Shown here one piece after another: positions 1 to 43,275 of a stretch of DNA of 43,275 nt. The stretch is taken from assembly GCF_001687335.1 (NCBI RefSeq), contig NZ_MAGO01000015.1:1-43275 (forward strand). The letters are read 5' to 3'. Source of the stretch: Dissulfuribacter thermophilus. GTDB taxonomy: Bacteria > Desulfobacterota > Dissulfuribacteria > Dissulfuribacterales > Dissulfuribacteraceae. The notes under the pieces are model-generated. The model was not told the DNA's origin, did not search any database, and was given only the letters and a program-made list of their open reading frames with translations. The first letter of the stretch is position 1, and each line of letters starts with the position of its first letter. The position numbers were made by a program, and so were the translations under genes.

Positions 1-40
1 GGCATAATCAGGATACTGAATACGCATTTTAAGGGGCATC

Positions 41-1606
41 ATGGGCAGAAAAATCAACATTAGGATCAAAATCCTAGTTGGGTTGGTAGCGATCCTAATG
101 AGCTTTTGGGTCTCATTCCTTAGCTGGACCTATCTTCAAGACAAAAGGCTATCCATTAGGGAACTCGACCACCAGGCCCTTGGCATCTACCATTATATCG
201 TATTATCCAGGCGCTGGATTGCCAAACAGGCTGGGATCTTCATAAAGGAGGGGGAAGACTCCTATGCTCTTTTAACCCCAACTGAATTTACTAGAGAGCT
301 TGCAGACTATTCCCAACGGATCCTCCCCTTCTCAATAGATATTTCAATCGCGGAAACAGACAATCCCGAATTTCAACCTGGTGAATTTGAAAAAAAGGCC
401 ATGCAGGCATTTAGCTCAGGCGCTGTATCCCATACTTGGACGATTTATGAGAAAAAAAATGGGGAAAAAGAATTTTGGTTTGTGGCCCCACTTTACTTCA
501 CAAACGAATGCAATTCCTGCCATGTTAAAAGTAATGAAATAATCAAAAAGGCAGTTTTTGGTTGTATTAGTATAAAACTGCCAGCAGAAAAGATTTTGAG
601 CAGTATTAAACAGCGCTTTTTGACCAACCTTTTCTTATTCCTGACCACACTCTTTCTTGCAGTAGTTTTTTTGTGGGCCATGTTGACGAAATTGGTCCTC
701 ACTCCTCTGGACAAGCTCAGCCAGATTGCCCAAAAGGTGCGCGAAGGAGATCTCAAGGCCCGTGTTAAAATCGGGGTTAGTCCTGAGTGGGAATCAGTTG
801 CTGAAAGCTTTAATGACATGATTACTGCCATAGAAGAGCAAAATGTCCGTTTGGAAAAGGCAGTTGAAGACGCAGTTTCACGGCTAAAGATCACCAATGA
901 GGAACTTAAAAAGGCCAATGCCTATAAGTCTGCATTTTTCTCGAACATTACTCATGACCTAAAAACCCCTATCACCGCCATTAAAGGGGCGTCCGAGATC
1001 CTTGCCAAAAAGCTCCAAGGTAATCCCCAATTGTTGAGTTATGTGGACATCATTGCTAGAAATGTTCAAAAACTCTCAAAAATGGTACAGGACCTTCTAA
1101 TATGTGCCAAACTAGAAAGCGGTCGCTCTGACCTACATTTTGAAGAAAATAATATTTGCGAAGTTATTGAAGACAGCATCCTTATGCTAATGCCAATTGC
1201 ATGGGATAAGGAGGTAAAAATACACTATTCTGTCCCAGAAAAGCCCGTGCTTGTGAAATCTGACAGGGCCATGATTGATCAACTCTTTACCAACCTCATT
1301 TCAAATGCAATTAAATTTTCTCCAAAAGGAGAGACTGTTGACGTCACATTAGAAGTGATGGAAAATAAATGTAAGATTTTTGTTGAGGATGCCGGACCTG
1401 GAATTCCTGAAGACGATTGGGAAAAGGTGTTTCAAAAATTTTATCGAGCAAAAGGGGCTACATCTCAGGAAGGAATGGGCCTTGGCTTGGCTATATCAAA
1501 ATTCATTGTAGATGCCCACAAAGGGGAAATCAGAGTTTCTAGGTCCAAGAGGGGGGGAACTCTAGTGACTGTAACACTTCCAATAAAAAGCTCGGAACAC
1601 TTTTAA
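41..1606 (+). CDS. Sensor histidine kinase with periplasmic c-type heme-binding domain
   Basis: Inner-membrane sensor kinase of 521 aa. It has a transmembrane helix at about residues 11-30, then a periplasmic domain of the DUF3365 (Tll0287-like) kind containing a CNSCH heme c motif at 157-161, and a second membrane helix at about 193-215. A HAMP linker (about 215-270), a coiled-coil stretch, a HisKA domain with phospho-acceptor His305 (THDLKTP) and a HATPase domain (N box QLFTNLISNA, G1 DAGPGIP, G2 GMGLGLAIS) follow. AAGGGG lies five bases before the ATG. The response regulator follows 77 bp downstream, and the nap operon converges on the pair. Heme-bearing sensors of this type are generally thought to sense redox state or diatomic gases. 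A role in controlling the nap/octaheme genes is inferred from position only. Confidence 0.9.
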   Translation: MGRKINIRIKILVGLVAILMSFWVSFLSWTYLQDKRLSIRELDHQALGIYHYIVLSRRWIAKQAGIFIKEGEDSYALLTPTEFTRELADYSQRILPFSIDISIAETDNPEFQPGEFEKKAMQAFSSGAVSHTWTIYEKKNGEKEFWFVAPLYFTNECNSCHVKSNEIIKKAVFGCISIKLPAEKILSSIKQRFLTNLFLFLTTLFLAVVFLWAMLTKLVLTPLDKLSQIAQKVREGDLKARVKIGVSPEWESVAESFNDMITAIEEQNVRLEKAVEDAVSRLKITNEELKKANAYKSAFFSNITHDLKTPITAIKGASEILAKKLQGNPQLLSYVDIIARNVQKLSKMVQDLLICAKLESGRSDLHFEENNICEVIEDSILMLMPIAWDKEVKIHYSVPEKPVLVKSDRAMIDQLFTNLISNAIKFSPKGETVDVTLEVMENKCKIFVEDAGPGIPEDDWEKVFQKFYRAKGATSQEGMGLGLAISKFIVDAHKGEIRVSRSKRGGTLVTVTLPIKSSEHF

Positions 1607-1608
1607 AA

Positions 1609-1635
1609 GTTTTGAGTTTTGAGTTTTGAGTTGAG
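1609..1635. repeat. Heptanucleotide tandem repeat (TTTTGAG)n
   Basis: Three tandem copies of TTTTGAG plus a partial TTGAG unit lie between the kinase and regulator genes. The same unit, reverse-complemented as CTCAAAA or CTCAACA, recurs between napA and napD at 4092-4216, and a degenerate version occurs near 22340. Confidence 0.75.
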
Positions 1636-1683
1636 GGTAAGTACCTTAGAGTAAGACATTGAACTCAATAATGGGAGAAAAAA

Positions 1684-2418
1684 ATGACTAATTGGCCTTC
1701 GGGGGCAAAGATCTTAGTAGTTGAAGATGACAAGGACATACTCACAGTTTTAAAAGACCAGCTTGAACTCGATGGTTTTGATGTAAAGACCGCTTTGAAC
1801 GGAAAAGCAGCATTAGAGGTCTTTATTCAATATAATCCTGACCTTATACTCCTGGATCTCAATCTACCTGATATAGACGGCCTAAGGGTTTGCCAAAAAA
1901 TTCGCACACATACGCAGGAAACTGCTGTAATCATGCTTACAGCAAGAGATAGATTATGTGACAAGGTACGGGGATTTGAGACAGGTTGCGACGATTATAT
2001 TGTTAAGCCTTTTGAATATCTAGAATTACAGGCAAGAATAAAGGCAGTTCTTAGACGAAAATCTAGCACTGTGGCCAAGCGTGACGTAATGGATTTTGGA
2101 ACAATAAAAATTTTTCCTCAAAGAAGGGAAGTCAAAGTACAAGGAAGCCCCATTAAACTCACAAAAAAAGAATACGATCTCCTGGAACTCTTTGCAGCAC
2201 ACCCCAATAAGGTACTGAAACGCGAATTTATCATATCAGAACTCTGGCCTAACAAAGAACTATATTCTTGGAGCAGGGCACTAGATGTCCATATTCTTAG
2301 ACTTAGGCACAAGATTGAACCGGATCCTGAATGCCCTCGTTATATCATTACACATCCTGGAGTTGGCTATAGATTTAGGACTGACGAAAGCCAGGAAGAA
2401 GGCCTTTCGTCCACCTGA
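1684..2418 (+). CDS. OmpR/PhoB-family response regulator
   Basis: Cytoplasmic DNA-binding response regulator of 244 aa. The receiver domain (about 9-122) has an acidic pair EDD at 14-16, phospho-acceptor Asp58 in LLDLNLPD, and a conserved Lys in the VKPF motif. A C-terminal winged-helix domain (about 138-235) contains the usual LTKKEYDLLELF and DVHILRLRHKI segments. GGGAG precedes the ATG by seven bases. It is the evident partner of the upstream heme-binding kinase. Its last 44 bp overlap the 3' end of napH on the opposite strand, so the two transcription units converge and overlap. Target genes are not shown by the sequence; the neighbouring nitrate/nitrite respiration operon is the obvious candidate. 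Confidence 0.93.
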   Translation: MTNWPSGAKILVVEDDKDILTVLKDQLELDGFDVKTALNGKAALEVFIQYNPDLILLDLNLPDIDGLRVCQKIRTHTQETAVIMLTARDRLCDKVRGFETGCDDYIVKPFEYLELQARIKAVLRRKSSTVAKRDVMDFGTIKIFPQRREVKVQGSPIKLTKKEYDLLELFAAHPNKVLKREFIISELWPNKELYSWSRALDVHILRLRHKIEPDPECPRYIITHPGVGYRFRTDESQEEGLSST

Positions 2419-3205
2419 AGCCTAGAACTTTAGTTGGACATGCATCTACGCATTCTCCGCAATTCCAGCAGTAGGGAAGTGTTGTTTCGCCATCCGCAGG
2501 GGAAAGCCCTATGGGGCAGGCCCTTTTACAGAGTCCACATTTTTTACAATTTTCTCGGTTCTGATGAACCAATAACCTTCTTCTTGAACCTATTAAGGCA
2601 AGAAGCCCACCAAGAGGACACATATATCTACAAAAAAAACGCCTGGTTACGAAAAAGTGAAGTAGTAGCACTATTATGACTAATACCCCTTCAATGGCAA
2701 GTGTGTGGAGAAAGACCGCCATCATGATCTCTCGTCCAACAAGTCCTGGCGGAGACAAAAAGACAAAAAACGGGGCTCCTGCAATAAGTGCAAGCAAAAT
2801 GTCTCCAATTAGTGCAAACCACAAAAGCCATTTTGGAAAAACCAGATGATCCTTAAAGAACCTAGTCTTACTAAATGGCCTTTTTATGACATCTAAGGTC
2901 TCTGATAAAAAACTTATGGGACATATCCAGCTACAAAATACCCTCCCCAACAAAGAGGCTAAAACGACAGGAAGTAACATTCCAACTACAAGAGGTGCAT
3001 AAATGGATTTTGACAAAAGAATGCTTTCAAGACCTTCGAGGGGAGATACAACCCACAGATCTCCTATTCCTAGGGACTGATACCAACCTTGAATGAAATT
3101 GAAATTAAGATAGTAATTCAAAAAAGGATTGATAAGTATCAGCAGAAAGGCAAAAAAAAGGCTTATCCTCCGTAGTGTTCGCCATCTCATCAGTCTGATC
3201 CTCAC
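2375..3205 (-). CDS. napH: NapH-type membrane quinol dehydrogenase iron-sulfur subunit
   Basis: Membrane protein of 276 aa, last gene of the nap operon. It has four to five hydrophobic helices (about 14-32, 70-92, 125-150, 158-185), the two CP motifs typical of NapH (CSWICP near 92 and CRYMCPLG near 194), and two C-terminal [4Fe-4S] motifs, CKKCGLCKRACP and CWNCGECVDACP. In the Nap family NapH forms a quinol-oxidising module with NapG that feeds electrons to the periplasmic nitrate reductase. Translation probably starts at GTG 3205 (GAGG five bases upstream). An in-frame ATG at 3190 also has an upstream GAGG and is a real alternative. The C-terminal coding end overlaps the response regulator gene by 44 bp. 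Confidence 0.88.
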   Translation of the reverse strand: MRIRLMRWRTLRRISLFFAFLLILINPFLNYYLNFNFIQGWYQSLGIGDLWVVSPLEGLESILLSKSIYAPLVVGMLLPVVLASLLGRVFCSWICPISFLSETLDVIKRPFSKTRFFKDHLVFPKWLLWFALIGDILLALIAGAPFFVFLSPPGLVGREIMMAVFLHTLAIEGVLVIIVLLLHFFVTRRFFCRYMCPLGGLLALIGSRRRLLVHQNRENCKKCGLCKRACPIGLSPADGETTLPYCWNCGECVDACPTKVLGFRWTKGLLPGFRQS

Positions 3206-3262
3206 TAAATCCTCATTTCCAATTACTAACTACTCACACCATATGTTCTAGGTTCTCAATCA

Positions 3263-3817
3263 TTATAGATTTGGATAACAGTTTATGGCCTTCTTGGTCC
3301 CTTCAGTAGCACCCAGGCCTTTGTCAGTCATGGGACATGCATGAACGCACATACCACAGCCTGTGCAGTGCTCAGGAACTACCACAGGCCGAAGTTCATC
3401 GAGCCTTATGGCCTTATCTTTGAAAGGGCAAACATTGTAACAGGTGCGGCAAAGGGTCTCTCCTCTCCAGGTAATGCAAAGATAACGGTCCACTACTGCT
3501 ACCCCCATCCTCACAGCTTCCTGCTTGATAGGTCTTAGTGTGCCAGTTGGACATACCTTTACACACTTCATACATAGGTAACATGGTACCCTGTCCACCT
3601 TGACAAAAGGCGTTCCTGCCCAAACTCCTGAACGAGCATCCATGGCAAAAATGGTCTTATACGGGCAGACCTCAATACACCTTCCACACCTTATACACTT
3701 GGTCGCGAATATCTCTTCAGAGACAGCTCCAGGAGGCCTCAAAAGATTAATTGTAACAGGACTCTTCCAAAGTCTTAAAAAGGATCTTCTCCCAAATGAA
3801 AGGCTTTCCCTATTCAT
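3263..3817 (-). CDS. napG: NapG-type Tat-exported ferredoxin
   Basis: Periplasmic ferredoxin of 184 aa with an N-terminal twin-arginine signal (GRRSFLR, residues 9-15) and four cysteine clusters for four [4Fe-4S] centres: CIRCGRCIEVCP, CYLCMKCVKVCP, an atypical cluster ending CRTCYNVCP, and CTGCGMCVHACP. In the Nap family NapG carries electrons from membrane NapH towards the nitrate reductase. The start ATG overlaps the napD stop in an ATGA arrangement, indicating translational coupling, and napH follows 57 bp downstream. The third cluster is irregular in spacing, which is common for NapG/MauM-type ferredoxins. Confidence 0.9.
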   Translation of the reverse strand: MNRESLSFGRRSFLRLWKSPVTINLLRPPGAVSEEIFATKCIRCGRCIEVCPYKTIFAMDARSGVWAGTPFVKVDRVPCYLCMKCVKVCPTGTLRPIKQEAVRMGVAVVDRYLCITWRGETLCRTCYNVCPFKDKAIRLDELRPVVVPEHCTGCGMCVHACPMTDKGLGATEGTKKAINCYPNL

Positions 3818-4080
3818 TCCTCAATTTCATCCTCGACGTTGAGATAGACGAGATCAACTGAAATTACCCCATCAATTTTTTTTATCTCTTCTACCAGTCC
3901 TTCCATTTCATTACTGGTCTTTGTGTCCAAGGTAATAACTATGTTTTCCTCGTGCTGTACTTCCTTGCCATTATCGTCTGCTGGTACATAGACATCACAC
4001 TGGGAGATGCCACTTAGCTGTTCCATAACTGTATTTCCATTGCCTGGAACAACTGTTACAACAAATCCACCAATAGGCAT
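3814..4080 (-). CDS. napD: NapD, NapA maturation chaperone
   Basis: Small cytoplasmic protein of 88 aa that in the family binds the Tat signal of NapA during cofactor insertion. It begins MPIGGFVVTVVPG, ends in an acidic tail and has the short ferredoxin-like-fold pattern of NapD. The open frame extends upstream to 4143, but that extension is only translated heptanucleotide repeat. GTGGAGG lies just before the ATG at 4080, so that start is preferred. The stop overlaps napG by four bases. A 178-bp gap containing a hairpin and CTCAAMA repeats separates it from napA. Confidence 0.85.
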   Translation of the reverse strand: MPIGGFVVTVVPGNGNTVMEQLSGISQCDVYVPADDNGKEVQHEENIVITLDTKTSNEMEGLVEEIKKIDGVISVDLVYLNVEDEIEE

Positions 4081-4091
4081 CTTTTCCTCCA

Positions 4092-4216
4092 CTTCAAAAC
4101 TCAAAACTTCTAAAATGCTCTCTTCCTCCAACTCAACACTCAAAACTTAAAACTCAACACTTCTATAAAGGTCTTTCTTCCTTCAACTCAACACTCAAAA
4201 CTCAACACTCAAAACT
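4092..4216. repeat. Heptanucleotide repeat tract (CTCAAAA/CTCAACA)n between napA and napD
   Basis: About 125 bp made of many imperfect copies of a 7-base unit, CTCAAAA or CTCAACA, interrupted by short pyrimidine-rich pieces such as TCTTCCTCC. It is the reverse complement of the TTTTGAG repeat at 1609. It contains no gene; the in-frame upstream extension of napD into it is judged not to be translated. Confidence 0.75.
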
Positions 4217-4224
4217 TCAAAAGG

Positions 4225-4246
4225 AAGGGGGGACCTAAGCCCCCTC
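4225..4246 (-). terminator. Intercistronic hairpin after napA (attenuator-like)
   Basis: On the minus strand an AGGGGG...CCCCCCT stem with a short CTTAGGT loop lies 13 bases past the napA stop and is followed by TTCCTTTTG. The T-tract is interrupted, so partial termination or 3'-end stabilisation of napA mRNA is more likely than complete termination. Confidence 0.5.
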
Positions 4247-4258
4247 CCCCATCCGTTT

Positions 4259-6658
4259 TTAAACGGAATTCACTAGGAACGGCTTTAGAGGTTTAGGGCC
4301 AGAGACGCGCTTTATGCGCGCTGAACAGATCTTAAATTCAGGCTCTTTAGAGCCTGGATCAAAGGCATCTTTAGTGACACGATTTATCATCCTGTCCTCA
4401 TGCTGATCATGCCAGTAGACAAACACCATTCCCTTCATCGGGCCTTCCACAACCTTGGCAGGAAGGAGATTCTTTCCCCTACGTGACTCCACAAGCACCA
4501 TGTCCCCTGGCTTTATTCCAAGTCGAGAGGCATCTTCTGGATTTATCTCAACAAAGGAATAGGGATTTGCGCTCATGAGTTCAGGTATCCTTCCTGTCAT
4601 ACTGGAAGTATGCCAATGGTCAATAATGCGTCCTGTGGAGAGATAAAACGGATATTGGGAGTCAGGTGCCTCTGCAGGGCCTTTGTAAGGCCTTATCCAC
4701 ACCCAAAGCTTTCTGTCCTTATGGGCAGGCCCGTAGAATTGATATGGCTTATCATCCTTTGCGTGCTCATCTGCAAGGGGATCAAGACCTCGAACGAACT
4801 TCTTTACAGTGCCGCCCTTAAGAGCATATTCCTTGGTTGGAGCAGGCCACTGAACGCCATCTGGCATTTGCATAAGCACCTCATAAGTAGCTCCTCTAAA
4901 GTCGTTGTCTCGTCCCTTTGTCAATTTTTGAGTGTACTCATCCCAAATGGCCTTGGGCAGTTCAAAACCTTCTTCCTTTCCTATAAATGGTTCGACGCAC
5001 TTCTTAATGACAGGATCATTTAACTCTTTTGAGAGCCTCAAGGCCCACTCTCTTACGATCCACACTTCTGGCTTTGCCTCCCCAGGTGGATCCAGTGCCT
5101 TGAGGGTAAGCTGGCTACGCCTTTCTGTACAGCCATAGACTCCTGTCTTTTCAAAATGGAATGCAGTCGGCAGCACAAGATTCGCCACTTCTGTAGTGCG
5201 GGTGGGGAATATATCGGTTACGACGATGAAACAGTCCTCTCTCTTCAGCCCTTTTATATATTTGTCTGCATTTGGTAGACTCTGGACAGGACTGGTACAA
5301 TTTATCCAAATGGTCTTAATCTTTCCATCGTTTATTGCCTGGAACATTGCCATTGTATGATAGCCAGGCTTGGCAGGTATCCTCCCCCTTGGTACTCCCC
5401 AGAGGTCTTCTACCTCATGACGGAGCTTATCTATCTCAACTGGCCTATGGGCTGGAAGGATATGACAAAGCCCACCAGCTTCACGTACTCCACCACATGC
5501 GTTTGGTTGCCCTGTAAGGGATAGACTATCCGCACCTGGTTTACAGAGCTGTCCTGTGAGGATATGGAGATTATGAATGAGATTGTTGGCCCAAACGCCT
5601 CTTATTCGCTGATTGATCCCCATAGTCCAAAGGCTCATAGTCGCAGGAGATGTGGCAAAGATGCGGGCAACCTCTCTTATCAAATCTGGAGTAACATTAC
5701 CTCCACAAATCTTTGCGGCCTTTTCTGGGCTGTAGGCCTGAAGATGCTTCTTATAGACCTCAAACCCCACTTCCTTCTTTGCTTTTCCAACTCTAAAGGT
5801 GGCATAATTAGACAGGAAATCCTTATCATATAGTCCTTCTTCAATAATCACATAGGCCATGGAGTTTAAGAGTGCGAGGTCAGTTCCTGGCTCAAATTGT
5901 ATGTGAATATCTGCAATACGGGAGGTTGGAGAAATCCTTGGGTCTGCATTGATTACCTTTACCTTATCAGGGTTATCGAGCTTTCGCCTCATAATTCTAC
6001 GGAATAGGACTGGATGGGCCTCTGCAGTGTTACTGCCAATTATGAAAAAGCAATGGCACTTCTCTATATCCGAATAGCTACCTATTGGCTCATCAGCGCC
6101 AAACGATGTGATGTAACCACCCACAGCACTGGCCATGCAAAGCCTTGGATTTCCCTCGACATTATTGGTCTTGAGTCCAGCACGCATGACTTTTTGGAAG
6201 AGATAGGTCTCTTCGGTGAGGGCTTGACCAGATCCGTAGTATGCAACAGAATTATTACCGTATTTTTTGACAGAATTTGCAAAGGCCTTTGCAGCAATAT
6301 CAAGTGCCTCATCCCAGGAAATTTCCTTAAAGGGCTGATCCTTCCTTGCCCTGTAGAGTGGTTTTGTTAGCCTGTCGGGATGGCGAATTAATTTATAAAA
6401 GAGCATCCCTTTCATACAGAGATAGCCAAAATTTGTACGTGAATCCTTTACTCCTCTAAGGGCCACAGGCCTTCCGTTTTTCAGCCCGAGATCGACCCTA
6501 CAACCAACACCACAGAGCCTGCAAGAACCACGAACCCATTTATCCACATCAAAGGCATGGCTTATGCCTTCATTTTTAAAACCAAGGTTGACACCGCAAA
6601 AGGAGGCAGCAGTTAAGGCGGCCGTCCTCTTTATGAATTGCCTTCTTGTAAGAGCCAT
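4259..6658 (-). CDS. napA: Periplasmic nitrate reductase catalytic subunit NapA
   Basis: Molybdoenzyme of 799 aa that reduces nitrate to nitrite in the periplasm. It has a Tat signal (TRRQFIKR, residues 4-11), an N-terminal [4Fe-4S] motif Cys46-x2-Cys49-x3-Cys53-x27-Cys81, and Cys174 in NPRLCMAS at the position of the molybdenum ligand. Further NapA-like segments are TGQPNACGGVREAGG and a C-terminal molydopterin-dinucleotide-binding domain (about 670-790). GGAGGTG lies six bases before the ATG. The gene follows the tetraheme napM-like gene by 25 bp. The small NapB diheme subunit is absent nearby, as in monomeric sulfate-reducer enzymes. The Cys ligand and operon favour nitrate reductase over formate dehydrogenase; assignment is firm, though activity on other oxyanions cannot be excluded. 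Confidence 0.93.
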   Translation of the reverse strand: MALTRRQFIKRTAALTAASFCGVNLGFKNEGISHAFDVDKWVRGSCRLCGVGCRVDLGLKNGRPVALRGVKDSRTNFGYLCMKGMLFYKLIRHPDRLTKPLYRARKDQPFKEISWDEALDIAAKAFANSVKKYGNNSVAYYGSGQALTEETYLFQKVMRAGLKTNNVEGNPRLCMASAVGGYITSFGADEPIGSYSDIEKCHCFFIIGSNTAEAHPVLFRRIMRRKLDNPDKVKVINADPRISPTSRIADIHIQFEPGTDLALLNSMAYVIIEEGLYDKDFLSNYATFRVGKAKKEVGFEVYKKHLQAYSPEKAAKICGGNVTPDLIREVARIFATSPATMSLWTMGINQRIRGVWANNLIHNLHILTGQLCKPGADSLSLTGQPNACGGVREAGGLCHILPAHRPVEIDKLRHEVEDLWGVPRGRIPAKPGYHTMAMFQAINDGKIKTIWINCTSPVQSLPNADKYIKGLKREDCFIVVTDIFPTRTTEVANLVLPTAFHFEKTGVYGCTERRSQLTLKALDPPGEAKPEVWIVREWALRLSKELNDPVIKKCVEPFIGKEEGFELPKAIWDEYTQKLTKGRDNDFRGATYEVLMQMPDGVQWPAPTKEYALKGGTVKKFVRGLDPLADEHAKDDKPYQFYGPAHKDRKLWVWIRPYKGPAEAPDSQYPFYLSTGRIIDHWHTSSMTGRIPELMSANPYSFVEINPEDASRLGIKPGDMVLVESRRGKNLLPAKVVEGPMKGMVFVYWHDQHEDRMINRVTKDAFDPGSKEPEFKICSARIKRVSGPKPLKPFLVNSV

Positions 6659-6683
6659 TTAGAACACCTCCTTCCTTTATGCC

Positions 6684-7064
6684 CTACTTTTTGCCCTTAA
6701 ATTCATGAGCACTATGGCACGACCAACAGGGCTTGTCCTTTGGACAACGATCCATGACCTCCATGTGACAAATACTGCACTGCGCCACATCTGGGACTAC
6801 CTTCAGGTCATCATAGCCACCATGACACTGAAAACATCTCACCTGCCCAACGCCGTGAGCGGAGTTATACCACTCCTCATAAATCTCAGGGGTAACGTCT
6901 TTGTGACACTCATAACATGGCTGCCTTTTTTCAGACTGGCTGAGTGCAGAATGGCCATTAGGATTTGCGTTTTCTGATGCTGGAGAATTGCCATATTGGG
7001 CACATGCACCTATGGAAAAAAAAGAGACTATGCCTATAATAGTCATTTTCACTGTTTTCTTCAT
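6684..7064 (-). CDS. napM: NapM-like tetraheme cytochrome c, probable lipoprotein
   Basis: Small exported cytochrome of 126 aa with four CxxCH heme sites (CYECH, CFQCH, CSICH, CWSCH) in a Cys-rich C-terminal two thirds. The N-terminus is a lysine-rich hydrophobic signal ending SIGAC, which resembles a lipobox, so the mature protein may be lipid-anchored. It lies directly upstream of napA, the position of napM in Desulfovibrio-type nap operons, and probably passes electrons to NapA in place of NapB/NapC. GGAGGTAAGGT precedes the ATG. The symbol is given by position and heme count; the family is short and divergent. Confidence 0.8.
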   Translation of the reverse strand: MKKTVKMTIIGIVSFFSIGACAQYGNSPASENANPNGHSALSQSEKRQPCYECHKDVTPEIYEEWYNSAHGVGQVRCFQCHGGYDDLKVVPDVAQCSICHMEVMDRCPKDKPCWSCHSAHEFKGKK

Positions 7065-7136
7065 ACCTTACCTCCACCCTAATTCGATTCGGGCCTCTCC
7101 CTCCAAAGGAGAGAAAGACCCGAGTTTCTTGGAGCC

Positions 7137-8411
7137 TTAGAAACTCACCATGAGTCTTGTCCAAAACACATCTTCGTCGTAACCACCTGCAAGCCCTGGA
7201 GCTCTACTTGCTGAACTATTCAATTCATTGTAGTGGGCGTACTTGATTAGACCTTTAACATTCTTATAGAGTGTCTTGACGACAAGAACATCAAACTCGT
7301 CTCCATAGGCATCATCGAAGCCACCTACGTTATCATCAGTGCTGTCAAAATAATGATAGACGAGCTTACACTTTGCCCCCATGTACTTGATGGTGACGTC
7401 TGCATAGTAGTCGAGAAGGCCATTTACCAGAGAACCGCCATTGGTCCCGATAAACACATCTGCCCATCCATTGAACTTATGAGCAGTTGAAAAGAGGGTA
7501 TCAAATGGCCTGTCATCAGCGCTATTGGAATCGTCCTGCCCTTCGATGTAGCTAACACCAGCTCCCACAGAGAACATTTTGTTCAGATCCACCCCAAGAT
7601 AGCCATTGAACATCTGGGCAGAGACATCGATGTCATTATCCTGCCAATCTGTCTGGTAGGCGTAATCAATGGCATACTTAACCATCATTACTTTACCAAC
7701 TGCGCGAAGCCCATAGGTTGCTAGGTCTCGGGTATCATTTTCAGAATTCAGCAAGTAGCAAAAGGCAGACAACTTATGTCCTTTGATGCCAGTATAGGTT
7801 GCATGGAACATCCAAAACCCGTCTAGGTCGTTCTGGGTCAAAAGAATAGTGTTTTGGCGATTGGCATACCCTGCAAATAGAATGACATCCTGAATTGATT
7901 CATTTGTAATGGTAACTCCATCAAAGGACTGGGCATTCTGACGCCATCCAATGTTTCCGATGAGCCTGTGATCATCTAGAATTATCTCCTGACGTCCCAG
8001 TTTGATGTGTGTCTGAGGAATAAAAGCAAAATCGAGGTACGCCTGATGAACCCGGCTCCCCTCAGGATCAGCTATAACGTCTCTACTCTTCTGCGCTCCA
8101 CCTTTTAAGTCATTAAAATCCTCTTCTATATTTGTAAGATTCTGCAGCTGAATAAAGGCACTGGTCCCCATAAATTGACCAGTCCTGTAGTTAAGCCTGG
8201 TCCTCACATTTAAGCCACTAGCAGGAGAATTGCCTGCTGGATCTTTCAAGTCAGAATACTCATAACTCACCCTTACGGAAGCTGAAAATTTACCGCCTTG
8301 AATGGCCTTATAAAAATCATCGATCTCAGTTTGGGCCATGACTTGCTTAGAAGACACCACAAAAAAGGCAAACAAGGCCAAAATCCCCAAAAAAATTGTA
8401 CTACGTTTCAT
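7137..8411 (-). CDS. Outer-membrane beta-barrel protein (porin-like)
   Basis: Exported protein of 424 aa with a signal peptide cleaved near VMAQ (about residue 26). It then shows alternating polar/aromatic strands characteristic of a beta-barrel and a C-terminal phenylalanine (WTRLMVSF) as required for BAM-dependent insertion. Segments such as FMGTSAFIQLQNL, HIKLGRQEIILDDHRLIGN and DGFWMFHATYTG resemble alginate-export/OprE-like barrels. It sits between the octaheme enzyme and the nap genes in the same orientation with short gaps, so passage of nitrate, nitrite or ammonium is a reasonable guess. Substrate is not evident from sequence. A good GGAGG lies upstream of the ATG. Confidence 0.8.
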   Translation of the reverse strand: MKRSTIFLGILALFAFFVVSSKQVMAQTEIDDFYKAIQGGKFSASVRVSYEYSDLKDPAGNSPASGLNVRTRLNYRTGQFMGTSAFIQLQNLTNIEEDFNDLKGGAQKSRDVIADPEGSRVHQAYLDFAFIPQTHIKLGRQEIILDDHRLIGNIGWRQNAQSFDGVTITNESIQDVILFAGYANRQNTILLTQNDLDGFWMFHATYTGIKGHKLSAFCYLLNSENDTRDLATYGLRAVGKVMMVKYAIDYAYQTDWQDNDIDVSAQMFNGYLGVDLNKMFSVGAGVSYIEGQDDSNSADDRPFDTLFSTAHKFNGWADVFIGTNGGSLVNGLLDYYADVTIKYMGAKCKLVYHYFDSTDDNVGGFDDAYGDEFDVLVVKTLYKNVKGLIKYAHYNELNSSASRAPGLAGGYDEDVFWTRLMVSF

Positions 8412-8442
8412 AATCCTAACCCCTCCTTCTCTTTGTTTTTTG

Positions 8443-9075
8443 TTATTGTTTTACAAACATCTCCAAAATAGGACTGGAATAAATGAGGTAATAACCAGAG
8501 TCAGGTTCATCACTAGAGACACCATCCCCTTTTCCTTTATCTCTCTCACTCCTCAAAAAGGATGTAGTCTGGACTTTAATAGTGGCTATGACCGATCCAT
8601 TCCCATTTTGGGTTATGTAGTCTTTGTAATTGTTCTCATCTAAGAGCTCTCCATCCGCTGAAAAAAACCAATACAGAGTCTGTCCATGGGCAGTAGTGGT
8701 AGGGAACCCGTATCCAAGGGTGAATGATCCGACCAAGTCCTTGATAGCCTTCCGAGACCATACCTTATGGTATTCAGAGATTAAGATCACTAGATTGCTA
8801 TCTTTTTCTGCGACAATCTGAAGATCTCCATCCTTAAACCTGAAGGTGCCTTCGGCTGTTGGGGGCAAGCTCTGTTCTTCCGCCTTTCTCAACTGTTCTT
8901 CACTAAGGGGATAACAAAGCCTGTAGCCTGCTCTTCCAAGATCCAGCTTCTGAATATCCTTTATGAGGCTGTCAGGAATCCTGCTCTCTCCTGCCCAAAC
9001 AATCGATACTGAGACCAAAATTAGGCACACTGACAACGCTAGGCTTCTTATTCTAGCTTTTCCAGAATCAGTCAT
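8443..9075 (-). CDS. Exported protein of unknown function in the nitrite/nitrate operon
   Basis: Protein of 210 aa with a cleavable signal peptide (hydrophobic residues about 9-28, cleavage near VWAGE). I do not recognise a family. The mature part has a charged amphipathic start (SLIKDIQKLDLGRAGYRL), a central stretch rich in beta pattern and aromatic residues (GYGFPTTTAHGQTLYWFFSADGELL), and no CxxCH or cysteine cluster; only one cysteine remains after the signal. AGGAG precedes the ATG. It lies between the octaheme cytochrome gene and the beta-barrel gene, 31 bp from the latter, so it is probably a periplasmic accessory of that pair. Confidence 0.75.
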   Translation of the reverse strand: MTDSGKARIRSLALSVCLILVSVSIVWAGESRIPDSLIKDIQKLDLGRAGYRLCYPLSEEQLRKAEEQSLPPTAEGTFRFKDGDLQIVAEKDSNLVILISEYHKVWSRKAIKDLVGSFTLGYGFPTTTAHGQTLYWFFSADGELLDENNYKDYITQNGNGSVIATIKVQTTSFLRSERDKGKGDGVSSDEPDSGYYLIYSSPILEMFVKQ

Positions 9076-9106
9076 TATTTTGAACTCCTGTCCTATAACC
9101 TAAATT

Positions 9107-9130
9107 GGCCAGACCCAAGTAGGTCTGGCC
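9107..9130. other. Perfect 9-bp hairpin downstream of the octaheme cytochrome gene
   Basis: GGCCAGACC and GGTCTGGCC arms flank a six-base loop, 47-70 bases past the stop of the octaheme gene. A T-tract (CCTTTTTG) follows only on the plus strand, where no gene reads. On the minus strand the tail is AATTTAGG. It may stabilise or partly terminate the octaheme mRNA. Confidence 0.55.
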
Positions 9131-9176
9131 ACCTTTTTGTCATACCTTTTAGCACATTACTTCACTAATTAGATTT

Positions 9177-10802
9177 TTATTGACCATAGCGGAGCTTCTG
9201 CTCTTCCTTTATGAGCTTAAGCACCTCTGCACTTCCGCCAGTCCTGGTCCAGATGTGCTCGGGTTTGCTCAAGATCTCCTTAATCATCTTCTTATACTTT
9301 TCGCCCTTGCCAGCCTTTTCAGCCCTCTCCTGTACCAATGGGAGGAACTCTGTGTAGAAATGGCGGGCAATCTCGTACATTCCATGCCAGTGCACATAGT
9401 CTGGGCCATGCATTGCAGCTGCCATACGGGTACGACGTCCTTCATGATGCCAGATCTCAAACCAGTACCAGCCTATTGGATTCTGGAACTCTGTACCCTT
9501 CCAGATCCCGTCTTTCTTGAGTTCTTTTACGAGTTTGAGCCCAGGCTTGATGAACTTGTCATTATAGGTATAGACAAGAGAGTCAAACTGCTGATAGAAC
9601 TGCTCTACCTGGCTCATGGCATGACAGGACTTACAGACCTCTTGCATGTTCTTGCGGCGTTCTTTCCAACTAATTACCTTCTGGATGCGCTTCTCAACTA
9701 TTTGCTTGACGAGTTTGTCACCCTTTCTCACATAGACCTTCTGTTTGGCCTTCTGACCAGGCTGAGGAGGTATTTCACCTGGGACGTCGGTTGCTGTACC
9801 ATCGACAAATATCACTCTGTTGAGCTTCACAGAGAGAGGTGCTCTAAGATTCCATGAAATTCTGTCGCCAACATTGTGGGTGTTCTGGGCAATGGAGCCA
9901 TTTGCCTTTACATATTGGCCCATATGGCAGGTGGAACATGTTGGAGCGAAGTAATAATCTTTTCCGAGCACCCACTTTCCAGTCTTTAGAATGTCCATGC
10001 CATTCATGCCAGGACCACGAATAGCACTGAAGTATGCAATACCATGCTTAGACTCTTCATAGACCTCTTTTTGTGGGTGATCAGGCCCAAGGTGGCACTT
10101 ACCGCATGCATAGGGCTGGCGCGCGACACTGGCCCTAAATGAATGTTTGGAGTGACATGCGTTACATGTCCCCTTTGTACCGTCAGGATTAATTCTTCCT
10201 ATGCCACTGTTTGGCCATGTCATCCAGTCAATAAGGGGCGCACCTGTATCATTTTTAAGTGGAGCCCCAACTCTGTCATAAAGCTTCTTTTTCTTTACTT
10301 GGCCGTTCTTGTCCCTTACAAGCTTGACAACAGAACCATGGCACTGCCAGCAGCCATTTACCGCATCTGCCTTTGTGGTGGGAATACTGCCAATAACCTC
10401 ACCAAGGACATTGTCAAGAGAGGCCATAATCTCACCAGCTGTACTATGATGAGAGTTCATCATTTCTTTCAATTCCCTCTCATGACACATGCCACAGTCT
10501 CTTGGTGTCATTAGGGTCCTGATATATGCTCCCTCATGCATAAACCCCCATTCGTCACCCTTTTCAGTTGCATGACAGGTGTAGCATCCAATAGGACCTT
10601 CCTTTGCTGCAGCATGTGGGGAATTTTCCCACTGAAACACCAACGACTTGTTTTCCTTCAGGTGACACATCACGCATTTCTTGTTAAGCTCTTGCACCTT
10701 AGGATTCTTTACATCTTTCGAAAACTCTGTAGTGGCCATGGCCGGCGCTACAGATAGGCAAAAAAAGGCCAATAAACTCAGAAAAAAACCCCTTTTTTTC
10801 AT
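9177..10802 (-). CDS. Octaheme cytochrome c of the hydroxylamine oxidoreductase family, probable nitrite reductase
   Basis: Exported protein of 541 aa with a signal peptide (cleavage near AMAT, residue 23) and eight CxxCH motifs: CVMCH, CYTCH, CGMCH, CWQCH, CNACH, CGKCH, CSTCH and CKSCH. Size, heme count and the C-terminal helical part (GPDYVHWHGMYEIARHFYTEF) fit the octaheme HAO family. Reductive members in nitrate-ammonifying bacteria without NrfA are believed to reduce nitrite or hydroxylamine to ammonium. Context (nap genes downstream, NrfCD-like quinol module upstream, no ammonia oxidation genes) favours the reductive role. Whether the cross-linking tyrosine of oxidative HAO is present cannot be decided without alignment, because two tyrosines occur in the relevant segment. 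AGGAGGAGAAGT precedes the ATG. Confidence 0.87.
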   Translation of the reverse strand: MKKRGFFLSLLAFFCLSVAPAMATTEFSKDVKNPKVQELNKKCVMCHLKENKSLVFQWENSPHAAAKEGPIGCYTCHATEKGDEWGFMHEGAYIRTLMTPRDCGMCHERELKEMMNSHHSTAGEIMASLDNVLGEVIGSIPTTKADAVNGCWQCHGSVVKLVRDKNGQVKKKKLYDRVGAPLKNDTGAPLIDWMTWPNSGIGRINPDGTKGTCNACHSKHSFRASVARQPYACGKCHLGPDHPQKEVYEESKHGIAYFSAIRGPGMNGMDILKTGKWVLGKDYYFAPTCSTCHMGQYVKANGSIAQNTHNVGDRISWNLRAPLSVKLNRVIFVDGTATDVPGEIPPQPGQKAKQKVYVRKGDKLVKQIVEKRIQKVISWKERRKNMQEVCKSCHAMSQVEQFYQQFDSLVYTYNDKFIKPGLKLVKELKKDGIWKGTEFQNPIGWYWFEIWHHEGRRTRMAAAMHGPDYVHWHGMYEIARHFYTEFLPLVQERAEKAGKGEKYKKMIKEILSKPEHIWTRTGGSAEVLKLIKEEQKLRYGQ

Positions 10803-10908
10803 ACTTCTCCTCCTATCTCTTTTTTGGTCTGGAATTCATTAAAAGATTGACCAGTTATTTTTAATCATCCTTCACCTCATGCCTCTTCCCTCCCTTCCTG
10901 TTTTTCTA

Positions 10909-12078
10909 TTAAGAGGCCTCGGCCTCTGGCTTTGCCGGATGCCAAAGTGGAAAGATTTTTGAGAGTATGAAGAGTACCACCAGTGGAAGCGCGAGAATTA
11001 TTAGACCTGCTAGGAGCCCCTCCTTCCCCAAAAACTCCAGATCAAAGGAGGCATATCCACGACCACTTTTGGAAATTAACTGGCCACCAATTACAACGTT
11101 CCAACGCATCAATATCACCTGGAATAGGATCATGACTGAAACAAGTGAGGCAAAAAACTTGAGTGTGGGCGTGCTCACATTGGTAAGGGAAAGCCATGCC
11201 AACAACACGAATGGTATCACTGAAAAGACTCCCATTTGAAGCGTCCAGAAAGTAGTATAAAGAGGACCATTAAGGAGCCCTTCTACTATGTGCCAGTGCT
11301 CTACCCGTAAATATGCATGGACCCCTACATCCAAGAGCTCCATGGTCAAGTCGAGAATAAAGAAGCCCCAAAGGAACTTTACCAATGTTTTAATACAGTT
11401 AGCATCAGGCTCTTCTCCCTTAAACTTCATAATCAAGATATAGAGTAGGGTGATCCCTGCAATTCCGGATACACTAGCTGAAAGGAGGAACACCACTGGC
11501 ATAAGTGGAGTGAACCACCAGTGCACGGCCTTTACTCCACCAAAGATGAAACCAACATATCCATGGAGCGTACATGCCCATGGAATACCTATGGCTGCCA
11601 GGAATTTGATAACCTTTTTGTCTGCTTCACGAGATTGTGGAGTCACCTGAGTGACCCCAAAGGTAAGCAACCAGTATAGTTTTTTGAGAACCCCCTGAGT
11701 CCTATGATACATATCTACCAGGGTTTCTCTATAGACAAGCAAGATCTCCATGATAAGTAGCAGCCCGTATGAGCCATAGATGTAACCGAATCCTGCCATT
11801 GCCGACGTAGGACTCGGCGTGATCAACATCTTAAATGCCCTCTCTGGATGCCCAAGGTGGTTCAAAAGGGGCAGGGTACAACAGGTCCAGAAAGCAAAGG
11901 CAAAGACCAATGAGAAGCGCGATACAGGCTTAAGGGCCTTTATGTTAAATACGTGATATAGGGATGATACTATGAATGCCCCTGCAATAATCCCAGTTAT
12001 ATAGGGGTAAAGGACAATCATAAAGCTCCAGTGCACATGGTGCTCGTTTGGCAGTATAAATCCTGTTAATTCAGTCAT
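10909..12078 (-). CDS. nrfD: NrfD-type integral membrane quinol-interacting subunit
   Basis: Polytopic membrane protein of 389 aa with about nine hydrophobic helices, of the NrfD/PsrC family that exchanges electrons between membrane quinones and a periplasmic iron-sulfur partner. Conserved-looking pieces include the CTLPLLNHLGHPERAFKM loop and a histidine-rich amphipathic start. The ATG at 12078 overlaps the TGA of the upstream iron-sulfur gene (TGATG) with GGAGG seven bases before it. A GTG three bases earlier is in frame but too close to the ribosome-binding site. The 106-bp gap to the octaheme gene contains no clear terminator. Confidence 0.88.
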   Translation of the reverse strand: MTELTGFILPNEHHVHWSFMIVLYPYITGIIAGAFIVSSLYHVFNIKALKPVSRFSLVFAFAFWTCCTLPLLNHLGHPERAFKMLITPSPTSAMAGFGYIYGSYGLLLIMEILLVYRETLVDMYHRTQGVLKKLYWLLTFGVTQVTPQSREADKKVIKFLAAIGIPWACTLHGYVGFIFGGVKAVHWWFTPLMPVVFLLSASVSGIAGITLLYILIMKFKGEEPDANCIKTLVKFLWGFFILDLTMELLDVGVHAYLRVEHWHIVEGLLNGPLYTTFWTLQMGVFSVIPFVLLAWLSLTNVSTPTLKFFASLVSVMILFQVILMRWNVVIGGQLISKSGRGYASFDLEFLGKEGLLAGLIILALPLVVLFILSKIFPLWHPAKPEAEAS

Positions 12079-12911
12079 CACATCACCTCCTGGCGGGCGC
12101 CAAGATAGTAAAGATTGGGGTTGGTACCCATGTCTTTCTTTAAGACCGTGAGTATGTTTGGACTGTGTAAAATCTTATAGACCTCGGAGTTCTTATCATT
12201 CAGATCCCCAAACCTCCTTGCCTTTGTAGGACAGGCGTTAACACAGGCGGGCAAAAGTCCTCGTCTGACCCTATGGTAACACCAGGTGCATTTGTCAGAG
12301 GTGTGGCGCTCTGGATGGATGTAACGAACTCCGTATGGACATGCTTGAACGCAATAGGCACATCCTACACACTGCTCATAATCTATGAGGACAAATCCGT
12401 CTGGAGTCTGGAACGTAGCCCCAACCGGACATACCTGAACGCATGGGGGATCTTTACACATATTACACAGTTTGGGCACAAAGAATGCGTCTCTAATAGG
12501 CTTTTTTATGTCAGTCCTAGGCTGAAATCCATTGATGCCCCCATCAGGGGAATCCACGAAGACCTCCCCGTCTTCAGCAATTATGTATCTTTCGATCCAG
12601 GTTCGAGCAAAAGGATCTGGCACATTGTATTCATTCTTGTCAGCAACACAGCAGGAACCACAACCAATACACCGGTTTATATCCACTATGAAGGCAAAGC
12701 GCCTCTTGAACATGTCATATTCTTGTTCTCGTATCCCTGGAATCTGCTCAGGCGGCAACATGCCTGCTCCTGAGTCAATTACCATTAAAATCGTACCTGC
12801 TATTGCACCTCCAAGTACCTTCTTTATGAAAGAACGCCTATCCTTGTTTATAAGGTTCTTGGCCTCTTCCATACTGATCTCTTTTGGAACTTTAGGGGTT
12901 TTACTGGACAT
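12078..12911 (-). CDS. nrfC: NrfC-like Tat-exported protein with four [4Fe-4S] clusters
   Basis: Electron-transfer protein of 277 aa. It has a Tat-like signal (DRRSFIKK about 24-31, followed by a glycine/alanine hydrophobic run) and four cluster motifs starting CIGCGSC, CNMCKDPPC, CVGCAYC and CTWCYHR, as in NrfC, PsrB and related subunits. The frame is open to 13013, but that extension lies inside the tetraheme gene and lacks a signal. The ATG at 12911 has AAGGAGG upstream and overlaps the tetraheme stop by 11 bp, so it is chosen. With NrfD and the tetraheme cytochrome it makes a quinol-to-cytochrome relay. The pairing with the octaheme enzyme is inferred from gene order. Confidence 0.88.
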   Translation of the reverse strand: MSSKTPKVPKEISMEEAKNLINKDRRSFIKKVLGGAIAGTILMVIDSGAGMLPPEQIPGIREQEYDMFKRRFAFIVDINRCIGCGSCCVADKNEYNVPDPFARTWIERYIIAEDGEVFVDSPDGGINGFQPRTDIKKPIRDAFFVPKLCNMCKDPPCVQVCPVGATFQTPDGFVLIDYEQCVGCAYCVQACPYGVRYIHPERHTSDKCTWCYHRVRRGLLPACVNACPTKARRFGDLNDKNSEVYKILHSPNILTVLKKDMGTNPNLYYLGARQEVM

Positions 12912-13452
12912 TTTCACCCTCCTTGAGCATTGGGAACATCTTATTGGCCATATTGATATACTCGAGGGGTGCGTGTACGAGATGACACTGATTGCACAGA
13001 TGATCTGGCTCAACTTTCTGCTTTTTGAGATGATCTGGGTAGTAGACCGTTTTAATAACCTTGGGATCCCCTGGCCTGGACCTCACCGCCCTATCGTGAC
13101 ATCTCAAACACAACCTGTTGATCTCACTGCCCTTGTGCACCTTAAGGTAGCCTATGACCTTTCCATCTTTTACATGGTCAGCCAAGGGGCCATGACAAAA
13201 TTCACAGGAAACCGCACTGTGTTTACCCTTTGCATGGTATTCGAAATCCCACTCATGGCACTGCTTGCAGGAGGCATCAGTCTCATGCACCAATGGCCTG
13301 CTAATCTCTTCATCGATGTATGCTGCCCTATAATGGCCATAGCGCCCAAAGGTCCCAGGGGTAAAAACTATCTTTGCTATCACGACAATGGCGATCACCC
13401 CCAGCAGCACAAGGCCCATTCTCTTTAAATGAGTTTTTGATCCTGTTTGCAC
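12901..13452 (-). CDS. Membrane-anchored tetraheme cytochrome c
   Basis: Protein of 183 aa with one N-terminal membrane anchor (about 11-27, no obvious cleavage site) and a periplasmic part carrying four CxxCH sites (CKQCH, CEFCH, CLRCH, CNQCH) rich in extra histidines. The size resembles NrfH/NapC, but the spacing differs from canonical NapC. It is first in the operon, before nrfC- and nrfD-like genes, so it probably takes electrons from that module and passes them to the octaheme enzyme and perhaps NapM. GTG start at 13452 with GGAGG six bases upstream; no better ATG exists before the anchor. Confidence 0.82.
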   Translation of the reverse strand: MQTGSKTHLKRMGLVLLGVIAIVVIAKIVFTPGTFGRYGHYRAAYIDEEISRPLVHETDASCKQCHEWDFEYHAKGKHSAVSCEFCHGPLADHVKDGKVIGYLKVHKGSEINRLCLRCHDRAVRSRPGDPKVIKTVYYPDHLKKQKVEPDHLCNQCHLVHAPLEYINMANKMFPMLKEGENVQ

Positions 13453-13552
13453 CTATGACCTCCTCTCTAAAAAGGCATTACTCCCCGACCGCGCCTTGAA
13501 AGGCCATGCAAATCGACTCATGGTCGTTATATCTCAAAACCAAGTAAAGTTG

Positions 13553-13570
13553 TTGTTAAAGATGTAACAA
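13553..13570. promoter_or_regulatory. CRP/FNR-type dyad TTGTTA-N6-TAACAA
   Basis: A perfect 6+6 inverted repeat with a six-base spacer lies about 100 bp upstream of the tetraheme gene in the divergent rplU/nitrite-operon intergenic region, with a further half-site TGTTAA at 13574. The architecture matches operators of CRP/FNR-superfamily regulators; in sulfate reducers HcpR of this superfamily controls nitrogen-oxide genes. The regulator itself is not in the window. Confidence 0.55.
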
Positions 13571-13600
13571 ACCTGTTAAAAAAGGAGCAAGCCAAGATCC

Positions 13601-13629
13601 TTGACAATCCTTGTCTAACTAGGTATGCT
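13601..13629 (+). promoter_or_regulatory. Sigma70-type promoter of rplU-rpmA
   Basis: TTGACA at 13601-13606 and TATGCT at 13624-13629 with a 17-base spacer, about 62 bases before the rplU start. The -35 is perfect and the -10 is a good match, as expected for a ribosomal protein operon. Confidence 0.75.
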
Positions 13630-13690
13630 TGCGAGTCCCGCTGTAATAGTCGGGGGTAGTACGCGTTTATTCAATGACGGAGGAAGGACA

Positions 13691-14002
13691 ATGTACGCTG
13701 TAATAGAAACAGGTGGAAAACAGTATAAGGTTACCCCGGGTGAGGTATTGAATATTGAAAAGCTGGATGCAGAGGTAGGAAGCGAAGTCTTCTTTGAAAA
13801 GGTCTTAGTAGTGGAAAAAGACAACGATATCAAAATAGGTGCCCCGGTAGTAGAAGGCGCCAAGGTGTCTGCAGAGGTCATCGAGCATGGAAAAGGGAAT
13901 AAGGTGATCGTCTTCAAAAAGAAGCGTCGCAAAGGCTACAAGGTAAAACGTGGGCACAGACAGCATTACACTACTGTAGCCATTAAGGCAATAGAAGCCT
14001 AA
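13691..14002 (+). CDS. rplU: Ribosomal protein bL21
   Basis: Large-subunit ribosomal protein L21 of 103 aa, starting [14 protein letters not shown], the canonical L21 N-terminus, and containing the conserved basic [17 protein letters not shown] segment that binds 23S rRNA. The frame is open to 13625, but that extension contains the promoter -10 region; the ATG at 13691 has GGAGGAAGG just upstream. It is first in the conserved rplU-rpmA-obgE order. Confidence 0.98.
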
Positions 14003-14017
14003 GCAAAGGAGGTCACA

Positions 14018-14272
14018 ATGGCACATAAGAAAGCTGGTGGAAGCAGTAAAAACGGAAGAGACAGTATTGGTCAGAGGCGAGGCGTCAAGCGCTTCGGAGG
14101 ACAATTCGTCCGCGCTGGAAATATCTTGGTAAGACAACTCGGCACCAAATTTCATCCTGGTAAAAACGTGGGCATGGGCAAAGACTATACCCTTTTTGCC
14201 AAGATCGACGGAGTTGTAAAATTTGAAACAAGGAGAAACAGGCAGCTCGTAAGCGTCTATCCTGCAGCATAA
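14018..14272 (+). CDS. rpmA: Ribosomal protein bL27
   Basis: Large-subunit protein L27 of 84 aa, beginning [16 protein letters not shown] and followed by [11 protein letters not shown], the near-invariant family N-terminus that reaches the peptidyl-transferase centre. GGAGG lies five bases before the ATG, and the gene begins 15 bp after rplU. It has no Firmicutes-type N-terminal cleavage extension. A terminator follows about 80 bp downstream. Confidence 0.98.
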
Positions 14273-14352
14273 AAATCCCACCTAAGTCCTTAACGGCAAA
14301 GGGTGATTAGTTGCAGAGTTTACGTAAAAAGATATCTTTGACTTAAACAAAA

Positions 14353-14384
14353 GGCCCTCAAACATTTTGAGGGTCTTGTTTTCT
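14353..14384 (+). terminator. Rho-independent terminator after rpmA
   Basis: A stem of CCCTCAAA/TTTGAGGG, extended by one G-C and one G-T pair, closes a CAT loop and is followed by TTGTTTTCTT. It is preceded by an A-rich stretch and so could also act on the minus strand. It separates rplU-rpmA from obgE. Confidence 0.85.
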
Positions 14385-14558
14385 TGATAATATTCACATG
14401 AAACAAAACCTCAGTTTTTCTCCAGACGTCGCTTGGCCTGCCTACACACTGTCCCATACCCTGTAAGTCATTAGTGCATCCATGCTGCGCATCTTTATGC
14501 CGGAATCTCAAGTTTTTTGAGGGAAAAACTATGAATGGGACAAACTGGGAATGCTCCC

Positions 14559-17125
<2,567 letters not shown>

Positions 17126-17126
17126 C

Positions 17127-17153
17127 AAAAAAGCGGCCCATAAAGGGCCGCTT
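17127..17153 (-). terminator. Strong terminator after the 922-aa surface protein gene
   Basis: On the minus strand a GCGGCCC/GGGCCGC stem (plus two A-T pairs) with a five-base loop is followed directly by TTTTTT. It lies about 50 bases past the surface protein stop, and the T-run abuts the first possible start codon of the subtilase, leaving no space for a separate promoter. Confidence 0.9.
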
Positions 17154-17202
17154 CTGTTCTATTCAAGGGAGGGGCGCTCCCCTCCCAATCAATAGCTAGA
17201 TG

Positions 17203-19971
17203 TTACTCAACAGTTACCCTGTAAGCAGCACCCCTGAAGGTGGAGAAGTCTCCGCCTACTGCATAACCGTAGTAGATATCGTAACTACCTGGGAAGTTGC
17301 TGAGATCAATGCCATTAATACCTAAGTCGAAGCACTGCTCAGCACCAAGTGTTGCACTGGCGAAAGAAGGTATATCGCCACCCTGGTACAGATCCCAGGT
17401 TACCTGGCCGAAGAGACCCTGTGATGCAACGTAAAAATCGCTTCCTATAGCAATTGCTGCATAGAGATCGGCGCTCTGTCCCTGAGCATCGTCAGGTACG
17501 TTGAGGCACGGTGCAATAGTGACGTTTGTCACATCTGCTGGCTTCACCTCATTTGCAGCAGGATCGAGGTTTGCTGCCTCAACAGCATCCATCTTTGGAG
17601 AAGTGGCTGGAGGTGCTGGTGGAGCTGCGACTGCTTCTCTTGTTACAGTAAAGGTCTTTGAAGCAGTAACAGACCCGTCAGCACTGGTGAGTGTAATAGT
17701 GAATTCTCCGGTACTTTCACCTACGGCAATAGTCAGGACCTCTCGCCCAGGATTAGTTGTGAAGTCAACAAGTTGGCCTGAAGCATAGGCTCCACCGTAC
17801 AAACCAGTAATGGTTGGATTTACACTACCACTCCAAGAAATGGTTACACCTGGAGTATAAACATATCTCTTTCCACTTTGATCAAGACTCTCAATCTCTA
17901 CACCCACCTCAGCATTTACAGGTATTGCAGTCTGCTCAACATTGATAGCGAGATTCGTCAATGTTTTTGCACTTGGTACATCAACACTAATATCGTTTGC
18001 TGTAACACCTGGTTTCGTATATGCAAATGATAAGGTGTCAGTACCAGTGAATTTAGCTGGATCATAGGTGATAGTTACTACATCTCCAGTCTCACCGGCC
18101 TTAAGCACGCTATTTCCGCCTGCGATAGATACACTACCATTCTGAGAAGTTACAGATATAGTGCCTGCATTTGCAACGGTTATATTATTACCATATGGGT
18201 CTGTCATGCGGAGCTGGCTTTCGTTAAAGGTAGCCACGAAATTTGTTCCAGATGGAGTTGCCTTTAATGCAGTCACCTCTTCATTATGCCCATTTACTAA
18301 TTTCCCTGTGCTTGGACTTGCGGCAGTAATATCGCCGGTAGTGTCATTGCCTTGGTTGGCAACTGTTACTTCACCATATGCACCAAGACTATCTGCGATA
18401 ATATAGTATTCATCGCTGGCCACACTCAGTGTACCAGTAGCTTTCTGGAACAATGCTTCTATTGTAGAAGAGGCCTGAGCCAAAGAAACCTCTATGGTCT
18501 CTACTACCTGTCCTTTTACTACATGCTTTACCACGATAGTAGTTGCCTTGCTGGTTGAAACATACTCATCAGCTCCGGCTGCACTACCAGGTGCTACATA
18601 GGAACCATCTGCTGCAGTATTTGAAGTGGTATTTCCATCAAGAGCGACATCGAATGCTTTAAATGATACACCAGCGGAAACTGGTGCAGTCCAGGCGGAG
18701 TTCACTTGTGCAATGAGATTTCTGTCAACCACCTTGATAGCTAGTGGATCCGATGCCTGAATCGTTGCATCAGTTGGAATTGATGCTACAAGTGAAGTAG
18801 TACCTAACTTAAGCACCTCACCTGGTGCATTTCCCAATACATCTGTACCTTTGGAAGCGTTATTGACTATGCTAATACTAAGTGCGGTATCACTTACCAC
18901 AGAATTACTGTCCTTAAACTGAAGAGCAATAGAACTTCCAGTAGCATTTTTGGTTTTATTACCATATTTATCCAACAAATAAGCTGTGATGGTTGTTCCA
19001 GCGGCGTTTGTAGCATCGTTACTGATTACACTCTTCTCAGATGTGAGCATCAATTTTACGATTTCAGCTTTTGGATTGACAATTAGAGTATCATCGTCTG
19101 TGACATCCACAGAATCTCCTTCAAAACCAGACAATGTTGCCTTAATGTAATAGCAACCTGCTTCTGTCACAGTTGTTGGCACAGTGACATAAGCAACACC
19201 AGCACTCATTGTACCTTCAAAGGAATAAGTGTTAGAAGCAGCATTCAGCCCAGTATAAGTATCATAGCAGTTGGCCTTTGGATATAGAGTAACAGTTACA
19301 GTACCAGCGGCTGTTGTATCCACGGCGCCTGCATCATTATAGGCAACAACCTTAATCTGGCCACCAGCTGCTCCGGCAGTCATTACTCCGTCAATACCGC
19401 CTACGATGCTTGTATCAGAAACACCACTTAAGTCGGAAGCACTTCTGTTAAATGCATCCACGTCAATAGATGCTACTGAGCTAGATACTGCATTAACAGT
19501 AACAGTCTTGGTAGTGGTGTCTATAGTATTGTAAGTAACACCACCCTGCTCATTGAAAAACTTTTCCTGCAAGGTAACGGTTATAGTGTCAACTCCGCTG
19601 ACAGTTGCAGGATAAGAAATGTTAACCTTACCTACGCCTTGAGTTAAGGTAACATATTTAACACTAGCGGCAAAATTTCCGGCAGCTGGGTTAGCACCAC
19701 TGGTACCACCAACAACATTCACGGTCCCCAACTGACTGGTAACTACTGCCATTATAGTAGCACCGAACTGCTCGCCGTAGAGATCCACCTCTCCGTTGGC
19801 ATTTAAACCCAAGACGGTCATATTAATGGTCTCACCGGCATTGACCTCTGTTTTATCCAAAATAAACATTCCCTTAACAGTTGAGGTTTTTGCCAATGCC
19901 CCACCTACCATTGCACTCAATACGAAGATAAGCGCAATAATTGGGGTAATAACTTTTCCTCTTGCCTTCAT
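17203..19971 (-). CDS. Large secreted surface protein with repeated Ig-like beta domains
   Basis: Exported protein of 922 aa with a signal peptide (cleavage near GALAK, residue 28). Most of it is Thr/Val/Ser/Ala-rich beta sandwich repeats resembling bacterial Ig-like (Big/invasin-type) domains, for example VNAGETINMTVLGLNANGEV near the start and VTVTLQEK and ITVTSADG-like strand ends throughout. A Pro/Ala hinge (EAVAAPPAPPATSP) precedes a C-terminal domain of about 135 aa with ADLYAAIAIGSDFYV, a type often seen in deltaproteobacterial surface proteins. There are few cysteines and no LPXTG or SLH motif. GGAGG precedes the ATG. The long upstream region, strong terminator and composition suggest an abundant surface or S-layer-like protein; this is inference. 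Confidence 0.8.
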   Translation of the reverse strand: MKARGKVITPIIALIFVLSAMVGGALAKTSTVKGMFILDKTEVNAGETINMTVLGLNANGEVDLYGEQFGATIMAVVTSQLGTVNVVGGTSGANPAAGNFAASVKYVTLTQGVGKVNISYPATVSGVDTITVTLQEKFFNEQGGVTYNTIDTTTKTVTVNAVSSSVASIDVDAFNRSASDLSGVSDTSIVGGIDGVMTAGAAGGQIKVVAYNDAGAVDTTAAGTVTVTLYPKANCYDTYTGLNAASNTYSFEGTMSAGVAYVTVPTTVTEAGCYYIKATLSGFEGDSVDVTDDDTLIVNPKAEIVKLMLTSEKSVISNDATNAAGTTITAYLLDKYGNKTKNATGSSIALQFKDSNSVVSDTALSISIVNNASKGTDVLGNAPGEVLKLGTTSLVASIPTDATIQASDPLAIKVVDRNLIAQVNSAWTAPVSAGVSFKAFDVALDGNTTSNTAADGSYVAPGSAAGADEYVSTSKATTIVVKHVVKGQVVETIEVSLAQASSTIEALFQKATGTLSVASDEYYIIADSLGAYGEVTVANQGNDTTGDITAASPSTGKLVNGHNEEVTALKATPSGTNFVATFNESQLRMTDPYGNNITVANAGTISVTSQNGSVSIAGGNSVLKAGETGDVVTITYDPAKFTGTDTLSFAYTKPGVTANDISVDVPSAKTLTNLAINVEQTAIPVNAEVGVEIESLDQSGKRYVYTPGVTISWSGSVNPTITGLYGGAYASGQLVDFTTNPGREVLTIAVGESTGEFTITLTSADGSVTASKTFTVTREAVAAPPAPPATSPKMDAVEAANLDPAANEVKPADVTNVTIAPCLNVPDDAQGQSADLYAAIAIGSDFYVASQGLFGQVTWDLYQGGDIPSFASATLGAEQCFDLGINGIDLSNFPGSYDIYYGYAVGGDFSTFRGAAYRVTVE

Positions 19972-21332
19972 TCGAATTCCTCCCTTTTTTCAAAAGGTTT
20001 CTTGTTTGTTTTTTCTCCTCTCTTCGGGTTTTGCAACTCTAGTCACAAAACCCAGCCTTCGGCCACGTTTTATTATTCGTCCACCTTCCTCTTCCCCGAG
20101 CAGCTATCGCGATACAAAAATCACAATTTAAAAACTACACTGCTCAGGCCTGCATCACCCCCCTTCATTTAAAGATTTAAAGCCCTCCAGAGGAGCTTCG
20201 TCAGAGATCTTAACCCAACCTTTAGAGTATATTTTTTATCATTTTGTCTCAGATTCATCAACAAATAAATTATTAATATAAATCACTACTCACTCCACAT
20301 ACCCAGCCCTCCATCTCTAAAACCACAAGACAACTGACTATAATTATGCAATATATATGCCAACCATTACCCCCACCCACTATCAACTCACACTATCATA
20401 TTTTATAGGCAAGAAACCCCAAAAAAGACAATAACGACTATTGTTGCATCACAATATCACTCTAAGCCCATAAAAAGAACACTTACCTTGACATCTAATA
20501 AATGGACAATCTAACAATATTTCTGCTATTAACTACACTCCAAAACACCTACATTAGCCTAAAAAGGATCATTCTCACAGGCAAAAACGACACAAAAAAA
20601 CCTTGCATAAAGTTTTTCCCCTAAACAATTGACTACCGATGAGGGCCATTTAATCATACCTATAAAAGATTTTTCTTGAATATATCCAGTTTATTATAGA
20701 ATTCATCTTGAGATAACCACAAATCAACGAGATGGACCTCAGACAAGCATCAAGTCTCGCTTTTGTTAAAAAATTAGCGAGAAACCCAGAAAACCCAAAA
20801 CACCCCCGAATAATTGTTGGTCAAATTTGACCAACATGGCTAAAATTAACCAAACTAGACAATATAACAAAGTGGATCAGCTAAAATCCCCCACAAGCAC
20901 ATCCTTTGGACATATAGCAAACCCAATCCATATTACCCACCATAACAATCGCTCTATAAGAACTTGAAGTTCCTTAATATCTCTGCATGCACCTACTTCC
21001 GCTTGACATATTTAGGAATTGCACTAACAGAATCTCTTAAGCGGTCTTCCTATTCAATCCTCTTGCTTGCCTCTTCTCCTGCCTATATTTTAATCTGATC
21101 CTCAAGACAATACTGATAATTTCTGTTATAAAATTTTTAAATATACAGGTTAATATCCACAGAAAACATAATCATTCTCGAAATACTACGTTACTTCTTC
21201 AAATCGTTTGTCTAACGGCTTAATCGGCTTGTCGATCCATTCGATATGCTAGTTCATGTCACGTCCTTATACGAAAAAACTTTAATCAATGCAGTATCTG
21301 ATTAATTAAGCATCCTCGAAAGGGCTGCCCTG
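19972..21332. other. 1.36-kb gene-free region upstream of the surface protein gene
   Basis: No convincing gene, tRNA or known riboswitch is visible. It is AT-rich, and its middle and distal parts lack any open frame of 60 codons. Near the surface gene the minus strand has an 8-bp stem GGGTTTTG/CAAAACCC (about 20022-20049) and GAGCAG/CTGCTC arms spanning about 20098-20145, suggesting a structured 5' leader. A TATACT box on the minus strand near 20227 lies in an AT-rich setting but has no good -35. A perfect 20-bp palindrome is at 20816. No terminator is evident after the CAP gene. Confidence 0.6.
20816..20835. promoter_or_regulatory. Perfect 20-bp palindrome, candidate operator
   Basis: GTTGGTCAAATTTGACCAAC is fully self-complementary with no spacer. 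It lies in the gene-free stretch about 845 bp upstream of the surface protein gene and 500 bp downstream of the CAP gene. It resembles an operator for a dimeric regulator rather than a terminator, since no T-run follows. A related half GGTTAATTTTAGCC-like sequence lies next to it. Confidence 0.5.
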
Positions 21333-22241
21333 CTAAGGTTTCTGTTGCAAACAAGGAAGCGATATATCTACCTCTACATTGTCCTTTCCTAATGGCACCA
21401 ATCTCCTTTCGACTCTGTCTCCCAGTTCTCCTCCGGTAGCTGTCAGTTCATAAAGCCCTCCAGAATCTGGCCTTAAAACATAACCGCCAGCCCCCCATGT
21501 GGTTGTTTCATATAATTTTTCAGCCCCCTTTACCTGTATAGTCACACCCCCTAGGCCCTCTCCCGCAGTATATAGCCCATCGCCATTACAGTCCTCATAG
21601 ACCACTCCAGTGATGGCAGGCCTTCGATCCTGTAAATCTGCTGCAAAGTCGCATGTAATTACATATACCTGTTTTTCCCCGAATCCTGGCAGGTTCAGTT
21701 GGGCCCCTATGAGCCCTATACCAATTTCCTTGGCTTGGGGATTGAAAATCACTGGGCCTATGTACCTTCCAGGGGTAAGCTCATCTATAAAAAGATTTTG
21801 AAAGAGGCTCTGTGCCATATCATGGCCAGGAAGGAATTTTTCCAGAACAAGAAGCCCTATATGCTCTGCTACAAAACTAGGAGAATAGCCCCTCTCCACA
21901 ATGCGATCAAATGGAGTGATGCCCTCCGGAGTATTATATTCGTAATATAGCCTAGTCAGCATGTCATCACTATGACCAAGGGCCGCTTCCCTCAGTACAT
22001 TATTCGGGACCACAGGAGGAATGCCTCTTTCAAAGACAGGGAACCATACTCCTGCAATCTCTCTTAGACGCTCTACGTCCATCCCCAAAAATTCTGCCAT
22101 TAAAAAGGGTTTTGAGCGCGCAAGATTGATTAGATAGAGGATCTCCTGTTCTACAGGAGAAATACCCTCTTCATTGGCTTCGCAGATGGCACTTGATGCC
22201 AACACTATAAAAGACAAAAAAATTAAAAGGATTCGCTTCAT
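21333..22241 (-). CDS. Secreted CAP-domain protein with C-terminal SdrD/Cna-B-like domain
   Basis: Exported protein of 302 aa with a signal peptide (cleavage near ICEA, about residue 21). Residues about 27-200 look like a CAP/SCP (PR-1-like) domain: EQEILYLINLARSKP at the start, then AALGHSDDML and VAEHIGLLV with the histidines and glutamate typical of the cleft. Residues about 205-300 form a SdrD B-like or carboxypeptidase-regulatory-like beta domain with a DCNGDGLY calcium-type turn. CAP proteins are extracellular with varied roles; no specific substrate is visible. The second domain type is shared with the giant beta-helix protein at the far end of the window. Confidence 0.8.
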   Translation of the reverse strand: MKRILLIFLSFIVLASSAICEANEEGISPVEQEILYLINLARSKPFLMAEFLGMDVERLREIAGVWFPVFERGIPPVVPNNVLREAALGHSDDMLTRLYYEYNTPEGITPFDRIVERGYSPSFVAEHIGLLVLEKFLPGHDMAQSLFQNLFIDELTPGRYIGPVIFNPQAKEIGIGLIGAQLNLPGFGEKQVYVITCDFAADLQDRRPAITGVVYEDCNGDGLYTAGEGLGGVTIQVKGAEKLYETTTWGAGGYVLRPDSGGLYELTATGGELGDRVERRLVPLGKDNVEVDISLPCLQQKP

Positions 22242-22302
22242 TGCCCTATTCCCCTTCCAACAAATATAGAGAATGCAAATCCTATTCCATCAGTGTTTTT
22301 AC

Positions 22303-22412
22303 GAGGTAGAAGGCAGAAGGGAGAAGCCTTTTAAAAGTGTTGAAGTTTGAGTGTTGTGACTTTTGTACAGGCAGGGCCTGCTTCTTCCTTCTACCTTCTA
22401 CCTTCTACCTCT
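22303..22412. repeat. Inverted repeat element with heptamer tracts
   Basis: GAGGTAGAAGGCAGAAG at the left and CTTCTACCTTCTACCTC at the right form imperfect inverted ends of a 110-bp element. Inside are a degenerate GTTTGAG/GTGTTGA heptamer tract and the palindrome GCAGGGCCTGC. It sits in the divergent gap between the CAP gene and the polysaccharide permease gene. A (CTTCTAC)n tract also occurs at 24534-24570. Confidence 0.6.
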
Positions 22413-22414
22413 TC

Positions 22415-22445
22415 AAACTTGCGAGCTGCATAATCCGGGATTATA
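22415..22445. repeat. Dispersed repeat, copy A (AAACTYGC...TGCATAATCYGGGAT)
   Basis: A 31-bp segment closely matching 24479-24509; the core is TGCATAATCCGGGAT. A shorter third copy is inverted at 24243-24260, and the AAACTCGCCAATTG part recurs inverted at 34051-34064. All copies are intergenic. Confidence 0.6.
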
Positions 22446-22499
22446 GTCACGCCATCAAAATTATGAAAACTACTTCCGCCGAAGATATTAAATTCTATA

Positions 22500-23309
22500 A
22501 TGAATATTTTTTCTGCAGCAATCCATTGGCTTAGGACAATAGGCAAGTCCAGGACCCTTTTAAGAGTTTTCTGTATACGGGAATTAAAGGGTAAATTTGC
22601 CGGTTCCTTTGGTGGCCTTCTCTGGGTAATAGCCATGCCCCTTTCCCAGATACTGGTTTATCTATTCGTATTCAATACCGTATTCAAAGTAAAGCTCGAC
22701 AGATTACAGGTCGGAACTGATAGCTTTGCCCTGTTTTTTCTATGCGGCATGTTTCCGTGGATATGCTTTCAAGAGGGGATATACAGGTGCTGCTCCATTT
22801 TATTGGAAAACTCCAACCTCATAACCAAGGTCAACTTTCCAGTAGAAATACTACCCACGTCGGCCCTTTCTACAAACTTTTTTATTAACGGAGCTGGTTT
22901 CATCATATTCCTTCTCTATGTGCTCCTTGTAAAAGGCCTTACCATCTCCGTAATATTCCTACCGCTAATCTTCATGGCCTTTTTCCTATTTTCAATAGGA
23001 CTCGGCCACATTGTTGCTGGGGCAACCGTCTTTCTTCGAGATATTCAACATCTTTTGCCAGTTGTACTATTTGTTTGGTTCTACCTTACCCCTATAATCT
23101 ATCCCAAAACAATGGTCCCAAATACGTTTCACTTCCTATTCCTACTGAACCCCATTTATCCGTTCGTGGAGCTCATTCGAGCTGCTGTCTTCGGAACGCC
23201 AATAAAAGGCGTTGAGGCTCTATTCAGCTTGGCCTGGACTTTTTTGTCCTTCTTTGGAGGCATCTTCTTCTTCAATAAAGTTAAATCGTCGTTTGCTGAT
23301 ATACTTTAG
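22500..23309 (+). CDS. ABC-2 type polysaccharide export permease (Wzm/KpsM-like)
   Basis: Inner-membrane permease of 269 aa with an amphipathic N-terminus followed by six hydrophobic helices. Family signatures are RELKGKFAGSFGGLLWVIAMP near the start and the LTPIIYP segment near residue 200. Members export O-antigen or capsular polysaccharide across the inner membrane with a Wzt-type ATPase. The likely ATPase is the gene at 30390-31580, 7 kb away and on the other strand, which is an unusual separation. There is no good ribosome-binding site before the ATG. The stop overlaps the stop of the convergent AbiEii-like gene. Confidence 0.9.
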   Translation: MNIFSAAIHWLRTIGKSRTLLRVFCIRELKGKFAGSFGGLLWVIAMPLSQILVYLFVFNTVFKVKLDRLQVGTDSFALFFLCGMFPWICFQEGIYRCCSILLENSNLITKVNFPVEILPTSALSTNFFINGAGFIIFLLYVLLVKGLTISVIFLPLIFMAFFLFSIGLGHIVAGATVFLRDIQHLLPVVLFVWFYLTPIIYPKTMVPNTFHFLFLLNPIYPFVELIRAAVFGTPIKGVEALFSLAWTFLSFFGGIFFFNKVKSSFADIL

Positions 23310-23902
23310 TCAAATGCATTCTCAATATCTTTGAGCGTTTTACAGATTTTTGGCATCTCTTTTAATTCGGGATAATCCTCTACCGCAACTGCGGCTTTGA
23401 GATATAAATAAAAATTCTGCCCTGGAAATTTTTTCTGAAAATCTTCTTGGACCCTTGCAAGATCAAAAGGACACTTTTCCCACAGAAAGGCAATATCAAA
23501 AGGATCTTTCCAGATTATCTGGCGCCCACTTGCGTAGAGTTTGTTCAAAAAGAGATCGTAATCGCTGAAAGAACGGATGCCATTTTCCATACGAAAAGGT
23601 TCGATAGATTTAAAAGGAAACAGAATAAAAGACACTTTAACGCCCTGTATATATATATATCCAGGTGGTCGGCTCCAGGTTGTCTTTCAAAAGTTTCAAC
23701 ATGAAAAGAACGTCGAATTCTTGATAGGACTGCGTTAAAGAAAAAGTCATTTTCTGAAAAAAAAATCAAAGTCCGTGCTTTCCCAGTGGTGATATCGAAA
23801 CATGACAGCTGTTCCACCTCCAAGAATGAAGGCCGGGGCAACAGTTTGTATGTCACAGGCCAGGGTTAGAAGTCTTTTTGTCAGTTCCACGGGTTGCTCC
23901 AT
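23306..23902 (-). pseudogene. AbiEii/AbiGii-type nucleotidyltransferase toxin gene with two frameshifts
   Basis: Read across three frames the product runs from ATG 23902 (MEQPVELTKRLLTL), through FILGGGTAVMFRYHHWESTDFDFF, the GGGT...DxDFF signature of AbiEii-like nucleotidyltransferases, to SENDFFFNAVLSRIRR, then HLDIYIQGVKVSFILFPF and a C-terminal YDLFLNKLYASGR/DIAFLWEK helical part. The first shift is at an A9 run (23757-23765; eight bases would restore frame). The second is at a (TA)n run near 23649-23660, where one TA unit fewer restores frame. Both sites are prone to slippage, so phase variation, decay or sequencing error are all possible. The start overlaps the upstream small gene by 22 bp, a toxin-antitoxin-like arrangement. 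Confidence 0.75.
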
Positions 23903-24159
23903 TCCCTGACAGCCGCTCTACAGCCACGAAATACATCATTATAGGTTTTCACCACATATATGCAAGCCTCTGGCCAGAGTTTATAGGCGAGCTTTACGGC
24001 TTCATAACTAGAAGAGTTGCACATAATCCGGTGTACCAGAATTTCCAGCATAATTCTTCCATTGACGGCATCCCAGGCCCAACGCCGCAGTTCAGGGGGG
24101 ACTTTTACAATTTCAGTGAATTTTGGCCTAATTCTTTTGGTTGGACCCGAAACGTACAT
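23881..24159 (-). CDS. Small helical protein, putative partner/antitoxin of the AbiEii-like gene
   Basis: Protein of 92 aa if started at ATG 24159 (GAG seven bases upstream); the frame extends to an ATG at 24204. It has PELRRWAWDAVNGRI, then an alternating helical pattern with EILVHRIM, AVKLAYKLWPEACIYVV and a Trp near the C-terminus. The pattern recalls small uncharacterised proteins (DUF6922-like) encoded before nucleotidyltransferases, but this is from memory and unverified. Its 3' end overlaps the toxin start by 22 bp. An antitoxin role is inferred from that arrangement. It is intact while the toxin reading frame is broken. Confidence 0.6.
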   Translation of the reverse strand: MYVSGPTKRIRPKFTEIVKVPPELRRWAWDAVNGRIMLEILVHRIMCNSSSYEAVKLAYKLWPEACIYVVKTYNDVFRGCRAAVREWSNPWN

Positions 24160-24204
24160 ATTGGTTCTCAACTTTCCCGCAGTCAGGCAGACAGAAAGCA
24201 GCAT

Positions 24205-24641
24205 ATATGCGCTTTGGTCATCCCCTGCAAAAGTTTGAGCAGATCATCCCAGATTATGCACTACGAAAGATGGCAAAAATGAATTTTCTTTTTATATCAA
24301 CTAATTACCTTATTATAGCCTATTGCTAGATATTCACCTTTTTGGTGAAGGAATATTCATGTTGTTTTTGCCCTCTTTCGCAGCCCTTCGGGATTAGCGA
24401 TTTTCCCCAATCTACTTTGTTGCTCGGGGCTCGAAGTACCTAAGTACGTCTTCGCCCCTAGCGCCTCGCATCTTGGGTAAACTCGCCAATTGCATAATCT
24501 GGGATCATACTACACGACGCCACCTTCTGCCAATCCTGCTTCTCCCTTCTACCTTCTACCTTCTTCCTTCCTCTGTAATTAACCGAATGTGGTGTCGTGT
24601 AGTATCATCGAAGACTACTGTCTATAAACATAGCGAAGAAC
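24205..24641. repeat. Intergenic repeat cluster between the toxin module and the glycosyltransferase fusion
   Basis: No gene is seen. In order it holds an inverted TGCATAATCTGGGAT copy (24243-24260), a TTCACC/GGTGAA hairpin near 24332-24350, a large imperfect hairpin with GGGG and CCCC ends and GTAC-CTAA-GTAC at the tip (24426-24458), dispersed repeat copy B (24479-24509), and a 21-bp inverted repeat matching at 19 of 21 positions with arms at 24503-24523 and 24589-24609. A (CTTCTAC)n tract lies between those arms. The last unit has the form of a small non-autonomous inverted-repeat element. Confidence 0.65.
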
Positions 24642-27600
24642 TCAGTTTAACATTGCAGTTAATAACTGTTTTATTGTGGATTTGACAACATCCTTTGTAA
24701 AATGCCTTCCAATGAAAGCCTTACCCCTTGCTGACATCTCTTCCCAGAGGTCTTTTTGCCTATAAAGGCTCAACACCTTTTCTGCAAAATCTGAGGGATC
24801 ATCTGCAATCAAAAAAGGAGGTTCCTCTCCTTGCATTAAAAAGCCTTCAGCCCCTATTGAGGTGGTTACGACAGGGAGTCCATAACCCAAAGACTGACCT
24901 ATTTTCCCCTTGAGACCAGCACCATACCTCAAAGGCGATACAAATACTCTACTTTTCATAAAAAAATCTGAGACGTCCGGAACATATCCTGTTACTTCAA
25001 TATAATCATTGGCAAGGCCCTTGATTTCCTTAGAGGGATTACTGCCAACTATTTTTAAAGTGACTTCAGGCAATTCGCTTTTTATCTTTGGCAAAATCTC
25101 TTTAACGAACCATAGCATTGCATCTATATTAGGGGGGTGCACGAAGCCCCCAATAAACATAAGTCCACTCCTGTCTTCAAAAGGAACTTCATCAACAACC
25201 ACTTCATGAATGTTGGGAATCACTAAGACCTTTTGATTGGTTTGGTGCCCCAAATTTCTAATCCCACATTCCTCTAAAATCGCCTTTTCCTCAGGGGTAA
25301 CAACTATTACTGCGTCTGCTCTATTGGCTAGATAGAGCTCTATATCCTTCCATCTTTTTGCCTCTTCAAGCAATCTTTCATCACCTTCGACTGCGGCCCG
25401 TCTCTCTTCCCTTACGAAGTGGAGATCAACAGTATCGTAAACTGTAAATGCATTAGAATTCCCTTTGACAATATCTATATAATTCTGTGCGATGTGAGGT
25501 CGAAGAAGCCACACCCCATTGAGATGGGGTCCAAATTCTCTAAATTTATCAATAAAAGAACTGGCTCCATAAATGACCTCAATCCCCATGGATTGAAGCC
25601 ATGATACATATGGCTCAGTTTTTGCCTGATTATCAGGCCAAAAAATGACTTTCCATCCCAAATCCACTAATATTTCTATAATTGAAAAAATTCTAAGAGA
25701 GCCAGAATCCTTATCAGGCGTGGGGACGTAGTGATCTATTACTAGAATCCTCCCCTCAATACCCCTTTCCCTAAATAGATAGCTGGAAGTATCAGGGGAG
25801 AAATGATCTTTTTCCAACACCTCCTTCCACTTTTCTAGGAACTTCAATTTATTGATTTCTTGATATCTTTTAACACCGCTTGACGTATCTCTGCCTGCAG
25901 TGACTCCTTCATGATGGATCACAACGGAATGTGGTTGGTAAAGGACCCTGTATCCACGCCTTCTAACTTCCATGGCCAGGTCGGTGTCTTCATAATAGGC
26001 TGGACTATACCTTGTATCAAACCCTCCGATTTCAAAAAAGAGCTTTTTAGGGACACATATGGCCGCCCCTGAACAATAATCTACTTCGCGCACATAATTG
26101 TATTGGGGGAGAGATGGGTCATCCCACTTACCGAAATTCATTCCTGATCCGTCATTAAAAATGATCCCTCCTGCTTCCTGCAGTCTTCCATCAGGGTAAA
26201 CAAGCTTTGCTCCCACCAAACCCACATTTTTAAATCTTGGAAAGGTATCCAAAAGGGCATCTAGCCAGCCGTCACTCACAGTAGTGTCATTATTTAGAAA
26301 TACTATTTTTTCACCTCTGGCCTTTTGGGCCCCAACATTACACGAGCCAACAAAACCTTGATTTTTCTCTGAACGTATATACGTTACCCCTTTCATTTCT
26401 TGCATCATCTGAGGGGTATCATCAGTGGAGGCATCGTCTACTACTATGACCTCAAAACTACTCCTATTTTTTGTTGTAGACAGAGATTTTAGGCAATTAA
26501 ATGTGTAAATAGATTTATTATAAACTGGTATAACTATAGAGGCCTTTGGATTCTCAACTGAGGGAAACTCTAAGGGATACCATTTACTCTCTAGCTTCGG
26601 AGGACTAATCTTCGAAAGCTCACCCCCATTACCTCTCCTCTGTAAATAATCCCTTGTCTTCCGCCAAAACCCTACAGGTCCTTCTTTTAAGGCATAAGCA
26701 AACGCTCTGGTAGCAAATTGGTAAATCTTCCTTCTCTTTGTATCATGAGGAAGCGCAAATTCAATAAACCTCCTGTAGGGATGAAGCATCCTCCAGGCCA
26801 AAGAGCCTTCAATCCTGGAGAGCTCAAAACGGGCATGCAAAAGATTCTCTTCAGACGCCCTGAGCTGTTCAAGCAGCCTCTCTCTCTCAGCTCTAAGCTC
26901 ATTCACCTCATGACCGAGATTTTGCAAATTTCCCTCTAATCTAGCCTTTTCCTCGAACAATTTCTGATTTTCTCTATGCAATTCATCCAGTTTTTCCTGG
27001 GCAGCCGACAATGAATTCTTCAAGGCAATGTATTGACTTTTAAATAATTCTTTCTCTCCATAAGGCCCCATTTTCATGGCCTCGACTACGAACTGATACG
27101 TTCTAAATTCTGGGTTGACCTTCTCAAGATAAGAAGTTACCTCCTTCGGATAACTAAACCATTGGGTCCTCAATTCAGTATTCCAGGGATCAACTATGAT
27201 TCTATCTATTCGTATGGCCCATAAACCTGTGCCCTCGAGCATGTTTAAAAAATTTGAAATAGTAAAAAACCTGAGATGGCTACTATCCAATAACCCTATT
27301 TTTCTATAATCCCATTTACCATCCAAGAGCTCTAGAGCAAGGGATCCATGAGCCATATTTGGTATTGAAATAAGGAGCCTTCCATCGTCTTTTAGGCAAA
27401 ACGATAATTTTTCAAGCAATGACCGGGGGTCTTTTAGATGCTCCAAAACATCTGCCATTATTATGTAATCGTAATGTTTTGGAGGGAAAACTTCTTCAAA
27501 GGCTAGAGATTCTACATCTGCAACAATGAGTTTGTCTGCATAAGGCCTTGCCAAACTCGCTGCTGCCTCATCTATCTCTACAGCAGTTGTCTCACAGCCA

Positions 27601-28337
27601 AGATTTTCTTTGAGAATACGGGTCATGTATCCTGTAGCACAACCTATTTCCAATACCCTGGTATTTGGCTTAACCTTTTTTAAAAGCAGGGAGTGAGTGG
27701 TATCTGAACCATTTAGATCTATATCATAATGGTATTTATGCCTTATTGGCGGCTGAGTTACAAACTGTTTTGGTTCAATCTTGTGTTCTAGATGCTCATT
27801 CAGCTGTTCCCCTGCCAGTTTTTCAGGCCATGAGAGATCCAAAGACACGCCTTTTGCGCCAATGGCTATTACAGTATGCGGCTTTAAAGGGTCTCCTTGA
27901 AAAAAGACTCTCTTTTGTTCAAAACCTTTTACCATCTCAAAAAATGCTTGGGGCGTAAACCGCCAGTAATCAGAGGGATGATCGTGAATAGGAAAGTCCA
28001 TTACTGACGACAAAACCAAGACACCAGGATTAGCCACCAAACGCTCAAGTTCTTTAACGGCCCTTATGGGATCTTTTACATGCTCGAGTGTGTCAAGGCA
28101 AAGGACATATGACGCTACATGATCTCGGAGACCTAGGCTGTGGACATCCTGAATACAATCCACACCTGGCCCTATACGCATATCTATTCCAATGTATTTT
28201 AAACCATTAAAATAGGGTCTTAAATCTGCATAGCCTTCTTGGCCTTCCACCTGATATGCCCCTACCTCAATGACATAGCCATTCAAACGCAGTCTTTCAT
28301 GTATCCACGCAACTAGTGCCTTAATATTGTCCCTCAT
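24642..28337 (-). CDS. Four-domain methyltransferase/glycosyltransferase fusion
   Basis: Cytoplasmic protein of 1231 aa. Domains in order are a SAM-dependent methyltransferase-like domain (about 1-165; EVGAYQVEGQEG and LCLDTLEHVKDP), a second canonical class I methyltransferase (about 200-430; VLEIGCATGYMTRIL, MADVLEHLKDP), a coiled coil (about 440-520), a GT2 glycosyltransferase (about 595-850; ASIVIPVYNKS, VVDDAST, FLNNDTTV, YYEDTDLAMEVRRRGY), and a GT1/GT4-type glycosyltransferase (about 868-1231; FIGGFVHPPNIDAM, PLRYGAGLKGKIGQSLGYGLPVV). It is probably a chain-building enzyme for the exported glycan, possibly with a chain-capping methyl transfer. Next in the same direction after the export ATPase, acyltransferase and methyltransferase genes. 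The ribosome-binding site is weak. Confidence 0.88.
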   Translation of the reverse strand: MRDNIKALVAWIHERLRLNGYVIEVGAYQVEGQEGYADLRPYFNGLKYIGIDMRIGPGVDCIQDVHSLGLRDHVASYVLCLDTLEHVKDPIRAVKELERLVANPGVLVLSSVMDFPIHDHPSDYWRFTPQAFFEMVKGFEQKRVFFQGDPLKPHTVIAIGAKGVSLDLSWPEKLAGEQLNEHLEHKIEPKQFVTQPPIRHKYHYDIDLNGSDTTHSLLLKKVKPNTRVLEIGCATGYMTRILKENLGCETTAVEIDEAAASLARPYADKLIVADVESLAFEEVFPPKHYDYIIMADVLEHLKDPRSLLEKLSFCLKDDGRLLISIPNMAHGSLALELLDGKWDYRKIGLLDSSHLRFFTISNFLNMLEGTGLWAIRIDRIIVDPWNTELRTQWFSYPKEVTSYLEKVNPEFRTYQFVVEAMKMGPYGEKELFKSQYIALKNSLSAAQEKLDELHRENQKLFEEKARLEGNLQNLGHEVNELRAERERLLEQLRASEENLLHARFELSRIEGSLAWRMLHPYRRFIEFALPHDTKRRKIYQFATRAFAYALKEGPVGFWRKTRDYLQRRGNGGELSKISPPKLESKWYPLEFPSVENPKASIVIPVYNKSIYTFNCLKSLSTTKNRSSFEVIVVDDASTDDTPQMMQEMKGVTYIRSEKNQGFVGSCNVGAQKARGEKIVFLNNDTTVSDGWLDALLDTFPRFKNVGLVGAKLVYPDGRLQEAGGIIFNDGSGMNFGKWDDPSLPQYNYVREVDYCSGAAICVPKKLFFEIGGFDTRYSPAYYEDTDLAMEVRRRGYRVLYQPHSVVIHHEGVTAGRDTSSGVKRYQEINKLKFLEKWKEVLEKDHFSPDTSSYLFRERGIEGRILVIDHYVPTPDKDSGSLRIFSIIEILVDLGWKVIFWPDNQAKTEPYVSWLQSMGIEVIYGASSFIDKFREFGPHLNGVWLLRPHIAQNYIDIVKGNSNAFTVYDTVDLHFVREERRAAVEGDERLLEEAKRWKDIELYLANRADAVIVVTPEEKAILEECGIRNLGHQTNQKVLVIPNIHEVVVDEVPFEDRSGLMFIGGFVHPPNIDAMLWFVKEILPKIKSELPEVTLKIVGSNPSKEIKGLANDYIEVTGYVPDVSDFFMKSRVFVSPLRYGAGLKGKIGQSLGYGLPVVTTSIGAEGFLMQGEEPPFLIADDPSDFAEKVLSLYRQKDLWEEMSARGKAFIGRHFTKDVVKSTIKQLLTAMLN

Positions 28338-28467
28338 CTTTTATTCCTGGTCCTAGTATTTATTGAGTTTTACTATGCTGTTATAGTACCAACCGAGAGG
28401 TCTTGTAAAAGACTATAAATTGGTATTTTTTCATAAAAATCAGACAAATCAATAAATATCCCGTTTT

Positions 28468-29439
28468 TCAACCTATTCTTCCCCACAAACTACCTCCACC
28501 CCACCATTTGATACCTGGAAACATCCTTTGAAATTCCTTCTCGAGTTCCAAGATGAGAGACTCTGGCAGGGGCACCTTGGACCGGATCAAATCAGGAAAA
28601 CAATATCCAAGCAAACTGTTGGATAAAATGGTTTCAAAATTGTCATTATTCATCAAAAAAGCCGCAACTAAATATTGTTCATTCCAAAAACGCTTTTCTT
28701 CCTTCACCCAAGAGGATGGATAGTCGAGAGGTAGAAAAATGTCATGAATGTGAACAAGAACCCCCTTTTTCAACTTAGGTAAAACTTGGAGATATAGGTA
28801 AACCACATCGCTTCCCATTCGTACCACGTGGCTACTGTCTATAAACAAAAGATCGCCTGCATCAAGTGACAAAAAAAGGTTTGTTTCCAACTGCTCAACT
28901 GGTCTCTGAACAAAACTCACTACTCCATCCATGCGACTCAATTCGTCTTCAATATAAGGGTCTATACAAGTAAGTTCTATACCGCCATTCTTTCTACCTG
29001 CATAAGCAATAAGTCTAGAGGAATATCCCGAACCTACCTCAATAACTCTTTTAGGCCTATATTCTCTTAAAATAGTATATGCGATCATTGCATCCACAGC
29101 ATCAAATAGGCCATTGCCCAGACAGAATCCATTGTCTGTCCCATTTTTCAAAATTCCTTGCCACTCATCCCAGTACTTTTCTACGAGTTTTGTAAATAAT
29201 GCCTTTTGGGCCTCTGGATCAAAGTTAAAAGGTTCCCAGGGGAAAAGCTCATTCCTCAGATCCAACTTTCTGGTATCGGGTATAGAACTGTAAAAATGAT
29301 TGTGCGTAACATGAAGGCCTAGATCCTCCCATAGAGTAAAAAGAGGAGCCTGAGTCCTTTTTAAAAAACTAGCTATTGGTGAAAAAGCCAATCTAGCTAT
29401 CTTTTTTTTCCATTCAGGCCATGTCTCAAACTTTTTCAT
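28468..29439 (-). CDS. Class I SAM-dependent methyltransferase
   Basis: Cytoplasmic enzyme of 323 aa. The SAM-binding motif I is VIEVGSGYSSRLIAYAG, motif II CIDPYIED, followed by LFIDSSHVVRMGSD and VHIHDIFLP, a pattern of the Methyltransf_24 type that often modifies sugars or small molecules. The preceding acyltransferase-like gene ends seven bases before it, so they are cotranscribed. The substrate is not evident; context points to the surface glycan. The 28338-28467 gap to the fusion gene has a TACCAA/TTGGTA inverted repeat but no good terminator. Confidence 0.8.
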   Translation of the reverse strand: MKKFETWPEWKKKIARLAFSPIASFLKRTQAPLFTLWEDLGLHVTHNHFYSSIPDTRKLDLRNELFPWEPFNFDPEAQKALFTKLVEKYWDEWQGILKNGTDNGFCLGNGLFDAVDAMIAYTILREYRPKRVIEVGSGYSSRLIAYAGRKNGGIELTCIDPYIEDELSRMDGVVSFVQRPVEQLETNLFLSLDAGDLLFIDSSHVVRMGSDVVYLYLQVLPKLKKGVLVHIHDIFLPLDYPSSWVKEEKRFWNEQYLVAAFLMNNDNFETILSNSLLGYCFPDLIRSKVPLPESLILELEKEFQRMFPGIKWWGGGSLWGRIG

Positions 29440-29445
29440 ATACGA

Positions 29446-30402
29446 TCAAAAGGTATTAATAGTTTTCCAACTCATGGGAGAAGTCCAGTAAAAAAACTGG
29501 GAGGGATTTTTTTCTATATACTTTTCAAACTCCATCATAATGGACTGAAATAATGGCTGGATCTGTTGCTGTTCGTGTATCTCGTTATATGGTAAAATAT
29601 CAGCCACTATTTTTTTTCCTTCATCAGCCCTGTAAACTGCAATTGGGACGATTGCAGCCCCTGTACGCAAGGCGATTTTAAAAGCGGATATTGGTAGATT
29701 GATCTTTCTCGCCAAGAAATTGATAGGAATCTTATACGAGCTTCCTAAAGGAGCGTCAATCAAAATTACTATCATTTCATTTCTATTAAGAGCTGAATAT
29801 AATCTACGAGGGTTAATCTTACCCACAAAGAAAAAGTCCCCTTTCATGAAATGACGCATACCTTCTACTTTTCTATGAATAAAATTCCGAAATATAGGGC
29901 ATGGATGAGTCTCATAGGGCCATGCCACTCCATGAATAGGCTGAGAAAACATTTGTCCCAATTTGCAAATTACAGATGCATATGACCCATAGTGAGTAAA
30001 TGCCAGAATTACCCCCTTGCCTCTTGAAACAGCCCCTTCAAGATTGGAAATCCCATTAATATCTATCCATTTTTCAAAATAATCATCTCTCCTCTGGGCA
30101 ATTCTTGCTCCTTCAGCCTCTTCCAAGCTAGAATATAAAAATATGTCATTTGCCACCTTATCCAAGAACGAACTAGTTTTTTTTCTTCCATAATAAGTAC
30201 TAAGATTTTCTTTAATAAGCTCCAGGCTACTTTTATAAGTTTCTGCAAACCCTCTACCACGCCAAAATGCCAACCTGATCATTTTGTTATAAGGTAGTTT
30301 GGCTATGGCATTTAAGAATAGGGTATAATCAAAAAATTTTTTTGTTGTTGGCTTCTCCAAATCAACAGAAATATATGGGTATCTAAAATTTAAAATTGCC
30401 AT
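29446..30402 (-). CDS. LpxL/HtrB-like acyltransferase family protein with altered catalytic motif
   Basis: Protein of 318 aa similar in layout to lipid A late acyltransferases: GKGVILAFTHYGSYASV near 128-144, FFVGKINPRRLYSALNRNEMIVILIDAP near 200-227, and a GAAIVPIAVYR segment near 250. In LpxL-type enzymes the catalytic HX4(D/E) dyad has an acid five residues after the His; here His137 is followed by Ala142 at that place. There is no obvious N-terminal membrane helix. Its start overlaps the export ATPase gene by 13 bp. It may acylate a glycan or lipid, or have lost activity. Confidence 0.75.
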   Translation of the reverse strand: MAILNFRYPYISVDLEKPTTKKFFDYTLFLNAIAKLPYNKMIRLAFWRGRGFAETYKSSLELIKENLSTYYGRKKTSSFLDKVANDIFLYSSLEEAEGARIAQRRDDYFEKWIDINGISNLEGAVSRGKGVILAFTHYGSYASVICKLGQMFSQPIHGVAWPYETHPCPIFRNFIHRKVEGMRHFMKGDFFFVGKINPRRLYSALNRNEMIVILIDAPLGSSYKIPINFLARKINLPISAFKIALRTGAAIVPIAVYRADEGKKIVADILPYNEIHEQQQIQPLFQSIMMEFEKYIEKNPSQFFYWTSPMSWKTINTF

Positions 30403-31580
30403 TTGTGTTCCATTACAGTTACACCATAGTAACCAATTTCAGTGCGCACCTTAAATGACTCGGACCTTGCCATATGATAAGGATGAAGACCGGATTCGTC
30501 AGTCAAAAGCCCCAGTACCTTAAAGGTTCCGGGCAGTAGATGAAAATTTGGCACCTCAATTGAAAATTCACTTCCATCTTCTAATGGTTGTTCCTCAATT
30601 CCATCAATATGAGTAGTGGTTCCAAACATGAGCGTCTCATCGTTTCTAATGATACCAAAGCCAACGTGTCCTTTTACCCCTCTTTTTATGGCACCAATTT
30701 TCATCTTCAAAATCACATGTTGGCCAGTCTCAACGCTCGAGCATCGCCTCCCCTTTAAATCCTCAATCCATATGTCTTTTATGAATACTATTAGATCAGC
30801 AGTGCTGGGGCATTTACCCTGCGCCACCGCCTGAGTGGCATCTCTATTTGCTCCTTCAATCTCTCTTACGTAGTCTTGATATGCTGAAAGGGTCTCTTTT
30901 ATCGGCCCTTTCATGCGAATTTCTCCACGATGCAGCCAAATACCGGTCTTACAAAGTTGCTCTAAATGATATATACTATGCGAACAAAATAAAATCGTTT
31001 TATTTTGTTCACAAAATTTCATCATCCTTTCAATACATTTTTTCTGAAAATGCTGATCACCAACTGAAAGCGCTTCATCGACAATCAATATGTCAGGATC
31101 TACACTTGTTGCTATTGAAAATGCCAGCCTTACATACATACCAGAGCTATAAATTTTAACTGGCTGGTCAATAAAGTCCCCTAGTTCACTAAACTCGATT
31201 ATATCTTGTTCCTTGGCCCTTATCTCTTCCTCAGTCATGCCAAATAGGGCCGCATTAAGATAGATGTTTTGTCTGCCTGTAAATTCAGGATGAAACCCTG
31301 CCCCTAATTCAAGGAGAGCAGTTACACGGCCATTTACTTTTATTGTGCCTGAGGTCGGTTCTAAAGCCCCAGCCAATATCTTCAATAGAGTACTCTTTCC
31401 AGCGCCGTTGTCTCCAAATAGACCTAGCACGTCACCCGACGCCATACTGAAGCTAATACCTTTTAAAGCAATGAATTCTTTATGGAGTTTTTTTCTAAAA
31501 AGAATCTCTTTTAATCGTTGCGAAGGGCTTTCATATACCCGAAATATTTTGGTAAGACCTCTGACATCTACTGACAACAT
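30390..31580 (-). CDS. wzt: Wzt-like polysaccharide export ABC ATPase with carbohydrate-binding C-terminal domain
   Basis: ATPase of 396 aa. The nucleotide-binding domain has Walker A GDNGAGKST near 54-62, signature YSSGMYVRLAFS, and Walker B DILIVDEALSVGD with a switch histidine in FCSHS. About 150 C-terminal residues (about 250-396) form the Wzt_C-like beta-sandwich that in O9a-type systems recognises the modified end of the glycan. It presumably works with the permease at 22500-23309. It is first gene of a minus-strand run with the acyltransferase, methyltransferase and fusion enzyme. No strong ribosome-binding site. Confidence 0.9.
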   Translation of the reverse strand: MLSVDVRGLTKIFRVYESPSQRLKEILFRKKLHKEFIALKGISFSMASGDVLGLFGDNGAGKSTLLKILAGALEPTSGTIKVNGRVTALLELGAGFHPEFTGRQNIYLNAALFGMTEEEIRAKEQDIIEFSELGDFIDQPVKIYSSGMYVRLAFSIATSVDPDILIVDEALSVGDQHFQKKCIERMMKFCEQNKTILFCSHSIYHLEQLCKTGIWLHRGEIRMKGPIKETLSAYQDYVREIEGANRDATQAVAQGKCPSTADLIVFIKDIWIEDLKGRRCSSVETGQHVILKMKIGAIKRGVKGHVGFGIIRNDETLMFGTTTHIDGIEEQPLEDGSEFSIEVPNFHLLPGTFKVLGLLTDESGLHPYHMARSESFKVRTEIGYYGVTVMEHKWQF

Positions 31581-31723
31581 GGCGATAGCACATTAATTCA
31601 TCCTGAACGAATGCACAATATTAACTTAATATTATTGTTATGGGCTAGAAAAGAGGGGCTCAAGCACTCTTGATTGCCTGATGCCACAAAGGTCTAAAAA
31701 AATTGTGCCCAGACCTGAAGGGC

Positions 31724-33454
31724 CTATCGAGGCATATCTACAATCTCAAAGGTCGTCTCATTTAAGAACTTACTAAACCTTGGATCTACTAAATCTTCTC
31801 CCACTGGTACAGCATAGGAATAGAGGGTGTAATTGCCACTCTCAGACCACCTTGGAATCTCAAGATCCAATATAGTACACAGCCCCTTCCATGGTTGAAT
31901 ATCCCTCGCATCCTCAATGGCATAACCGGAATTTAGGTCATCTAGCACCCATAGTCCACCGTCGGGCAATAGGATGGCAATAAATATGTTAAACCCCTTT
32001 GGAAGTGTATTTAGAGTAACGAAAAGTCGTTCTCCAGGATGATATTGTCTTTTGGAGATGTCAACCAGCACAGTATTCGATTTGGCATTAGATAAAGCCT
32101 TTGTACAGGGATCAAAGTCATCTAGGTCCTGAAGAGGGCCACAGTCCTTTTGGGCAAAATAGCCATCGTGGTCAAAATCAAGGCATTTCGGCGCATTGAG
32201 ACCCCAGGTATATGCACCCAGTGGATCTACTAATCCATAGCCGTAGCTATTGTCAGGTCCTTTTTCTCCAAGGTCTTTGGCTGTGATCCTAAGCGACGCC
32301 TCTATACTATAGAGATCCATTTCAGGGAAAGCATCTTTCATAAGGGCGATCAATCCAGTAACCTCGGCTGCTGCAAAGGAGGTGCCTGTAACAATGGTTG
32401 TGGCCTCATCAAAAATGCCCCCAAAGGTAATATCTGTTGTGTAGAGTCCGGCTCCAGGAGCAACAAGATCTGGGTATACCTTTAGGCCGCATGCACTTGG
32501 ACCACGAGAACTAAAAATAGATAGCTCGCCTCTCTCTTCTATTGCCCCAACAGAAATGACTCCGTTATAATTTGCCGGACTTTCGGAAGTAAATAAAGAT
32601 GGACCTCCATTGCCTGCTGGTGTGACGACTGCTATGCCTAACTCTTTAAGTTTAGATATGTCCTCTGAAAATTCTTGTATGCACTCGTCTGGTCTTTCTG
32701 AAATACCCCAAGACATGTTAACTATGTCTGGAGAGTCTTCAGTCTCAGGATCTCCGTCAGGATCAACAAGCCATTGAAGTGCACGGTGTATAATACTCAA
32801 TAAGGTAAAACCTTGATTGTCAAAAATTTTGGCTGCAATCCATTGCGCTCCAGGTGCAATCCCAAGACCTCCATTAATGCTCTGTTCACTTCCGCCTAAA
32901 ATGATACCCATTACCTGAGTACCGTGACCTATTGAGTCAGTAGGTAATAATGTAGAATCAAAAAAATCAAACCAACTATTTGCACCTCCACGCCATTTTC
33001 CTTTGAGGTATTTATGATCAATATCAACCCCTGTATCGAGAACACAGACCACAACGCCTCTGCCAGTAATTCCCATTCTCCTTAATGATTCCACGTTTAA
33101 TACGCTTAAGTTCCACTGACTTCTCAAAATACTATCTGTCGGGGCCTCGTTGAGCCTAAATTTTTTATCGATCCTGACGGAGGCAACCTCTGGATGATTG
33201 GATAGTGATTCAATATCTCTTTTGTCAACTGTGGCTGAAAAGCCATTTATTATCCAAAGGGGATGAACATCTTTTAATCTAGGCCAATCTTTTTTTAAGA
33301 CTAACCTCTGCCCCCTTTTGACCGCTATATAACCCTTTTTTAGCCGAACAATTACTATTACGGATTGTTCAGACAAGGCCGATGTAGGCGAATCCATCAG
33401 AAGAACAGAGCCCAAAAAACAAACAGCGATTGTCAGTATGTAAGTTCTACTCAC
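31724..33454 (-). CDS. Secreted subtilisin-like serine protease (S8) with I9-type propeptide
   Basis: Exported protease of 576 aa. A signal peptide (about 1-28) and an inhibitor-I9-like propeptide (about 30-100) precede the S8 domain with Asp140 (VCVLDTGVD), His177 (SIGHGTQVMG), Asn282 (TPAGNGG) and Ser359 (VTGTSFAAA). A C-terminal part of about 150 aa includes a Cys-containing LDFDHDGYFAQKDCGPL calcium-like loop and a beta-rich tail. The ATG overlaps the stop of the upstream lipoprotein gene by four bases. Like the first subtilase, it lies downstream of secreted surface proteins and may mature them. A weak hairpin with TTTTTTT on the minus strand lies just past its stop (about 31688-31718). 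Confidence 0.88.
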   Translation of the reverse strand: MSRTYILTIAVCFLGSVLLMDSPTSALSEQSVIVIVRLKKGYIAVKRGQRLVLKKDWPRLKDVHPLWIINGFSATVDKRDIESLSNHPEVASVRIDKKFRLNEAPTDSILRSQWNLSVLNVESLRRMGITGRGVVVCVLDTGVDIDHKYLKGKWRGGANSWFDFFDSTLLPTDSIGHGTQVMGIILGGSEQSINGGLGIAPGAQWIAAKIFDNQGFTLLSIIHRALQWLVDPDGDPETEDSPDIVNMSWGISERPDECIQEFSEDISKLKELGIAVVTPAGNGGPSLFTSESPANYNGVISVGAIEERGELSIFSSRGPSACGLKVYPDLVAPGAGLYTTDITFGGIFDEATTIVTGTSFAAAEVTGLIALMKDAFPEMDLYSIEASLRITAKDLGEKGPDNSYGYGLVDPLGAYTWGLNAPKCLDFDHDGYFAQKDCGPLQDLDDFDPCTKALSNAKSNTVLVDISKRQYHPGERLFVTLNTLPKGFNIFIAILLPDGGLWVLDDLNSGYAIEDARDIQPWKGLCTILDLEIPRWSESGNYTLYSYAVPVGEDLVDPRFSKFLNETTFEIVDMPR

Positions 33455-33882
33455 CTTACTTTAAGGTGTTCCAATTTAAGGTCCCCCATTACTACAGTCA
33501 CCTTTTGCCCCGCGGCAATAAACCGACCAGGGTTTGCAAAGAGTACAAAATACGTCCTCCCTGCTATGGGATTTTCTGTTGTCGAACGTAGCGGACCTAC
33601 CTTCGGAGGATTTGGTACAAAGACCCGTCTACCAGTGGCCTCATGGATAACGTAGACTTTGGCACCTTTTTTCAAAAGATATTTGGCCTTTTTTGGATCA
33701 ATGACCTTATATCTAAAATCAAGCATGTAGCCAGCAGAAGAAAGATATATTCCCTGCACCTGAATCCCCCAATCTTGGGCCAGAGACTCATAAGATGGGC
33801 CCCTTGGGTGTTTTGAAGCACAGGAGGTTAAAAAGACCAAACAGACCAAAGAAATAAATGTAATTGTTTTCATCTTAACCAA
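33451..33882 (-). CDS. Small lipoprotein, unknown function
   Basis: Protein of 143 aa with a signal peptide ending in the lipobox LTSC (about residue 21), so it is probably lipid-anchored. The mature part is beta-rich (YLSSAGYMLDFRYKVIDPKKA, AKVYVIHEATGRRVFVPNPP) and I do not recognise a named family. It is translationally coupled to the subtilase gene (ATGA overlap). 246 bp of repeat-containing DNA separate it from the multicopper oxidase genes. A role with the protease is suggested only by coupling. Confidence 0.7.
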   Translation of the reverse strand: MVKMKTITFISLVCLVFLTSCASKHPRGPSYESLAQDWGIQVQGIYLSSAGYMLDFRYKVIDPKKAKYLLKKGAKVYVIHEATGRRVFVPNPPKVGPLRSTTENPIAGRTYFVLFANPGRFIAAGQKVTVVMGDLKLEHLKVR

Positions 33883-33900
33883 CTATCTAACTCCCGGCCA

Positions 33901-34011
33901 TGATGGCAACATTGCCATCACAAAAATCGATTAGGTGTATATGGTACACGGCTATTGGCAGTAGGCCTTCAGTCTAAAAACTGCATGCCCACTGTGTACA
34001 TGCCGTGTACC
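33901..34011. repeat. Hairpin and inverted repeat upstream of the lipoprotein gene
   Basis: TGATGGCA/TGCCATCA forms an 8-bp perfect stem with a four-base loop at 33901-33920. GGTACACGG at 33943-33951 and CCGTGTACC at 34003-34011 form a second, wide inverted repeat with AGGCC/GGCCT nearby. No T-tract follows on the minus strand, so these are not obvious terminators. Confidence 0.55.
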
Positions 34012-34038
34012 GTAGGGCCTGTGACATTTTTTTATAAA

Positions 34039-34123
34039 ACCTAAATCCTGCAATTGGCGAGTTTGCCCAATATGCCAGACGCGAGGGATTAAGGCATACT
34101 CTTTTGCCGTGCAGGATTTAGGT
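34039..34123. repeat. 85-bp element with 14-bp perfect terminal inverted repeats
   Basis: ACCTAAATCCTGCA at 34039-34052 and its exact complement at 34110-34123 bound an element holding TATGCC/GGCATA inner arms. Just inside the left end, AAACTCGCCAATTG on the minus strand matches dispersed repeat copy B at 24479. It lies six bases past the stop of the third multicopper oxidase gene, so it may also act as a 3' hairpin for that transcript. Confidence 0.7.
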
Positions 34124-34128
34124 AAAAA

Positions 34129-35148
34129 TTAAGGGATCTGATTCGGTTGCACCTCTAGGTAGGCCAACATACCTCCAGGGAATACATTAGCGTTTGTAAG
34201 CCTAAGTCTCTTATCATAGACAGGATACCTTTTAACAGCCTTCGGATTCCAGACTACATCTTTTGTCTTCCCCGCTGGTAAAAAGACATCGTATTTTTCC
34301 CTGGGATAGGTATAAAGATTTCCGTCTTCTGAGACTACTGAAAAGTAGGCATCAAGGATGGTAGGGGTATGGGTCTCGAGCCCTGCATTCATAAAACGAA
34401 TCAACACTGTCTCATTATTGGTGATACTATGATCAAACACAGGCTTTGCATCAGGATATGGTTCCCCATTTATGAGAAAATACTTTGGCCTATAATTTAT
34501 AGTGCTTGGATATGACTTAGTACCGTAGGTACCCATTGCTACTGCATTGTGCAGTGCTGGATCAATCTCACTGTAAAACAAGATTACTTCATTATCGTAA
34601 GTAATGCCTTTATATACCTCGCCAGAGGCATAATCCTTTTTCAAAGCTCCATATAGACCCATCTGCACTTGGACTGCCACATGAGTGCCACTTTGATAAA
34701 TATAGCTTCCTTCTTTTACGTTATTCCAAGTATATGTCCCTGTGGCTCCAGGCCCAGTTTCATGAGTAAAAGATCGAACTCGTTTACGGCCCTTTGAATC
34801 AGTAAAAAATTCCGGGCTCAAACTCATTGGCTGGCCTGGTATGATGATTGAAGTAGAGACACTAAGGTCATTTCTAATATGTATTGTGAGACTAGTATCC
34901 CCTGGAGGGATGGTAATCACTGGCCCTGGACTGGTAGGTATTTCCCCTCCGTCTGTCCCAAGATTCTTGTCTGAATCCTCTGCATACCCCCACATAGTTA
35001 CATTTGAACCATCTGGCATCTGTTTAATGTATGATTTTGCCACAAGATATACGTCCAATGCAAAAGAAGGCGACGCCCAATGTATTGCCCCTATTAAAAA
35101 CACAGTAAAGGTGATAAGTGGCATGATTTTATTATATCTTTTATTCAT
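34129..35148 (-). CDS. Multicopper-oxidase-like protein 3, copper ligands lost
   Basis: Exported protein of 339 aa with a signal peptide (cleavage near SFAL, residue 30) and two cupredoxin domains homologous to the two proteins encoded just upstream. Where protein 1 has HWHG and HCH, this one has IIIPGQPM and Tyr-Gln152-Ser-Gly. Where protein 2 has HPFHHHG and HSH, it has HTPTILDA and TNANVFPG. It therefore seems unable to bind the type 1 or trinuclear copper and is best explained as a structural subunit of a heteromeric complex. GGAGG precedes the ATG, and the upstream gene ends 15 bp before it. Confidence 0.8.
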   Translation of the reverse strand: MNKRYNKIMPLITFTVFLIGAIHWASPSFALDVYLVAKSYIKQMPDGSNVTMWGYAEDSDKNLGTDGGEIPTSPGPVITIPPGDTSLTIHIRNDLSVSTSIIIPGQPMSLSPEFFTDSKGRKRVRSFTHETGPGATGTYTWNNVKEGSYIYQSGTHVAVQVQMGLYGALKKDYASGEVYKGITYDNEVILFYSEIDPALHNAVAMGTYGTKSYPSTINYRPKYFLINGEPYPDAKPVFDHSITNNETVLIRFMNAGLETHTPTILDAYFSVVSEDGNLYTYPREKYDVFLPAGKTKDVVWNPKAVKRYPVYDKRLRLTNANVFPGGMLAYLEVQPNQIP

Positions 35149-35163
35149 AATAATCCTCCTTGA

Positions 35164-36441
35164 TCATGGTATCGGTGCACCAGGAGGCTCAATAACCATC
35201 ATAGTCATCATACCACCTGGAAAGATGTTGTTATTGACCATTTCCTTTTCTGTATGAGAATGCCACATATAAAAGAGGCCTCCATAGACGTTGAGTCCAC
35301 CTTCACCAGGAGGAAGGTCTCCTACAGATCCAAGAAATGGGCTCCCGCTCCAAAATCCGCCATAGGTCAGGTTTAGTGGATCGGGTAGCTTTACTGGGAA
35401 TGGCTTTCCATGATCTGGAGCATACTCATGGGGAGCAAGTGGATCTGAGGGTTTGTGACCATAGACATCCCAACCAAGTCCCTTTCCTGTCCATTCAAAG
35501 ATCGAATCTACAGTCTCTCCTGGAATGGATTTTATTGTAAATACCGTCTGAGCAAGGTCTGCTCCTACACCTGGTGAACTTTTTAGCAGTCTACCATCTT
35601 TTGCAATTATCCTAGAGTGATTCCCATGATGATGGAATGGATGTAGATCTCTCCCTCCATTTATCACTCGCATTAATAGCTTCTCACCTGGATGCATTCT
35701 AGGCATACAGTTGTATGGCTGATGTGGTAACCATGGTACTTTTGCAGGGAACATAGTATCTGGAGCGGCGCGGCCATTAATCATCCAATAGACCGGCCTG
35801 TATGTAGTATTGTCTATCTCGTCCATTGTCCCAAACTCAATGAGACGATGAATCACTGGATCCATCTCTGACAGTAAAAAGAGATACTCTCTATCGTAGG
35901 CAGAGTCTGGATGGTTATATGCAGTTGGATTCGCTGGATCAAACCCCTGAGGTCTCACAATAATCGCACCAATAAGTCCCATCTCCAGCTGAAGTTCTGG
36001 TCTAGTCCCACTATGATAGTAGTAGGTACCAGGCTGATCAGCTGTAAATGTGTAGGTAACAGAGGTGACACCGTCAGGCGGGGCCTCGTTGGTTAGAAGG
36101 CCTGGCACCCCACCCGTTGCCTTTACTTCATGACCAGGGAATACTATGGATACGTTTCCATAGATACTGGGAAGCTGATTCGTTAGGGTTATAGTAATGT
36201 TGTCTCCTTGATTGACTATTAAAGTGGGGCCTGGATACTGCATAGGGCCATTGTCAATGGCATAGCCCCACATGAGAATGGATTGACCGTCTGGCATACT
36301 GATATGTCCCTGTTTTACGGTAAAACTAAAACTGGTCTCCTTTATGCCGCTGATGACTGCTTTACAAGGATTTGCCCCTATGGATATCAAGGACATACAA
36401 GCAATTATCAAAATGGATAGATTTTTTACCTTTTTATTCAT
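35164..36441 (-). CDS. Multicopper-oxidase-like protein 2, trinuclear half-site (domain 2)
   Basis: Exported protein of 425 aa with a signal peptide (about 1-28). Domain 1 lacks ligands (IVFPGHEV, YYYHSGTRP). Domain 2 has His267-Pro-Phe-His270-His271-His272-Gly, the HPxHxHG motif, and His394-Ser395-His396, an HxH motif where canonical enzymes have HCH. The absence of the cysteine means no type 1 copper here. These histidines are exactly the trinuclear ligands missing from protein 1, suggesting a shared site. A long insert (about 300-385, rich in Gly, Pro and His) separates the two motifs. AGGAGG precedes the ATG; the upstream gene ends 24 bp before it. Confidence 0.85.
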   Translation of the reverse strand: MNKKVKNLSILIIACMSLISIGANPCKAVISGIKETSFSFTVKQGHISMPDGQSILMWGYAIDNGPMQYPGPTLIVNQGDNITITLTNQLPSIYGNVSIVFPGHEVKATGGVPGLLTNEAPPDGVTSVTYTFTADQPGTYYYHSGTRPELQLEMGLIGAIIVRPQGFDPANPTAYNHPDSAYDREYLFLLSEMDPVIHRLIEFGTMDEIDNTTYRPVYWMINGRAAPDTMFPAKVPWLPHQPYNCMPRMHPGEKLLMRVINGGRDLHPFHHHGNHSRIIAKDGRLLKSSPGVGADLAQTVFTIKSIPGETVDSIFEWTGKGLGWDVYGHKPSDPLAPHEYAPDHGKPFPVKLPDPLNLTYGGFWSGSPFLGSVGDLPPGEGGLNVYGGLFYMWHSHTEKEMVNNNIFPGGMMTMMVIEPPGAPIP

Positions 36442-36465
36442 TGATTCCTCCTAATAAAACATCCC

Positions 36466-37677
36466 TTACTGGATATGTATCTCAGTCATCATGCCGCCAA
36501 AATCTTCGTCATTGTTACTCAGGTAATTCAAATTAGAGGTATAGAGAAAGTATGTGCCAGGCTGCAGCCCAGCAGTATCCAGTATTACGTCCACCGATTC
36601 TCCTCCACCAAGAGTGACGGAGTTTGTCATGTAATACATGGCCCTTCCATCTGGGCCTTTGAGTAATCGGGCATCCTCTCCCACCACCTTCATAGGAATA
36701 CCAAGAGAGAAGAGGGTGTAGAATCGAGTGACATTCAGGTTGCTGATCCTGAGCAGTACTTTTTGCCCTACCTTAGCAGTTATGAGGGCACTAAGCGGCT
36801 GAGATATCTTTCCACCATTTTCAGCGGGAGGAGTCAAGGGATTTGGATCCACTGTATCTGGATAGCCCCTACCATTTAACATGGGATATGTATCTTCCAT
36901 CGCTGCAAAAGGTAGGGGTTGAACGTTCATACTGGCATCGTGAAACCCAGGATCAAATGATCCTATCTGGATGACATAATCAATATCGTAATAAGTAGAG
37001 CCATCACCATCATTGTATGCATAGTGATATCCAGTATGATGTATAAAACCATTTAAATTCGTGCCATCTGGTAAATCATTTTGAGCAGGTAACACATAGA
37101 GATTCCCCAGCATCCCCATCTGCATGTGCTCTGTGGCCTCAACATGGCAGTGATACATATAAGTTCCTGGTTGAACCACATGGTAATAATAGGTAAAACT
37201 TGCCATCATGTTTACAGAGAGGGAGGCGCTTGGAACTCCATCAAATACGGATGCTGCCTCTGGGAAACCGTGCCAGTGAACTGTATGGGGGTCTGACAGA
37301 TCAGGCCTTAGGGCCATTCCCACATTTGAAAGGGTTAGATAAAATTCATCCCCTTCTTTTAATACTATTGTGGGAGCAGGGAAAGTGGCCCCAAGCATAC
37401 CCACACTCATCCAATTTTCAGGTTTGACTCCAGTCAAATCCACAAAGCTGAAGATGTACTGGAGCCTTCCATCTGCCATCTTCACAAAGCCATCGCCTGC
37501 ACCTAGATGCATACAGACAGCTCGTGGATGGGCTGGATCAGGCTGATCTATAACTGCATCTCCATCAATATCTCCAGGGCATTGCACAACAAACTCGGCA
37601 TTCCCCGTTGAAACCAGGCCCATTAAAAAGATAACTGTGGCTGCGTAGCCAAATAAAAATCTCAGTTTTTTGTTCAT
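36466..37677 (-). CDS. Multicopper-oxidase-like protein 1, type 1 copper and trinuclear half-site (domain 1)
   Basis: Exported protein of 403 aa with a signal peptide (about 1-27) followed by a DIDGDAVID calcium-like loop between cysteines 33 and 55. Domain 1 has His134-Trp-His136-Gly and, about 40 residues on, His176-Cys177-His178 with His184 and Met189, a complete type 1 copper set with adjoining trinuclear ligands. Domain 2 has lost the HPxHxHG motif (RFYTLFSLGIPMKVV). It is thus half of a 'type C' two-domain oxidase; the other half is on protein 2. The next gene begins 24 bp downstream. Substrate is unknown; related large oxidases act on Mn(II), Fe(II) or Cu(I). Confidence 0.87.
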   Translation of the reverse strand: MNKKLRFLFGYAATVIFLMGLVSTGNAEFVVQCPGDIDGDAVIDQPDPAHPRAVCMHLGAGDGFVKMADGRLQYIFSFVDLTGVKPENWMSVGMLGATFPAPTIVLKEGDEFYLTLSNVGMALRPDLSDPHTVHWHGFPEAASVFDGVPSASLSVNMMASFTYYYHVVQPGTYMYHCHVEATEHMQMGMLGNLYVLPAQNDLPDGTNLNGFIHHTGYHYAYNDGDGSTYYDIDYVIQIGSFDPGFHDASMNVQPLPFAAMEDTYPMLNGRGYPDTVDPNPLTPPAENGGKISQPLSALITAKVGQKVLLRISNLNVTRFYTLFSLGIPMKVVGEDARLLKGPDGRAMYYMTNSVTLGGGESVDVILDTAGLQPGTYFLYTSNLNYLSNNDEDFGGMMTEIHIQ

Positions 37678-37694
37678 AATTTGTCCTCCGATAA

Positions 37695-37719
37695 GCCCCC
37701 TCCCTCTAACAGAGGGGGC
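37695..37719. other. GC-rich hairpin between the giant protein gene and the first oxidase gene
   Basis: GCCCCCT and AGGGGGC arms around an 11-base loop, 18-43 bases past the giant protein stop. The minus strand reads CTTATCGG afterwards, with no T-run, so a processing or stabilising hairpin is more likely than a terminator. Confidence 0.55.
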
Positions 37720-37737
37720 GCTCCTAACTTTGTCTGG

Positions 37738-40700
37738 TTATGGCCAAAGTTCATCAAAACCAATATCAACTCCTATGTTGTTGGGCCGCTCCTCAGTATC
37801 AAAGTCCGTTGACAGGGCAAAGCGGGTAATATCATTCAAATATTGATGCCATAGGGGTATGTCAGTTCCGGCACCTACCGCAGGCGAGCCTGGCTGTATG
37901 TGATAGTCTCCCAAGGTTTTTCCGCCCTTTAGAGTGGGATGCCATAGGGTTAGGGGAGCAAAACGCACATCTATAAAGTTGCCCCCCTCGTCAACTGCGA
38001 CAGAGGTTGCCATTTGCACCTGATTCTCACCATAAACATATTGACTTACGCCTCCCGGACTACCATTTACGTATTCTCTTATAAAAAGAGGATCTGCGCT
38101 GATGTTGCTTGGATCAAGGCCTGTAACGTCTGTCAAAAGACACCAGAAAGGCGACAGCATTGCCGGGAATGATGCACCCATTACCCCCAAATCCCAATAC
38201 ACAGGAGATTGTGTGGCCATATCTGGGACAAGCCCACCGATTCCGCCATTTAGTGCAACATCCCAATGAAAGGACCTATTGTGCCAGATGATGTTATTTA
38301 AGAGAATTGGATTAGAAAAATCCCTGAACCACTGAATCATAGGATCATTTCTGTCAAATGCTGAAGCAAGATTGAGGCTATGTGCATACGAAACAATTCC
38401 TGCAGGCCTAAATTCAAAATTCAATAGTGTATTTTGGGCAGTCCTTGCAGTACCAGTGCTGTCATTATTGGCTATGGTGTTATTTATGATATTTACCTTG
38501 ACGCTGTCTTGCATTGAAATAGCGCCACCAGCATTGCCGGCCACATTATTCACAATCACATTATTTACGATATTAACCTCATACCACTTATTGAAATCAT
38601 TGGGATTTTGGGCGACATCTTCACCATTGGCAAATTGGATACGGATTCCACCTCCATCGCCTGCGCCAGCGAGGTTGCCCTGTATGAGGTTGTTGGCCAC
38701 AAGGACCGAACCAGATCCTAGACTTAATTTCCCCTTATTGGGATTGGGAGCCAAACCAGCAATGAGGATTCCGCCACCTGATACGTCCTGTCCCTGGTTG
38801 AATGACTGATTAAACGCAATGACATTTCTATATATAATGCCACCAGCGCTGATTCCATAATGGGCAATGCCTCCTCCATGACCTGCTGAATAGTTGCCAC
38901 AGATGAAATTGGCAGTAATAAGGTAATTTTTCGTACCTGCGCAGATGGTTATTCCGCCGCCAGCCCCCAAAATTCCGCCGTTTTCAGCAATATGATTATT
39001 GTGTATGTATATGGAATTATTAGTGCCATCAATGTAGAGTTCAGTTCCCTCGGCCTCTATTGCATTTTCATCATTCCCCTGTTGTGGATCAACTAAGGTA
39101 TTTCTACCTATTAAATATGGATGACCAACCCTTATGCCGCCTCCATAAAATCCATAATTATTTACTATTCTGTTATTTGAAATCTCTAGGCCATGGGCAT
39201 AGCCATTCACAAAGATACCTCCACCACTGTCTGAACCAGTAATGGTAAAGCCATCAATACGGGCATGTCCGTTTCCAACAGGGAAAGCGCCTCTCTTGGC
39301 AACAACAGTAATGGGGGCCCCTTCCTCTGTGCCAAGGAGTGCTGGCTCAATTCCCACAATATTTGCCTCCTGACCAGGCATGAGGTCCACCGTCCTCGTA
39401 TCAACTAAATTTCTTATCTTGTCACGCCAGACCTGTAACTTTTCCGATGGAGCCTTCACAGCATTTATTATTGTCGAACCAGCTCCCCATCCCTGGAGAC
39501 GCACTGGTTTCCACATGATCACAGCTTCTTCATAATTTCCAGGAGCAACGAGAATTAGGTCTCCGGGCTGTGCCAAATCAATGGCGTCCTGGATCGGAGT
39601 TGCACTTGGATCAGTAGTTGGAGAAACATGAATTACGTTTGCCTGACCAACTGTCACAGTTACTCCTAAAAGGGTGCTGAGATCATTGTCACCTCGAGTG
39701 ACCACAAGCTCACCGCTCTCAGTGCCGGGGGCCACAGTCCCAGTAATCACGTCAGGAGTCCAGACAACATTTTCAAGGGGAGTGCCTCCAATGGTTACAG
39801 TGCCTGGGATAGAGCCAAAACTGAAGTCCCGAGTTGTAGTCTTTGGCTTGATCCCGTTTGGGCCATCGTAGTCAGGGTTGGGGACCTCAACAGAACCCAC
39901 AGAGACTATTGTTAGTGTCTCACCTGGCCCAGTTACATAAGGTCCACCTTGAGGCCCACTTACAGAATAGATCTTGGGCATGCCATCTGGGACCTCACAA
40001 TCTAGCATATCCTGATTTGGCCCTGCAAAAGCAGCCACTGGGACAACAGGTGTATCCAGGTATGTTGTGGATCCAGGCATATATTGGAATGTGTAACAGA
40101 ATTGACTGTACTGCCTCTGGAAAAATGGATCAGTAATAAATTCAGGTGAATTTGGAACATTCGGATCCCAATTGGGGTTGGGGATAGGGCCTGGAGAATT
40201 CAAGCAAACAGTGAGCATATTAGGAGAATAACCGCTTGGCATAGGGAGATTTGCTGTAAAGGTTGAAGGTATCAGGGCATTGTATCTCCCCCACTCGTCT
40301 GAATAAGTCCTCGCTATCTCCCTTCCTGTCCAGTCCCTTATAGATACTGGAAGCCAAGGTGGAGCATACTTTTCCCCAAAATTTGGTGAATTTGGATCAA
40401 ACTCATTGGCAAAATCATCGAGAATAAAACCGACGAACTGGCCAGCTATTGGCACCTGTGTAAACATGAAAAAGTCTGCGGCTGAATTCTGACCATCTGA
40501 CAATCTTATCTGTTTTCTATCACAAAGAGGCCGCGTCTCGCCTGCAAAGGGGGCATCCAGCGTTGGAAACAGAGACATCTTTAAAGGCACTGTATGAGGA
40601 TCTCCTACACACACTGGCGGTAATGCCTCTGTAGCTGGTATATATGTTTCTCCAAAATCTACGTTTTTATCCTCTTCCTTCAATAGTTCGTAACCTGGTG

Positions 40701-42903
40701 GAGGAACTGCCTCAACGATATATATGCCTTGCTGAAGGCCATCAAAAGCATATCCACCGTCAAAGACCCCTAGCCTTATCTGATTGAAATTCCTTAGCCC
40801 ATCAAAACAATCCGTAGAAACACCATGAGCAGAAAAGGGCTCCCCCTGGCAACCAGTGGGCACACTATCGTCCCAACTGTCAGTGGTTGTATATTTTATG
40901 GCATCTCCTAGATCAAACTTACCGTCTCCGTTTCTATCTATATCTTCAGGCCCCTTTGCACCGCCGTTGGCCCACCCGAACGGGTAGTTGTCAACATCTG
41001 CCAAAGTCACCTTGCCATCTTTATTTATGTCATCAATAACACCGTCCCCGTCTAAATCTTCATATAGATTTACCTGAACTCTAGGAATGCCTGGCTCCCA
41101 TGGCTCAGCAATAGCATATCTCGGATCATTCTCAGCCCGCGTTACTGCATATATGACCATTCCAGAAATGCCGCCATTTTCGCCTGGAGCATATTCTGCC
41201 TTTCCCCATTGAATGACATTGGTCTGCCCCATATAAAGCTGAAATGCCTGGGTTAAAACCGGACCTGTCTCTGTTCGGGCAAGATTGTTTCCTGTATTAG
41301 GGTTAATCAAAGGGGTGCCATCTGGAGCAGATTGTGGCTGAGGATTGAGCTTGTCACCTGAGGGCATTTGCCATCCATTGTCCTGAGGTATCTCGCCCCC
41401 TGCATCCACAATCGCTGTAACACCTGTTGCCTTAAATCTTCCAAAGTCTACTTCTGCAACAAGCCAGCTGAAGAATGGAAAGACCTCCTCAAAGGGAGCT
41501 TCCCCAAATATGTCGGTTGTCATGGCTTGGTAGATACTCCCATCCCTAAAACGTATATTTATATTCTGTTGAGGGATTCCTACGTCATCTAAAGTGGGAT
41601 CTTTACAGCTTGGAGTAATGCAGTCTCTGAATCCATTCTGATTGTGATCATAAAAGACTACGTTTTCGAGACTGCCAAACCAACGAAATAGCCTTACGGT
41701 GTTATAAGTTGGATCTCCATCTCCATCAATATCTACAGGACCGCCACCTGGAGGTACTGTAACCTGGGTTAGGCCAAATATAGCATCAAGATTCTCATCC
41801 CATATTACCAGTTGATATGTCCCAGGTGGGATATTCTTAATCTCAAAGTTACTGTTTTCGTCGCAGGCCCCAACATAAAGGGCTTCACCTCTACCAACAG
41901 TAAGATCATTTAACGCCACCCAACACTGGGGGACAGGCGGTCCGTCATAAAAAGTATAAATAGGTGGCCTCGAATTATGGGTAAATACTACGTGACCAGC
42001 TATTGTTCCATTAGCCCCCGCACCTGTAGATGCAGGCAACTTATTAACTTCCTTAACAAAACCAATAAATACATGAGGGCCAGGGGGACCAAATTCCATA
42101 AAATACTCGGGTTCATTTGCCTTAACCCACGCATCAATGGTCTTTGTACCTTCGATTGTAGACGTCTGATGCCATCCCTGACCTAACGGCGGCACCACAA
42201 TTATTCCGTATTTACCAGGGGCAATATTCTTTATATTGGCATATCCATCTGGCCCAGTTTTAATGATTCCAGTCCCCATTTTTTTTACTGAACCATCAGG
42301 ATTGTAAGTGGTGCCCAGTGGATTGCCAAAGACATCCTGCATGACCATCCCCCCTGAGATGCCAAATTTACCTCCTGCTTCAAACAACTGAACTACGAAA
42401 CCCTCAAGTCCTACCTCACCTGGAATATCTGGTATGTTGTTTACAGGCTTTGAATCGTCAAAGACAAAGACTGTTATTTGAGCAGTCGGTATCGGCAACT
42501 TATTCACCTTGATTGTAACCTGCTGCTGACCTGGCCTGACTGGGGCTCCATTCATGCTGTAACCAGAATCGGGTAATACTGAAACAAAGTAATATTTATT
42601 TGGATCTGGGAGAGTGATATTTGCAGCTTGAGCCTCATCTCCAGTAGATACCACAGGGGCATTACTTGAATGGAAATGAACAGACAGAGTGTTGCCATCT
42701 GGTTTACCTGGAATCACGTGATAGGTAGTATCTTCCTGAAGAAGCCATCTAAAATTAGTTACAGGACTACCGTTTGCATCCGTAACCTTCAATGTAAAGG
42801 CATGTCCATAAGAATGGATCCCCATTACTAACAGGGTTAAGACAATAAAAAACCCCCCCGCCCTAACCAGGCGTGAATAGCGAAAAACATTGAAAAAATT
42901 CAT
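37738..42903 (-). CDS. Giant secreted protein: beta domains, calcium loops, and C-terminal parallel beta-helix
   Basis: Exported protein of 1721 aa. The N-terminal signal anchor is about residues 15-35. It is followed by several carboxypeptidase-regulatory/SdrD B-like domains (for example NFEIKNIPPGTYQLVIWDE), paired EF-hand or dockerin-like loops at about 610-665 (DLDGDGVIDDINKDGK and DIDRNGDGKFDLGD), a TIG-like region (about 975-1075), and a right-handed beta-helix of the pectate-lyase/NosD type (about 1095-1680; IQDAIDLAQPGDLILVAPGNY, then many NNxIxxN rungs). It may be a surface or matrix scaffold. The frame extends to TTG 42918, but ATG 42903 has GGAG six bases upstream. It is first in the operon before the three oxidases. 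Confidence 0.85.
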   Translation of the reverse strand: MNFFNVFRYSRLVRAGGFFIVLTLLVMGIHSYGHAFTLKVTDANGSPVTNFRWLLQEDTTYHVIPGKPDGNTLSVHFHSSNAPVVSTGDEAQAANITLPDPNKYYFVSVLPDSGYSMNGAPVRPGQQQVTIKVNKLPIPTAQITVFVFDDSKPVNNIPDIPGEVGLEGFVVQLFEAGGKFGISGGMVMQDVFGNPLGTTYNPDGSVKKMGTGIIKTGPDGYANIKNIAPGKYGIIVVPPLGQGWHQTSTIEGTKTIDAWVKANEPEYFMEFGPPGPHVFIGFVKEVNKLPASTGAGANGTIAGHVVFTHNSRPPIYTFYDGPPVPQCWVALNDLTVGRGEALYVGACDENSNFEIKNIPPGTYQLVIWDENLDAIFGLTQVTVPPGGGPVDIDGDGDPTYNTVRLFRWFGSLENVVFYDHNQNGFRDCITPSCKDPTLDDVGIPQQNINIRFRDGSIYQAMTTDIFGEAPFEEVFPFFSWLVAEVDFGRFKATGVTAIVDAGGEIPQDNGWQMPSGDKLNPQPQSAPDGTPLINPNTGNNLARTETGPVLTQAFQLYMGQTNVIQWGKAEYAPGENGGISGMVIYAVTRAENDPRYAIAEPWEPGIPRVQVNLYEDLDGDGVIDDINKDGKVTLADVDNYPFGWANGGAKGPEDIDRNGDGKFDLGDAIKYTTTDSWDDSVPTGCQGEPFSAHGVSTDCFDGLRNFNQIRLGVFDGGYAFDGLQQGIYIVEAVPPPGYELLKEEDKNVDFGETYIPATEALPPVCVGDPHTVPLKMSLFPTLDAPFAGETRPLCDRKQIRLSDGQNSAADFFMFTQVPIAGQFVGFILDDFANEFDPNSPNFGEKYAPPWLPVSIRDWTGREIARTYSDEWGRYNALIPSTFTANLPMPSGYSPNMLTVCLNSPGPIPNPNWDPNVPNSPEFITDPFFQRQYSQFCYTFQYMPGSTTYLDTPVVPVAAFAGPNQDMLDCEVPDGMPKIYSVSGPQGGPYVTGPGETLTIVSVGSVEVPNPDYDGPNGIKPKTTTRDFSFGSIPGTVTIGGTPLENVVWTPDVITGTVAPGTESGELVVTRGDNDLSTLLGVTVTVGQANVIHVSPTTDPSATPIQDAIDLAQPGDLILVAPGNYEEAVIMWKPVRLQGWGAGSTIINAVKAPSEKLQVWRDKIRNLVDTRTVDLMPGQEANIVGIEPALLGTEEGAPITVVAKRGAFPVGNGHARIDGFTITGSDSGGGIFVNGYAHGLEISNNRIVNNYGFYGGGIRVGHPYLIGRNTLVDPQQGNDENAIEAEGTELYIDGTNNSIYIHNNHIAENGGILGAGGGITICAGTKNYLITANFICGNYSAGHGGGIAHYGISAGGIIYRNVIAFNQSFNQGQDVSGGGILIAGLAPNPNKGKLSLGSGSVLVANNLIQGNLAGAGDGGGIRIQFANGEDVAQNPNDFNKWYEVNIVNNVIVNNVAGNAGGAISMQDSVKVNIINNTIANNDSTGTARTAQNTLLNFEFRPAGIVSYAHSLNLASAFDRNDPMIQWFRDFSNPILLNNIIWHNRSFHWDVALNGGIGGLVPDMATQSPVYWDLGVMGASFPAMLSPFWCLLTDVTGLDPSNISADPLFIREYVNGSPGGVSQYVYGENQVQMATSVAVDEGGNFIDVRFAPLTLWHPTLKGGKTLGDYHIQPGSPAVGAGTDIPLWHQYLNDITRFALSTDFDTEERPNNIGVDIGFDELWP

Positions 42904-43151
42904 ATACCACTCCATCAATATGTTGGATCATTTCATGAATTCATCCGTTGCACAGATGAGTCTTCATGATTGATGTTTTTTTAAAATGGGAAATTTCCAC
43001 CCAAGAACCTAGGTAGTAAGAACCTCCATATACACCACCCCCCCCTTTAAAAACGACTAAAAATATTAGTTGGTTAGTTGAATAAAATTTTTTATTTTAT
43101 TTTTTTAAAAAACAAACCCTACGACCAGAACAAATTTGACTTTATAAATTT

Positions 43152-43179
43152 AGTATAGGTGCGCCTTAAAAGAAGTCAA
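43152..43179 (-). promoter_or_regulatory. Sigma70-like promoter for the giant protein/multicopper oxidase operon
   Basis: On the minus strand TTGACT (43179-43174) and TATACT (43157-43152) are spaced by 16 bases. This predicts a leader of about 240 nt before the giant protein start, containing a G8 run (plus-strand C8 ending near 43025) and a repeated AAGAACCT at 15-base spacing near 43003-43025. No riboswitch is recognised in 42904-43151. Confidence 0.65.
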
Positions 43180-43209
43180 TGTTATTTATTTTTTTAGAGA
43201 GGAAAAAAG

Positions 43210-43234
43210 CACAAAAAACTTCTCGTTTTTTGTG
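43210..43234. other. AT-rich perfect hairpin at the window edge
   Basis: CACAAAAAAC and GTTTTTTGTG arms enclose a five-base loop just upstream of the -35 box. It may be a terminator for a gene beyond the window or an upstream AT-rich promoter element. Its role is unclear. Confidence 0.45.
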
Positions 43235-43275
43235 AAGTTGTCAAAAAATCTTCTGCAATTCTTCTAAGTCAACAA

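Follow-up and report, generated by a model that had tools for sequence, protein, structure and literature searches.

Three adjacent genes of Dissulfuribacter thermophilus, here called P1, P2 and P3, probably encode a hetero-oligomeric extracellular multicopper oxidase that descends from a homotrimeric two-domain oxidase of type C, with P3 most likely closing the ring. The distribution of ligands in the encoded proteins supports a single type-1/trinuclear copper site that would be obligately split between domain 1 of P1 and domain 2 of P2. The genes lie in the window analysed here – a stretch of D. thermophilus DNA of 43,275 nucleotides – and their open reading frames were confirmed where an earlier, sequence-only reading had placed them (Table 1). 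They are separate genes with individual start and stop codons, and all three lie on the minus strand in a common reading frame; the gaps within the trio are 24 and 15 bp, and an AGGAGG-like ribosome site precedes each of the three starts. By inspection, every one of the three products carries an apparent Sec signal peptide, and all of them match Pfam Cu-oxidase families above the curated cut-offs.

Table 1. The trio, its copper-ligand motifs and the conserved neighbouring genes in the window
Feature	Coordinates	Strand	Remarks
P1, exported two-cupredoxin protein, 403 aa	36466..37677	(-)	Domain 1 with the entire type-1 site and one trinuclear half; domain 2 without ligands
P2, exported two-cupredoxin protein, 425 aa	35164..36441	(-)	Domain 1 without ligands; other trinuclear half in domain 2
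P3, exported two-cupredoxin protein, 339 aa	34129..35148	(-)	Copper ligands absent; presumably the third member of the ring
P1 H131 (type-1 ligand) and H134/H136 (trinuclear ligands), motif HTVHWHG	37270..37287	(-)	Invariant, 49/49; aligns with HTIHWHG of 3g5w
P1 H176-C177-H178...H184...M189, rest of the type-1 ligands and two trinuclear His	37111..37152	(-)	Invariant, 49/49; aligns with HCHVNVNEHVTMRGM of 3g5w
P2 H267, H270, H272, motif HPFHHH(G)	35626..35643	(-)	51/51 rows holding the stretch
P2 H394-S395-H396	35254..35262	(-)	52/52; Ser in place of the type-1 Cys
Scaffold, 1726-aa surface protein (SdrD_B, polysaccharide-lyase-type fn3_3, beta-helix and choice-of-anchor-Q-like regions)	37738..42918	(-)	Conserved directly upstream of P1
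Small putative lipoprotein, FLTSCASK lipobox	33451..33882	(-)	Conserved after P3
Subtilase (peptidase S8)	31724..33454	(-)	Conserved; final gene of the set

In domain 1 of P1, a complete type-1 site (H131, C177, H184 and M189) is accompanied by four trinuclear histidines (H134, H136, H176 and H178), none of which has a counterpart in domain 2. The remaining four trinuclear histidines (H270, H272, H394 and H396) are found in domain 2 of P2, again with none in the other domain, and P3 has none at all; the eight trinuclear ligands are thus not carried by each subunit. As an example of the motifs, P1 shows HTVHWHG and HCHVEATEHMQMGM and P2 shows HPFHHHG and HSHTEKE, while P3 lacks an HxH pair at either site. 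In the alignment of loci, the eight type-1 and trinuclear ligands of P1 are invariant in 49 of 49 rows; H267, H270 and H272 of P2 are kept in all 51 rows that hold the stretch (one further row ends at a contig end), and H394-S395-H396 in 52 of 52. At the aligned ligand positions of P1 domain 2, P2 domain 1 and both P3 domains, the aligned loci have other residues, with histidine only scattered. The sequence-only reading had described this partition with the same motifs, and the invariance of all P1 and P2 ligands confirms it; its list for P1, correct as to HWHG and HCH...H...M, had overlooked the type-1 histidine H131.

With the window counted in, the trio with its partition was found at 52 loci; a search of other genomes for it was a check that the sequence-only reading had proposed. 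All three genes are present in the order P1–P2–P3 on one strand at 48 of these loci, the other four ending at contig ends, and no fusion of P1, P2 and P3 occurs among the 52. The hosts belong to at least five phyla, including Thermodesulfobacteriota, Myxococcota, Verrucomicrobiota, Pseudomonadota and CSSED10-310. Being homologous, the P1, P2 and P3 rows stack onto one another in MAFFT. In a tree built with the ligand columns masked, each of the paralogues P1, P2 and P3 falls into a single clade (bootstrap 100), so the partition is older than their spread. The branching order among the clades is weakly supported in the same tree (57/27 for P2 with P3 as sisters, 54/37 for P1 with pair-B); support for P2 with P3 reaches 99/96 only when the ligand columns are kept in, and is then unreliable.

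Conservation of the operon extends to its neighbourhood, P3 lying between P2 and the lipoprotein gene at 48 of 48 uncut loci. Gene fusions – scaffold with P1 (loci L009 and L113), P3 with scaffold (L008, L151 and L152) and the lipoprotein with the C-terminus of P3 (L007) – link the scaffold, P1, P3 and the lipoprotein as parts of one system. Extra C-terminal domains, long and of surface type, are frequent on P3, which could be an anchor instead of a ring member. In Burkholderiales relatives, the trio set is followed by SCO1/SenC and a MofC-like cytochrome; in the window, no SCO1 or MofC-like gene adjoins it.

Among solved structures, 3g5w, a type C two-domain multicopper oxidase known as the Nitrosomonas europaea blue copper oxidase, is the best relative of P1 (E 1.8e-22) and likewise of P2 (9e-17). 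Compared ligand for ligand, its domain 1 motifs are those of P1 and its domain 2 motifs those of P2, and the fold model of P2 matches two-domain copper enzymes with Z 22–24 over about 250–266 residues (Z 22.8 and 258 residues for 3g5w). In two-domain oxidases the trinuclear centre is common to two protomers, and in those of type C the type-1 copper sits in domain 1 (PMC13151041). The trio resembles the type C enzymes – 3g5w and the metagenomic 2zwn – in its two cupredoxin domains per chain (indicated by the Pfam matches and the P2 model), in its motifs, HxxHxHG/HCHxxxxEHxxxGM and HxxHxH/HxH, and in the position of the type-1 site in the N-terminal domain, which applies to P1 only, as P2 and P3 lack such a site. 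The trinuclear centre of type C enzymes lies between neighbouring subunits, and the same placement may be expected in the trio. However, type C enzymes have all ligands in one gene, three identical subunits and three sites, whereas in the trio the ligands are spread over a pair of genes, the third homologue having none.

As the nearest solved relatives are homotrimers with an intersubunit trinuclear centre, a hetero-interface between P1 and P2 would be the sole way to complete the site, and it is this interface, together with a 1:1:1 stoichiometry and a surface location of the enzyme, that we infer. An AlphaFold prediction of the trio linked as one chain (pLDDT 45.5, pTM 0.34), made from a clean but shallow set of rows, speaks neither for nor against a complex. 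A homotrimer of P1 or of P2 with a full site is ruled out, half of the ligands being missing from each.

In the proposed mechanism, the type-1 copper in domain 1 of P1 would take electrons from the substrate; the same domain would give four of the eight trinuclear histidines and domain 2 of P2 the other four, across the subunit interface, and O2 would be reduced only at the P1–P2 contact. P3, with all ligands lost, would most likely be structural and close the three-membered ring, the 1:1:1 trimer having one active site and four copper ions. Attachment of the ring to the cell surface would fall to the large scaffold and the small lipoprotein, and the subtilase may process parts of the complex. 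The sequence-only reading had gone as far as an obligate 1:1:1 heterotrimer with one active interface: the split of the site, with P1 domain 1 on one side and P2 domain 2 on the other, stands, kept along with the gene order at the 52 loci, whereas the 1:1:1 ring itself is plausible.

P3 is likely to be the third member of such a ring, as it occurs at every uncut locus and is homologous to P1 as well as to P2. The strongest competitor, though an improbable one, is that P1 and P2 alone make the active interface – in a 2:1 or 1:2 ring, or in a dimer – and that P3 is an accessory protein or anchor outside the ring. This would suit the surface domains at the C-terminus of P3 and its fusion to scaffold or lipoprotein in some genomes, and it would also suit a two-gene version of the system. 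Tandem oxidase pairs adjoining CusBA-like efflux genes (L153-L157 and L159) show the same partition, one gene having the domain 1 site and the other the domain 2 half-site, but they differ from the trio in a Tat-like signal on the upstream gene, in their copper-efflux context and in the lack of scaffold and P3. A P3-like subunit is therefore dispensable in some such enzymes, and 2:1 rings are possible. Against a place outside the ring, P3 is a full two-domain homologue with a constant position at every uncut locus, and it has kept both cupredoxin domains, which an accessory protein need not do. The full picture – an obligate 1:1:1 heterotrimer, one site made by two gene products, a dead third subunit, metal or mineral oxidation at the surface and, in copper-efflux operons, a sister form with two genes – is held somewhat less firmly than the general reading given at the outset, with the balance still in its favour.

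Quite improbable is a system without any trinuclear centre, in which P1 would act by itself, carrying electrons as a blue copper (type-1) protein, and P2 would bind or deliver copper separately. The type-1 site is complete in P1 alone, and SCO1-like copper chaperones occur nearby in some relatives; yet H134, H136, H176 and H178, needless in a type-1 carrier, are invariant in 49 P1 proteins, the four matching histidines of P2 are invariant too, and both halves match the trinuclear site of 3g5w. Loss of one domain's ligands is common among multicopper oxidase relatives, but that the trio should consist of decaying or mis-annotated ordinary oxidases, partitioned by chance loss, can be dismissed, since the complementary partition, the gene order and the clades are all kept across at least five phyla, and the same partition in 52 loci excludes chance or decay. 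In copper nitrite reductase (NirK), a mononuclear type-2 copper (two histidines from domain 1, one from domain 2) replaces the trinuclear centre; a NirK-like function is ruled out by the eight trinuclear-type histidines conserved over P1 and P2.

Type-1 sites are found in domains 2, 4 and 6 of ceruloplasmin and in domain 2 of prokaryotic six-domain oxidases; in such six-domain proteins, domains 1/6 or 2/3 flank the trinuclear centre (PMC3600357). Like these proteins (ceruloplasmin and the prokaryotic MnxG-like enzymes), the trio has six cupredoxin domains and would have one trinuclear centre left of three possible. Unlike them, it consists of three genes rather than a single chain, and its type-1 copper belongs to domain 1 of P1 rather than to even-numbered domains. 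The proposal that it represents a natural stage between the homotrimeric and the six-domain enzymes finds no support: the trio is of type C, and contact of P1 domain 1 with P2 domain 2 requires the ring order P2–P1–P3, which differs from the gene order. The extracellular multicopper oxidases OmpB/MofA are likewise extracellular with surface domains, and some trio loci have MofC-like and SCO1 neighbours, but OmpB/MofA is a single long chain (PMC5566968); it was not among the relatives of the trio in the searches made.

In Sideroxydans lithotrophicus ES-1, the cluster Slit_1812-1818 is reported to encode three cupredoxin proteins, two of them with multicopper oxidase motifs, and in proteome data the three are up on magnetite (PMC5566968, PMC12016527). 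The earlier claim that no described enzyme is organised this way is thus partly overtaken: these reports already document a cluster of that layout, although their main texts mention no split site and propose no heteromer. As described (PMC12016527), Slit_1816-1818 has the layout of the trio – three adjacent cupredoxin genes, two with multicopper oxidase motifs and a larger third without – and the cluster includes SCO1/SenC and a MofC-like cytochrome, as in the trio loci L147-L149. Slit_1816-1818 would be homologous to the trio by gene order, neighbours and motifs, rather than by direct sequence comparison. Proteome data on this same-layout cluster in an iron oxidiser lead us to favour a reduced metal, Fe(II) first, as the probable substrate, the least certain point of the explanation. 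The D. thermophilus genome has cytochrome bd, and no haem-copper oxidase was found in it, so the host may see little O2; the trio enzyme may use another electron acceptor.

The two-domain multicopper oxidases that we found described are all homotrimers with three equal sites, and no hetero-oligomeric one was found in text searches of an open-access library. A conserved one-site ring, in which two gene products build the site and the third subunit is dead, would be a case of symmetry broken without gene fusion, and would give biochemists single-site trimers in which to study trinuclear chemistry. It would also offer a concrete structure hypothesis for the unexplained cupredoxin cluster that is more abundant on magnetite in an iron oxidiser, and would make this Slit-type cluster a type widespread in other phyla.

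Three consecutive genes of the window encode exported two-cupredoxin proteins, P1, P2 and P3, and the copper ligands are divided between the first two. Domain 1 of P1 carries HTVHWHG (H131, H134 and H136) and HCHVEATEHMQMGM (H176, C177, H178, H184 and M189), domain 2 of P2 carries HPFHHHG (H267, H270 and H272) and HSH (H394 and H396) – with Ser in the place of the type-1 Cys – and P3 has neither ligand set. H131, the first type-1 ligand of P1, was absent from the ligand list of an earlier sequence-only reading, and adding it makes the P1 type-1 site complete. The open reading frames lie head to tail in a common frame, separated by 24 and 15 bp, each with an AGGAGG-like site ahead of its start and, by inspection, an apparent N-terminal Sec signal peptide; the Pfam matches of all three exceed the curated cut-offs.

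Genes of the oxidase trio and of the conserved unit around it
Feature	Position	Strand	Remarks
P1	36466-37677	minus	403 aa; Pfam Cu-oxidase family match
P2	35164-36441	minus	425 aa; Pfam Cu-oxidase family match
P3	34129-35148	minus	339 aa; Pfam Cu-oxidase family match
Scaffold	37738-42918		conserved in relatives' loci
Small lipoprotein	33451-33882		conserved in relatives' loci
Subtilase	31724-33454		conserved in relatives' loci

Near its N-terminus (residues 33-55; window 37513-37581), P1 has a conserved CPxDxDGDxVxDxxDxAxPxxVC stretch in which two Cys close what resembles a dockerin or calcium-binding loop. The intergenic stretch from P3 to the lipoprotein gene contains a perfect 13-bp inverted repeat, CCTAAATCCTGCA/TGCAGGATTTAGG (34110-34122 and 34040-34052), followed by a second, GGTACACGGC/GCCGTGTACC (34002-34011 and 33943-33952); the whole span, 33943-34122, is possibly an mRNA structure or a small mobile element.

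The ligand partition proposed by the sequence-only reading not only holds for the motifs in the window but extends, together with the gene order, over 52 loci (all fetched trio loci plus the window). Seven loci came from a P2 scan of named genomes, the hosts including Desulfuromonas MAGs, CSSED10-310, Myxococcales, Verrucomicrobia and Burkholderiaceae. Whole-genome searches matched 18 of 395 genomes in the window's phylum and, in the class to which the relatives' locus L006 belongs, 24 of 277. Several hits share contig and coordinates between these two lists (e.g. G263 = G520, G070 = G641), which would place the window's organism in the phylum of Desulfuromonas. Strong P2 matches (E < 1e-100) occurred in seven of 399 genomes from the order of another locus, L010; at the looser cut-off, a few matches are ordinary oxidases or two-gene pairs, not trios. 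The order P1-P2-P3 on a single strand is kept in 48 of the 52 loci, the remaining four being truncated by contig ends. All eight P1 ligands are present in 49/49 rows, P2 H267, H270 and H272 in 51/51 rows covering that stretch (one locus has HPFHPHS, all three His retained), and P2 H394-S395-H396, like E398 and E400, in 52/52, while the aligned positions in P1 domain 2, P2 domain 1 and P3 hold other residues. No more than four pairs of rows exceed 90% identity. A 513-aa oxidase-like ORF with the unusual motifs HFSHNHP, HSMHLHG and HDH was also seen at L024, in the window's phylum.

Among solved structures, P1 (E 1.8e-22) and P2 (E 9e-17) share the same best relative, the homotrimeric type C two-domain blue copper oxidase of Nitrosomonas europaea (3g5w), whose domain 1 motifs HTIHWHG and HCHVNVNEHVTMRGM correspond to P1 domain 1, and whose domain 2 motifs HAIHTHG, HDH and GGIMT correspond to HPFHHHG, HSH and GGMMT of P2; in 3g5w, however, both half-sites lie on one chain, whereas in the window the halves lie on two genes. 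Two-domain oxidases draw their trinuclear ligands from two protomers, and those of type C have the type-1 Cu in domain 1 (PMC13151041). Judged by its motifs, neither P1 with P1 nor P2 with P2 could make a full centre, and P1 domain 1 with P2 domain 2 would supply exactly eight trinuclear His and one type-1 site; that the site is split between P1 and P2 is, from the sequences, close to certain.

Aligned with two-domain copper enzymes, the P2-alone model (pLDDT 66.6, pTM 0.71) scores Z 22-24 (NirK 4kns 23.6, 3g5w 22.8, 9cck 22.6). Sharing one frame, the three genes can be translated across their stops as a chain of 1182 aa; built on a shallow alignment, the model of this linked trio was poor (pTM 0.34). 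We lean towards a 1:1:1 ring, in which electrons from the substrate would enter at P1 C177 and travel on to the P1/P2 interface, where the trinuclear centre would use them to reduce O2; P3 would occupy the third place, its inner faces contacting the ligand-free P1 domain 2 and P2 domain 1.

A two-gene form lacking a P3-like gene occurs as tandem pairs in six Burkholderiales loci (L153-L157 and L159, e.g. L156:6166-8286). In the second gene, HTIHHHG/HCHxNTxLHxEMGM lies in domain 1, and domain 2 is empty of ligands; the first, with a Tat-like leader, shows the reverse, its HxxHxH and HLH-type motifs lying in domain 2 and its domain 1 holding nothing trinuclear. In L155 this first gene has NAVHCHG. 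CusB-like and RND-pump (AcrB family) genes follow the pair in L156 and L159 (Pfam-checked), and the pairs seem to represent a further oxidase with a split site, this one in copper resistance. The partition thus exists in a two-gene form too, the strongest reason to think that catalysis may do without P3. More distant pairs with a similar partition occur in other genomic settings (L134:6085-9062, L158:5707-7667).

The trio belongs to a larger conserved unit of scaffold, P1, P2, P3, small lipoprotein and subtilase. Scaffold and P1 are fused in two verrucomicrobial copies (L009, L113), P3 and scaffold in L008, L151 and L152, and P3 and lipoprotein in L007; among P1, P2 and P3 themselves, no fusion was seen in the 52 loci. 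A second subtilase of the window (15611-17128), about 30% identical to those of relatives' sets, adjoins a 922-aa protein (17203-19971) without a Pfam match at E 1e-4.

The cluster is already partly on record. Four Burkholderiales loci (L147-L150) have the same gene set, with a SCO1/SenC gene in L149 and, after the set, a MofC-like gene with Pfam matches to cytochrome c (L147) and periplasmic-binding proteins (L147, L149). In Sideroxydans lithotrophicus ES-1, He et al. 2017 (PMC5566968) listed three extracellular multicopper oxidase genes in tandem, together with genes for a copper chaperone and a MofC-like protein. Its cupredoxin proteins Slit_1816-1818 rise in magnetite cultures; their genes adjoin SCO1/SenC and a cytochrome, and two of the proteins have canonical multicopper oxidase motifs, the third instead having adhesin and polysaccharide-lyase-like domains (Keffer et al. 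2025, PMC12016527). The layout is that of L147-L149, and the large third protein resembles the P3-scaffold fusions of L151 and L152; by layout, not sequence, we take this to be the same kind of cluster, which, by analogy, would favour a metal, first Fe(II), as electron donor. Cytochrome bd oxidase was found in the window's host, and a haem-copper oxidase, also looked for there, was not. A respiratory set that may form an outer-membrane redox conduit lies on the minus strand at 2375-13452; it comprises molybdopterin oxidoreductase, NrfD, Fe-S proteins, multihaem cytochromes (with 8 and 4 CxxCH motifs) and an Alginate_exp protein of porin-like type.

A tree in whose alignment every ligand column was masked shows a single clade each for P1, P2 and P3 (bootstrap 100), so that the paralogues predate their spread over phyla and the set was inherited or transferred as one unit. 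P2, P3 and the pair-A proteins of the two-gene form split from P1, pair B and ordinary two-domain oxidases (93/87), with P2+P3 as sisters (57/27) and P1+pair B (54/37) weakly supported. The trio had been read as an intermediate between homotrimeric and six-domain oxidases, a view that finds no support. The ring order would be P2-P1-P3, unlike the gene order, and a simple gene-order split of a ceruloplasmin-like chain would not produce it; moreover, the type-1 Cu of the trio is in an odd domain, in contrast to the even domains of ceruloplasmin (2, 4 and 6) and prokaryotic six-domain oxidases (2; PMC3600357). We regard the trio, rather, as a separate route to breaking homotrimer symmetry.
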